From positions 16,430,001 to 16,494,000 of the forward strand of contig OZ020248.1 of assembly GCA_963971285.1 (NCBI GenBank): a stretch of 64,000 nt of DNA, written 5' to 3'. Under the pieces are notes generated by a model that ran no database searches, was not told where the DNA came from, and was given only the letters and a program-made list of their open reading frames with translations. Both the position numbers and the translations under genes were made by a program. Origin of the DNA: Astropecten irregularis. Taxonomy: Eukaryota > Echinodermata > Asteroidea > Paxillosida > Astropectinidae. Within the stretch, counting starts at the first letter, position 1; each line of letters begins with the position of its first letter. This document shows positions 1 through 64,000 of this stretch, piece by piece.

Positions 1-2
1 TA

Positions 3-166
3 GCCTTGACCAAGGCTGTCAAGGTTGTTCCCTGAACAAATGAGTGGCCGCCACACACAGCACAGCACCCAGTGCTGCAGCAGTGTCCCCCTTGTGCATG
101 CAGAATGATGTGGCAGCGGGGCGCTCAAATCATGTAGGGAATAACCTTGACAGCCTTGGTCAAGGC
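3..166. repeat. Small foldback (MITE-like) element
   Basis: The first 31 bases reappear as a near-perfect reverse complement at 136-166 (GCCTTGACCAAGGCTGTCAA... against its inverse), with about 100 bases between the arms. This is the form of a miniature inverted-repeat element. The left edge lies at the window boundary, so a target duplication cannot be checked. No coding capacity. Confidence 0.7.
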
Positions 167-710
167 GAACTTTGGGGTTGTACTTCAGCTTATGTTCCGA
201 AAATCTAGCACAAATGCCTGTTGGCCTGAAGTACATGTATGTGATGTTATTTGCTTGTGCAGAAGCATAATCACCAGAGGACACTGTACATGTACAGTGC
301 AACCTGGTTTTGCAATGATCCCATAAATTTCTATATAATTCCTGATAGAATTTTTTTTAAATCCCTGTTAACGACAAAGAATTGGTTCAACAAATAATGC
401 ATGCGTGGATTCATATATTTTAATTTAAACTTTCAACAAATCGTAACAAGTGGACTAGTGTCCAAGTGTATAATAAACGGCTGGGTGGATAATTCCACGT
501 GTGACCAACTTGTTACGGTAAAGCACCTGCCTCGGTGCACAAAAGTCACCACTTGGCATGGGAGTTGCAAGCAGAATTTGTATAAATGGCCGCTTCTATA
601 AATCAGAGGTCCAAACTTGCTATATTATATCAACGTAATTTTTAATGAAATGTTAAATTGTATATTATACAGCTGTAGTCAGAAGACAAAAGACTTGTGT
701 TAACACTCAC
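167..710. other. Intergenic or intronic DNA, no gene seen
   Basis: AT-rich sequence without a reading frame that resembles a protein. It lies downstream of the donor of the SAM exon and may be the intron of that gene. Confidence 0.5.
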
Positions 711-919
711 CTTTTCCCTTCCACTGCTTTAAAAGTTTTCGCGCCTTAATGGGGGGAAGCAAGCCCTCAAGATCATCTTCTGTGACCAGTGCAAGGTCAT
801 CGGTCGACTCCACTCCAAGTTCTTGTAGTTTTCTTTCCAGTCCGTGGAGCTGATTTTCCAACACTCCTGGGAGAGCCTCTTTAATGAGTGGTAGCAACCA
901 AGCGTTGTCCATTTTGTGC
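711..919 (-). CDS. SAM-like domain exon of a spliced gene
   Basis: A single exon bounded by a good acceptor (TTTACTGTTGTAG) and a consensus donor (AAAAG, GTGAGT). The first ATG is at 912 and gives 67 codons plus one base before the donor. Residues 5-66 (LLPLIKEALPGVL to LLKQWK) are helical, with ELGVESTDDLALVTEDDLEG and a PIKARKLLKQW tail. That is the five-helix pattern of sterile alpha motif domains, which mediate protein-protein or RNA contacts. The frame stays open 5' of the ATG, so the exon could be internal. The rest of the gene would lie to the left, outside the window. It is in the same orientation as the EnSpm-like transposase upstream and could be a late exon of that unit, but no link is shown. 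Confidence 0.55.
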
Positions 920-2304
920 CTACAACAGTAAAATTGAGTACATGTAATTATGGTCAAATACACACACAAAACTTAGTTTCCTATAATATTAACTCATACA
1001 GCTAGTCACAACAAAGCAATTTTTATATTATAGCCGAAGGGTCGTTCCATTCAACAGTTTCACTCCTTGGCAACCACACTGTTTGTGGCTGGGTCCTGCC
1101 AAGTCTTTCACATGTACATAATTTAAGCATACATGTACATACTTGTACACTGGAGGGGGGGGGGGGTTTCAAGCAAAGGCCTCAGCATAAAGCCAAGAAA
1201 TATCAATGTGAATGAGCCCTCCAGCAGTTGAACCATATGCATATGTAAATGGAATATTTTTATGGATACAGCAACACACATCACAATTTTCAGGTGAGCA
1301 TAGTACAATGCAGGGATGAGATTGACCAATGATATAAATGTCTGAAAACAGCTGACAGGGAGCATAACAAGTCTGAAATCTGAAAATTCCTATACTTTTG
1401 TACACAGCCTGTGAGGAAAGAAAATCTGAATTCCAAAACAAAAAAATCTGAAATCAGATTTTAATCTGAGAAATCTCATCCCTGACAATGTATCCTGAAT
1501 CCATCGAAATCCACCAGAAATTTAGGTGATGGATTTCGAAGACTATGGAGAAACGTACTGCAAAGCATTTTTGAAAACAAAGAAGCAGAAACAAAAACTA
1601 ACCCAAGAAAAACGAAAAAGCAAAAACGAACACACAAAAATCCAACCAACCCAAAAAGCAAAAAGAAGACCAACTGAAAGGAAACCAAATTACAATAAAA
1701 CAGTCAATACAAAAATGTACACAAAATCTGTGCCAGTACATGTATACATGTATATGTGCATGCATACACTTGGAGATTGCTCCTGGAGCAGTCAAAATTT
1801 ACTTTGTAAACAAACATCAAATTGCACTTGTTTTGTACAATGGGCTTGACTGATTTTGGGCCATTCAACAACTTGGGTCAGAATGTCTGTTTGCATAGGA
1901 GGGATTCAATTTAAGAGTCTGTCCTTATTGCATACATCATTTGGATTTGGTGCAGGGCTTTCGGAGAATTTTGTGAGAATTTTGTTTTGTGTGGTGTATG
2001 TAAACTTTTGACTACATGTACCTCTCATCAAGCTCTCCAAAGGTAATTTCTAACGATAAGACATGCCTGTGAAAGAAAACAGGAAACTGGAAACATCAAA
2101 TGGAAAAATTGAACTCAATTCACAAAACCTAAACCACAAGTTTAACGAGGAAAGAACTCATTGTAAATTTGTAGCATAACTTCACTACATGTAACTTACA
2201 CAATGTAGTGTATGGAACTGTCCAAGAAACCCAACTCCAAAATGACGCATGACCAGAATTCTCCTTGTCCAACTCGAGGATTTCAACCAGTCTGCATCTC
2301 AGTT
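920..2304. other. Non-coding stretch with a G-run and lysine-rich low complexity
   Basis: Holds a poly-G run near 1,154-1,168 and an A-rich tract around 1,575-1,700 that translates as a Lys/Gln-rich repeat. No protein family is recognised. It is probably flank or internal non-coding sequence of the EnSpm-like unit. Confidence 0.5.
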
Positions 2305-5037
2305 CTAAACAGAATCTAATACTGCATGTTTCAGTGCAATCAATAATTTACCACTGAGACTGTAACCACACAGGGGCTGGTGATCCAACAAATTTTCTAC
2401 TTTTACACACTTGACATTTCTATCCTCTTTGGCCTGCAGTACTTCATACAGCCCCAAATCTCTCAGATGAACAGCTTTGCAGAGATCAACAATGAAGAAC
2501 GGATGCTCTGAGGCACTAACAATTACAAGTTGAATTTCTCCGAGGATTAAATCTCCATCTGCTTTTTCCAACACAACGTACATCCCTTTGGAATATTTGG
2601 TTCCACGTATGACAATTTGGCTACTTGCGAGGCTTCCACTGAGAAGCTCTCCAAATGATGACACAGCTTCTTGTATATTTTCATTATACAATCTCCGGTA
2701 AAATATAATTCCTTTGTCATCTACTTGCACCTCTTTTTGGAAAAGTGAGCCAGCATTGTGAAACGCTTGGAGCAGCTGATGTGTTTCAGCAAGTGAGGAT
2801 GTTATGTTGATGAAGTTCTTGCAAGACCTTGCACACGACTTAAAATAGGTGTGCTTGCTCTCCATCCTCATAGTCCACAAATGAATCAATGGTCCAAACT
2901 GTAAGATCAGCTCTGGATAGTGGGTCAGGTAGTGATGCTTTGGTCTCAATTTTACCTCACTAAATAGTGTGGCTCTACAGGTGATGTACTCCTCTATAAG
3001 AACATTGAGATAAGCTATCTGCGATCCTGTGATATAGTGAGCACAAATAAGTTCAACGATTTGTCTCAACAGTAAAACTAAATTCCACAACGAGTCCTTT
3101 GCATCTTGTATTCTACTGGCTATCAGCAAGGGGAATATGCGAAGCAGAACCCAGTTCTGAACTGCGTGACCACCTAGTTTATGTCCATTTGGATTTACAT
3201 TGCATGGTTTGTCCAAACTTTCTGTTCCCATTAACTTGAAGTTCTTCAGCCTGTTGTTCAGTTGTTCGTATGTAAACCATTTCTTTTCCTTCACCAGACA
3301 CTTAATATACAGTGCCAAATCATATTGGACAATGCCCTCGAACAGATCATGCCCAATGCATGGTGGTAGGCCTGGACTGCAGACATGAAAATAATTTAGG
3401 TCATTAAACACCGAGTTTTGTTTAATGCCCTCAAAGCTGTTCTCGCCCAACTGTTGAAGTTGTTGAAGAGCTGCATCATAATTTTGTGGAGTTCGTCGTT
3501 CTGCCATCCTATGCAAGTTCACATCACCCGACTGCATGGCATCATGCTCAATTTTGCAATACCTGCACATGTACTTGGCAGTGCTGAAATTTTCCACAAA
3601 ACCTCCAAGATAGTGGCTTCCCAAGTTGTCACCCAATATACCAACAACACCCCCTCGAACACTGTGACCAACACCTATATCAACTCCATTCTCTTCAATG
3701 TCTTTCAAATCCTTGATTATTCTGGAGAATATTCGCTCTTGACCAAAATACCGCAGATCCTTGTCTTTGCAGAGAGCAACCAGCTGTATTGGATCAATCT
3801 TTGATCGGTTATAAGGATATAAGTTACCAAGACAGTAATACACACCCACAATTTTGTGCACTTTCTTTGCTGACCCCAAAGGGTTAACAATCTCAAATGC
3901 ATCCTGATACAAGATTATCTTTATGGTGTCTTGCAGACGTGTGAATAGCTCAATATTTCTAAAAACTGTGCCATCAGAAAAATCACTGTAGATGCCCTCT
4001 TTCTCTGGTAGGGGGTTAAGATGTTGTTGTTGAACTGACATATCTTTGAAAAGTGCCTCAACTGTCTTCTTAATTGGGATGTAGTGAAAATGTCTGGAGG
4101 TATTGGTGTCATCTCTGCCAAGGTTAATTTGGATGGGCTCAACATAAGACATATTTTGTTTATAGTACTCTTTTCTTGTGAAGTGTGAGCGTAGGGGACC
4201 AGTACTCTTTTGATGTGCTGCAGAGAAGAGATTTTGGCATTCCATGTCTTCTAATATTGACGAAATTATGCCACATTCTAAACCAGTTGCATTCAATCTT
4301 GATTTGAGAAAGGCACCATGATGAACAGACTGAATGTCTTGAATGCTTTCAAGTTCATTGACAATTACTTGGATTGTTGACACAGGAACATGATGCTTTG
4401 TTTGTAACCTCAAATAGAACAACGCCATATTTTTTAAGTACAGTTCTTCAAAGTTAGTTTCACCTTCATCTTCATCATCACTGTGCACTGTTAATTCCTC
4501 CTCAGAAATGTTTTCCGTGTTGGTATTCTCATTACTGTCTTCAATACCCTGTGTATCCATGTCCGTTCCTGTTTCAGTGATATTACTGGTAGGATCAGGC
4601 AAATTACATTGTGATACCACTGGTTGTTCTTGAGGATGGTGATTCCGTGATATGTGTGAGGTGAATGATGACTTTACTCGGTACTTGTTGCTACAGTTCA
4701 AAAATGGACAAGTAATTTGAAATCCTTCATCGATGTGGGATTTTGCATGAGAGAGAATTTCAATGCTATCTCTGCAATTATGTTGACAATTCTGAAGCTT
4801 GCAGACCAAGTTCATGTCATTTACAATGAGTCTTCTTGACAATCTTGCATCTAAACGCTTCTGTCTGTGGTCTCTAGTCATGTGTACATTAAAAGCATTG
4901 TAGTTTTTAAAATGCCTGCTGCATTCTGTTATCCCACAGGGAAAAGTGACATTACTGATGTTGGCATGAAATCTATAGTGTCTAATATACCCTTTCACAG
5001 ATGTTGACACATGCTGACACACACAACATCGGTACAT
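2305..5037 (-). CDS. CMC/EnSpm-like (CACTA-type) transposase with N-terminal C2H2 fingers
   Basis: An uninterrupted frame of 910 codons from ATG 5037. A TTG two codons upstream falls inside a probable acceptor (TTTATAATTGCAG just before the ATG), so an earlier exon is possible. Residues 1-135 hold four C2H2-like zinc fingers and about 135-200 is an acidic linker. The rest is a DDE transposase. D379 lies in YQDAFEIVNPLG. D470 lies in ILGDNLGSHYLGGF and is followed by a CRYC zinc-binding site. GHDLFEG lies at about 562-568. E726 lies in MRMESKH, after KHHYLTHYP. These are the hallmarks of animal EnSpm/CMC transposases, which cut and paste DNA in the nucleus. All three catalytic residues are present and there is no frameshift, so the protein could be active or domesticated. 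Terminal CACT repeats were not located. Confidence 0.85.
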   Translation of the reverse strand: MYRCCVCQHVSTSVKGYIRHYRFHANISNVTFPCGITECSRHFKNYNAFNVHMTRDHRQKRLDARLSRRLIVNDMNLVCKLQNCQHNCRDSIEILSHAKSHIDEGFQITCPFLNCSNKYRVKSSFTSHISRNHHPQEQPVVSQCNLPDPTSNITETGTDMDTQGIEDSNENTNTENISEEELTVHSDDEDEGETNFEELYLKNMALFYLRLQTKHHVPVSTIQVIVNELESIQDIQSVHHGAFLKSRLNATGLECGIISSILEDMECQNLFSAAHQKSTGPLRSHFTRKEYYKQNMSYVEPIQINLGRDDTNTSRHFHYIPIKKTVEALFKDMSVQQQHLNPLPEKEGIYSDFSDGTVFRNIELFTRLQDTIKIILYQDAFEIVNPLGSAKKVHKIVGVYYCLGNLYPYNRSKIDPIQLVALCKDKDLRYFGQERIFSRIIKDLKDIEENGVDIGVGHSVRGGVVGILGDNLGSHYLGGFVENFSTAKYMCRYCKIEHDAMQSGDVNLHRMAERRTPQNYDAALQQLQQLGENSFEGIKQNSVFNDLNYFHVCSPGLPPCIGHDLFEGIVQYDLALYIKCLVKEKKWFTYEQLNNRLKNFKLMGTESLDKPCNVNPNGHKLGGHAVQNWVLLRIFPLLIASRIQDAKDSLWNLVLLLRQIVELICAHYITGSQIAYLNVLIEEYITCRATLFSEVKLRPKHHYLTHYPELILQFGPLIHLWTMRMESKHTYFKSCARSCKNFINITSSLAETHQLLQAFHNAGSLFQKEVQVDDKGIIFYRRLYNENIQEAVSSFGELLSGSLASSQIVIRGTKYSKGMYVVLEKADGDLILGEIQLVIVSASEHPFFIVDLCKAVHLRDLGLYEVLQAKEDRNVKCVKVENLLDHQPLCGYSLSGKLLIALKHAVLDSV

Positions 5038-5723
5038 CTGCAATTATAAAGAAGTGTACAACAATGAACCAGTAAAATTGACATTCAGTCAGCAACTTTT
5101 TTCTTCAGAAAGTGCCATTCTTTTGCATGTAATGTATGTGTATGTATCATTTAATCCAATCCTCAAGAAGGAGGGATTACTGTGATATGACCTTAAAAAA
5201 GCTCGTATGTAATTTTTTGCTCACCTCTCTGTGGAGAAGCTTAGTACATGTATGTCTTTGCCTTGTTTACAGACAATTAGGATTAAAAATCGAACAGCAC
5301 AGTAATCCTATAGGGCTACCACAATGATGACAGGAAAGAAAACATAACATGACATGACATGACAAACAGGCGTACAATAGAATGGGAGCCGTAAGCAAAT
5401 ACTGGTAGGCAGAGAATAACCAAACACAAAATGGGAAAAAACCAGAAAGTATAAAAAAATACATACATACAATGTATGTGGGGACAGGCAAAGTAACAAC
5501 ATCTATTTCACTGGAGCTGTCAAGCACAATCTGGACTTTTGTAAAAGTTTTTTTGGGAAAGAGTTCAGAAACCCAATACCACCAAAGATCTTGTGTACAA
5601 AGTGTGTGGGACATGACTGAAAAAGTGACCATGACTGATCATGTTTTTGCTCAGTAACGTTAGGCATGGTAGTACTAGGTTACGCCATGGACCAAGGTAA
5701 GCTCCACAGTCCCTACTCCCCCC
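5038..5723. other. Non-coding DNA upstream of the EnSpm-like frame
   Basis: No recognisable protein. It would contain the promoter or an upstream exon of the minus-strand transposase. Short ATGACATGACATG repeats occur near 5,345. Confidence 0.4.
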
Positions 5724-5888
5724 CATAAGCCTTATCGTAAATACTGCCCAGTTGATTTTGGACAATAGTTGAAAGGCACTGCGGGAAGGGAAAGGGACAA
5801 AATATGCACCCTTTTTTTCCCATGGTGCCTTTCCACCACTGTCAGATTGTGCAAAATCAGCCAGGCGGTATTTGCGATATGGCTTATG
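5724..5888. repeat. 165-bp foldback MITE
   Basis: The left arm CATAAGCCTTATCGTAAATA is mirrored at the right by TATTTGCGATATGGCTTATG. Further paired blocks lie inside (GTTGATTTTG with CAAAATCAGC, GAAAGGCA with TGCCTTTC). The arms are about 75 bp and diverged. No open frame. Confidence 0.75.
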
Positions 5889-5939
5889 CTGGTGACAACC
5901 TGACTGAGTCACACTGAACGTAGCTGCAGTAACTGTAGC

Positions 5940-7262
5940 CCTATATTACTCCTGACGTTGTCGTCGTATACAGGGGCTACAGGACGTTTAACTTGAAAAA
6001 CATGAAAACATGATTTCCCACCCCTACAATGACTGTTAATCGGTGATCTGTGGCATAATGACTCACCCTGGTGTTCCCTGATGTTGTGAAGATGCATTTA
6101 GAAGACATGGAATTTAATTATCATTTCGGATGTCAACAAAAACAAGCAATTTTCAGCCCACATTCCTGTACTTACAAAAAATGTCATGGTTCCCGTGACT
6201 TTTCCCCATGGGGCTTTGCCAAATAATAAAGAAATACATTAGAATTATCACTACGAGTCCAGCCTACATTCGATTTACATACGTAGACATCTGGAGACAA
6301 CGGATCGAATGGGAACCAGTCTACTCGGTACATTATGTGACATCGACTGTTGGCCTGTTACCCTTTTCTCAGGCAACAGTCGTCACATACATGTAATGTA
6401 CTGAGTAGACTGGTTCCCATTCGCTCCATTGTCTCCAGACGTCTACATACGTAAATCGAATGTAGGCTGGGACCGATTTCACGAAGCACTAAGAATAGAT
6501 TGATCTTTAGTGTGATCGAATTCATCTTAATTGCTAAGCAACATGTGATGTCACAATACAAATCACTATGGTGATCGGCCTTCTGAACAACTCATCTTAA
6601 GAATTTAATCTTAGTTCTTTGTGAAATCCAGCCCTGGGGCTGGGCTGGATTTCACAAAACTTTAAGATTAATCTTAAGATGAGTTGTCAATATCACCACA
6701 TGTGGTGATTTGCATTGTGATATGATCACACTTTGCTTAGCAATTAAGATTGGTCGATCCATGATTTAAGATTGAACTTAGTGCTTGGTGAAATCATGGA
6801 GAAATAAGACACTGTGTCTTATTTCTCCATGGTGAAATCGACCACTGGACTCATAGAGATAATTCTAATGTAGCCTAGCCTAGCCTAGGCCAGGCCTATT
6901 TCTTTATTATTTCGCAAAGCCCCATGCCATGGGAAAAGCAGGGGAACCGTGACTTTTTTGGTGGGTCTACGTAGTACGTATGGAAATTTGGGCTGAAAAT
7001 TACTCGTATTTGTTGAGATCCGAAATGATAATTAAAATAATTTCATGTCTTCTGAATGCATCTTCACGACAGTAACAGTTAGCTGACTAGCAACACTGCC
7101 ACAGATCAACAGTCATTTTATTTTAGGGGTGGGAATTGGAAATCATGTTCTCGTGTTTTTCAAGTTAAACGTCCTGTAGTGTAGGCTGTAACTTTAGGCC
7201 CTATAGTCCTATAATTTTATTACGAGTTAGGCCTACGAGTACGACAACAACGTCAGGAGGGG
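5940..7262. repeat. Nested 1.3-kb foldback element
   Basis: The arms at about 5,940-6,270 and 6,850-7,262 are reverse complements over hundreds of bases. Examples are CAGGACGTTTAACTTG with CAAGTTAAACGTCCTG, and GGGGCTTTG with CAAAGCCCC. Inside sit a second palindrome at 6,262-6,470 (GACTGGTTCCCATTCG arms) and two oppositely oriented copies of a MITE ending in GGATTTCACAAA (about 6,475-6,645 and 6,650-6,800). No transposase is seen. Confidence 0.8.
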
Positions 7263-7520
7263 TTTGGCCTACCTCAGCTCAGTTTAGGGGGTACCTGAAG
7301 TTTAGTACACTCACGTTAGCTGGTACCCAGCTTCCACTCACCTAAATTCTAAGTGAGTAGAACAAAAAAAGCTGGGTAGGCCTACCAGCTAACCTGAGTG
7401 TAGTTAAACCTAACCAAAGTGTAGGCCCTACTAAAGTCTAAACTTCAGGAACCCCCAGTTTAGTAGCCTATATAGGGTAGCTGGTACCCATCTTCTACAG
7501 TAAAGTAACTAATAATTAAC

Positions 7521-8300
7521 CTAGACCCAGTTACTGGGGCGCTGAACTCCCTTTTTTTATTTTTGGGGTTGACGGTTGGTCTAGCACCCCAGTGAATCCC
7601 ATAAGGTTAAATGTGTTGTAGGCCTACACGGAAATAATTGCAATTTTTGTACTTCACGGTACTTGCGCCGAAAACGTCCCCAAATGTCAACAAAGACATC
7701 GCAAATCAGCTTGAAAATCGCTTCAACTCTTCTCCGATTGTCAGGGATGAAATGCAGCATATTTATTTGTACTCACGATCATTCCGTTTGATGAAAATTG
7801 ATGTTTTCCGATGGAAATTTTGACAAATTTTGACATCGTTTAAGATCGTCCACCATCTTGGGCTGACTCTCCGCCAATTAGAAACAAGCATGAAGTCACG
7901 TGTGTGTGGCGGAGAACCACACAAGATGGTGGACGCTCCGAACAAGTCTGAAACGATAGTCTGGATTTCCATCGGAAAAATGTATTTTCATCAAACGGAA
8001 TGATCGTGAGTACAAATAAGTAAGCTGCATTTCATCCCTGACAATCGGAGAAGAGATGGAGCGATTTTCAAGCTGATTTGCGATGTCTTTGTTGAAATTT
8101 TGGGACATTTTCTGTGCAAGTACCGTGAAGTACAAAAATTGCAAATTTTTTCCGTGTAGGCTAGGCCTAACGTTACAAGTTTCAACACATTTAAACTTAT
8201 GGGAATCACTGGGGCGCTAGACTGACCGTCAACCCCAAAAATAAAAAAAAGGGAGTTCAGCGCCCCAGTTACCATGGTTACCATGGTTACTGGGTCTAGG
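7521..8300. repeat. 780-bp foldback element with about 350-bp arms
   Basis: It begins CTAGACCCAGTTACTGGGGC and ends with the reverse complement. The arms can be followed inwards to a centre near 7,890 (CAAGATGGTGGAC against GTCCACCATCTTG). Arm identity is high with scattered indels. The apparent open frames on both strands are mirror images of each other and not genes. A degraded relative lies at 23,697-23,995. Confidence 0.85.
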
Positions 8301-8680
8301 CTAGCCCCACTAGTTTGGCACGAATTTTTGCTCAAGCCGCTCCATCCTTAGCCACACGTCCAACCGCCTGATATACGGGGGATATCATATGTTCAGCTCT
8401 AGTGCGCGACCGGCGCCATTCGCCGGTGTAGCACCAGTGAATGACCGAAAAATAGATGAATACAAGATTGAAATCATTCGAATAATATATCATTGGGAAG
8501 ATGAGACAGTGACTAAGGAACATTTGTGTAGGCCTAGGCCTATGTAGAAAGTGTGTGAAATGTGATGACAAGAGGGTGCGCACCAGAGCCGAACATATCC
8601 CTCGTAAATCAGGCGGTTGGACGTGTGGCTAAGGATGGAGCGGCTTGAGCGAAAATTCGTGCCACACACGTGGGGCTAGG
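8301..8680. repeat. 380-bp foldback MITE abutting the previous element
   Basis: The left arm starts CTAGCCCCACTAGTTTGGCA and contains CAAGCCGCTCCATCCTTAGC and CACACGTCCAACCGCCTGAT. The right arm carries all three as reverse complements and ends TGGGGCTAGG. The arms are about 100 bp with a spacer of about 175 bp. It starts at the base after the preceding foldback ends. Confidence 0.85.
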
Positions 8681-9673
8681 TCTAGGCCCAACTGTTTGTT
8701 AGGCCTAGGCCTACTAAAATAATTATGACTCTTCATCTAACTTGCATTGGCATGCATTGCCTGGGTCTGGGTACCAGCTCCTGAGTGTAGGCCTACTAAA
8801 GTCTAAACTGAATGAGGTAGGCCTAGCCTAACCCCCCTTTATTATTTGTTTACTTACTTAGGCCCCATACTCCCTATTTAGGGGCCTAGTAAAAATATAG
8901 GCCTACTGAGTACTGAGTACTGTCAATCATGACTGTACAGTGTACTGCAGCAGCTGCTACACTACGTAGGCCCCCTAGTCCCTACTGAACTTAAACTTTG
9001 GTCAAGAATTTCAGGCATAAATTCTTCACTTTGCTTACCTTTGCAAATCCTAGTACTTGTAGTGGCCTACTAACTAAGTACTAGCTGTTCAGGTAGAGAA
9101 GCACGGACCACGGTAGCTATTAAACCGGCATTCAGCTCAGCAGATGAAGTCAGAAGAGTTGCGGCAGCAGCAGGATCAGCTTGCATACATACAGAGTGTA
9201 CGGTCGGTCGTGTGCGTTACGTACGTGTGTGTACGTGTATGGGCTAAATATTTTTTGTCAATTAAAATGCGCGCGATTACTTCTCGTTCATGTCGTTCGA
9301 TCTCCGACACATTTAGTCTGGTTACCTGACGAAAGATTCCCTTACCAGTCAGTCGTCAGGAACCAGACTTCACATCATACGTACGCACAACGCGTTCTCT
9401 TTTTTTTACCATTGCCTTGTGGGAAGTTTGACTAGACTTAATAACAAGTCGTTAGACAGTTATATTTTGTCCACAGTGTAAGAAAGTTTCGTGAAGTTCA
9501 ACTTTATCTTGTCATTAATTGGTTCGAAGCGCATGCTAGTCTTGTCCAAGACGTTGATTATGCGCTAGTCCCTCCAAACAATTACCCGACCCACGTAAAC
9601 AAAGTGGACCATTCCACCGCCCTACGAAATATCAACCTTGTGTGTGTGGCGTAGACGTTATTTCGGGTCGTTT
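8681..9673. other. Intergenic DNA rich in AGGCCTA; small hairpin
   Basis: No gene recognised. TAGGCCTAGGCCTA words are frequent to about 9,100. A short inverted pair (AGTCTGGTT..CCTGACGA and TCGTCAGGAACCAGACT) at 9,317-9,370 is a MITE-like hairpin. Confidence 0.45.
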
Positions 9674-9981
9674 TCATGAATATTAAATGATTTTGGTCGG
9701 GAAATAGATAATATGCAAATTAGGCTTGCCCTTCACCGACGTGGATGAGCACTGTATACTCAGTGCTTGTGAGAGCATGTGAGAAAAAATCACATGCTTG
9801 CTCAGGTGGGATTCGAACCCACGACCTCCTGCTTACTAGTGCAGATGCCTTACCTGCTAGGCCACCGAGCTAGCTGGGGTCTGCAGAGTGAATCGAATCC
9901 AATATCGCGGCGGGTACCGCAGTAAATCATGAATATTAAATGATTTTGGTCGGGAAATAGATAATATGCAAATTAGGCTTG
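9674..9981. mobile_element. tRNA-like element between 55-bp direct repeats
   Basis: Two identical 55-bp blocks (TCATGAATATTAAATGATTT ... AAATTAGGCTTG) at 9,674-9,728 and 9,927-9,981 flank a unit holding a tRNA-like sequence. The 55-bp block is part of the element family, because it also opens the related copy at 46,833. The repeats are therefore terminal direct repeats or the product of tandem duplication, not an ordinary target duplication. Confidence 0.7.
9800..9870 (-). repeat. tRNA-derived region of a SINE
   Basis: The minus strand reads as a tRNA-like unit with a D-arm (GTGGCCTAGCAGG), a TCTGC/GCAGG stem, and a T-arm with GGTTCGAATCC as box B. The 5' GCTC.. and 3' ..GAGC ends pair poorly and the anticodon loop has an extra base. 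It is embedded in a repeated element, so it is a SINE head and not a functional tRNA gene. Confidence 0.7.
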
Positions 9982-10083
9982 ATTGTACATGATTGTACGT
10001 GTCGGTCACGCAGCTAAAGCGGTATATGCACTTTGTCATATCCGTCCAATTGCCGACTAGAATTTAGGTCAATGCGTACGTAC

Positions 10084-10176
10084 CAGGGGCGGATCTGGCT
10101 TTTTGCTAAGGGGGGAGGTGTGGAAGGGGGACCCCTTACCCCACCCCCCCCCCCCCCCCCCATAGATCCGCCACTG
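10084..10176. repeat. 93-bp MITE with GC-rich core
   Basis: Imperfect terminal inverted repeats CAGGGGCGGATCTGG and ATAGATCCGCCACTG enclose homopolymer G and C runs. CGTAC is present on both sides and may be the target duplication. Confidence 0.7.
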
Positions 10177-10799
10177 CGTACCGATGCTGGCACATTTTTT
10201 TCCCCATACCACACTCTGCGTAAGGAGTCTTTAGTCAACAGTTTATAGGGATAGACACTTTTACCTTTCCCGCTTTTTTGTTGACTTAATAAAAACAGGG
10301 TTAAAAACCAAATGTCCATGTGTTTGTATCGCTTGGGATTGTTCTTGGCTGTTGTGACACTGACCATGAACATTGAATGAAATTTTTAAAGGAGGTTTGT
10401 TTTATTGGGCAAGGCATTTTTGCGCTCAGCATAATTGTTGTGCTTAGCAGCGCCATGAAATAATAAATTGACCCCTGGCCTGTTTTATACACTGCAGCAA
10501 TAGCTGGCTAAATGCTGTAATTTATTATTTTTGCCATACATGCGTTAGCGTAGCATCTTATGAATTACATGTGCGTGGCTGATTGTGCACGGAATAAAAT
10601 CGGGATTTGCGTATGAACTTATGGTCATGAGATGAACAATAATGTTAAGGGACAACCTTCAACCTTTTACCTTGTGAAACTGATATTCTTCCCACATCGT
10701 TCCGTCAGTATGTTGTTTTCTGTATATGTTTCCTTTGTTATCATTGGCAGAGAAGTAACGACAGTGACAATATGCAAAGCAATTCCTCCAATAAAATAA

Positions 10800-10999
10800 C
10801 GGAGTTTTCACCCACCGGCCCGTATAATAACGGAACTTTCCCTAATGTTCCGTAAAATGACGGGCCTTTTTCTTCCACCCGTAGAATCACGGGTGTCCTC
10901 CTTTATCCCTTTGGAAAACGGTCTTTTCTACGTGAATTGAGGTTCACGGAGGAGTTCCGTTAAATTTTCTCCGTAAAAATACGGCGAGTTTTTACAGTG
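10800..10999. repeat. MITE built of ACGG-rich repeats
   Basis: Repeated words such as ATAACGGA, AAAATGACGG and TTCCGTTAAA alternate in both orientations, and the segment ends TTTTTACAGTG. It resembles the CACTGTAAAAA-type short elements common in marine animals. Left boundary approximate. Confidence 0.5.
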
Positions 11000-11661
11000 C
11001 TGTACAGCTGTTTCATGGCGTTGTCCAGAGAGTCCCCTTCGCATACCTGAGTACGTACAAGGGAGCAATTACTCACAAGGAGAAGGAGAAGTACGGCAAT
11101 TCGATTCATCGTGGTTGTATATAATTGCAGCAAGATTCTACATCAACAAAATGACACAACCCAGACGCAACTGACTCTGAAAAATCATTCCCGTGCAATT
11201 TATAGGCAATGGTTGGTCATATGACCTACGGATCCCAGAGTCACGCGTTTAGAAAACGCCCACACAGTCATATACAGTACATAATGTACTTTAAAATACA
11301 AATGTGTAGTAGTACCTCATAAATATTCATGACCTAGAGCCGAATCCGAATTGGTCAATTCACCATGACGTACCAGAGATATACATGTATTTGCTGATCA
11401 CCAGCGAGTAGGCCGGGGAATCTCCGTTACTGTGTTACACGTGTAATCTCACTGCGCATGGAACATCTCACTGCGCATATATCCTAGAGAGAGTATATAT
11501 CCTAGTTTGCAGTGCGCGTGCGTGAACTTCGCCCTACATGAAGCCCACGAAAACGAACGTTTTGCTGCACTTCTCGAAGAAAATTAATGAACGCTCAACC
11601 ACACGCAGGCAGTAAACAGTATATAATAGAAGTGGAGGAACTGCGTATCACTGAAAACAAT

Positions 11662-11742
11662 CAATAGCATAGAAGAGATAAGAAAAAAGTGCTCACCAAT
11701 TAATTGGTGCGCACGTTTTTCTTATCTCTTCTATGCTATTGG
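11662..11742. repeat. 81-bp near-perfect palindrome
   Basis: The arm CAATAGCATAGAAGAGATAA continues to CACCAATT and is followed directly by its reverse complement ending TTATCTCTTCTATGCTATTG. Only about two of some 40 positions mismatch and there is no spacer. It could be a tiny MITE or a hairpin. Confidence 0.8.
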
Positions 11743-12819
11743 CATATAATAGGTTGGCCAGTGCAAACGTTTGTTGAGTGTGCGCACGTAGTAACCTTCC
11801 TGTGAAGTGAAATGTCTCTACTGCTTCTGGTGTAAAGATACTAAAATGCTTTTTGTCTTGTGCTTTGCATGATATACAGGGGTGTTTACACTTTTGAAAT
11901 GGCTGACAAATAACAAATTATATGACTTTTGGTGGAAAGATTTATATGTATGGAAAGCTCAGACACCCACCTTTCATATGACATAAAAAAAATACCGAAA
12001 ATGATTCATGCTTGGGTGAGCACCACTCACTTTTGTAAAGGGTATGGAAAGTAGGTTGCGCAGGAATCGTCCTTTCAATTTGTGAGAGGAAAGTCCTTTG
12101 GAGCCTACGGATTTGGAGATGATTAAACAAAATTAGGATCAATTGTGTTGGGCTTGGGTCTGCTGAGTGAAATATGTGTTTTATGGGATTAACATTTTAT
12201 GCAAGAGTGAATAGATATTGCATTTATTATTGTAGCATTGTATCTTTCCATGGTACTCAGTGGGGTGTGAGTCAGGCAGGATGGGGTAATGCTACATGAT
12301 GCAGGGGATGTGAGATAGGGTAGGACTTTGTTGGTTGGGTGGGATAAGGCTCAAGAGGACATTTGCCCCCTCCTCTCCTCTCTCTCTCCCTCTTCCTGGG
12401 TGTGATTGTGCATCTTGATGACTCATATGCATTGATCTCCACTGCAAAATATCCAGACCAGCTTCCCTTATTCCTCATTTTTTCATTTCAAAAATGTGGA
12501 CTTGTTGCTATCACCATGCACTGAAGAATAAGTAGCCAACATCTGTGACTTTCCTTTTTTCACCAAACCGTATTTGAAGATTCAATAATCTGCACCTGGA
12601 TATTAAGTTATGCAATGAGATGTTTAACAAATCTTAGGAGACTTGAATTGGAGAGGGGGAGGGGGTAATTCTTCACTATCCATTGAAGGTTTTGTATCAC
12701 AAATTGAAAGGACAATTCCTGCGCAACCTAATTTCCATAGCCTTTACAAAAGTGAGTGGTGCTCACCCAAGCATGAATCATTTTCGGTATTTTTTTATGT
12801 CATATGAAAGTTGGGTGTC

Positions 12820-15800
12820 TACGGAGCCCCTAAAGGGACATTAATTTTTTTTTTTCTCGTGCGCACGACATAATTATCTCGTGCGCACGACATATTATCT
12901 CGTGCGCACGACATAATTATCTCGTGCGCACGACATATTATCTCGTGCGCACGACATAATTATCTCGTGCGCACGACAAAATTATGCGTGTGGAGGGGGA
13001 GGCAAAATCATACATGTAGCCGTGGTTACACAAATCATGTCAGGAGAGCGGACCCAAATGGTCTTACCACAATGCCAACAAAATGACGGACACATACACA
13101 GTTATAGAGTCATCTTTGTTTTCTATTTCTACCTCCATGATAGCTCAGAAAAACGAAAAACCGGACTGCTCTCTTAGAAGTTGAAAGCTTATATTAGTGT
13201 GATCGAGCTCAAAAAAACTTCAAGAGGCATAGTATAGTTCTTTAGATGGTGGAAGGTGGTCGGGGGGGGGGGGTGGAAGATGGGTCTAATAAACTTACGA
13301 CGCCCCACCATAGCTAAACCACAGGCGGTGGACACCGGGGGGGGGGAACCAGCGGAATTAACATGATTTATGGTAGTGAAAACAGCTAACTGACGTTTCA
13401 ACTGAGAAGAACAGGGGTGTTCCTCTGCCTCTATTCTACCTCCATGCTTGTATATAAAACAATCAGAAAATTTCAATCAACCAGATTCATACAAAATCAG
13501 ACCAGTGGAACGCTAGCAAAGAAGGAGACAGGACGGGAATGAAAAGAACTTTTAAAGAACAACTTTATTCCGGTGAATCATAAGTTTTATTTGGAAATTT
13601 AACACAATCTGTAAGTGACATCAAGTAAGTGACATCAAGAGACAGCCTTGCCAAAGCATGGAATGTTTCAATCAACTTGCTGTAGGTATTTTTGCCATGA
13701 TGTTTTGAAAAGTTTATGGGGATCAGCTGCTCATCCAGATAATAAGAATCTTTCTTTAACATGTGTTTACTTTTTATTGAGAACTGACATCACAAGGACG
13801 TCATTAATAAGGTATTACAGTATCTTACTTTGATCAATGCTTTTGGAAATCACTATGACGTACAATAAAATCCTGCATGGGCCTTTTGAAACATTTATCA
13901 AACGCTATATTTGTATCAAAATGTTTGTTGTATTTCTTTATACATTTTACCATGTCATCCTTGTTCACATTGAAACAAATGGGTTTCAGAACGATTCTCT
14001 AAAGAATTATGCTCAATTGCTATACATGTAGTTCACATACATGAAAGGTCAAGTTTCCTGGTCATTTTAAAAGTTTCTAAAGAAACAGATTAATGAAACA
14101 GTTTTTATTAACCAATACAAAAATTGCCTTCGTTGGAAAGTAATTTGATGTTAATAGTGAGCAGCTTAAATCATTTCATTCATGTTCTTGACACACTGTG
14201 TTGACAGCAGTTGTTATTTTGAAATTGAGGTGTTAACTCATCTTACACCACCCGTACAAATAGGGGGAAAATTTACAGATGGAAGGAAATTGTACCCGGC
14301 CTTTAGAACAAAATGCCCCCGTAACAAGCCGGATTCACTGGTGCAGGCTTATTATTGATACATGTACTACATTAACACTTGAGAAATTGTGTCTCTGAGT
14401 TCTGTGTACAGGTTTACAGCTGACTCTGGGTCTTTGGGAAATTCATAACCATTGTTAGCCATGAGAGAACAGCACAGTTCATGCACATCTTCATCACAAG
14501 GGATTCGCTTTCTGTATCTACATTCTTCCTTGGCAATACGAACTCGCTCTGGGGATGTATTACAGAGGAAATCTGCAGATAGGCATAAAGTCCTTGCAAG
14601 AAGTACATTATATTGGGACGGCCGAAGGGTACCCGGGCATTTCTTGATGGTCGGATTAAGTGCCGATTATAAGTGTTGATAACTTCATCCAGCTCTTCCT
14701 GTGGACCAAGAAAAGAAAAACATCACTTGTTATTATTGGGATTGGTTGAAGTATAAGGTGATCACAATATGTAAAATTTAAAATTACAAATATGTTCATA
14801 TCAATAAATATAGCCAATGACATAATAGTTTCAGGGGATTCCACAACCCCTACTGAAATCATGGCCCCTCCCCATCAATAACCTAGGTTACAACATACAA
14901 ATTAACTGTACCCACCTGAATAAGATGCATGAAGCAGAACTGAATGAGATTCACATCAAGAAAGTTGCCAGCAAATTTCCCTTCATCAACTAAATCCTGG
15001 AAGAGGCAAATCCAGTAGTCTGTACATTCTCGCCGCAAAATTGACTACATGTATTCAATCCTTTGATTTGCCGTGCTTGGGCCCTCCAGGTAGCTACTGT
15101 CAACATCTTCATTGTTGTCCTCCATCCGTAGAAAATGTCTGTATATCTTTCACATAGCCATTCTCTGTGCCATGATCACCCCGAACGAACTATGGGCATC
15201 CAGACAGAGATTCCACAGCTTCCATGAAGTATCCCCCAATGAGCAGGGGATCCGAGGACGTGTTGAAGGCATACATCCAAACAATTCGCCGTCATATAAT
15301 ATGTCATCAGCATTCATTATTATCATCTGAAACCAAAAACAAATTACATTTTTTTTGGTGGTCATCTTTTGTACTTGGGTTGGGGTTAAGTGGTTAGAAG
15401 TAGTTGTAGAAGCCTACGTTGTAGCACTCAGCAGGGTTTCACATTAGCCTTTGTACATGTAATTGGTAACTAACTTTACACATCGAACTTCACATCGAAC
15501 ATTTTGCCCGATCGAGATACTTAAAATGGCTTTTAATTAGCTAACAAAGGGATCAAGAAGTATTCAATAAAAATAAACACAATGGAAACTATACCTGTGT
15601 TTGTAAGAGATATGACCTCTTTTTGGTGTTGTACTTGTGAACGGCATGAACATGCAAGTTGAACAGCTGACTCCTCGTCTTTTGTGCACGAGATAATTAT
15701 GTCGTGCGCACGAGATAATATGTCGTGCGCACGAGATAATTATGTCGTGCGCACGAGATAATATGTCGTGCGCACGAGATAATAATGTCGTGCGCACGAG

Positions 15801-15838
15801 ATAAAAAAAAAATTGAATGTCCCTTTAGGGGCTCCGTA
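12820..15838 (-). mobile_element. IS3EU-like DNA transposon, 3.0 kb, decayed
   Basis: The termini TACGGAGCCCCTAAAGGGAC are inverted at the two ends. Each is followed by a T-rich tract and then about six tandem copies of a palindromic unit (ATTATCTCGTGCGCACGACAT) in opposite orientation at each end (12,856-12,978 and 15,682-15,803). GGTGTC flanks both ends (12,814-12,819 and 15,839-15,844) as a 6-bp target duplication. Inside is a broken integrase-core transposase. A 6-bp duplication and an integrase-type DDE core fit the IS3EU group of eukaryotic transposons as I recall it. About 1.4 kb of the left interior (12,980-14,366) shows no recognisable coding sequence. Confidence 0.8.
14367..15326 (-). 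pseudogene. Integrase-core (IS3EU-type) transposase, pseudogene
   Basis: Two exons (15,326-14,916 and 14,698-14,367) are joined by good splice signals (TTCAG, GTGGGT; GTCCACAG). They read RRIVWMYAFNTSS, GGYFMEAVESLSG, VRGDHGTENGYVKDIQTF, GPSTANQRIE, LIQFCFMHLIQ and then TYNRHLIRPSRNARVPFGRP. The order RGD(H)GTEN with a later E and the closing RPSRN..PFGRP is that of animal integrase-core proteins. Damage includes stops after SLSGCP and after RIEYM (the expected Trp is TAG), and frameshifts after FSTDGG and near 14,600, after which ARTLCLSADF continues the protein in another frame. It ends TELRDTISQVLM. The N-terminal part is not found. Inactive. Confidence 0.8.
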
Positions 15839-15951
15839 GGTGTCTGAGCTTTCCATACATGTAAAACTTTCCACCAAAAGTCATATAATTTGTTATTTGG
15901 CGGCCATTTCAAAAGTGTATAGTTTTTTTTAGACACCCTGTATATTAACAT

Positions 15952-17751
15952 CTTAATTCATATTTTCTTTAGTAACATTTACATGTATCATCACCTCCCT
16001 CATTTCCCTCCCTTTTTTAAAGCTTTGGTAAGCAACCCTGTTGTTCCTGAGTGGTATAGGGGATTTCCCCTCCCGACCCCGCTAGACATTGACTTGGCAG
16101 CAAGTCCTTCCTAATGTTTTTCGATCTAAATTCACTGTAGCTTTATGGCTTCCCAGATTTCAATAAAAGATGATTTGGCGACGGGCGACAGCAGATATGG
16201 AATTCCATACGCTGGCGACTGGGTTCATATTTGCAGTTATGAGGCAGTATGACGTGAAGAGATTGTGTGATCCTTCATGGGTTCCTCGACCCAACTTTGT
16301 ACTTAAGTACAATTTTCCAGACGCCATTTTCAAGTCCTTAGAGGCAGGTAGAGACGGTGTCCGAGGTCTACGCTGACCAGTACAAAACCATTGAGGAGTC
16401 CATTGCAGCTGCTGCTTCCATTTCAAAGTGTAAGCATTCCAGAACGTATCACACATTTCACATCAAGGACATCTAACAACTGAACGCCAAACAGTATCAA
16501 TCTTTATAGAGTCTTACATCTCTGAGCAATGCTAATTAACAAATTGTTTTTATTTCTTAGCATTTGTCATATCACATTATATAACATTATATCATTTCAT
16601 TGGAGGATTGTATGTCACGTGATACTTGATAAATAGACCAATTCATGGCTTACGTCACAACCGTTGAAATTTGTTCCATCCACCGTGAATTTTTGGTTCC
16701 ATCCGATTTGTACCATTGCACCCAAGGGACTGTAATTGGTCAAGCGGCGTTTCATTTATTTGTCACCAAGTGCATTTGGCGCGCAACGCGCGTTACTGTA
16801 ATAAGATCATAGTTTGCCAAGATTTTTAGCTTTTTTTGTCTCGCTAGATCCACTCAGATGTAATATAAAACAAATAATCCACTCAGATGTTATAAAAAAA
16901 AAATGAATGTTTGACATTTGTAGAATGGTAAAAATAATTTCATTTCATGGAATTGTTTTTACCATTCCACTCATAAACATTCATTATTTGTATAAAGGTG
17001 ACGGCAGTTATCATTGGGCTTATTATTAAATAATAAATGTTGGCATCGTCCATTGCAGTTGTGATCCTGATATCATGGTCCACGCCCATCGTATGGGCTT
17101 GACAAACGAACCACTACCCCCTGGTGTTCATCGTTCAACTACATTGGTTGAACGATCGATTCGCAAGTAAACATTTAAACAACGCACCTTACACGAGGTC
17201 GCTGCATCGAAACCCTCAAAGGCACAGATTGATAAAGTTACGCCCAAAACGTTTGTCATGCTGTAATTCTAACTATTATTGATTTTAAGTAAATTTTGTG
17301 CCGATTTGAGGTGAATTATGAACGTTATTGTAAACTGGAAACTTTGCGAACCATTTTGTTTAAACTTGCAGTAAGCCATAGAAGCTCTGAAGGCGTTGCT
17401 GGTCTACAATGCACATCCCAGATACTAAAGAGTATCGTGCATTTCAGGACAAACTTCGTGGTCGCTACTTGGCTCTGTGCGGTGAGGAAGAAATCGGGGT
17501 ATTAAGAATTATGAATAAAAGGGCCGTGAGGATAAGACGTCTGAAACTCACCTCAGGACAATCTGAGTATTCAATGAAAAGGCACAGAAAATAACTTAAG
17601 CGCACGTTCCTGGTGTCAGTGAGGCTTTGACGTCTATTATGATTTTGGGTAAATAACTTTCTGGCAAACTGTCCCACAATGCATTTCTCAAATGCATTCA
17701 CGCACATTCCAGGGGCCAATTTCATAGAACTGCTCATGGCACCAAATTTTC
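15952..17751. other. Intergenic DNA with hairpins; no confident gene
   Basis: A palindromic block at about 16,903-16,990 has arms AATGAATGTTT / AAACATTCATT and AGAATGGTAAAAA / TTTTTACCATTC. A short hairpin (ATCGTTCAAC/GTTGAACGAT) lies near 17,128. Open frames here (for example 16,170-16,376) match no family I know. Confidence 0.45.
17409..17594 (+). CDS. Small hypothetical ORF, 61 codons
   Basis: The frame starts ATGCACATCCCAGAT and encodes a basic, Arg/Lys-rich peptide (YRAFQDKLRGRYLALCGEEE, then KRAVRIRRLKL) ending MKRHRK and a stop. The charged composition is unlike the AT-rich surroundings, but no domain is recognised and no splice context is clear. It may be a transposon relic or spurious. 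Confidence 0.2.
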   Translation: MHIPDTKEYRAFQDKLRGRYLALCGEEEIGVLRIMNKRAVRIRRLKLTSGQSEYSMKRHRK

Positions 17752-18383
17752 TTAAAGGTAATATTATACTTTGGTTTTTATCAAAGAATACAGATTTATG
17801 GGAAAAAATATCAAGACAGATACAGTAACAGTCATCTGTGTCCAATACGGTGCCCACTTTTTGAAGAAAAAAAAAACAGTGAAAAACAGCTACAGTATTT
17901 CATAATTCTTTTCTCTTTTATTTTTTATCTTTTAAAAGATCAAAAAGATTTTCGATCGTTGTTTTACTAATTTCTGGATAAATACACTATTTTAGACGGA
18001 ACATGTTTAACTGTATGTTTCTTCCAAGTTCCAACACCATTATTATTATTATTAATTTCTAGTAATGACAACAAGGATTCCTCAAAAGCTCGAAAGCCCG
18101 ATGAAACCTATTATGGAAAGATGATGAGAAGAAGGTACAGTTTTAGAGATGGGAGGAAAACCCCACAGTTATATTCTGGGTAAAACCCACGGAATTAGGT
18201 AGGGACTGAGGACCCAATCCACCTGTGGACTGAGCCGGACTTGAACCTGGTCCACAGAGGTGAAAAGCGAGGAAAGAACCGCTACACCAACCAGACTCCC
18301 ATCTTCATACCCTGTAAGTTATAGGTAAATCTGTAAACATTCCTGTTTTGGTGTCTTACCAAAAGTACATGTGCTACCTTTAA
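17752..18383 (+). repeat. TTAA-flanked MITE, copy 1, interrupted by a SINE
   Basis: It starts TTAAAGGTAATATTATACTT and ends in TACCTTTAA. The body matches copies elsewhere (CGGTGCCCACTTTTTGA, CTTTTAAAAGATCAAAAAGA, TTTCTGGATAAATACAC, GTAAATCTGTAAACATT). The consensus is broken between CAACACCAT (about 18,047) and ATCTTCATACCCTG (18,301), where a tRNA-derived SINE sits. The TTAA ends suggest mobilisation by a piggyBac- or Kolobok-type transposase; that is inference. Confidence 0.85.
18142..18300 (-). repeat. tRNA-derived SINE inside a MITE
   Basis: On the minus strand the head reads GGTTGGTGTAGCGGTTC (box A region) and GGTTCAAGTCCGG (box B). It is followed by a body (GGATTGGGTCCTCAGTCCC, CCGTGGGTTTTACCCAGAAT) ending in GGTTTTCCTCCC. 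The left limit is approximate. A decayed relative lies at about 45,290-45,480. Confidence 0.75.
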
Positions 18384-19509
18384 TGAATAACAACTGCAGT
18401 AAATTGGGGCAACCAAATACAATTGTTTTTTCTAATGTTTTTTTTTTCGGAGTCCAGCGTTTAATTGAAATGGATATTAGTGGTAAGATTAATGAAGAAC
18501 CATGCACCCACCAAACATTTGGACGATATAATATTTATCAGATGGGTGCACAAATACCGGGAACTTTTATGACGCGGTGTTATGTTATACAGACCTCTGG
18601 CATCCGTTGGAAACGCCCATTGACACATACACAATTTGCATGTTATAATTACGATATGATGCAATTATGTCTGGATTGTCGTCAGAGGGCGCCAAACACG
18701 ACTGCTACAGGGTGCACCACGCGGAAGACCAATAATCGTAAACACAACTTTGTTTAATTTTTGATGAGGGGGTCGGGGAGTTGGTTGAGTCTCATTGAGT
18801 CACTGCACAAATTACACAGCAGTTTGAAATTTATTCTTGATCAGGACAAAAAATTTCCATTATTTATTTCTGCCCTTATTATTTGCATAGACATTCAAAC
18901 ACATCAAAATATAGAGTACAAACGTGTACATACTTTGGTCTTTGGGGATCATTTTTATTCATAATTTTCTTTTCATTATTCATGTCTTTCCCTGAAACAA
19001 ATATAGACATTCTGTTTTCAAGGTGACCAGATGAAACACTGCCACATTCTGGTTCATGAAAAGTGTGTCGTTCAAAGATGGTATATATCTGCCACTATCT
19101 TAAATGAAATTGACAGGAGTTTTATTGACTCTTTGGTATTAACACCTGTGGTTTTGTGCCTGCTGAAAAAGCAACTGAAAAGGAAATTGATAGCGATATA
19201 CATGTAACGAACACCACCAGCAATGTCCAGCACAGGGCTGATTTTGATGAGATAAACCTCATTTGCTTTGTATGATTCACAGGGAGTTTGCCAGATTGAT
19301 GACCACATACAAAAATAAATCCTTCAAATCAATGTCCAGTTGTGGCATTTCTAAATGCTCTACATTATGTATGATTTTAAATAGCCAGTCAATCAGTCAT
19401 CAATTCCATCATAGACAATTTTCCTTCAAATTCTGATTGTCATTGAATGCAATCACACAGTATTGTGAAATATTATAAATGGTCAAAAGTGTCCAATTCA
19501 TGATAAATC
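18384..19509. other. AT-rich DNA; probable 3' flank of the next gene
   Basis: No recognisable protein. A minus-strand AATAAA (TTTATT near 19,119) could be the poly(A) signal of the two-exon gene to the right. Confidence 0.4.
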
Positions 19510-20234
19510 TCAGTCCTTCAGCAAATCTCGTATCATCTCCTTGTGGGCAGATAGCTCTCCCATCTTGAGTCCTATGGTCCTTTTCACGTTCTGCCTTTGT
19601 GCCTCATTAAGACGAGACAGTAGGGCTTGATATCCCTTCAGTGTCTCATCAACTGCCTGGTCAGCATCTTCCAGGTCCTCATTGAAGTACACTGTTCCCA
19701 TTGATTCTCTCTGTAATGGTAATATGAAATATGAAATAGGTGATTCTTCATTCTTCATTTTTTTTTCTCTATGAGACTAATCCTAGGTTAGTAAAAGCAG
19801 TAGAGTGACTATGATTTTTTGTGTAGTTTTCTCAAACTCACTGCATCATCGAGTAACTCTTTGGCCTCCATAAAGCTTTCAGTCAGTCTGTCAATTTCTT
19901 TCCGTAGGGCCTCTTCTGTCACCCCAGTGGTCATCCAGCGGGTGTGTGACAGATTCCACTGGCACTGCCACTGGCACTGGCGGGACTGCATTGTCTGTGC
20001 TTGGCCCTGCAGGGCATGCTGGGTACGAAGCGTTCCTACACTTGCCCGACAATGAACCACATTTCTTGAATTTTTCAAGCTTCTTTGTGAGCTAGAATTA
20101 ATATAACGCTGAAATATGATTGCTCTGCTTCTATGAGAAGGTATTCCTTGAACTGAGAGTCCACTGACTGCTCCAAACCTATTAAGAAAAGAGCGAGAAA
20201 GTCCAAAAATAGACGGCTTCATGGGCGCCGCCAT
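19510..20234 (-). CDS. Small, probably mitochondrial coiled-coil protein, two exons
   Basis: Exon 1 (20,234-19,842, 131 codons) and exon 2 (19,710-19,510, 66 codons plus stop) join in phase 0 through a consensus donor (GCA, GTGAGTTT) and acceptor (CCATTACAG), giving 197 residues. Residues 1-90 are rich in Arg, Ser and Gln and almost free of acids (MAAPMKPSIFGLSRSFLNRF), as in a mitochondrial targeting leader. Residues from about 103 are charged and helical: EEALRKEIDRLTESFMEAKE, then ESMGTVYFNEDLEDADQAVD, GYQALLSRLNEAQRQNVKRT and GLKMGELSAHKEMIRDLLKD at the end. That looks like a short conserved helical core, but I cannot name the family. The start lies in a gccATGGCGGCGCCC-like context on the minus strand. 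It is a single-copy-looking host gene, and its intron is about 130 bp. Confidence 0.75.
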
Positions 20235-21013
20235 TTTAATTTTTCAGGGTCTGATATTTTTGTCTCTTTCACGGAATCAAAATATCAATTAAAACAAATT
20301 TTATTTTTTGTAAGATCAAAAAAGCAAATTATAGCTAAATAAAAAACAAATTTACAGATGTTTATATTTCATATTGCAAGGGGAAAAGGATTATGAAATT
20401 ATCACTCATTATCCTGTTTCAATTCATAAATTATCATACAGTTGAAAAATTGCCCGGATGTACTATGTCTTTCCTCGTGGAGTTATGGTTGAATTCGCTT
20501 AATTCAAAGTGAATTTACTGGTGCGTTGAACGGAGCGTGTGCGAAATGGATACCTGAGGGTCCAAATTCAAGGAAAACACAAGGTAACTGTTCACGATTG
20601 ATGTGTTCCACCTTAAGCATTGCGCAGATTTGTGCATGTCATTGACTCAAAAACTTGCACTGCAAAAATTAGCCCAGTTTCCGGACAGTTGGAACATGGG
20701 GTTGAATGCTAACCTAGTGAGCATGGTGAGTAGTGCTACACTATGCTACGCTTGCATATGTACAGAAACGTACATACATGTACTAGTACTACTAAGTAGT
20801 GCATTGTAAATTTGGTAAGGGTGTACTTACAGGTACGATACCTAAGGGAATAAAACAACTTTAATAGATTCTACTGTTCCAAAATGATGTTTTTGACTTT
20901 CACTTCAAATGTTCCCGAGTCCAGTTAAAATAAAACCCCAGGTAGGCTAGAAGAATTTTGTGCAACATTTCAGAATAAAAATGTAATTTTCTTACGCGCT
21001 TGTTGCGAACTTG
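20235..21013. other. Promoter-side flank of the two-exon gene; no other gene seen
   Basis: AT-rich. The minus-strand gene starts at 20,234, so its promoter lies here; no clear TATA box. No protein similarity recognised. Confidence 0.4.
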
Positions 21014-21266
21014 TAGTTGCGATGATCGTAACACTAGGTCTGACCAGGGACTGGGACCTTAGGGTTACGACAAAACTTGTTCAAAAAAATGGGTACGACC
21101 TTTTTGGCCAACTCCTGAACTACGTTTCCACTTAGTTTTCCACTTTCCAAAATCCAAACACAAAATCTGACTACATGGATCTGATCGGTACTTATCAATG
21201 AGTCATATAAAACCACTTTGAATATCGAAAGATCATTTTCTGCAGAAAAAATGACCAAAAACTTAC

Positions 21267-21330
21267 CGAAGGTGTCCAGATTCCCTCCGTTTGCCGTCAG
21301 TCGGCCATTTTGAATAGTGCGCAGTGCCAT
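21267..21330 (-). other. Outward ATG exon with splice donor in the left arm
   Basis: The minus strand shows ATGGCACTGCGCACTATTCA followed by an open frame to a consensus donor (CTTCG, GTAAGT) after 64 bases. A TGACGTAA (CRE-like) word lies about 15 bases upstream of the ATG. The right arm carries the mirror copy. Without splicing the frame runs on for 98 codons from this ATG. Whether it is transcribed is unknown. Confidence 0.35.
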
Positions 21331-22702
21331 CTCGACCAAATTACGTCATGCGCAATGCCGTTTTGGCTGTTCCACCTTTCAAACTCAAACTCGCAGCCCT
21401 ATGGAGGGCTCGTATCACGTGCGTTGTACAGTGCTATACACGGCATATCGCATAATATGTGTGAGCGTGTCCGTCTAATAAATCACAGGTGACCAGACCA
21501 GACCCGTGCGCCCGAAACTGCCGAATTAAGTTTTCCTCCGCTCTTCTGATATGACAGGTGAAGAAAAACGTATACGGCGTGATTTGTTTCCGACAACCAA
21601 CACAGGCCGACATCGAACACATGCGAAATCTAAATAAAAATAAAAATATTCTGATCGACCGTCCTTCCAAAGTACCGTAAATCGTCGGCTGATCAGCTTA
21701 TAAATCTTACTTGAATTTCAATTTCAGTATTCAATATTTTGTTCAATTGGCCAAGTAGAAACACTCTTTTCATAATTATACTGAATCTAAATTTTTTTTC
21801 GTGAAATCCTTCCGAAACCGACCGACGATCGCATTAAAAAATTAAGACTCGTACAAACATTGCCCACACTGCAGAGAAAGACAGCCTGGTATCCGCGTGC
21901 GTAATAGCCACAGTTTCAAAGCAAACGTGCACCAGCGAAGGTCTCAAATCAGTACGTTATACACGTGCCGTGTGCTTGAAATGAAGTGTATATTGCGCTC
22001 GGTCGGAAGGCCTACCTTTTTGGATCGCGGCCGGCGTCGCTCCACCGTTACGGTCGGTGGCTCACGGCCGGCCGGCTCGGTACAGATTTCGCCGTGGGCT
22101 TGAAATGTTGCGCTCGGTCGGCACCTTTTTTGGATCGCGGCCGGGTTCGTTACTGTATACGGCTCGGTACAGAACTACAGATTTGCAGTAAGAAATTGTG
22201 GTTTGTCCGCGATCCGCAGTGGAATATTCCGGTGATATTTTTACTAATATGTCCTCACTGTCCTACCGGGTATGATCATTTTTTGTGTAATTGATGACCG
22301 GATATATTTTTCAGTCCAGCGTTAATTCCGACCACTGCGCGATCTGTGATGAGGTGGATGACCTTTTTATTCTGTTTGATCATGGATTGGGTCGGCGCCG
22401 AGTTTGTGACTTGCTAACATTTTGTCTGTTTGCGGGACCATTCGTAAAGGAAATCATTTGAAAATCTTAGCAATTTCCTTCAGTTCATGATGAAAGATTT
22501 GAATTGTCAGCGGCAGCTTGACATGGGCAAACAATGCGGACTTAAAAAAAAACCTCCTCCATACTGTATGTGATATGCGTGTACATGTACATGGTATCAC
22601 AGCGCACGTGTTATTCTGGGAACACCCTCCATAGGGCTGCGAGTTTGAGTTTGAAAGGTGGAACAGCCAAAACGGCATTGCGCATGACGTAATTTGGTCG
22701 AG

Positions 22703-22766
22703 ATGGCACTGCGCACTATTCAAAATGGCCGACTGACGGCAAACGGAGGGAATCTGGACACCTTCG
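22703..22766 (+). other. Outward ATG exon with splice donor in the right arm
   Basis: Mirror image of the left-arm exon: the same CRE-like TGACGTAA, ATGGCACTGCGC and CTTCG, GTAAGT. The two arms differ at only a few positions over about 300 bases, and both keep the frame. Confidence 0.35.
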
Positions 22767-23019
22767 GTAAGTTTTTGGTCATTTTTTCTGCAGAAAATGA
22801 TCTTTCGATATTCAAAGTGGTTTTATATGACTCATTGATAAGTAACGATCAGATCCATGTAGTCAGATTTTGTGTTTGGATTTTGGAAAGTGGAAAACTA
22901 AGTGGAAACGTACTTCAGGAGTTGGCCAAAAAGGTCGTACCCATTTTTTTGAACAAGTTTTGTCGTAACCCTAAGGTCCCAGTCCCTGGTCAGACCTAGG
23001 GTTACGATCATCGCAACTA

Positions 23020-23499
23020 ATTATGTTGATACCATAATTATTTGATAAAATGGCACAATACAATTTTAATTAAAATATTAATTAAATTATACACGAAGTC
23101 AAATGCCTTATGAAAATGTGCTTTTTATGTTTAGAATTAATAAATCAATTAATGAATAATAATGATGATTATTTTGTGTTTTTGTTTTTGCTTTTTTAGC
23201 TTTGTTTTGATTAATCTGTGTATATACATATAACATAATTTAACATAAGATTTAGAATTGGCAGGTGTTTGGGAAGGCACGTCTTTTGAAGACAGGGTTT
23301 TTTTTTTTTTACTTTTTGTCAGGCCCTGGGCAGCACCTGCCAATTTTTTTTTTCATTCTTTTAATGTTTTTAAGATAATAAATGAATAAATAAATAAATA
23401 GACCTAAATAAATAGTTTAATTCACGCAATTTGCGAGACTTCGTACTCTTTTTGCTGCACAACAAAATTACCAGACGTTTTGCGTGCATTTTCCCATAG
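23020..23499. other. AT-rich non-coding DNA
   Basis: Simple A/T tracts (AATAAATAAATAAATA near 23,385, poly-T near 23,300). No gene seen. Confidence 0.5.
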
Positions 23500-23670
23500 G
23501 GACCGAGTTGGTCACGGACCGAGTTGGCCACGGACCGAGTTGGTTACGGACCGAGTTGGCCTCGGACCGAGTTGGTTACAGACCGAGATGGTCATGGACC
23601 GAGTTGGTTACGGACCGAGTTGGTCACGGACCGAGTTGACTCGGACCGAGTTGGTTACGGACCGAGTTGA
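23500..23670. repeat. 16-bp minisatellite (CGGACCGAGTTGGTTA unit)
   Basis: About ten tandem copies of a 16-bp unit with variants GGTCACG, GGCCACG and GGTTACG. The preceding CATTTTCCCATAGGG also precedes a related short array at about 30,075, so array and flank spread together. The open frame across it is a by-product of the repeat. Confidence 0.85.
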
Positions 23671-23696
23671 CCTGAAACCGTGCCAGTGCTCCATTG

Positions 23697-23995
23697 TAGA
23701 CCCAGTAACTAGGGGGAATGGGGCACTAAGTCCCTTTTAAAATTCTGGTCGAAGGGACTAGCGCCCCAGAGAATCCTATATGCAGTGATATGATTCTGGA
23801 TTTTGTACATAAAAATTAAATAAGAAAAATAAACAAACAAAAAGAAAATCGCTCCATTCTTTCTCTGAATTTCAGGGATGAAATGCAGCTATTTATTAAT
23901 TATTTGTAATCACAATCAATCATTCTGTGGGATGAAAATGTATGTTTTACGACCAAATTCCAGACGATCAGAGCGGCCTCCATTTTCCTCTAACT
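23697..23995. repeat. Diverged half-copy of the 7.5-8.3 kb foldback family
   Basis: The order AGACCCAGTAACTAG, GCGCCCCAGAGAATCC, TCAGGGATGAAATGCAGC and TTATTTGTAATCAC follows one arm of the 7,521-8,300 element. The partner arm is missing. Confidence 0.65.
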
Positions 23996-24599
23996 GTCTA
24001 AGAATGTGTTTTGAAAAAAGCCACTCATTTTGCAATTTATTAACAAGTTAAAAGCTACAAATTCTGTCTCTTCTGTTGTGTGTTGCTTCTTAAATTGAAT
24101 TCTGTTTATTTTGGTATTGCATTGACCATGTTGACTGCACCTAATAGTTTTAGGAATCATACTGTATTTGCTATTTGTCCATGTTCATTTCTTTCTTTCG
24201 TTCTCCTTTAGTTAAGGTCCATTTAAAAACATCTTTGACTGTGACATCTTAATGTCTGTATCATGTGCCTTAACAGCAGTTTATTATTAATATTACAAGG
24301 CCTACCTGATTTATGTTAATCAATAATTGGAAAACCTGATGTGAATAGCAAAATGACTGACATTGTCACCACCAATGTATTTAGCTATAAAGAGCTTTAT
24401 GTAGTCTGTTTTTGTTTGCATTCTTTGCGGCCATGATCTGAAGATTATCAGGCTATTGATCGCCATTTCAGTTGGTCTTTAACAGACATGACAGAACCCA
24501 ATTAAAACCCAACTTACAAATCCTTACCCCTGCCTGATGGTTTTTAAATTTAATCATCAAATAACCACAAGGGAAACTGACTGAATTTTAAGTCATTGA

Positions 24600-24735
24600 A
24601 ATGTGAACAAAGAAAAATTTACTGGAGCGGGATTTGAACCAGCAACCTCCTGAATACCGTACAAGTGCTGTACCAACTGAGCCATCCCAGCCCTACGTTG
24701 GTGGTGACCCCAATAGTCAATTATCTTTGTCCATT
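24600..24735 (-). repeat. tRNA-derived SINE
   Basis: The minus strand carries GACTATTGGGGTCACCACCA ahead of a tRNA-like unit (GGCTGGGATGGCTCAGTTGG, box B GGTTCAAATCC) and a tail ending TTTCTTTGTTCACATTTC. The same head, body and tail occur on the plus strand at 53,757-53,890, and partial copies at 38.9, 40.3 and 41.3 kb. Confidence 0.8.
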
Positions 24736-25029
24736 TGGCAGTCAGAAGCCATGAAACCATGCACACACCGCCATACCCCAAGGATCATTTCACCGATACT
24801 CGCAGCAATGCTACAACCTGAGAACAGTACATGGGGGATCACATGGGGGCATAATCATCGAAAAACCACTGGGAAACTAACTGTTTTTAAAAATTTATTA
24901 ATGTTGATTCCAACTACAAGACTATGCAATGCAAACATTTATACATCACAGCATGTGAATTTGTTTGAGGCACTACTGTACATGTACATATTGTAAGCCT
25001 ACTGTTTGTAATTTGATTTTCCATCAATT

Positions 25030-25396
25030 ATAGGTAGTATCATACTTTGGTTTTTATCAAAGAAGTACAGATTCATGGGTAAAAATATAAAGGAAGATAC
25101 AGTAACAGTCATCTGTGAAAATTTCAGTTCCATACGGTGCCCACTTTTTGAGAAAACAGTGAAAAACGGCCACAGTATTTCTTATGTCTTTTCTCTTTTA
25201 TTGTTGATCTTTTAAAAGATCAAAAAGATTTCCGGTCGTTTTTTTACTAATTTCTGGATAAATACACCATTTCAGGCAAAAAAATGTTAACAGTAGGTTT
25301 CTACTAGTTAGCATCATCTTCATACCCTGAAAGTTATATACGTAAATCTGTGAACATTTTTGTTTTGGTCTCTTACCAAAGTGATACTACCTTTAA
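25030..25396 (+). repeat. TTAA-type MITE, copy 2
   Basis: Full-length copy: TAGGTAGTATCATACTTTGG at the left and the inverse TACCAAAGTGATACTACC with CTTTAA at the right. The left TTAA has decayed to TTATA. Confidence 0.85.
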
Positions 25397-25450
25397 TTAT
25401 AAGAATTATCTTATCTTAGCTTCATTTTGTTCAAATTTTTTTGATCTCAG

Positions 25451-25580
25451 TCATCCAATGGAGGTAGATTGACCATACCATATGAGAGTTTAGAGGGACT
25501 TCTTCTCGTCTCGACACTTGATGGCAGTATACACGCTGTGGGCCAGAAATCAGGCGACAGCAAGTGGACGTTAAAGGAAG
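25451..25580 (+). CDS. ERN1: IRE1 (ERN1) luminal-domain exon
   Basis: An exon of 43 codons plus one base between a good acceptor (TTTTTTTGATCTCAG) and donor (GAAG, GTATGT). It reads LEGLLLVSTLDGSIHAVGQK, then SGDSKWTLKE. That is the first beta-propeller blade of the IRE1 sensor domain, where vertebrate proteins have LLFVSTLDGSLHAV and KWTLKED. IRE1 is an ER membrane kinase/RNase that senses unfolded protein and splices XBP1 mRNA. Only this exon is seen. The signal-peptide exon upstream and the next luminal exons, transmembrane, kinase and RNase parts are not found in the window. Either introns are very long, or this is a fragment, or the assembly around the gap at 27.9 kb is incomplete. Confidence 0.8.
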
Positions 25581-25620
25581 GTATGTTCAGAAGTCCTTAT
25601 TATTAAATGGGCGATTCTTC

Positions 25621-27504
25621 GGTAACGGAATTACGCCCATTTGTCACTTTGTCAGGGATTATTCTTTCCCAAGAAAATATGTTCTATGCTAGACAACTAA
25701 TCTAAACATGGAAAGGGAGCCAAGGACCAATAGAATTGATAGACCCCTAAAAAAAAAAAATTCCCCCAAGATTACCCTTTAAGGGGCGGAGCTTAATATC
25801 GGTAACGGAATTACGGACCGAGGACAAGCATATTTGAGTTCTTGCATAAATTGATAAAACTCTCTGAAGTTCTGAAATTTTAAAATTGGACACTACCTGT
25901 TATTTGTAGAGTTCAGGGGTGTTGTTAACTACAATGCAGAGCAAAGTTGAAAAAATAATCACTCTTTTCATAATTTGCATTTTAATCATGGTAACGGAAT
26001 TACGGCTGGGCGGTAACGGAATTACGCCATAGTGTTTATACAGTAAACGCAATACATAACATTAAATTCAACATTAACTCATCACAATACAAATTTTAGA
26101 AGGTTATAAAATGGCACAGGGGAAAGCCACATGTATATAATAGACTAGGTGAAAATTAACAGGTCAAAATGTAATTTTAGGCCTAAACATGTCTTTGCTT
26201 TGCTTTTTAGGTCAAAGGTCAAGGTGAAATGCAGTCAGGTGATGACTGCATTAACTGGTACAATTGCTGGTTTACAGATTTTAAATTTTGCCCAATTAAT
26301 AGACTAAGACATTGAACCCCACTCTTTACATATTGACCAATCACAGGATTGCCTACATCACCACTATACAGGTTTGAGAATTTTACCTTGGCTAACTTTT
26401 GGTAGCATTAGGCCTAATACAAGGACGGGCTTAATGGATTGATCTGTTGTAATCTTGCGAAAGAAAACAAAATTGTCAAATAAGACTGCCTTTAATGTGT
26501 CCTGGCCTTAAATGGAAATATTTGAAATGCATGAACTGCATATGTTTCAAATTTGCTTGGTTCTTGGTCAAATCTTTTTACACTCTGTGGTTTGTTCCAT
26601 GTAAAAAAAATGTATTATCATGTAGATTTAATGATTACCACGCAAATGGAAACAATTCATGGTGTAGTATGTTTCAAGCTTAGTTAAGGATTTGCTTAAT
26701 TCATACTTCATTCAGAAAACAGCAGTTTATCAAATTGCACAGAATTCTAAAAAAATCAGATGGATCAGCAAGCAGAGATGGCAACCTACATTATGCCCAC
26801 AAAAAGAGTAGGCCTACAGTGTACTTGTACCCGACAGAGTAACAATATTTTTCGAAGCAAAAATAGTATTTACCTGAAAATGCAGCTGAATTGAGAGAGA
26901 AAAGTATACTTGGAATAGTTGTACACATGGGAAATGCTCTAAACTGTGCAATTTAGAACATTTTAAAGAGTCATACTTATAGTAAATGTGTTTTTCCACC
27001 AGAAATCATACTTTACTCTGAAAAAGTGCAATAGCTCTACGTGCAAAATACATTGAAACTGTACTAGTTGGCATCTCTGAAAAGGAAAATGTAACAAGAC
27101 TGTAACAATCTGTGGATAAAAACACCAGTTACCATGGTTACTGGATGTTGTAGATTGAGAGATGTGTCTAGATCCATCTGGGGTTCAGGTAGGATCAATG
27201 TGATGGTTGCTGTCACAATAACATTCAACATCTTCATGCTCTGGCCACGTGAACTTAAACTGTGTGATATGTATATGGAAATGTATACACTTTGTGCATG
27301 CGTAATTCCGTTACCGTAATTCCGTTACCATTTCGTAATTCCGTTACCACTTGGAAAAATGCCAAGAAATTATTTTGTTTAAGTTTTCATTTTTCATTCA
27401 TGTTTATAGTAGGGGCCTTCTTAACATCCATGATTTCAAGAAAAAAAGTCCAGAAAGTCTGTGAAATAAGTAACTTTTGCCATTTTTTCGGTAACGGAAT
27501 TACG
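25621..27504. repeat. Region with eight copies of GGTAACGGAATTACG
   Basis: The exact 15-mer occurs on the plus strand at 25,621, 25,801, 25,990, 26,012 and 27,490. It occurs as its reverse complement at 27,301, 27,315 and 27,334. The copies cluster at the two ends of a 1.9-kb stretch, as subterminal transposase-binding repeats do. No terminal inverted repeats or coding sequence were recognised. It starts 40 bases after the IRE1 exon. Confidence 0.7.
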
Positions 27505-27886
27505 TGCAAAAATTGACATTTTTAAATTGAGGCCTACACTATATATATAATATATATATATATTTATATATATATTTTTATGACCCCCAGTAATGTTGCT
27601 AATATGTAACATCAAAAAATAAATCAACCCTTTTCCCTGTTACTCAGAAAGTAAATAAACTCAAAAAATATTTTTTTTACCAAATCTGCACGTTTTTAAT
27701 CATAAATTGCAAAAATCACTGTTTTTACCAAAAATATACATTTTTTTGAAATTTTATTTTTTGATCTGAATTCCCCATTTAATTGTGGTCTGGAAAAAGT
27801 ACAAAAAAGTTTCAATATGTACAGATTTAATTTTGACATTTTTTCCTCTCCCATGGAGAATTGCCCAAATGTCTATGCTCTGTGAC

Positions 27887-28086
27887 NNNNNNNNNNNNNN
27901 NNNNNNNNNNNNNNNNNNNNNNNNNNNNNNNNNNNNNNNNNNNNNNNNNNNNNNNNNNNNNNNNNNNNNNNNNNNNNNNNNNNNNNNNNNNNNNNNNNNN
28001 NNNNNNNNNNNNNNNNNNNNNNNNNNNNNNNNNNNNNNNNNNNNNNNNNNNNNNNNNNNNNNNNNNNNNNNNNNNNNNNNNNNNNN
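27887..28086. other. Assembly gap (200 N)
   Basis: Exactly 200 Ns, a placeholder length, so the true distance is unknown. Low-complexity A-rich DNA on the right side explains the break. Confidence 0.98.
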
Positions 28087-28318
28087 GAAAAGAAAATAAG
28101 TGAAAATAAAATAAAATAGAATAAAATAAAATTTAATGAAATAAAATAAAATGAAATAAAATAAAATAAAATAAAATGAAAAAATAAATAATAAAATAAA
28201 ATAAAATAAAATAAACGAAAATAGAATAAGTGAAAATAAAATTAAATTAAATTAAATAAAATTGAATGAAAGAAAAGAAAAGAAAAGAAAAGAAAAGAAA
28301 AGAAAAGAAAAGAAAAGA
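28087..28318. repeat. AAAAT / GAAAA simple repeats
   Basis: A run of (AAAAT)n with variants is followed by about ten GAAAA units. Confidence 0.9.
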
Positions 28319-28867
28319 TCTGCATAAAAAAATATCTGCAGAAACTAACATTTTAAAAATTTAAAACCATTGTAGGCCTAAGATAAAAACATAATATGAT
28401 ACGGAGCAAAGTTTATGGAATTTTATGGAAACATAAAATGAAATCAGAACACAGAATTAAATATTGCTAGGCGCGCCGTACGTGCAACGGCGAATTACAA
28501 ACAACTCAGAAATAAACGAACAACGCAGAAAATGAATGTGTATCTCAGAAATAAACGAACAGCAGAATCGATTACTCGCAATCGAATGTGCCAATGAACA
28601 GCGCGTTGTGCTAGGCTGGTTCCCGCCCCCTGCCTAGCTGGGGACCAACACACATTAGCCTGATTATTTGACGTCTTACTCACAGACTCCCTTGTGGGTA
28701 AAGCAAGGAACCAGTCTATCTTTGCTTGTCATTATCGAACGCGTACGGCAACCAAATTACACACTGACATTATAACTTGTGGAAGTTGTGCTATTTCTCC
28801 AGCTACCTGTGTGCACGTTTTTATTGGATTTCGCCCAGGTTTGTATGATTTTTCCTTGGGAAAGAGT

Positions 28868-29057
28868 AGTGGCGTAACTAGGGAGTGAAAAATCGGGGGG
28901 TGGCACTGATACTCATTTTGACAGTGCGGTGTAACTTGTTGTAGGCCTAAGCGGTAAGCCTATATTTTTTGTTCATTTCAAGTTTTCAAGGGGGGGGGGG
29001 GAAGCACCCAGGGGGCACAGATATCTGCCCCCCCCCCCCCCCCCTAGTTATGCCACT
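28868..29057. repeat. MITE with AGTGGCGTAACTAG ends
   Basis: The left AGTGGCGTAACTAGGG and right CCCTAGTTATGCCACT are inverted. Between them lie poly-G and poly-C tracts and GGGGTGGCACTG. The same architecture occurs at 50,082-50,298. Confidence 0.75.
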
Positions 29058-29635
29058 GGTACAACTAGGCCTAATCTGACCATGTATACCTACTTAAAGT
29101 ATAGAGAACTGTGAGGTGCCTTGGAGAGGATTGTTTCTGCGACAAATTTTTCCCAAGTTAAGTGAATTGGACTTTATTATAATAATATCATGGGCCTAAG
29201 CCCTAATCCACGACAGTTGACTATTTTTCTTAGGGGCACTATTCCACTTTCAAATCAAGTCTTCTCAAAGTAGACAAACAAAGTAATTCCATAACTCGTT
29301 TTGCTGTTGGAACAGGGTTTTTTATACCGATTTGCAGTCTATTTTCTGGAAAAATTAGTTTTTAAGTTGCATGCCTGATTCCTGTTTTGGTTAATTACTT
29401 CGCGTGGGACATTAGTGCAAGCGATCAAGTCAAAAAACGTTAAAAGGGAGCCCAAACGTCCCAGTAAGTGGGACTATGGCGGTATATGGTACTCAAGTAC
29501 CTCTACTTTGTAAATGAACATACAAATGTGTGTAGGATCTAACGTTGGCATGGTTAGGCCTAGTCCGAGTAACTCAGCTTGGACTTGTTGAAACCATGGT
29601 AGTGGTACTGACGTTTGCCTACATCGTGGTTGCAG
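29058..29635. other. Non-coding DNA
   Basis: Mixed-composition sequence with no frame or repeat that I recognise. Confidence 0.4.
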
Positions 29636-30167
29636 GTCAACTCGGTCCGTAACCAACTCAGTCAGTGACCAACTCAGTCATGTCAGTCCAAATCCGACCC
29701 GGTCATGTCAGTCCAAAACTTAAACAAACTTGGTCATTGTCGGTATGAGTGGGGAAAAAATGTATGCAATTAATTTCTGAAAGCAGTGGTGTTTTTCTTT
29801 ATTTATTGCAATTGGGCGGTGTGGACATTCGGTACTTTTGCAAAATGGCAGGTAGCAACTGATGAAAACATCTGCAACATACGTGCACGTGGTGTAGCCT
29901 GATCCTCTGACTGGCTGGTTCATGCGCATATCACCGTGACCACAGTTTTTTCATTGGTGCGATGGCGTTGTTAAACTTAGGATGCCCACACCAGCCTATT
30001 GGTTTCCTAATACTATGAATACATATATTGCAATAAATATTGTTGAGCGTCATGTATTTTGAAATTGTTGTTTACATTTTTCCCATAGGGGCCGAGTTTG
30101 TCTTGGAATGACCGAGTTAGTCACAAACGGAGTTGGTCACAAACCAAGTTTGTAACAGACTGAGTTG
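29636..30167. repeat. Decayed ACCGAGTTGG minisatellite blocks
   Basis: About five units in reverse orientation (AACTCGGTCCGTAACC, AACTCAGTCAGTGACC) lie at 29,636-29,725. About five in forward orientation (ACCGAGTTAGTCACAA) lie at 30,078-30,167, the latter after TTTTCCCATAGGGGCC as in the 23.5-kb array. The two blocks face each other across about 350 bases. Confidence 0.7.
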
Positions 30168-30476
30168 AGTGGCACCCCTGTAGGCCTACACTGTAGTAGC
30201 ACTGGTACAGGGGTACTAGTAGTTCTATGTACTCTGTTCTTGGCCATATTGTTGTTTATGATTTGTGAGTTGGACGGACATTAAGATAAAATTTGCAATG
30301 CATAATCTTAGGATATTATTGGCTTTGCAAAAATTACTGTTGGGTGTGACAACAGTAATTTACACATGTATATCAAATCGGACTTTGCGATCAGAAGGTA
30401 CCTTGAAGAACAACTGTGTACCGCATTTGTTTTCCCACAGATTTCAATACTTGTAGACTTACAAGTAATGTAAGCA

Positions 30477-33400
30477 ATGTCAGCAGAGGGGAACCTCCTA
30501 CCAACTGCAGTAGAGTTGCTGCAGAGAGCGACCACTTTGTTGTCTGAAGCCATCAACAATAGTCCATCTGCTCCACCTGGACAATCATCTTCTGCTCCAT
30601 CTCGACAGAGCTCTGTTCGACCTCGGCAATCAGCTGCTCCACCTCAACAGACCTCTATTCTATCTCGACAAGCACCCCAACCATCCTCGTCCTTGTTGCA
30701 AGATAGACCTTCCACACAGCACTCGGTTATATCACGACACCGGGCTTTGTTTAACCGTAATACACAGGTGTTTATCCTTATATGTGTGAAAACTTTATGT
30801 TTGGTAAAATCAGAGGATATTGTGTTGATTTTTTGTCTTGTTGCATATAGTTCCCTTTAAAGGTAGTATCATACTTTGGTTTTTGTCAATGAAGTACAGA
30901 TTTATGGGCAAAAATACCGAGGGAGATACAGTCAGTCAAACATTTCTGTTTTTGTCTCTTACCAAAGTATGATACAACCTTTAAGGAAAAATATCTATTG
31001 ATTGACATGTTAGGCCTAAATACATATCCGGTCTCTGTTCAGTCCAAATTTGCTTAATTATTGCGGCAGTTTCAGTATTTTTTTCCCCTTAGTATCATTA
31101 GTTCAACATCAACCTCACAGTCGCACTTGATTCATCAGTGGGTACGAGCTGCCCACTTACTGGTTCCCTGACCAATTTCCCTAGGGACTTGTTGCCAGGG
31201 AGCAGTCTGCTTTTGAGCATTGCCTGCTGTTTGGGCAATGCAAAAACCGAGGGCGCTGTATTGAGATTGTTTTTTGGAAAAAAAGGTTTCTGCTTGTTTA
31301 CCAAAATTATGCTACTGTGGTACAAAGATGCGTCTGTCACTTAAAGAAATGTCATTGTTTTTTAGTAAAATTGAATGTTTTTTGTTTCTGTTTAGCCTCA
31401 AGTGAGATCCCGGACAGTGCCCTATGGCAGACAATCAGCTGGTGGCCATCAACGCCAAAGTAAGAATTAAAAAAAAAAAAATTTTTTTAGGATAGTACCT
31501 TTTCAGAAAGTTGACTTCTGTGTTATATTTAGGAAAAAGAAAGTTTTGGAGTTTTCTTTGTGAAATTTCAAGGTCATGTTGGTAAACTATATCTGAATGC
31601 ATGGATGACAGACTGTGAGTTGAGTTGAGTGAAAAGTGAGTTATAAGACTTGTATTTGCTGGATTTGCACAAGTATACATGGAAAGTTGGATTTAGCTAG
31701 GACAAGGCTTGAGGGGTTACGATAGCATTGCTGTTATTTCCTCATGTTTGTATTTTTTGTTGACCCCATTCTCCTGTGCACACAATACAGGGCCCATCAT
31801 ACGCTCCACTTTTACCCGAAATATAATCTGCCTTGCTGACAGAGAGGCAGACACTGTGCCCTCTCTGGAGGAGAGGGTAAATCTCAAGAAAGCGGGCCTG
31901 GGGGAAAAAGGGGTGAAGTTCCCCAAGGACGCCACACGGGAGGAAGTCAAACAAATTCTTTACGAGTAAGTACAAAAGTCACCGGCCTTACCTCAAGTAT
32001 TTTTTCTTGGTTTAAATTTTTTTTTGTGGAATAAAAGGATAAATTACCAAATTAATCATCAGTGATGCACCTGGACATGCATGTCAATTCAGCAGATCAT
32101 TGAAATCTACAGGTCAAGTTTTAAATATAATTAAAATCACAGTATGTTGAACGGAAAACCCATTATACATGTATGTGCTATGAGTCGAAACACTTGAATG
32201 TAAAGTGCTTCCACATTCCAGCTTTGCTTTTAATATACATGTACATGTATTTAAAGCATCCCAATATACTGAGGTAAAGCCAAAAAAACATTTTGTCTCC
32301 ACTAGTAAACCCAGGGTCTACTTTTCTTGTTTTACAAGTCTACATTCAGTCCTATCACATTGGTTTCGTTCTGGGCTACTGGTTGCTGCAACATAAAGGT
32401 ATCTGCAGTGTGCCCATTGGAGACTGCAACATCTGTTCCTCAATTGCAGCCTTGGAGGGTTTCAAGAATGTGTTCAGATATGAATGACTTGGAGTTCCAT
32501 CTCAGTATCTCATTCCCAAATGTTAAATAGGATTTAGCCAAGGCCATTAAAAAATTAGACTTACAATCTGAATGTTTGCTTCAACTCAACCACAAAGTGG
32601 AAAAACTGGCAAGACTGAAATTACGGGAATAACCTTTTTATTATGTACACTCAACAGAACATTCCCAAAGTTGGAAGGTGGAGGGGGTTTCGAGATCCTT
32701 AGAACAGAACAGCACTCCCGCTCCGCCTTGATTGTTGTTAATGTCGGACCCTGCAGTGCAGAAGACCTAAAGGTGATATCAACAAGCAGATGTTACGTCA
32801 GACCAATTCAAGAAAATATCTCTCGAGAGTGTGACACTGACATCATGACCTCATCTGAGGAGTGCAAGGTGTGCCACAAGCAAATCAACTTGGCTGATTT
32901 GCGAAATCACTTTGAATACTGCACGTCGTCCACTGCAGGGAGTGAGAGTGTAAGTCATGTCATTACTCTGTACCCAAGAACAGGTTTAATTGGTTTAAAC
33001 TGGGGGCAGTTTAAACCACCCTGTTTTGACCGATTTAAACTAGGTTTAAACTGGGAAGTTTTGACCGACTTAAAGTTTTCAAAACTGGTCAAAACCCTTT
33101 GAGTGGGAAATTTGAGTTGCTTTTTGAGTAAATTAAAGCTTTATCCATTATTTAACACTGAGCTGTCTTAACTGATTGGTCTTTACAGTTGATTGGTCTT
33201 AAAAGTTGTCTACGTCTTAGGGCTCATTTGCTCAATCCAGTATCCATTAGGATCTTAATTTGATAAACTCTGAAAACATAAACAGTTTCATTGAAGCTCA
33301 TATTGTTTCTTTGTTTTACAGGATTCAAGCCTGCCTGAAATAGTACTTGCAAGAGAGGACCATGAGGTATGTTAAATAAACCAATTTTCTGTATTATTGA

Positions 33401-36400
33401 TGGTTGCCTTAAAGGTAGTATCATACTTTGGTAAGAGACCAAAACAGAAATGTCCACATATTTACGTATAACTTACAGGGTATGCAGATGGTGGTGGTGG
33501 AAACATACAGTTAAACTTTTTTCCCCTGAAATGGTGTATTTATCCAGAAATTAGTAAAGCAACGACCAAAAATCTGTTTCATCTTTTAAAAGATCAAAAA
33601 TAAAAGACTAAAGACTAAAGAAATACTGCGGCTGTTTTTCACTGTTTTCTCAAAAAGTGGGCACCGTATGGGCCTGAAATTTTCACAGATGACTGTAACT
33701 GTATCTATCTTGGTATTTTTGCCCATGAATCTGTATTTCTTTGAAAAAAAAAGAAAGTATGATACTACCTTTAAACTTAACCTTAGTTAATGGGTACAAA
33801 TTTTTGATTACTTTTACCATTGATGATAGTTATGAAATATATGATTTTGTTGTTTGTGGTTTTTTTTCTAGTTGAAGGATAAAATTCATAGCTTGATTTT
33901 TTTCTTCGACCAAATAGATATAATTTCATATTAAATTGTCATATAATTAAAAGATTTTGACTTGAGCTTGATTGGAATGTGTGGTAGATTACAACTCATG
34001 TACAGTATAATTCATACTGTTTATGTCCGTGGATTTGTGATCATGAAACAATATGAATTATTGTGTTTTGCCTGTACAGTGTATATAATATTTGAAACAT
34101 TTATTGGTTTTCAGGGTGCCAGTGTAGAGGTATCTAGTGCTTCGACAACACCAGTTATTGCCTCCACAAGAAACAATGTAAGACCAAGCAATGTATTACC
34201 TTTTTAAAGTGCATTACCTGTACATTCCAAGCACGATGCCTCTATAAACCTTTTTTTTTCAATGAACTATTCATGTGTAATTCCATTTACATGTGTATAT
34301 GGCGAACATTACTGCTCCTGCAATGATAAATGCAGCACAACTAATAATTTTCCTTTGGCTTCGATCACATTCTCTTCACGTAATTCTGCTTAATGACATA
34401 AATTACATGTATGTCATACATTGTTCTATTTTCAGGATACAGATGAATCAATACAGAGGATTATAGCCACAATGCAAAGCACCATGTTTGTACCATTATT
34501 ACCCTTATGTTCTTTGATACCAAACACTGTTGATAACTGTAGTTTTGTTTTTATTTACTTATTTGTGCATGATGTTTTCATTTTGCTTGGTATTTGCAGA
34601 AAACCAGGCAATTAACACTAACAATATAAAATGGCTACTGAAGTTTATTGTCTGCTGAACCCAACATAATCAAGGAGCTCCAAGAAAACATCGGTTAGTC
34701 ACTGCTGAGATTGACAAAATGTGACAGATTACAGATTTTTTGCTTTTCGGCATAGTTGCGGAAAAGCCTTTCTTTTTGTTCAGATATTTTTTTTTTGCTT
34801 TTCCGCATAGTTGCGGAAAAGCTATACTGTTTGTTCAGATTTGTTGGCTTTTCCGCATAGTTGTGGAAAAGCTATACTGTTTGTTAAGATTTTTTGGCTT
34901 TTCTGCATAGTTACTGAAAAGCTATACTGTTTGTTCAAATTTTTGTCTTTCTTCTTGGCTTTTCCGCATAGTTGCTGAAAAGCTATACTGTTTGTGCAGA
35001 TTTTTTGGCTTTTCCGCATAGTTGTGGAAAAGCTATACTGTTTGTTAAAATTTTTTGGCTTTTCCGCATAGTTACTGAAAAGCTATACTGTTTGTTCAAA
35101 TTTTTGTCTTTCTTCTTGGCTTTTCCGCATAGTTGCTGAAAAGCTATACTGTTTGTGCAGATTTTTAGCTTTTCCGATTTTAATCGGAAAAGGTATTGTT
35201 TTTTTTGTTCTGATTTTATTTCTTTCTTCTTCTTCTTCTTTTTCTGTTGCAGACAGACATAGAATCTCTAGTTTTGTTGTTGGAGTTTGTGGGGTTTAGC
35301 ATGGTCAGGGTTAAAAGAGATAAAAGTCCAGATAAAAATTCTTACAACATAAGAATTGTTGTCTCTGCAGGGATGTAGATTGTTCTGCCTGTGAGTGTCT
35401 CGCCACATTCCAACTGATGTTCATGAAAGGCAGGAAGCTGGACCCAGTTACAGCCGATGACATGCTGGGAGACACCTACAAAGTCTTCATCTCCAGATCG
35501 TCTGTGATGGATGACCTACTATCAGAAATAGGGAGTCCGGAGTTCAAACCCAACATACCTCTTTGTGTTGAATTCTTTGGAGAGGATGCCAGCGACTTAA
35601 GTGGTCCTAGGCGTGAGCTTCTAAGGATTGCCCTGAAGGAAGTCTTAGACCGAGTGTTTGTCAAGGAGCAAGATGACAGCTATGTGCTATGTGACAACCC
35701 AGCCTTTACCGACAGAGTGAACAGAGCATCAGGAATTGTATTTGGCAAGTTATCTCTTTTAAGTTTTGCTTTTAAGAATATAATGTGGTATGACAACATG
35801 TTTGTTTCCAGTTTTTTTTCCAGACAATTGTTTGTGACTTTGATATTCTCATTCTCTCCTTGCTATCAGAAATTAATAAATGTTGTCCAAGTGGTCCTAA
35901 ATTACCACTTTGGAAACCGACTGGGATCTATAAAATTGTTTTTAAAGTGAAACAAAGAAATTGGCTTGTGTGGGATTTGAACCTGCAACTACCATTACAA
36001 AGTCTGGTGATCTACCAAGTGAAATTTCAAGCCCTGTGTTGGGGTCAGCAATCTTCTCAGTTACATGTATATCAATGTTTCTCCCCAATGTCATATAAAT
36101 TCCCACTAGAAATAAAAACATATGCTGACATTAATAGCACATTAGTTTTAAACGATTAAAGGATAATACTCTTTTTCTTTAGGGAAAACATTTCTCAGTC
36201 TATCCTCATTTTAATCTTTAAACAGAATGCATTAATTTACTCATTTAAAAGGTAAAACAGGATTAATAAAATGAAAAAAATTGTATTGTTCTTCCACCAT
36301 TTTGGAAGAAAACTTTAGAGAGACTGCCACTGAAGAGACACTGATAATAATGTAGAAATTTTATTCATTTTAGGACTCTCCCTGATCCAAGGGGGACCAC

Positions 36401-37049
36401 CAACAAGTGTCCTGTCAACTCGTCTGGTTGAAGATATGTGTGCATGCATTGCAGACAGGGCAACTGCCTCCACTGCTCTTGCCCAGTTTTGCAGTGGCCT
36501 GAGAACAACTGGGATTCTTCAGGTATCACCCCGTGTGCAGAAATGCAAAATACTTTACATTTACAAACCTGGATAAAAATTATCAAAAAATTATGAAAAA
36601 AATTGCTTGGGGACTGTCAATGTATGCCAATCTGGTAAAGAAAACCCTTAAGAAAAGTGACATTGGTTAGCAATTCCAAAAGATGGTCAGGTGGCTAAAA
36701 CCTTCTCTGTGTAATCCTGCCCTCTACCTGCGTACTGTTGTTTGTTCATGTAAATGAACATGTACATCTTGGTTATTATGGGTGTAAGGCAGTTTTGTGA
36801 TATGCAATTAGAGTAGAAGATTGACTTCATGTATGTAAAGTATTGACAAATAATTGTTTCATGCCATACAGTTGATGCAAACTTTCCCACAATGCAAGAC
36901 ACTATTGACGCAAAAGGCATCCGATGCCTTGACGTTGGCATCTCTTCTGGCCCTTTTCAAGAAGTCCTTCTCAGAGGTTGGCTCCAATGCTAGGCAGAGG
37001 GAAGAGTCTACCATGAGTAGTTTTGTTAGATACCTACGTCAAGTGTCAG
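30477..37049 (+). CDS. G2E3-like HECT-domain protein, 3' end missing
   Basis: Exons with matching phases: 30,477-30,767 (ATG; Ser/Gln/Pro-rich), 31,396-31,459, 31,791-31,965, 32,658-32,949, 33,322-33,366, 34,115-34,177, about 34,436-34,490, an uncertain short exon ending near 34,692, 35,371-35,744, 36,374-36,522 and 36,872-37,049. The fourth exon has FPKLEGGGGFEILR and a zinc-binding CKVCHKQINLADLRNHFEYC, like a UBZ4 ubiquitin-binding finger. The last three form the HECT N-lobe (LCVEFFGEDASDLSGPRREL, GLSLIQGGPPTSVLSTRLVE). HECT proteins are E3 ubiquitin ligases, but the C-lobe with the catalytic Cys is not found downstream. Exon 35,371-35,744 ends in a GC donor (TTTG, GCAAGT), required to keep VFGLSLIQGG in frame. 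An acceptor at 30,441 implies a 5'UTR intron. The join between 34.5 and 35.37 kb is unresolved in phase. Confidence 0.75.
30857..30984 (+). repeat. TTAA MITE, copy 3, internally deleted
   Basis: Both ends are intact (TTAAAGGTAGTATCATACTT and AAAGTATGATACAACCTTTAA), but only 128 bp remain. It lies in the first coding intron of the HECT-like gene. Confidence 0.85.
33409..33774 (-). repeat. TTAA MITE, copy 4, full length
   Basis: TTAAAGGTAGTATCATACTT and AAGTATGATACTACCTTTAA are perfect ends with TTAA on both sides. It is inverted relative to copies 1 and 2 (body reads AGTGGGCACCGTATGGG) and lies in a HECT-gene intron. Confidence 0.9.
34731..35190. repeat. Tandem hairpin array (GCTTTTCCGCATAGTTGCGG units)
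   Basis: Seven or eight copies of a unit of about 50-65 bp. Each starts with a self-complementary core (CTTTTCCGCA, TAGT, TGCGGAAAAG), then CTATACTGTTTGTTCAGATT and a T-rich tail; some units carry an extra TTTGTCTTTCTTCTT. A last unit has a different hairpin (TTTTCCGATTTTAATCGGAAAA). Compensating changes between arms are not consistent, so selection on the hairpin is not shown. It lies in the intron before the HECT exon at 35,371. Confidence 0.85.
35950..36030 (-). repeat. tRNA-like SINE relic
   Basis: The minus strand shows GGTTCAAATCCCACAC as a box B-like T-arm and ACTTGGTAGATCACCAGACT as a degenerate D-arm/anticodon region. It lies in the HECT-gene intron after the GC donor. Confidence 0.5.
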
Positions 37050-37612
37050 GTAATAACCCTTGATAACATTCAGGAAAGGTTATTTATGCTTGCTTCAATT
37101 TCTGTCAGCTACGTAGCTGTCAACAATTTGCATTGCAGCGTCACCATGCAGAATCTGTAGTGCAGGTGTCGGTTATTTGTTATTACTATACCTCATGAAT
37201 ATTTATTCTGATTCTGCCGAACAAAAAAGAAACATGTTGGGAATGGACCAAAGAAGTACCATACAGCTATTTGATAAATATTTATAAGGTATAGTAACAC
37301 AAATACAACAGAATTTTGATGGAGAATAGTGCAAACTTATTAATGATCACTCGTGAGATGATTTGGATGACTATCTCCCTCGGTCACCCAACACCTCTTG
37401 TCATTAGTTTTCACTATTTTCCCGCAGACCATTTTTCATTTGTGTATTAACACTGCACATAGTTAGTTTTAAGTTATTTGGGCAATATTGGTACAGATAA
37501 TCCAATGCCATGTGATTGGCGGTCCACGAATTGGATGACAGGGATTTATGTAGTTGTATAACTTCTTTATAATTGAAACCTTACCCAATTTAACCCCATG
37601 AGATGTCGTACC

Positions 37613-37857
37613 TTTTTTAACAGATCAGCATTTTTGAGCAGACCGGAATCTGTGAGTCCTGAACACAGCTGCTTCCATTGTGTACAGACCGCTTGGTATT
37701 CTTGCTTTTGTGTGGCGGTATTCAACCATTGTGTGCCTGCATTGTTATGCCGAGCTCCCAGATGGCCTCCGGTGGCTGATATGGAGGTCAGCACAAGCAA
37801 AGCAAAAACAATAATAACACGGGCTGAAGGGGTAAAAGGTCTGAAGGAATAATTCAT
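37613..37857 (-). CDS. Hypothetical secreted-protein exon
   Basis: From ATG at 37,857 the minus strand encodes MNYSFRPFTPSARVIIVFAL, then LVLTSISATGG. That is a clear signal-peptide pattern: basic n-region, 14-residue hydrophobic core, and a likely cut after Ala. It continues QEYQAVCTQWKQLCSG with two cysteines and LLKNADLLKK. A possible donor (AAAAAG, GTACGA) follows; read straight through, the frame stops after 96 codons. No family is recognised. A secreted peptide or hormone precursor is conceivable, but the dibasic processing sites expected of a neuropeptide are lacking apart from the final KK. It lies in the 1.5 kb between the truncated 3' sides of the HECT and SPATA20 genes. Confidence 0.35.
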
Positions 37858-38575
37858 TGGGCAAAGAATGTACAGACGAGTGCCAAAGAAATAACATTAT
37901 GCAGTAGCATGTATGTATTGATAACAATGAGTGAAAAACCAAGTTTTATTAAGCTCAGAAAGTTGGAAAGACCTACAGATGTCACTGTGATTTTTATCCA
38001 GTTATAGATTAACCGACCCGGATTTAAAAATCCGGTACAAATGTCCACAAACCATTGACCAAAACTGAAAGGAAAAACACGTAGGACCAACGTTTGGCTC
38101 ATGCTCAACAACCCAAAAAGTGTAGAATACATACTTGAATTTCAATCTCTCATTTTGTCCATTTTTGCCAAGTAGAAACACGCCTGACTTAAACAGAGCA
38201 TTGAATGTAACATTGTATGCAATTTACATTTTATGTAAATGCTTGATCTAGCATTTGATCTAGTAGCACTACCGTGCTAGCGCTGTCATTTAATGAAGGT
38301 AATTGGTTAAGGTAATTACTAAATAAGGTAATTACTGATTTAATATCAGTAACTGGATATGAAAATACATGATTTTGCCCAGCACTACCTACAGATCATT
38401 TTGTATGACTGCATCTATAAAATACACCGAGGGTAACATCAGACTGATAGTGGGAGAAGGATTGTATAAGGCAAAGCCAAACTCACTCACTGACCACATT
38501 AACCAAATTGGCTGCTACAAATTATTACAACTGATTTCTATTTCTCATAATGTTACTACAATAACTTGTTCTTAC
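37858..38575. other. Spacer downstream of the last SPATA20 exon
   Basis: I searched the minus strand for the continuation of SPATA20 and found no exon. GGTAATTACTAAATAAGGTAATTACTGAT is a short internal duplication. Confidence 0.4.
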
Positions 38576-41500
38576 CTGCTCAAAGTTGACATTTCCACCT
38601 GGCCTGACGTCGTAATGTTTGCAGAACACATCGGCCAATAAGATGCTGTCGCTTTCTTCCACGGAGTCCGAGAGCAGACTGCGAATGTCTCCTTCCTCCC
38701 AGACGCAGAATGCGCCTTCCTTTTTGTGCTTAGCATCATGGGAAGGGAATGAATCGGCATCTTCAGCGCTGAAGAAACCACCTGCCTGTGGCATAAGGAC
38801 AAAGGGTTAGCTGGTAAACATGTTGACAATAATACTTATCATTCTAAATATGACCGGTTGCCAGCTAGAATGTCATGTGATCTGTACCAAGTCCAATAAA
38901 ACAATAGGGCTGGATAGCTCAGTTGGTAGAGTGCCTGTATGTTACTATGAGGTTGCAGGTTCGAATCCCGCTCCAGTCAATTTTCTTTAATAAGAATACC
39001 TTACTACTCAGATCCTGGATACGTATTGCAAAATAGAGCGAGCAACGTCTGCAAAGAACTCCTCCTTTGTGATCTGTTTGGGAAAAAAGGAAGAAGAAAC
39101 AGAAATCTTGACTGTTCATTTGAAGGCTGTTCATAAGTTTGGGAATTACACAGACGTTTAAGGCTGGCAAGAGGAGGATTTCAAGCCCGAAGGACTGTGC
39201 CTGGCCAGGCTTTTCAATGTCTAGGCTCAACCATTATAGTTTTATTTCCCTTAAATGGCATGTCCAACATAGGTTAAGGTTGAGCAGAGCAGCTGCAGGC
39301 TGTTCATCATTTGATTTGTCATCCATAAAACAAACCTGTGAAATTTTCAGCTAAATTGAACATTGGAAAACATGCCAAATTGTGCAAGAATAGCTGTCTT
39401 ATTTTTGTTCTTTCCAAGATCAAAAATGTTTTGGTGTTTGGTTTTACATTTTTCAGGATAAATACAGCATTTCAGGCAGAGAGTTGTTCACAGTACGTTT
39501 CTACCACAACCATCTTTATACCCTGTAAAGTCATACGTCAATCTGTAAGCATTTTTGTTTTGGTTTGTTACCATGTTGTACGTGACCTTTAGTAGGGTGT
39601 CCAAACCAGCAAACAGGGAGTCTGAATGAAGTCAAAGTGTTGCTAACCACTAATCTAGGCAGTATGATTTGGGCTGAGACATATGAAGGCTGTATTATCT
39701 TTCCCTGTAAGTACCTGGTAAGCATCAAGGTAAGACACGGCAGCTGACCCTGGTCATACAGCATCTTCTCAAAGTGAGGCACGTGCCAGAACTCATCTGT
39801 AGAGTACCGATGAAAACCCTGTAATCAAAGCAAACACAGGTTTACCAGTCAAAACAGTATGTGATGCATACTGCTCACAACTGGTACTCTGCTTCATTTT
39901 CTATGGATGGGGGAAAGAGTAAAGAAGGAAAACATGTTCCATGGCATATTTCTGAATTTCCTGCAGCCGAAGGATGACTGTATAATTTTTACAGAATGAC
40001 CCAATACATTTCTTTGGCCCAGCTTGAGAAAATCTTCGCCACAGTGAAACCCTGTCTAAACAAAAAGAAGACCAGACATTGCCGAGAGTTCCTATAGAAA
40101 GCACTTGAATAGCGCTCAGCACTTGTGCTAAAAATAGCACCGGATCTCAGACAAACATTGCAACCATGCAAACGTGTGTGCGTGTGCATGTACACTACGT
40201 GTGTGAGTCAATGTTTGTCTGACATCCGGGGATTTTGTGACGTCATTAGTGCGGGACGCTATTCACTGTCCACAAGAAACAGAGGAACAGGGATTATTGA
40301 CTATTTGGTACACCTATGGCTCAGTTGGTGGAGCGCCTGTACGGTGTTCAGGTGGCCAGTTTGAATCCCGCTCCAGTCGATTTGTCTTTGTTCACTTTTC
40401 AATCACAAGAAAATCTTATTTATTTTCAGGCTATTTGCATAAGCTAGGCAGTAAGAGAAAGCCCAAACAGCCCAAGATTTGAATGCTAACTATGAAGTTA
40501 CGATCACTGATGAAAATTATGATGAAACTGCCTGTTCTTAAACCTATTATATCAATCTTGTTCTTATAACCGAATGGACAAGGTGTGGAATCCTGCAAAA
40601 AGAGATTCGTTGCCCATTCCTGCTATCTCTTCCTCCTTTGGAACGTCCTTAGCACCAGCCATAGTCCTGAACTTGGATCCAGCCTAACCTATCCTATGCA
40701 GCCACTCTACTGCCAAGACAAAAGCTACAATTTATGGCTATGGCTTGGTTAGCACATTATCTACATGCATTGAAGAAAAGGCCATGCCTAGTAACGTCAT
40801 TTATGGCTATGGCTTGGTTAGCACATTATCTACATGCATTGAAGAAAAGGCCATGCCTAGTAACGTCATTTATGGCTATGGCTTGGTTAGCACATTATCT
40901 ACACACACTGAAGATAGGCCATGCACAGCAACATCCTTAGCAACAGCCATAGCCATTATAATTGGATCCAGCCTGATGCAGCCACCCTGGTGCTAAGACT
41001 AACCTGTGCTATGTGATCATACATTCCTCCCTTGGCCATGAACCTCAGTGTTTTCAGGCACATATCAAGTCCCTCTTTCCCCGTGCTTGTCTCCGGCCGA
41101 CTGGCGTAATGCCTGAACATGAAGTTGAAGTTGACTACAGGTGAGATACAAAAAAAAAGGGAAACATGACAGATTTTCACCTAACTCTCCTGTCAAATTC
41201 AGACACAGTGGAAAAACAGTTTATTATAAATGGAGTATCACTCTTCTTCCTATGAGATAAAATTCTGGCCTAAAGAAGGGACTCGAAAAATACTATCTCT
41301 GATTGAGTGCCGGTACGGCATTTTGGAGATCGCTGGTTTGAATCCCGCTCAAGTCCTTGTTCACTTTTCATTTATTCATTTTACTTACATTTGTATTAAA
41401 ATGAAGGAGGAACTGGTATTTCAATCCTAGCTGGATCTTCCTCACTAGGATTGAAAAGTCAGGCCCTCCTAGCTACTCTACGCATTTTACGCAATGTATA

Positions 41501-44500
41501 ATTATATCAATGCAAGTAATAAACAGCCGCAAATTGCTCATCAGCCAAAATAATGACCTGAAATTCATAAAATGCTTAGAGGTAGGAGGGCCTGACACAT
41601 TTCGATCCTAGCCGGATCTTTATCGAAGGCAAAGTGACCCAAACTTTGCCTTCGATAAAGATCCTGCTCTAAGCGATATATAATTATTTCAGGTTGATGA
41701 GCAATTTAATGAGCAGATTGGGGCAGTTTATTGCATGTATCGATTTGGAAATAGACCCACTAATAAGGTCCATTCTTCAGGACTGGAATGCAGCATTAGT
41801 GCCGTACCTGGCTGGGGGAACTTTGGGGCGCCACCAAACCCGCCATACTGGGGCTCGTAGGACTGTGCCAGCTGCCGGTAGCAAGTAGCAATGCAGGAGG
41901 TGGGAGACAGGGTGGCAGCACCGGGTAGAGCTTTAGAGGTTGTGGCCTTCTGAAGGGCTTCCAGGATCTTACTGGCTTGTTGCTTCATCTTGTCTGGGTC
42001 TTTATGCCACTAGTTCAGGGGAAATCAAGGAAAGTAGGAGATAAACTTTTACCATTGAGAGATCTTTAAGTGCCACACATAGTCCTAATATGGTTCTTAA
42101 TTGAGTATTAGACTGTTCCAATTTGGAAGCTTCTCAAGCTTTTCCTTGGCAAGGAAGCAAGAGGGTAATGACACTAAGGCAATGAATGACCAGGGGCGTC
42201 AAGGTAATGACTAGGGGCACCAAGGAAATGATCAGGGGCACCAAGGCAATGACCAGTGGCACCAAGGCAATGATCAGGGGCACCAAGACAATGACCAGTG
42301 GCACCAAGGCAATGATCAGGGGCACCAAGACAATGATATGGGACACCAAAGTAATAACCAGGGACACCAAGAAAATTTACCAGGGCTATCAACGCAATGA
42401 CAAGGGGCCAGTGTTTCCCCTGCCTATTAAATTGTGAGGCGGCCCGCCTCACGGTTTTTGGGGACCGCCTCGCACATTTTTTGCCAACACTGCCGCCTCA
42501 CGCTCACAGAAACAAAAATAATATTTTTTATTATACAATAAGCTGAAAATCACAGAAATGTTTAATAATCTTTATAAAAACACAAACATTTACGCTTAAA
42601 AGCGGAAGATGAAAGCGCTTTTTCCATTCCGAAGCTCTAAAAAACGAAACGTAACACTTGCACAGCGCGTGTATGTACGGCCGAGCGGCACACACAACGC
42701 ATACGGCCGGGCGACACAGCTCACACAACGGCAGACATAATCTCCACCGCACGGTGCACAGTGCCTATACAGCGAACACGCGGTCTTGGTATACATTCTC
42801 ACGAAATAGACTGATATGCCTTCACTGGTTCGCGCGCCCCCTGCCTAAATAATGTATGCACTGTCGTGAGGCTGTAACCAGCGTTGATCCGTTCGTTACA
42901 CACGTGCATGGTGCATTTGAGATCAGCGGTGTTCGGTGGACTTTATCGAATGTTTTTGAACAAATAAATGGCCGCACTCAGAGGAATTCTTTTCGACATT
43001 GATTTTTAGTCATTTTTACCTCAAATTCGCTAGGAATGGATACTTCCACGATCCACGCACGGTGCATGGCTGCTCATTTTGCTTGCGCCAAAAACTCGAC
43101 ACCAAGATAATCCTTAGGATGGTGATTGGTGAATTAAATCACGCTGAGTTAACGCACCTCCATGGTTAACGTAAGCAAGTTTTGTTAGCTAATGTTTTCG
43201 TACATGTTTTCTCAAAAAGTTGCGGGTGAATAACAAAAATGCACAAAGAATGTACAAGCATAACGGATCAGAAAACAAATAGTTTATGATCTAGGAGTAG
43301 AGGTACAATGTAGGTGCCGCAATGTTTCACCAAAAAGCCACCTATGATATTGAATGATAGTTGTTGTTTTCAAAACCCATAGCGTTACGGCACCCCTGAA
43401 AAGTGACAGCTAGTGCTAGGCTCATCGTGATAGAGCCTTATAGTTCTCGCATAGCCTACATTTTTCAAACATGTTTGGCCGACCAGACTTAAAGGTTACG
43501 AGGTGTGTCAATTCATTATTTGGTGTTTACAATTCAATTTGTGATCAAGACTTAATTGTAGGCCCCTAAACACTACCTAAAGGTAAATAATAATATTCCA
43601 TATGTGGACTTGTTTTTGTTTTCATTTATTTGTATCATTCTTATAAAAAAAATTAACAATTTTTTTTTTTAATTAACATTTTTTTTTTTAACAAGAATAT
43701 AGGATCAGTGTTAAAAACAAATACAAAACAAAAGCAAACATTACATGATGTAGGTATATAAACTGAGTTCTTAAGAAGTGGGCCCCGGACATCACGCGGT
43801 AAGGGCTTCGCGCGTCGTCGCGCCGGGTCCATACCCAGCAAAATTTCATTTACCACCTCACGGCTACCAGCAACCCAGGGGAAACACTGCAAGGGGCACC
43901 AAGGTAATGATCAGGGACACCAAGGCAATGATCAGGGGCACCAAGGCAATTCTTCTGCATCACAACTCACCTGACTGACAATACTCTGTACAATTGTCCC
44001 AAATCCTGGCCGGCCGAAACGATCCTGCGGCGGAAAGTACGTTCCCCCAACAATGGGCTTGAGGTCAGGGGTCAGCCAAACGCTCATTGGCCAGCCGCCT
44101 CCTCCACTAGTTGCCTGCAAAGATGACATAAACAGCTCACAAATTAGGCTCCGATCCTACAAATGATGTCAGCTTTGTGTAAACATTTTCATATCCAGTT
44201 GATATACAGTTGATATGACCCAGCCAAAAAGGCCATTTATCAGCTGACATCAAAATGTGACAGGGAACCAGTGGCAATTAGGAAAATTTTTGGCTATGGC
44301 TTATAATTGCATACCGGTGTATGGAGAACAGCTGCAGCCTGTACCATACACTGTTGCATAAATGCAAGCCATAGCCAAATAAATGGGTCACGGCTAAGCA
44401 CTGAAAACATGCTAATCAAACAGGTTCCCCAGTAAAGAAATGTATAAGACGCATGTTGCACATGACTGGTACCTGGCTGTTAGCCTGAAAATTGCGCTAA

Positions 44501-47500
44501 GCATTTCATTCCATTCAAGCCCTGGGGCCAATTTCACAAATGCTTTGCGATCATCACTAAAGCCCAAATCGATCGCTAAATGGAGAATTGATGGCTACTT
44601 TGCGTAGCAATTTTCCATTTAGCGATGGATTTGGGCTTCAGTGATGATCACGGAGCGTTAGTGAAATCGATCGGCCCCTGATCACTTTGGCTTAGATAAT
44701 TTCAGAGGGGCGAACTGGAGTTCTTCCAAAGTCGAGTTAAAAACGAAATGAAATTAAAAACGAAAATCACAAAGCCAGTATAATTTGCTCGTATGCTCAT
44801 TTTGTTCCCAATCTCCTCTCCCATGGTCATTGCTTGTACCTGCACAAAGGTCATGTAGACCCGGTCAACATCCGGCCTTTCCTCTCGGTCCACCTTGATG
44901 CTGACCATGTGCTCATTCATCAACGAGCCGATCTCTTCATTCTCAAACGTCTCACGTTCCATCACGTGACACCAGTGGCACGTGGAATAACCGACTGCGG
45001 GTTGGCAACAAAATGCGCTTTTTAGAAGTTACATCTGCTACAATAGAGGGCGCATATTTCACAGAAGAGTTTTATTTCTTGCAACGCTAAGCAAGGACTT
45101 TCTGCAGAATGCATATAGCAGGACAACAAAAATCAAGGTTAGCCTAGAAAATCTTCGCTAACCGAAAGTCTTGCTTACGGATTACATGAAATAGATTTCA
45201 CCCGTAGCAGTGCCCGTAAGCACAAACATAGGCCGTAACGGATTCCATGAAATTAGGCCCTGAGGCGATGACCTTCTGTAATGGCAGCCCTAGGTCCAGG
45301 GGGCATAGTAACGAATTCCATGAAATTAGGCCCAGGTGGGATTCAAGTGTGAGAATGATCGGTTTGAGAGTTGGGAGGTAGGCCCACAGGTATTGAAACC
45401 TGCTGGAATCAGAACAGGGGACTGAGACCCCAATCCACAAGTAGGATTCTAACCCTGATCATAGTGACAGGAAAAAGCAACCCAGGTTGAAGGTATAATA
45501 CATGATTAGTGAAGGTCACAGAAGAGCACTCACACTTTGTCTGATCCAACATGTTCATGAAATGATAAACATGTGAAAATTTGAGCTCAGTCTGACATCT
45601 GAGTCACGAGAAAATAGTGGACACCCAACTCAATTTTTCTTATATACATGTAAAGATCAAAACTATTTTCGGTCTTTGTTTTACTAATGTCTGGATAAAA
45701 ACACCACTCCAGGTGGAAATATTTAATAACGGTTTGTTTCTACCAGCACCATGAAAGCTATATGTAAATCTGTGAACATTTCTGTTTTGGTGTGTTACCA
45801 ATCCTGTACTGTACCTTTAATTTCAAGCATTCTTTTGAATTGCAAAAAATGTAAAGAAGACAATCAAACAAAAATATATAAATATATACAAATAAATACA
45901 AATACTAACCTGAGAGAAAGATGAGTTTGTTCTCTGCTTTGGCCTTGTCAAAAGCTTCTTGGCCCCAAGGATACCTGGGAGAAAAATAGAGGGAAGAATT
46001 TCAAACCTGTAACTTTGAAGATTCTAAATATCTAAGTAGTTGTCTGCTTATTTTTGCTGCATTTCGCCAGAAATAATTGCATCTGGTAGTCCATTTCTTT
46101 CCAGGTTGACAAATTCCAAAAAGAAAATCAAGAAAAAAAAACGTCAAATTTTGTATGATAACACTCTGAGCTTGACTTGAACGCATGATATTGTCCAGTA
46201 TTTGATATACAGTATTTGACTAATAGGCCACTGACATTTGCAGAGTCTTAGCCATATATGGTATACATGGATAATATCATACTTTGTTAAATTTGCATGG
46301 AGCAAGTGGAACACCATGGTCCACTGTGCACCATAAGAAAGCATATGCAGAAGCCTTTTATAAACCTCGGCTCTGGCTCCGGCTCAGGTTCAAACTCCGG
46401 GTCCATTCTTTTTTAATCCATTCAAAATAACTTGTATCAAAATAGAGGCTTTTGGCAGTGGTTTGGAAGTAGATTCTCTAGCTTGAAAAAGGAAAACAGA
46501 GCTTCAGCTTCAATGAAAAACCACAACCTATGTTTTCGGCATGGCAGAGGCAGAGCCTGAGCCAGAGCCGAGGTTTGAAAAAGGCCCAAGGTTAACAAAG
46601 TATTGATGTCATTAGTTATTTTTAAACACTGAAATCCAGCCCAAGTTTGGATTACGGTATTTCTTGGATAATGGGATACTGACCAATCAACTGGGTTGCT
46701 GGCATGTTGTAAGAGGTATGGTGACTTCTCATTGGCTAGGCGATTTCTGTGGGATGTCTCTGCAGTGCCACCACTCGCCATTGTTCTCAAAACAGACCTT
46801 TGTATTGAAGAATCATAAACAAAAGCTTCATTATGAATATTACATGATTTTGGTAGGGAAATAGATAATATGCAAATTAGGCTTGCCCTTCACTGACTAA
46901 GATGAGCACTGTATACTCAGTGCTTGTGAGTACATGTGAAAAAATCATGTGCTGGCTCAGGTGGGACTCAGACCCACTAGTAAGCAGGAGGTCGTGGGTT
47001 CGAATCCCACCTAAGCCAGCACATGATTTGTTCACATGCACTCACAAGCACTGAGTATATAGTGCTCATCCATGTCGGTGAAGGGCAAGCCTAATTTGCA
47101 TTAAAAGCTTCATTGTTAGTCCTTTGTCCACCATGGGTGGACCTACCTTACATCTGATGGACAAAGGAATTCAAGTACGAGAAACAAATTTAACACTGAT
47201 TGGACTCAGCCACTGAAAAGCCAGGCCAGGCGCCAATTGCACTAACACTCTGTGATCAATGCTAAAGCCCAAATGCATCACTAAACGGCAAATCGATCAT
47301 TACTTTGCATAACAAACTTTCCGTTTCCAAACAAACACTGAAAACAGTTTTGAGCTTGGGCTAAGATCAAAACCATTCTCTATGTTTTATAAGAAACATT
47401 GATTTGTTTTTTTTTGCTATTTTCTTGTGACTCAGATGTCCGATTGATCTCAAATTTTCACAGATTGTGTGTTACATTTTATGTACATGTTTTAGTTGGC

Positions 47501-47748
47501 AAAATGTTTGAGTGCAGTTTTGTGACCATTACCAATCATGTATTAATACCTTTAATGTGTGATCTTCCTCTCAGTTTGTACATCATTTGTGTAATACAAT
47601 GTGAGAAAAGGAAAAACCACGCTCTTCCCACACAAGCTGGGCTATAAATTGCTCACCGGAAACTCGTAAACTTGATGAAGTTTGTGGAAGACTGAGAAAT
47701 TCTCAAGTTGACTTCATGTTCCAGCAATCGGTGGAACAGAAACCTCAT
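38576..47748 (-). CDS. SPATA20: SPATA20 (thioredoxin-like domain protein), N-terminal half, two frameshifts
   Basis: Ten exons with continuous phases: 47,748-47,657 (leader [15 protein letters not shown]), 46,797-46,684 ([20 protein letters not shown]), 45,974-45,910 ([16 protein letters not shown]), 44,994-44,840 ([18 protein letters not shown]), 44,114-43,971 ([18 protein letters not shown]), 42,009-41,808 ([16 protein letters not shown]), 41,134-41,004, 39,818-39,715 ([16 protein letters not shown]), 39,073-39,000 and 38,785-38,576 ([12 protein letters not shown]). SPATA20 has an N-terminal thioredoxin-like fold with a CxxC (here CHWC) and a C-terminal alpha/alpha barrel; function is poorly known and is linked to spermatogenesis. 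The leader looks mitochondrial, and its exon is inferred from splice signals and phase. Exons 8 and 9 are each one base short (104 for 105, 74 for 75): after GQL, and after VSR where DLSSK is expected. About 350 C-terminal residues are absent. Confidence 0.9.
38908..38978 (+). repeat. tRNA-like SINE head in a SPATA20 intron
   Basis: GGCTGGATAGCTCAGTTGGT as box A region and GGTTCGAATCCCGCTCCAGT as T-arm and acceptor end. The 5' GGCTGGA and 3' TCCAGTC pair, but the anticodon arm is degenerate. It ends 22 bases before SPATA20 exon 9. Confidence 0.7.
39395..39594 (+). repeat. TTAA MITE, right-half relic
   Basis: Contains AGGATAAATACAGCATTTCA, TACCCTGTAAAGTCATACGT and GTGACCTTTAG in family order. 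The left end is lost. Confidence 0.7.
40310..40379 (+). repeat. tRNA-like SINE copy
   Basis: CTATGGCTCAGTTGGTGGAG and GTTTGAATCCCGCTCCAGTC, followed by the family tail TTTGTCTTTGTTCACTTTTC. The 5' acceptor strand is altered. Confidence 0.65.
40731..40930. repeat. Three tandem copies of a 69-bp unit
   Basis: TTTATGGCTATGGCTTGGTT recurs at 40,731, 40,800 and 40,869. The first two units are identical and the third diverges at its 3' part. 69 is divisible by 3, so the array reads as a repeated peptide by accident. The core GGCTATGGCT also forms the arms of the MITE at 44,290. Confidence 0.85.
41300..41355 (+). repeat. tRNA-like SINE relic
   Basis: GTGCCGGTACGGCATTTTGG followed by GGTTTGAATCCCGCTCAAGT and the family tail TTGTTCACTTTTC. 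The D-arm is lost. Confidence 0.55.
41400..41690. repeat. GATCCTAGCCGGATC foldback repeat
   Basis: Two inverted pieces carry CAGGCCCTCCTAGC / GGTAGGAGGGCCTGA and CGATCCTAGCCGGATC, with CTTTGCCTTCGATAAAGATC at the right. Related termini occur at 50,345-51,440 and 55,265-55,600. Confidence 0.65.
42164..42408. repeat. 21-bp minisatellite, left part
   Basis: About 11 tandem copies of GGGGCACCAAGGCAATGATC (unit 21 bp, variants GACCAGTGGC, AGACAATG). It lies in the SPATA20 intron between exons 5 and 6 and continues at 43,890-43,951 on the other side of the hAT-like insertion. Confidence 0.9.
42409..43889. mobile_element. Non-autonomous hAT-like transposon, 1,481 bp
   Basis: The termini CAGTGTTTCCCCTG and CAGGGGAAACACTG are perfect 14-bp inverted repeats. 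They are flanked by a perfect 8-bp duplication CAAGGGGC (42,401-42,408 and 43,890-43,897). The TIR sequence and 8-bp duplication are diagnostic of hAT elements. The interior has GC-rich ends (GAGGCGGCCCGCCTCACGG; GCGCGTCGTCGCGCCGG) and no transposase frame, so it is a deletion or non-autonomous derivative. It lies in a SPATA20 intron, inside the 21-bp minisatellite. Confidence 0.92.
43890..43951. repeat. 21-bp minisatellite, right part
   Basis: Three further units of the same GGGGCACCAAGGCAATGATC repeat. They end 20 bases before the donor side of SPATA20 exon 5. Confidence 0.85.
44290..44379. repeat. 90-bp foldback MITE
   Basis: TTGGCTATGGCTT..TTGCAT and GTGTATGG pair with CCATACACTG, ATGCAA and GCCATAGCCAA. 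SPATA20 intron 4. Confidence 0.75.
44522..44680. repeat. 159-bp foldback MITE
   Basis: CAGGGGCCGATCGATTTCAC-type ends. AAGCCCAAATCGATCGCTAA pairs with TTAGCGATGGATTTGGGCTT. A decayed relative lies at 47,228-47,370. It resembles the GATTTCAC-ended MITEs at 6.5 kb. Confidence 0.75.
45530..45823 (+). repeat. TTAA MITE subfamily relic
   Basis: GAGTCACGAGAAAATAG, ATGTCTGGATAAAAACACCA, GTAAATCTGTGAACATTTCT and GTACCTTTAA follow the order of the copy at 54,100-54,420. It is a second subfamily with a different left half. Confidence 0.65.
46833..47102. mobile_element. Head-to-head SINE dimer with 12-bp target duplication
   Basis: AAAAGCTTCATT flanks both sides (46,821-46,832 and 47,103-47,114). Between them lies a palindrome. 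ATGCAAATTAGGCTTGCCCT .. GAGCACTGTATACTCAGTGC .. GTGCTGGCTCAGGTGGGA meets the reverse complement of the same series, and one arm keeps the tRNA-like GTGGGTTCGAATCCCACC. The 9,674-9,981 element has one arm only. It lies in the first SPATA20 intron. Confidence 0.85.
47115..47656. other. SPATA20 first intron; decayed MITEs
   Basis: Holds remains of the AAGCCCAAAT MITE (47,228-47,370) and a stretch resembling a TTAA MITE subfamily (TGTGACTCAGATGTCCGATT, ATACCTTTAATG). No exon seen. Confidence 0.45.
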
Positions 47749-47874
47749 CCCCGGCTTACTGCCCCAAAAAGAAAATGAAAATAGTTTAACAGGAAAAAAA
47801 ATAATAACAAACTACCGGTAATAATAATGTAATAACAAAAAAAGGCACAGGTTGAATTTCACTGACTATATTTC

Positions 47875-47910
47875 TCCTTGTTTACAATATGTCAGAATTG
47901 TAAACAAGGA
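47875..47910. repeat. Perfect 14-bp stem hairpin
   Basis: TCCTTGTTTACAAT, an 8-base loop, and ATTGTAAACAAGGA. It lies about 120 bases 5' of the inferred first SPATA20 exon on its strand, so it is in the promoter region. No terminator role is implied in a eukaryote. Confidence 0.7.
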
Positions 47911-48180
47911 CTGCAGCTGCGCTGAGTAAAATATACGGGCCTAACGTTAGGGTTATTTTAAACTTCACTTTACTGCAGCTAGATTGAGTAGATTAGAAAC
48001 CTCAAAAATGCCTGGAATCAAGTCCAAAGATTCCATAAAAGAACATGCCTGCTTCTACATATGTCAAAGATGAACAAGTGGTACTTACGATTATTTTTTT
48101 TGTATTGCAATTTCGACAAATTTGTCGCATGTCAGTTCGAACATGCACACAATTGTTGAAAACTCAATATGTTTGTACTG

Positions 48181-48510
48181 TACTGTACACTGAAAAAATC
48201 CTCACGCGCTTTAGCAATGAGTCCATGTACAAACCAATATACGAAGTCTGGGAACTTGACCGTATGTCACTGGCTATTAAGGGCAAATATATATACGACT
48301 GTTGTATGTTACAATTTGTCTTATGTAAACTAAAATGCCATGTCGGTCCACGCGGGGTTCACACGCTTGACGTGACATAAAATAGTTATGATATAATTGC
48401 CTTAGCCAGTGACATGCGGTCAGGTTCCCAGCCTTCGTGTACATGGTTTGCACATGGGCTCATTGTAAAAGCGCGTGACGGTTTTTTTTTTTCAGTGTAC
48501 ATGTACAGAC
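48181..48510. repeat. 330-bp foldback MITE
   Basis: TACTGTACACTGAAAAAATC and CACGCGCTTTAGCAATGAG at the left return as CATTGTAAAAGCGCGTGACG and TTTTTTCAGTGTACATGTAC at the right. The middle arms GACCGTATGTCACTGGCTA / TAGCCAGTGACATGCGGTC also pair. Confidence 0.75.
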
Positions 48511-49750
48511 ATATCCTGCAGTTATCGGTTTTCGCTCCGATAACAGTAAAGTTTCTCAAAAATGGAAACGAAATGGAATATCAGAAAAATCACTCCTCAC
48601 ACCTTTCAACTGGACACTTCCAGATTATTATCTGTAAAAATCCTTGAAGTTCAAGTCTTTTCTTTGAAAATATTGTCCGTCATTTACAGGGACACCAATT
48701 CCGCTATGTAAACGCGACGTCATGTGTTTTCACCCCCTTGGCTGAGTGGCAAAGTTCATTGACATCGGAGTAGCTATGGCGCACCAAGTCACTTAAAAAC
48801 GGCTGGAATATTGTCCTGACTTGATTCTTTTTACTGGATTAATTGAGTTTATTTTAAAAAAGGTTCTAAAACAGTCTTGATTCCAAGATTGTGAATTATA
48901 GATAATTTATCAACAATATCATGTATGACATATTTAAAGGCAAATAAAATTAAATCTAATTGTTTATCTTGATGCGAAATATTATCACAGCATTTTTCAT
49001 AATATCTGACATCATTATGAGAGGCCTAAACATGGATACATCAACTTATCAAAGTTAAAATTTAAAGGAGAAAAACAAAACACTGTCACTCCGATTTGAG
49101 AAAGACTTTAACACTTTTGTCTCGTTTGCACGCCATAAAAACCCAGATCGCAACAGGGTCACATGACCTGCCATCTGACATCGGAAGAATGAAAGTTGCT
49201 TGAGCAGACGACAGTTTAGTTTGGAATTTTTGACCACAGATTGTGTCTTTTATAAACGTTTGAACATTAGCCTTAAAATGCATTAGTAATATACACCCAA
49301 AAACACATAGTTTTTAACTTTTGAGTATCACTCACGACTGGAAACTTTATTTTCAACATCCTGAATGTTGGAGATAGCCCTGAGTGTAGTCATCACTTTA
49401 GGGATACTGATCACAAAGAATCTTGCACGATCTCGCGGTAAAAGGGAGTCGAATTTGGGGAGCGAAAACACATGTCGGGTGAAAACACATGACCGGACGA
49501 TAATAAATCTTCAACAAAACTGTGATTGGTCAAAACTAACCATAGTGGGGATTGTGATAAGAAGGGATCCCCAAAACACATTGATTATTTTACCTCAGCT
49601 TCTACTAAAAAAGAAGAAGATACTTCTGACTTCCAGCAAATGTTCCTGGGTCAATTAAAGCCTAGATTGAAGAAATTTAGATTTTAAAACTTTGCAGTTT
49701 TCTTACGCGCTTCTTGCAAACTCACTAGAAAACAGCCCGTATGATCGCCG
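48511..49750. other. AT-rich non-coding DNA
   Basis: No protein, RNA gene or repeat boundary recognised in this 1.2 kb. Confidence 0.4.
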
Positions 49751-49872
49751 TTGAGGCCATTTTATCTCAGTGGTCCGGTTACGGTACTGCGCTCCCAGAC
49801 CCAACAGATTGAGTCTCTAAGTGTCAGAGTAGAAACCAGACTATTCTATGAGGAGAGACCCAGCACATGTGT

Positions 49873-49998
49873 GGTTCTGAAAAGAACCGATGAGAAAGGT
49901 CGGCTCCGGCCAGTACTGAGGACTCCTGATGACCGCGCTAGAGTACCCTGGCCGGAACGTCGAGACCTTTCTTATGCGGTTCTTTTCAGAACCACACA
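49873..49998. promoter_or_regulatory. Two opposed histone-type 3' stem-loops
   Basis: At 49,978-49,997 the plus strand reads GGTTCTTTTCAGAACCACAC, a 6-bp stem with a TTTC loop and an ACACA tail. That matches the replication-dependent histone mRNA 3' stem-loop bound by SLBP. Purine-rich AAAAGAGA follows about 10 bases later, where a histone downstream element would be. The minus strand carries the same hairpin at 49,888-49,873 with the ACACATG tail. Between them an inverted pair (AAAGGTC..CCGGCCAG / CTGGCCGG..GACCTTT) makes the whole a palindrome. No histone coding sequence is adjacent. Confidence 0.5.
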
Positions 49999-50081
49999 TA
50001 CATAAAAGAGATTTTTAATGGTTACCGTTCTTCACCATGCAAAGCTTCAAATCATACCAGACTATTCTCGTCTGTGGCCGT

Positions 50082-50298
50082 CAGTGGCGTCGCCAAGGGG
50101 GGGCCGGGGGGGGGGGGGGGCACGTGCCCCCCCCCCCCCCCTGGAAAACCTCGTGCCCCCCGCGTGCCCCCATTTGAGATTTGGGTTGGTGAAAAAAATA
50201 TATAATATATATTATTGTAGTGCCCCCCCCCCCAACAATTGCTAGTGCCCACCTTTTTTTTGTGCCCCCCCAAACTCAAAAGTCTGGTGACGCCACTG
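50082..50298. mobile_element. MITE with 8-bp target duplication (hAT-like)
   Basis: The ends CAGTGGCGTCGCCAAGG and GGTGACGCCACTG are inverted. GTGGCCGT occurs immediately on both sides (50,074-50,081 and 50,299-50,306). The core is poly-G/poly-C with repeated CGTGCCCCC. An 8-bp duplication and CAGTGGCG ends fit hAT-type MITEs. Confidence 0.85.
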
Positions 50299-50344
50299 GT
50301 GGCCGTCTGTGCGGCCGTGAAATGTCACATCTGTGTTACCGTTT

Positions 50345-51440
50345 TGACCCTACAGTTGGGAGGGCCTACTAGCAGGATCTTTCTCAAAGGCTATTGACTA
50401 AGGACAAGAGCATGCAAAGTGAATGGAAACACAAATGTATGGACGAGGGATTAATCAGACAAAGAGGGTAGGCAAGATCATAGTTGCCAGACTACAAAGA
50501 GGTAGGGAAGAACCGGACTGGGGGATAGGGATTAACAAAGAAGGTAATTAGAGGATTAGAGATCAAGATGGAGAAGTGGAGTACAAAAAGCAGGAGGGAT
50601 AAGAGAGCACCTGTATAGATAATGAAAAGGAGACATCCAAGCATTATTCGTCATTTCCTTCCTTGAGATTAAGTCCATGAGGCTTAAATACACCATTTCA
50701 GGCGGAGAAATTTTAAAAATGTTTCTACCACCACCATCTTCCCAGTAGGGTATACGTAAATCTAAAAACTTCTGTGAAAATTTCTGTTTTGGTTTCTTAC
50801 CAAAGTATGATATAGTGAAACGATTTAGTGAAACGATTCTGTAATCAAAGATCCACAGTCAAAACCCAGAAATAAGCTAACCACACAATTTCTGATAATT
50901 ATGATCTCGCGGGCATTGAATCACATGGTCACCTTTGGTGGGCTCGGCAGGGAGAAAGAATGGATTAAAATTCTCCTGACCATTCAACCTTATATGCCCT
51001 GGATCGACATCCAGGAAATGACTAACATAATTGTGTGGATTTTTTTGTAAACCCCTTTTCATTCATCTTTATTCTCACCCCACCCTGCTTTATTGTTCAT
51101 CTATACTTCATCCTCATCTTCTTAAATCCGCTTTCTCATCCTTCTTATTTACCCTTTTTATCATTGTCCCCCTCCCCCAGCCCCTTGCATTTTCACGTTT
51201 TTGTTACTGTGTCCACCTTGGAACTTGCCCACAAAGACTCCTTTTTGTTCCTTTTCCCCATGACCACACGGGTGAGCCTACCCCAACCCACCCTGGTCAC
51301 TATGAACCCCCACCCCACCCTTTGTTCTGATCTTCTCATCCATTAAATGTGTATCAATAATGTTCTTGTCCTCTTGTCATTTCGCCTATGTTAACGTTCC
51401 TGCTAGGATCGAAACGCGTCCATCGGGCACTCCTATATAA
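50345..51440. repeat. 1.1-kb dispersed repeat with AGGATC termini
   Basis: The left GGAGGGCCTACTAGCAGGAT and right CCTGCTAGGATCGAAACGCG belong to the family seen at 41.4 and 55.3 kb. It shares TTCTTGTCCTCTTGTCATTT with the 55.5-kb copy and holds a pyrimidine-rich tract (51,060-51,320). It contains a TTAA-MITE right half at 50,675-50,815. No protein recognised. Confidence 0.6.
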
Positions 51441-52410
51441 CTCCAAGAAAACCGTGGACCCAACGAGCAGAGGATTGAGCAGCCATTTCTGGCCAAAGTA
51501 AGTTATACAATGTACCTCCATTTAGGCCTATTTACAACTATTATATTGGTTAAGGCTGGAATTTTCTCAGAACTTTAAGGAGATGTTGTTTTAAGTTTGT
51601 CTGGTGGAAGTAGGGACTCCAGTTTACCCATGAACATCACTTGGCTTTACATGCAGTGTGTATAAAAAACGCAACAAGATTTTGTTTCAAATGTGTGAAG
51701 ATTGTGTTAGCTTTAAACTAAAGTGAATAATACATGTAGTCACGCTATCACATATCTCCTCTTTCCAATAATATCTAATTTATCCATAATCTGCATGTCA
51801 TTGGTTGCCGAGTAATCATTCTTTGTGGACAAGGGTAACTTTCCTATATGTAGTAAAGGGGAGTGTTCAGATGCCTATTGTGGGCACGGGATGGCGCACT
51901 CAGCCCATCGAATTAAACTTGCAGTAAGAACCTTGGCTGAAGTATTTGGACATCGAATGATTGCTTGTATCATGATGTGGAGTGGCCATCGCGATCTCCG
52001 GATCTGATTTGTTAAGACTTTTTTCTTTGGGGGTTATCTCAAGAGCGTCTGATCTGCTGTCTGTGAAAATAATGCTTATCTCCGTTACTGTTTTTGCCCC
52101 TACATTTCCGTCAAAAATCAAAGCCCCGCCCTCTGTCCACAATTTTACCGCAACGTTGTTGAGCCACTTCACAATTTGTATTAAAACATTTCCTTTTATA
52201 GGTTTTGAAGCCAATTATCCACAATCACCATAAATACTTCACTTAAATTTTGCTGACTTTGATTATATTGTTTGATTTATTTCAGCCACTTACTGCGCCT
52301 TTGGAAGAGAGCAAGCCCGGAGACCAGAAAATAAAACTCTGTGAATTATCAAAGAGACCAGATTGTTAATACAGCCATCATTGCCAAAATAAATGATACC
52401 TTCGTGAAAA
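51441..52410. other. 5' flank of the zinc-finger gene
   Basis: A possible 5'UTR exon ends at a consensus donor near 51,499 (GGCCAAA, GTAAGT). A good acceptor (TTGATTTATTTCAG) at 52,285 precedes the coding exon. No other gene seen. Confidence 0.4.
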
Positions 52411-53361
52411 ATGGAAAAAGTGGAGGGAAAAGCCAAAGGCAACTCGCACGCTTGTGACTTCTGCGAAAAGACTTTTATGAGTGATAGCCATCTGATACGA
52501 CATAAGATGGTCCACACTGGGGTGAGACCCTACGCCTGCGACTATAGTGGAACAACCTTTTCTCGGAGGGATCTTTTGACAAAGCATCAGCGAGTTTACA
52601 CCGGAGAGAAACCATTAATTGCTTGTGGTACTTGCGGCAAAACTTTTTTTCTAAAAGGTTCCATGATACAGCACGAGAGGATCCACGCAGGAGAGAAATC
52701 ATTTGTCTGTGACATTTGTGGCAAAGCCTTTTACCAAAAGTGTCATCTGACAAGGCATCAGCTGGTCCACACCGGAGAGAAACCATTTGCTTGTGGTACT
52801 TGCGGTAAAGCTTTTAATCGCTATGATCACTGGATGAGACACCAGAGGGTTCATACTGGGGAGAGACCCTACACCTCAGGCAGTCTTTCTTTTTCAAAAC
52901 ATCAGACAGTCCACTCTCGAGCCAAACCATTCTTCAGTGACACTTCGAGTTGCGACAAAGCATTTGCACAAAGAAACATCTTGAGAGTTCCCTCTAGAGC
53001 AAAACCGTTCGTTTGTGACACTTGCAATAAAGTGTTTAAATGTCACGACCACTTGATGACACACCAGAGGGTTCACACTGGGGACAAACCATTCACTTGT
53101 GACATTTGTGACAAAGCCTTTGCCCAGATAAGTAACTTGACAAGGCATCAGAAGACCCACACTGGCGAGAAACCATTCACTTGTGACATTTGTGGGAAAG
53201 CCTTTTCCCAGATGAGTAACTTGAAAAGCCATCGGAAGACCCACACTGGCGAGAAACCATTCATTTGTGGCATTTGTGGCAAAGCCTTTTCCCGGATAAG
53301 TCACTTGACAGGGCATCAGAAGACCGTCCACGCTGGCGAGAACCCATTGACTTCACTGTGA
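52411..53361 (+). CDS. C2H2 zinc-finger protein, decaying
   Basis: From ATG 52,411, 316 codons encode a run of Kruppel-type fingers linked by HTGEKPF spacers, a nuclear DNA-binding array. Fingers 1, 3, 4, 5, 8, 9, 10 and 11 keep C2H2 (for example CDICGKAFSQMSNLKSHRKT). Finger 2 has lost a Cys (CDYS) and its last His. Fingers 6 and 7 are collapsed (SGSLSFSKHQTVH; SSCDKAFAQRNILRVPS), and 11 has an extra residue before the last His. The frame stops at LTSL. Beyond it the finger continues out of frame (TGTGACATTTGTGACAAAGC, then QKSHLTSHLRVHTGEK after a one-base gain), and another partial finger follows to about 53,510. No KRAB, BTB or SET domain is seen. It is either a truncated, fast-evolving gene or a young pseudogene. 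Confidence 0.75.
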   Translation: MEKVEGKAKGNSHACDFCEKTFMSDSHLIRHKMVHTGVRPYACDYSGTTFSRRDLLTKHQRVYTGEKPLIACGTCGKTFFLKGSMIQHERIHAGEKSFVCDICGKAFYQKCHLTRHQLVHTGEKPFACGTCGKAFNRYDHWMRHQRVHTGERPYTSGSLSFSKHQTVHSRAKPFFSDTSSCDKAFAQRNILRVPSRAKPFVCDTCNKVFKCHDHLMTHQRVHTGDKPFTCDICDKAFAQISNLTRHQKTHTGEKPFTCDICGKAFSQMSNLKSHRKTHTGEKPFICGICGKAFSRISHLTGHQKTVHAGENPLTSL

Positions 53362-53515
53362 CATTTGTGACAAAGCATTTGGCACAGAAGAGTCATTTGA
53401 CATCGCATCTGCGGGTCCACACTGGAGAGAAACTACATTGTATTTGCTTGTGACATTTGTGGCAAAGCCTTTGCATGGACAAAAATCCTTGGCCATTCAC
53501 GTCAAGATACACATA
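53362..53515 (+). pseudogene. Frameshifted extra zinc fingers
   Basis: Finger 12 is split between two frames by an added G in GCATTTGGCACAG. A thirteenth (CDICGKAFAWTKILGH in one frame) follows a 10-base insertion after GGAGAGAAA. They show that the ancestral protein was longer. Confidence 0.7.
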
Positions 53516-53756
53516 ATAGAAGTCACATTGTTTTGATGATGATAAAGTAAGAAATATCTTCAGGAACACAATGGCAAATTTTATATTCTGAAGCTTTTCC
53601 GGCCCCACGACCAAAATAAAACCCCATGGCCAGGTCCCTATTCCAAGTTTTCAAAGGGCTCTGTGTTTTGATTGAAATTTTTATTGGCAATTATTTCATA
53701 CGTATTGTACTGTTTATTTATTTATTATTTAATATTATATTCGTGAAATAAGCCAA

Positions 53757-53890
53757 ACGGACAAAGATAGTTGACTATTGGGGTCACCACCAACGTAGGG
53801 CTGGATGGCTCAGTTGGTAGAGCGCCTGTACGGTATTCAGGAGGTCGCCGGTTCGAATCCCGCTCCAGTCATTTTTTCTTTGTTCACTTT
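53757..53890 (+). repeat. tRNA-derived SINE, best-preserved copy
   Basis: GACTATTGGGGTCACCACCA leads into a tRNA-like unit at 53,799-53,870 (box A TGGCTCAGTTGG; box B GGTTCGAATCC). The acceptor halves GGCTGGA and TCCAGTC pair. The tail is TTTTTTCTTTGTTCACTTTT. No CCA and a poor anticodon stem argue against a real tRNA gene. Confidence 0.8.
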
Positions 53891-54099
53891 TCATATCATT
53901 TAATATTAAACTGACTTACTCAATGAAATGTACTGTTTGGTCAGATGTATTGTTTCTCATCAATTCCTGGTTGGGTCATGTAAGACACGTAGTACGTTAC
54001 TACGATGTGAGTTCACTAACTTACATGTAACTCCTGTGTCACATTATGGTATTACAACTTAATTTGATTTCTCCCTTTTTATTGTACTCAGGCAGTGTT

Positions 54100-54418
54100 C
54101 AATAATGTGCATGAAACCTGCGAACATTTGATCTCAGTCGGACCTCTTGAGTCACGAGAAAACAGCGAAAATCTGACTCAACTTATAAAAATAAAGAATG
54201 GTTTCGATCTTACCCCAAGATTAAAACTGTTTTCGGGCTTTGTTTTACTAATTTCTGGATAAATACAGCATTTCAGGTGAAAAATATTTTAATACACTGT
54301 AGTACGTTTCTACCAGAACCATATTCAAACCACGTAAGCTCAACTTACCCGGTATACGTAAATCTGTGAACAATTCTGTTTCTTTTTGGGTATTACACCA
54401 ATCACATGTCCTGTATCT
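54100..54418 (+). repeat. TTAA MITE subfamily copy
   Basis: GAGTCACGAGAAAACAGCGA, TTTACTAATTTCTGGATAAA and CTGTATCTTTAA are in family order. It directly abuts the next copy, sharing the TTAA at 54,419. Confidence 0.7.
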
Positions 54419-54785
54419 TTAAAGGTCGTATCGTACTTTTGTAGCATATACCGAAACAGAATTGTTCACAGTTTTACCTACAACTTACGGTACACGGTAT
54501 AAAGATACTGAATGGTGGGAATATACCGTTAACATTTTTCTGCCTGAAATGCTGCATTTTTCCAGAAAAGAATAAAACCAGTGCCCAAAATTAGTTTTGA
54601 TCTTTTAAAGATAAAAAATGAAAGAGAAAAGACTTAAAAATACTGTGGCCTTTTTTCACTGTTTTCTCAAAAAGTGGGCACCGTATGGGACTGAAACTTT
54701 CACGGATGACCGTTACTGTATCTTTATTTCTGATATCTGTATTTCTTTGACAAAGACCAAATTATGATACATGTATTACCTTTAA
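54419..54785 (-). repeat. TTAA MITE, full-length copy
   Basis: TTAAAGGTCGTATCGTACTT at the left, CAAAGTGGGCACCGTATGGG-like body and TTACCTTTAA at the right. Inverted relative to its left neighbour. Confidence 0.85.
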
Positions 54786-56435
54786 GTACCGGTATTTAGT
54801 TCAGTAGGCTTTGTTTGTACTCAACAGGTGTTTGAAAATGGTCGCTATTAAAATTACTACAGTATACATATGTATCAATTTTATGTCCGTGATGATGACC
54901 CAATTTGTTCACCCTCATCAGGGTTTCTCTGCGTTACGTGTTATTTCCTTGAAATTTGAAACATTTAAACCACACATCACAGGCCCAAAACATTTTAGGC
55001 CTAAATTTAGGCTCGGGATCAGTCTGTCTTCCTGTTATGCTGCACACACTTTGTAAAAGAGAGGGCGCCCCAGAATTGAAATTACTTGTGCTATATCTGC
55101 CCCGGGTATAATGTGGGTATAATGTCATGATCATTCCTTGCAGGGTACAGCATTCAGTATTATGGAGGGTAGCAAGAACACCCTTAAGAAACGATTATGG
55201 TCAATTCAAGTGATAAACTACATGGTGTGTATACTCATGAGCCAAAATGACCTGAAATAATATAAAATCATTGGAGCTAGGAGGGCCTGGCGCGTATCGA
55301 AATACATGTACTGTACATAATGTACTTATGGTTATAGGTCCAAGGTCAAAACGTTTTTGTAGACAACATATTTCTCCATCTCCCTTAATCCTCTAATTAC
55401 CTTCATTGTTAATCACAGTTCACCCAGTCCCATTCTTCTCCACGCCTTTGTTGTTATTCACGAAGTTAATCTTACCCAAGCAGCTAGGCCACCCTCCCTA
55501 CCCCACTTTTTCCGAGATCCTCCTATTATGTGTTATCTATTTATTGCATGTTCTTGTCCTCTTGTCATTTAGCCTTCAATAAAGATCCTGCCCATAGGAT
55601 CACTGATGCGTCAGTCCCCTTACTCCAAGCATATACTTTCATCTTCTTAAATCCTCTGTCTTCATCCCCCTAATAACCCTTTTCATCCATGTTCCCTTAG
55701 CCACATGGCATCTGCATGCCTAGCCTGACCTCTGCTATTGTCCATCTTTCATCTTGCCTATAGAGGAATTTCATATTAGCCGGGTCTGCGCACTTCCGCA
55801 TTGAAAGCGAGGCTCCCAATGCTAAACATTACAACGTGGTCGCACGAGCTATGCACAAACTACAACGTAAGTAGTACCAAAAGTAGCGTAACGTTCAAAA
55901 TATTGGACATTTTCCATTATTTTTTGTATGACACAAAGTATAAGTTGATATAGCAGAGATTTATTATAATTTTCTTCCTAGAGACAGAATTATTTTTGTG
56001 AATTGTATTCTTAAAATACGTCGACGATGCTGTTCAGTTTTGCATGACATAAGATACGCACGGGGAACCCGACGAATACGGGTGCATATAACAGACTGAC
56101 GTTGAGAACCGGACCTAGACTTACTTTATGTATTGTTTTTGTGTGCTTTCATGAAGCTTTGTGTTTGTAACCATACGTCAATAGTTGTCAGTCATGCAAG
56201 TGTTGTTGAAGAGCTGTAGCACTTGGCAGGAGTAACTTCTTTTGTAAATTGTAGTCATGCGCATGTAATAGTACTAAACTGCCTGGTTTTAATTACAACA
56301 TTCCTTTATTGTTGACACGTTTTTGTTACCTCATGATTCCAAGCATACACTTAAAAATCTGGAACCCAAATTAATGTATCATTATGACATGACCAGTGTT
56401 GAGGAAATATGTATTTTATGAAATTTGTATTTTAG
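54786..56435. other. Intergenic DNA with a dispersed-repeat copy
   Basis: 55,265-55,600 is a copy of the AGGATC-ended repeat (CTAGGAGGGCCTGGCGCGTA; CAATAAAGATCCTGCCCATA). The rest up to the acceptor at 56,435 should include the 5' part of the ISL2EU-like unit. Terminal repeats were not resolved. Confidence 0.4.
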
Positions 56436-56803
56436 GCCATGGATGATCTCACAGAGAATGACATCCCTGGAGCAAAATTAGATGTGTCACTGCCTGCCCT
56501 CCAAAAGCTGAAGGTTGCCGAACTGAAATTTTGGCTAAGATGTCGTGGAGATTCCTGTAAAGGCTTGAAAACCAAAGCGCAGGTAATAGAGAGGTATGTG
56601 TATATACATACATGTACATATTGTTTTAATAATAATAATAATAATATGGACATTTATAGTGCGCCTTTTCCACAAAAGTGATCAAAGGCGCATTACAAAA
56701 AAACAAAACACACAAGTAAATCAATGAAAGTTGAACAATAACAAAAAAAGAAAGAAAAAGGAAACAGAAGAAGACAGTACTTAGAAGAAAGTTAGAAAGA
56801 TAG

Positions 56804-56871
56804 TAGTTGCGATGATCGTAACCCTAGGTCTGACCAGGGACTGGGACCTAGGGTTACGATCATCGCAACTA
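56804..56871. mobile_element. 68-bp terminal-only miniature with 9-bp target duplication
   Basis: TAGTTGCGATGATCG ... CGATCATCGCAACTA consists solely of the left terminal 45 or so and the right terminal 23 or so bases of the 21,014-23,019 transposon. GAAAGATAG flanks both sides (56,795-56,803 and 56,872-56,880). It can fold into a 22-bp stem. It lies in the intron of the YqaJ pseudogene. Confidence 0.9.
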
Positions 56872-56881
56872 GAAAGATAGG

Positions 56882-57431
56882 TCACCATGCCAGTGTTTTA
56901 CTATGGCATAGGAATAATCCTAATCTAAGTACAGTATTAAAAAACTATTTGGTGATGTATACCCTGTTATGCACGTATATACATACATGCTCGACTTAAT
57001 TCTCTCGGTCGAACATCCTGGCTTTTTTGTGACCTAAGGTCACTGAACAATGCTTGACCATGGCTTGACAATGTGGCTGGAGTGAAAACAAACACATGTA
57101 ACACAAGGCGCTGGAGTATGTGTGCTTACATTATGCTTACACAGGAAGTGACGTATTGCCGACCAACAGAATACCTGTGCATTGCAATGGGTGCTTGCAG
57201 TAGCAGGGAAGAATCATTAAAAATGAAAATACCATTGTATTTTAGCCCTATTTTTGGATCACCTTAGGGGGTTGGGATATTATGCACCTTGACAATAATT
57301 TTATAATAAAAAAAAAAGAAGAAATTATCACAGAGTCTTACGGAACAATAAAACTATCCAAATTCTTTGTTTAATGAATTATCCTTCTTTGTCTAAGATA
57401 AACATTAATGAATTTTACCTTTTCTTTTCAG
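56882..57431. other. Intron of the YqaJ pseudogene
   Basis: AT-rich, ending in the acceptor TTACCTTTTCTTTTCAG. No additional exon is recognised. Confidence 0.5.
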
Positions 57432-59221
57432 AATCCAACACACAGTGCGAATTGGAAATGATTGTAAAATCATCGATCCAACACCGGATAAACGTTGGGA
57501 GAACCTCAAGCTACAAAATCAAGCTAGTGGAAGTAAAACGACCCAATCTACAACTGGAGACAGTTCAGAGCCAAAGCCACACATTGGATTGTACCACCAG
57601 TGGGGAAGTTCTAATTGCTGGGGAAAGATACTAGATGACCTCCCTGCCATTACACGTCGGGGGATAGATCTGCACTTGGACCAAACAAACATGGCATTAA
57701 GGCCACAGAAGGAATCAACACGGGTGTCCAAACCAGCAATACGTGGTGCTCACTTCAACGCTGAGAGGTACCTTAGTTCAGACAACATTTTCACCCGTTC
57801 AGATGAACACTTCTTTTACTGTAGGGCAATATGCTTAGCAAGTAAGAAACACTGTGAACGGAAGTTAAGTTGGCCATCAGATTGTGTGATTCTAAAATTA
57901 AATATGCTCACTGTGACTGTCCAGCAGGTTGTGGGGGTGTTTGCAATCATATGTACGCATTGCTTATAGAGTTGGCTAAATATCATCTCCATAATGTAAA
58001 GGTTGTACCAGGCGAGGTGGCTTGCACATCTAAACTAAGCCAGTGGTGGTGCCGTCATCTAAAGGAAGAATTGAAAAGCAACCTGTTATGGATGTATCAG
58101 TCAAGCGCCTAAAGGTTGATGGGCTAACCACAGGTCGTGGAATTGAATCCACATTATATGATGCCAGAGTGCCTCAGTGTAGAGTGAATGATAATGACAG
58201 GTTGAAAACATTTCAGAATTCTCTCAGAGACATTTCACCTGGAATTCCATTTTCCTATCTTGTTCAAGAAGAAGATCAACACACAGTTTACAAAAGAACC
58301 AAATTTGGTCCTGCTCCACTAGGATCATCAGTTAGCTATCAATGCTCCATTTTTGAATCCCATTTTAAAGTCCACTGCAATTTGCCACAAATAATGCATA
58401 GCTCTTGGACACAACAGGTGGATTTGAGTGTGTACCCACCGTTCCCTGTGCCTATCTATTATGTGAATTATGTTCCTGCTTCAGAGCTAGAAACAAAATT
58501 TTAGTCCTTTATGCAAGAAATTGATGTAGCCCAAGTAGAACTTAACACAAGAGAGCAAAGTTCATGTCCCGATTGGTTCAAGTTTAGAAATTTTAGATTC
58601 ACAGCTTCCAAGTTTCATGGAATTTTTATTCGTAAGAAGTTGGACATTGAATTTGCCAAAACGTTTTTACCATGTCAGGAAAAACCTGTGTCTGATTTTC
58701 TGAAAAGGAAATTCAAGCATGGCAATGATTTTGAACCAGTTGCCGCCAACAAGTATTCACTTTACATGAATGGGTCCGGCCATGCTGTGCGTTTGGAGAA
58801 GTGTGGTCTTGTTATTAATCCAAATGCAGTTTGGTTGGGTGCATCACCAGACCGGAAAGTTGTTGACTATTTATCAGAAAGTCCTTTTGGAATTGTTGAA
58901 ATTAAATGCCCTGAAAAGCATAAAGATGAGGACCCACTTGCAGCATGTAACGATCCAAATTTTTGCTGCAAACTTGAAAATGGTATGGCCACACTAAAAA
59001 AAGATCAATCCTACTACACTCAAGTGCAGGGTCAGCTTGCAATAACTGGAGCAGAATGGTGCGACTTTGTTGTATACACTCACAAAGGCCTCATAATTCA
59101 AAGGATACCTTTTGACCCAACGTTTTGGAACATCCTGTATAACAAATTGTTCAAATTTTATTTTGACTTGTACATCAAAGTAGCTTCTGCAGCCTTCCAG
59201 TCTGTTGCCTTGCAAATTTAA

Positions 59222-59898
59222 ACATCCAAAACACAGAACACAATATGACTATTCATGTACAGTATATACACATTCATTTATGTATTTATTTATGTATTTA
59301 TTTTGCTAATGTTAATCTCTATCTGGGCTTATTCAGTGAGGGTTAACATTTTGAATAGAAAAGAATGTCAGGTACATTAGCAGTGCGAAAAAAAACCCTC
59401 AAACTACCTGCCTTGGTAAAATGTATCTATTTGTTCTACTTTGTTTTGTAAAATGATTAACAAACAAAAATAAACATTCATATTTCTAGCCACATGATTA
59501 TTCCTTGTTTTCAGACACAAACAATTTATACAAATTTCATAGATTAAGATTTGAACAACTTCCAAGTAATATCACCCCTTAAAAAACATGTTTTTAGGTT
59601 GTAACACAAATGGGTAGATTTATACGAAACATGTTCCATTTATATCAACCTAATTACAGTAGAATTAACATGATTTTCGTTTTGATTTATGTTGTTATCA
59701 CCCCATATAAAGTTGAAGCTCTGAAATGTTCTCTTTTTTTTTCACCATAATACACTGTACATGTAAACAATTTGTTTGACCCTGGCAATTATTGTTAATA
59801 AAGTGATGATTCAAATTAACATTTGAAATCGATTATACATTCTTGAGCGGAAAATGTTTCATTTCTGACAACTTGACAAGAACATTTTGTTGATCAAA
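59222..59898. other. Spacer between the two convergent ISL2EU genes
   Basis: AT-rich shared 3' region. It holds AATAAA on the plus strand (near 59,470) that could end the YqaJ transcript. No gene. Confidence 0.5.
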
Positions 59899-61476
59899 TT
59901 ATTGCTTGGAAATGACAGGATTGAAACTATTTGTCAATAAACAGCAAACTGTCCAAATCTGATTGATGGATCCATGCATAGTGAGGGGAATAGGACTATC
60001 GAAAATACGAAATTTCTTGACTTTGTTAATTGCCCTCTCTACATGGATTCTCTCTGCTGCAATTTGCTGTGTTTCAATGGTTTCTGCTGGTTCAAATTGC
60101 TTTCGCCCTTTAAGGAAAGCAGGGATATTTAACTTCACATTCATTGGCTTCAGTAGGTCCTCAACTGTAAAGCCACGGTCAGCCATTACAACATCATCTT
60201 TATCAAACAACTTTGGTTCAAGAAAATCACTTCTGATGACTATTTCCCTGTCTGACATGGATCCAGGATAAAGTTGACTTATGAATGTAATTGCACCACT
60301 TGGAGCAATACCCAGGAGGCCTTTGTATGTGATATGATGCTTGTAATTAGACCAGAACATGCTCTGAAGTCTCAGAGAATCAGGGATCTGTGCAAAAATC
60401 TCTGAACAATCGATAATGACCTTGGTATTTGGATACTTATCTTTGAATGTCTGCGGCATTGTTTGCATAACAATATCTTTACTAGGCCAAATGGGTAGTG
60501 ATCCAAGCTTAAAATACATGAAGTTAATCCATGTGATGAAGTATCTACTTACAGTTGATTCGGAAATGTCAAAAAGGTATCCTAAATGTTTCACAGAAAA
60601 TCCCTGTCTAAGTTTGCATAGTACTAAGATGAATTGTTCCTTGGCCGGTATGTTGACCGTTCTCCCAGGTTTATATACTGTTTTACTAGAAGCTGAATAG
60701 CTATGGTCCATGTCTGAGGCGAATGCTGGTGCAGGTCGATATGTAAAATGAGGCTCATAGTCAGAGCTTGTATTCCCAGAATGAGCCATAACATTCTCAC
60801 AATTGTCACCTGGGTTGAGAAAAATGAGCACAGCAAGAAGAAGAGAAAAACTAGGAAATCCTGTGTAATGCTTAGTTAAAGAATCATCTGATTCCAAAGT
60901 TTTAGTGAACTTTTTTTGGTGAACCTTTTCATTAAGTAAGTATATCTCAGTTTTCAATATCTCAACTGTGTTTTTCAGTTCGGTGACTTCCTCTACGTGC
61001 AAGAGTTCTTGCGGTTCACCAATCGGAACATCTTCTTGCTCACGTTCAATGTCCATATTTGATGCAGCGTCATCCATTGTTGGCTCTCCAGGTGTGGTGT
61101 GTGAAGTTGAAGGACCTTCCAAATTTTCCAGTGGTTGTACCCTCCTCTGAAGAACCCTTCGTTTCTTGGGGGATGTACTGTCGGAAAGTACATCTCTTGG
61201 TTCAGAACCAGGTTTAAGTCTCCATATCCAATTCAAACTCCTTTTGATGTCTGTGTCTTTAAAATGTAGGTTGCAAATTTGTGTGGACTTTGTGACCAAG
61301 AATCCATCACGACCTTGAATCCTTTTGATTCTCGTGCACCATTTGTCTCTCCGTGTTGGATCAGATGGAAATGAGAAAAAATGAAACTCAGACCTTGACA
61401 AGTCCTTGTTGTAAAAGCGACTGTTGCATCCATATGCTGCACATTCTACTCCTCTGGAAGTACCGATAGGTGGCAT
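59899..61476 (-). CDS. THAP-domain DDE transposase (ISL2EU/Harbinger-like)
   Basis: An intact frame of 525 codons from ATG 61,476. Residues 12-95 form a THAP zinc finger: C12, C17, then C68 and H71, with W46 and the LKPGSEP box. It binds the element ends in the nucleus. About 160-187 is a coiled coil (VEEVTELKNTVEILKTEIYL). About 275-315 is a helix-turn-helix (LRQGFSVKHLGYLFDISEST). The catalytic DDE_4 domain has D356 (VIIDCSEIF), D433 (VVMADRGFTVEDLL) and E480 (ERIHVERAINKVKKF). All metal ligands are present. It ends NSFNPVISKQ. Its partner, the YqaJ gene, is broken, so this protein could still act alone, in trans or be domesticated. Strong similarity to PIF/Harbinger-type DDE domains is expected. 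Confidence 0.9.
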   Translation of the reverse strand: MPPIGTSRGVECAAYGCNSRFYNKDLSRSEFHFFSFPSDPTRRDKWCTRIKRIQGRDGFLVTKSTQICNLHFKDTDIKRSLNWIWRLKPGSEPRDVLSDSTSPKKRRVLQRRVQPLENLEGPSTSHTTPGEPTMDDAASNMDIEREQEDVPIGEPQELLHVEEVTELKNTVEILKTEIYLLNEKVHQKKFTKTLESDDSLTKHYTGFPSFSLLLAVLIFLNPGDNCENVMAHSGNTSSDYEPHFTYRPAPAFASDMDHSYSASSKTVYKPGRTVNIPAKEQFILVLCKLRQGFSVKHLGYLFDISESTVSRYFITWINFMYFKLGSLPIWPSKDIVMQTMPQTFKDKYPNTKVIIDCSEIFAQIPDSLRLQSMFWSNYKHHITYKGLLGIAPSGAITFISQLYPGSMSDREIVIRSDFLEPKLFDKDDVVMADRGFTVEDLLKPMNVKLNIPAFLKGRKQFEPAETIETQQIAAERIHVERAINKVKKFRIFDSPIPLTMHGSINQIWTVCCLLTNSFNPVISKQ

Positions 61477-64000
61477 GGTGCATCAAAATCAAACTTCAAA
61501 GCATCTGAAAAGTCAAAATAATCAAATATTTGGTAAGAACTTTTGCTGTAGCTCCATGACCAAGTATACACCCTATATTCTCACTGTAGAGAGTATAGTT
61601 GTTGAGCGCAATTTTGACGCCTGCGCAAGTTTCAAACTGGGCCGTGCGCATTTTTGAATTTAACATTCATTTGGGATTTTTTTTTTTACTGCGGCACGTA
61701 GCTACCTTCACTTCAGTTAGGCCTAGGTTAAAAACGGTGGACACAGCCTCACAGGTTTTCTTTAAAAACAAGTCACTTCGGACAAACGGTTAAAGATTAC
61801 ACAGGTTGAAAGATTGCGCTCAACATACACATCATCAGTTTAGCCTATTTTTACCTAATTCACACGGCAAGGCAACACACCCTATATTATATTATTTTTT
61901 ATAACACTTGAATTATTGTGGTTTGTTGTATTTTCTACCAGAAAGGGTAGAAATTCTTGAATTCGAAGCAGGGCAGTTCTGAAGTCAAGTGGTATACAAA
62001 GGATCGGGAACTCCTGTCTCACCCGCTGTATCGTATGCTTTTAACACATAAGTTATGTCGTGGGGGGTCCCGTTATCAATGTGCCAAGTTTCCGCGGGCT
62101 TACCTTCTGCGTTACGCGGCGCGATGTAAACAACTTCGGATGACGTCAAAAAAGTTTGTGAGTGATGATACTGACCCCAAAATATGGAAAGTTAAGGCTT
62201 TACTAGTAAGTTTTATTCGTAAATATCAAATTTTGAGGTACTTTAGACCTTATTTAACTAGATACAAAAGTGTCCATACTTGCGAGAGTCAAAAATAAAC
62301 AATGTACTTTCATTCATAGTTTTGGGTTACAATGTTTCAAATTGCCATTCGTTCATATTGATGTCACGTGACTTTATTAGCAACCGTGCATGCTGAGTAA
62401 ACTACTACGGAAGTCTGTAAAGGACACATTCCTTATATAATTTTTCCCACTACTTATAAAATCTTTATTTCCTCTAATATTGAGGGTTATGAAAAAATAT
62501 TGCAAGGGTCTAGTTTCTTACTTTAAAATAATAAAATTTGCATGCAGAATTTTTCTAATGATACTTACGAATTGTTAGAAGAGGTTTTGGGTCTAGTTTT
62601 GTGAATTTTTTTTTATGAGACACACATGTAATTAGTCAATTAACAGGTGCGTTTCCACTAACAGGCAGGAGGTACACAGAGAGTGACTCCCCTCAGGCAA
62701 CAGAAGTTTGTAATGTTGAGAAAGGCAATCACAGAAGATAGAGGTCACCCAGAACAAATCCCACAATATGAGAATGGCAAGAAAACTTTTACATAAAAAG
62801 AGAAAACACCCGAAGCAAAACCCAAAGAGTCTCCCTCAACATCCCAGTCTCAATCTAGGCCTGGTCCAATTAACATGTCCTATGCTGCATCTCAACACAA
62901 CTTCTAGAAACAGTCAAACAAATACTAAGTTTCATAGTTTTAGTTTTTTTTAATAATTTATGCCGATGCAAAAATTACAAAAGAATTCTTTTAATATAAA
63001 GCATCCAACAATTTATCACAGAAATAAAAAAAAAAAAAAAAGAGAGGTCAGAATATAAAAAACCTGAATGAATGTGGAATGAATAAAATGAGTGTTTAAA
63101 ACATTGAAACGACCACGAGTGTGTTTTTATTTTAATTTTTTTTTAATTTGAAAACAATGATAATTTTTAACTTTAAAAGAACTGATAATTTGATATGACC
63201 AAATTTTACATTCAGGATAAGGTGAAGTTACTAAAGACACACGAAGTGACAGCAAATATTTATTTTTCACACATGGCTTTACGGGAGCACCGTACTACCA
63301 ACGCAATCCTCGGAAACAGGACACAGTCTTCCGCGTAGACGCGTTGTGAGTTGACATCAGAAATCACACCGTTGCACAAAAGTAGTTAACATCGGGAAGA
63401 ATTTAATGTTGTTGGCATACTTCCTGGTACCTATGGAAGGTAATTAGGACATTAGATGACATCTTGCATTTGGCATTTTTTTCTAAATCAAGGAAGAAGC
63501 CTTATACCCTCGGAAACCGGTAACTGGAGGATACTACTACTAACACGTTAGTTACATGAAGTTTACCTACCGTACAACTTGAACTTCAATCATAACAATG
63601 ACTGTAAATTCACTCTAAATATACATTTAACTATTGCACAAAATAACGATTTTTTCTCACTCACCAATATGCTTTGAATATGTTCCTTACGTGGCTCTGC
63701 CAGCAACTGTAAAATCCCGTGAAATCATGAAAAATCCTGTAAAATCAGCTAAAGAGACGGCCGTCGACGTGTATAATGTATCTATCTCAATGTGTTTCGC
63801 GCTAGCGCTTAGCACAGAGTGCCTCGTTTTCAAACCCGGTACGGTGTGGCGGTCTCAGCTGACTCCCCGTCTCAGCTGTCTCCCTTACTAAATATAGTAC
63901 CAATACGTCATGCTATCTCTGCGCACAACAACGGTGAAGTCGTCCGTTTCAGTGGCGTACTGAGCTGTGGTTGAGCTGTGCATTCCATGCTTCACAACAT
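61477..64000. other. Terminal flank, no confident gene
   Basis: Upstream region of the THAP transposase, then AT-rich DNA. A possible exon begins after TTTCCACTAACAGGCAG at 62,667 (GTQRVTPLRQQKFVMLRKAI in one frame, ending KTFT and a stop), but no family is known. The 61,957-62,298 frame is basic and unrecognised. CACGTGAC (E-box-like) lies at about 62,363. Confidence 0.35.

Follow-up and report, generated by a model that had tools for sequence, protein, structure and literature searches.

A probable two-gene ISL2EU-type transposon copy with an intact THAP-DDE transposase frame and a YqaJ nuclease gene carrying three lesions

An intact transposase reading frame and a broken nuclease gene lie tail to tail in Astropecten irregularis DNA, within the 64,000-nucleotide stretch analysed here (the window). 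The arrangement poses the question of what kind of element the two genes make up, and whether damage that is confined to one of them reveals an order of decay. A preliminary description had named a two-gene ISL2EU-like transposon whose nuclease was freshly broken and had been lost first. The observation is sound and concerns an element of known kind, but the order of decay was over-read.

Gene content of the locus

The features of the locus, with the evidence for each, are as follows.

56439-56593, forward strand: nuclease exon 1, SAP-like (open reading frame; Pfam SAP, 0.0013, under the curated cut-off)
56594-57431, forward strand: likely nuclease intron, phase 2, 838 bp (splice signals; predicted from sequence)
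56804-56871, no strand assigned: palindromic insertion of 68 bp in the nuclease intron, with the direct repeat GAAAGATAG (9 bp) to either side
57432-57861, forward strand: first readable piece of nuclease exon 2, to about the first frame change (frame open to 57966; codon model)
57858-58109, forward strand: frame of the piece with a SWIM-type motif, with frame changes at both edges (open frame and motif; no Pfam match)
58034-58501, forward strand: third readable piece of the nuclease gene (open frame; codon model)
58502-58504, forward strand: in-frame TAG (frame reading of nuclease exon 2)
58505-59221, forward strand: YqaJ nuclease domain and stop codon (Pfam YqaJ, 8.7e-16; PDB 3syy, 1.9e-8; 48 phage records by tblastn)
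59899-61476, reverse strand: intact transposase open reading frame, THAP-HTH-DDE, 525 aa (list of open reading frames, Pfam, motifs, solved THAP domains)

No break was seen in the transposase reading frame (59899-61476). Pfam matches comprised THAP (2.4e-11, residues 12-93), HTH_Tnp_4 (1.1e-17, residues 277-324) and DDE_Tnp_4 at full length (1.4e-43, residues 355-516, profile positions 1-158 of 158). The C2CH pattern of the THAP part is complete (C12, C17, C68, H71), and solved structures of human-type THAP domains gave matches to this part as well, the best being 2d8r (1.6e-5). The motifs containing D356, D433 and E480 are all kept, and by motif we take these residues to be the catalytic triad. 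The Pfam matches, the C2CH pattern and these motifs thus agree with the earlier account of an intact transposase with all its domains over 525 codons.

The nuclease gene (56439-59221, forward strand) converges on the transposase gene, and the two stop codons are 677 bp apart. The SAP match in exon 1 scored 18.8 bits against a Pfam cut-off of 23.9 and is therefore sub-threshold; a codon model that had the transposase as its sole training sequence favoured no frame for this exon. Exon 1 is probably joined to exon 2 by splicing of the intron at 56594-57431, whose donor GT agrees with the consensus at 7 of 9 positions (4.3% of GTs in the window score at least as high) and whose acceptor AG has 11 pyrimidines in 12 positions (0.7% of AGs in the window). 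The preliminary gene model lacked this likely intron. Exon 2 starts at 57432 and runs to a stop codon at 59219-59221. Its distal part contains the YqaJ domain (PF09588, 8.7e-16), with the whole profile covered within 58511-59218 on the forward strand. The match to PDB 3syy, a phage exonuclease (1.9e-8), includes GASPD, EIKCP and a QxQxxxxxTGxxWCDFV region common to both proteins. The SWIM part consists of a motif only, CDCPAGCGGVCNH; no Pfam match was returned for this piece at E values up to 10, and the pattern CxCx(4-25)CxH occurs six times in the six frames of the window, the present motif included. The piece at 58034-58501 also had no Pfam match. Thus, of the nuclease motifs that had all been described as retained, YqaJ is present as a full profile, whereas SAP falls below its cut-off and SWIM is a motif only. 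AlphaFold models made without an alignment had low mean pLDDT values for the transposase and nuclease proteins (34.5 and 32.0, respectively).

Relationship to ISL2EU and related elements

Autonomous ISL2EU candidates mostly have two open reading frames, one encoding DDE, HTH and THAP domains and the other a YqaJ exonuclease, average ~4840 bp in length and are confined to animals according to the available portion of Han et al. (2015; PMC4482050). The same two-frame layout is given in the part of PMC9179366 that was available. The THAP-DDE and YqaJ genes described here reproduce this layout, and the open reading frames and Pfam domains agree with the tail-to-tail unit of ISL2EU type that had been proposed. 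Thus, the locus is probably a further copy, in a state of decay, of an element type already known: a two-gene cut-and-paste DNA transposon of the ISL2EU group (PHIS superfamily) in an animal genome, the assignment being made by coding content. A similar size of ~5 kb is plausible, the 5038 bp measured here being a coding span and the ~4840 bp an average for whole elements. The copy differs from ISL2EU in that its nuclease gene is broken three times; termini and an AT target duplication were not recognised here. The accessible ISL2EU description of PMC4482050 makes no mention of SAP-like or SWIM-type parts.

Three other systems resemble the locus in part. Phylogeny of the DDE domain places Spy as the sister group to ISL2EU (PMC11304231, as far as available), but Spy has a transposase frame only and no target duplication in the available text of PMC4482050, whereas a YqaJ gene remnant is present at this locus. 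PIF/Harbinger elements likewise have two genes and a related DDE transposase, but their partner gene has a Myb/SANT domain; Pfam found no Myb/SANT match in any piece of the nuclease gene. The phage YqaJ/LHK-type exonucleases (PDB 3syy and the 48 phage records) share the nuclease domain and its motifs; however, identity was ~25-27% among the 12 listed of the 48 records, and no transposase was found there. Eight stretches of prokaryotic genome contigs matched the transposase pattern, none of them a relative, and no relatives were found in viral contigs or phages, as expected for an animal element. With the YqaJ part, two relatives were found among five pattern matches in viral contigs, and on our own reading of their open reading frames the two loci resemble sets of phage recombination genes.

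Within the 64-kb window there was no second copy of the transposase (best other tblastn match, E 0.041) or of the nuclease, whose four exon 2 pieces matched only themselves at E values up to 1. In ISL2EU, the target duplication is AT within A/AT/T, and the terminal inverted repeats measure 6-259 bp and usually begin with GG; the element ends were sought with these features in view. The flanks compared were 53500-56440 with 61477-64000 and 52000-56440 with 61476-64000, and no pair of inverted repeats flanked by an AT duplication exceeded shuffled sequence. In the first comparison, 18 pairs flanked by AT matched at 11 or more of 16 positions, but GG starts were absent among them. The second comparison gave 68 GG/CC pairs from 17 left and 4 right sites; the best of these, 53573/62346, shared five bases, a value equalled in 178 of 200 shuffled controls with slightly different bounds (16 left and 4 right sites). 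The longest pair of candidate ends, 54956/62340, with 10 bases and flanks AAT and ATT, was equalled in 28 of 200 shuffled controls and was therefore not accepted as termini.

The window holds further repeats. The intronic insertion at 56804-56871 is a palindrome with perfect arms of 27 bp and a 14-bp loop, and its first ~57 bases match the tips of an element of ~2 kb at 21014-23019 at 96.6 and 98.2%. The latter carries inverted ends of 395 bp, 99.2% alike, with TAGTTGCG as their first bases; no target duplication was visible in the flanking bases inspected. Together with the 9-bp repeat around 56804-56871, this element is reminiscent of Mutator-like foldback elements. A dispersed family was detected by blastn at 24584-24739, 38905-38988, 40316-40406 and 53752-53914. 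As tRNA matches (24620-24691, 38908-38979 and 53799-53871) overlap three of these four sites, the family looks like a tRNA-derived SINE. Another repeat family of ~270-370 bp, 72-87% alike and in both orientations, occupies 17752-18022, 25028-25396, 33409-33774 and 54419-54785. An open frame of 912 codons on the reverse strand (2305-5043), whose only Pfam matches are weak zinc-finger ones, looks by eye like another transposon-type protein. A match to the histone 3′ UTR stem-loop at 49973-50017 on the forward strand (34 bits) equals the Rfam cut-off exactly, and an assembly gap of 200 N lies at 27887-28086.

Lesions in the nuclease gene

The interval set by stop codons is 57858-57966 for the first frame change in the nuclease gene and 58034-58109 for the second, and both are net changes of -1 (one base lost or two gained). 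With the TAG at 58502 there are three lesions, and the positions 57,863, 58,042 and 58,502 given in the preliminary description fit the two intervals and the TAG. Its count of two frameshifts and one nonsense codon also holds. The codon model assigned the expected frames to 57418-57807 and to the sequence that begins at 58037, but called 57808-58036, the SWIM motif included, non-coding. As the middle piece was missed, the frame changes rest mainly on the open frames and motifs. Runs of at least four identical bases were absent at the two frameshift positions previously proposed, and AAAA is found in each possible window. Programmed -1 frameshifting was set aside by eye, as no slippery heptamer was seen at either site.

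Order of decay and alternative explanations

By analogy with the superfamily, the THAP-DDE transposase of a whole element would bind the element ends, excise the element and reinsert it where the DNA is rich in AT, and the SAP-SWIM-YqaJ protein would be a DNA-binding exonuclease partner that may process ends or help repair. For the present copy we infer ordinary decay, in which the three lesions would have inactivated the nuclease gene after insertion while the transposase frame would so far have been spared through chance or short age. Such a copy would need a partner in trans, if a partner is needed at all. The 68-bp insertion nested in the intron is in keeping with a copy that arrived some while ago, although it could also stem from a parent copy. 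The coding lengths are 1942 nt for the nuclease and 1575 nt for the transposase, so three random lesions would all fall in the nuclease with a probability of 0.168 (~17%). The asymmetry is thus compatible with chance, and one copy can neither be dated nor give an order of loss; the claims of a freshly broken nuclease and of a nuclease lost first are therefore unsupported. Nor does the copy serve, as had been suggested, as a test of the transposase without its partner, because a single copy cannot show that the transposase still works and the partner could come in trans from elsewhere in the family.

That the transposase still mobilises an element whose nuclease was lost first, alone or with a partner in trans, is distinctly unlikely. 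The transposase domains are complete, Spy as the sister clade (PMC11304231) has one transposase frame only (PMC4482050), and native Spy transposases are reported to be active, in so far as these sources were available. Nevertheless, the lesion asymmetry is not significant, there is no sign of movement after loss of the nuclease, and the related Harbinger group requires both genes in vitro (PMC9179366, available part). It is very unlikely that the copy represents an ISL2EU lineage without the nuclease, mobile through the THAP-DDE transposase alone, as a step towards the single-gene state of Spy. Host co-option of the transposase, with decay of the nuclease alongside, would fit an intact frame that adjoins a broken partner and has no recognised termini, but the locus gives no sign of selection or conservation. 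The remnant of the nuclease can still be recognised clearly, which means a short time since its loss, and the DDE motifs are intact, whereas takeover does not require them; we regard this reading as highly improbable.

Sequencing or assembly errors in a complete, autonomous element are unlikely, though they deserve the most weight among these alternatives to ordinary decay. All three lesions are within 650 bp and could belong to one bad stretch, and the AAAA run in both frameshift windows points the same way. However, one lesion is a substitution-type stop codon, and other long frames in the window are unbroken (912 aa at 2305-5043 and the 525-aa transposase), albeit these were noticed for their length. 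Splicing that bypasses the lesions and leaves a functional nuclease gene is extremely unlikely. Although 167 single GT-AG introns would leave the frame open from exon 2 to the stop codon, the acceptors of the eight best-scoring have at most 9 pyrimidines in 12 positions compared to 11 for intron 1. Moreover, any such intron must excise the TAG at 58502, so the whole piece 58034-58501 would be lost too.

The accessible part of PMC4482050 describes what the YqaJ partner does in ISL2EU movement as unknown, and the authors of a 2022 paper knew of no proof of ISL2EU activity (PMC9179366, available part). The single-gene Spy elements mean that the question of a transposase without a YqaJ partner has been partly addressed in print, at least in the portions available. 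No report of a broken YqaJ gene beside an intact ISL2EU transposase was found in the accessible portions of the ISL2EU literature searched. A single decaying copy is common and does not settle the role of YqaJ, for which a family of copies that combine an intact transposase with a broken nuclease would be valuable.
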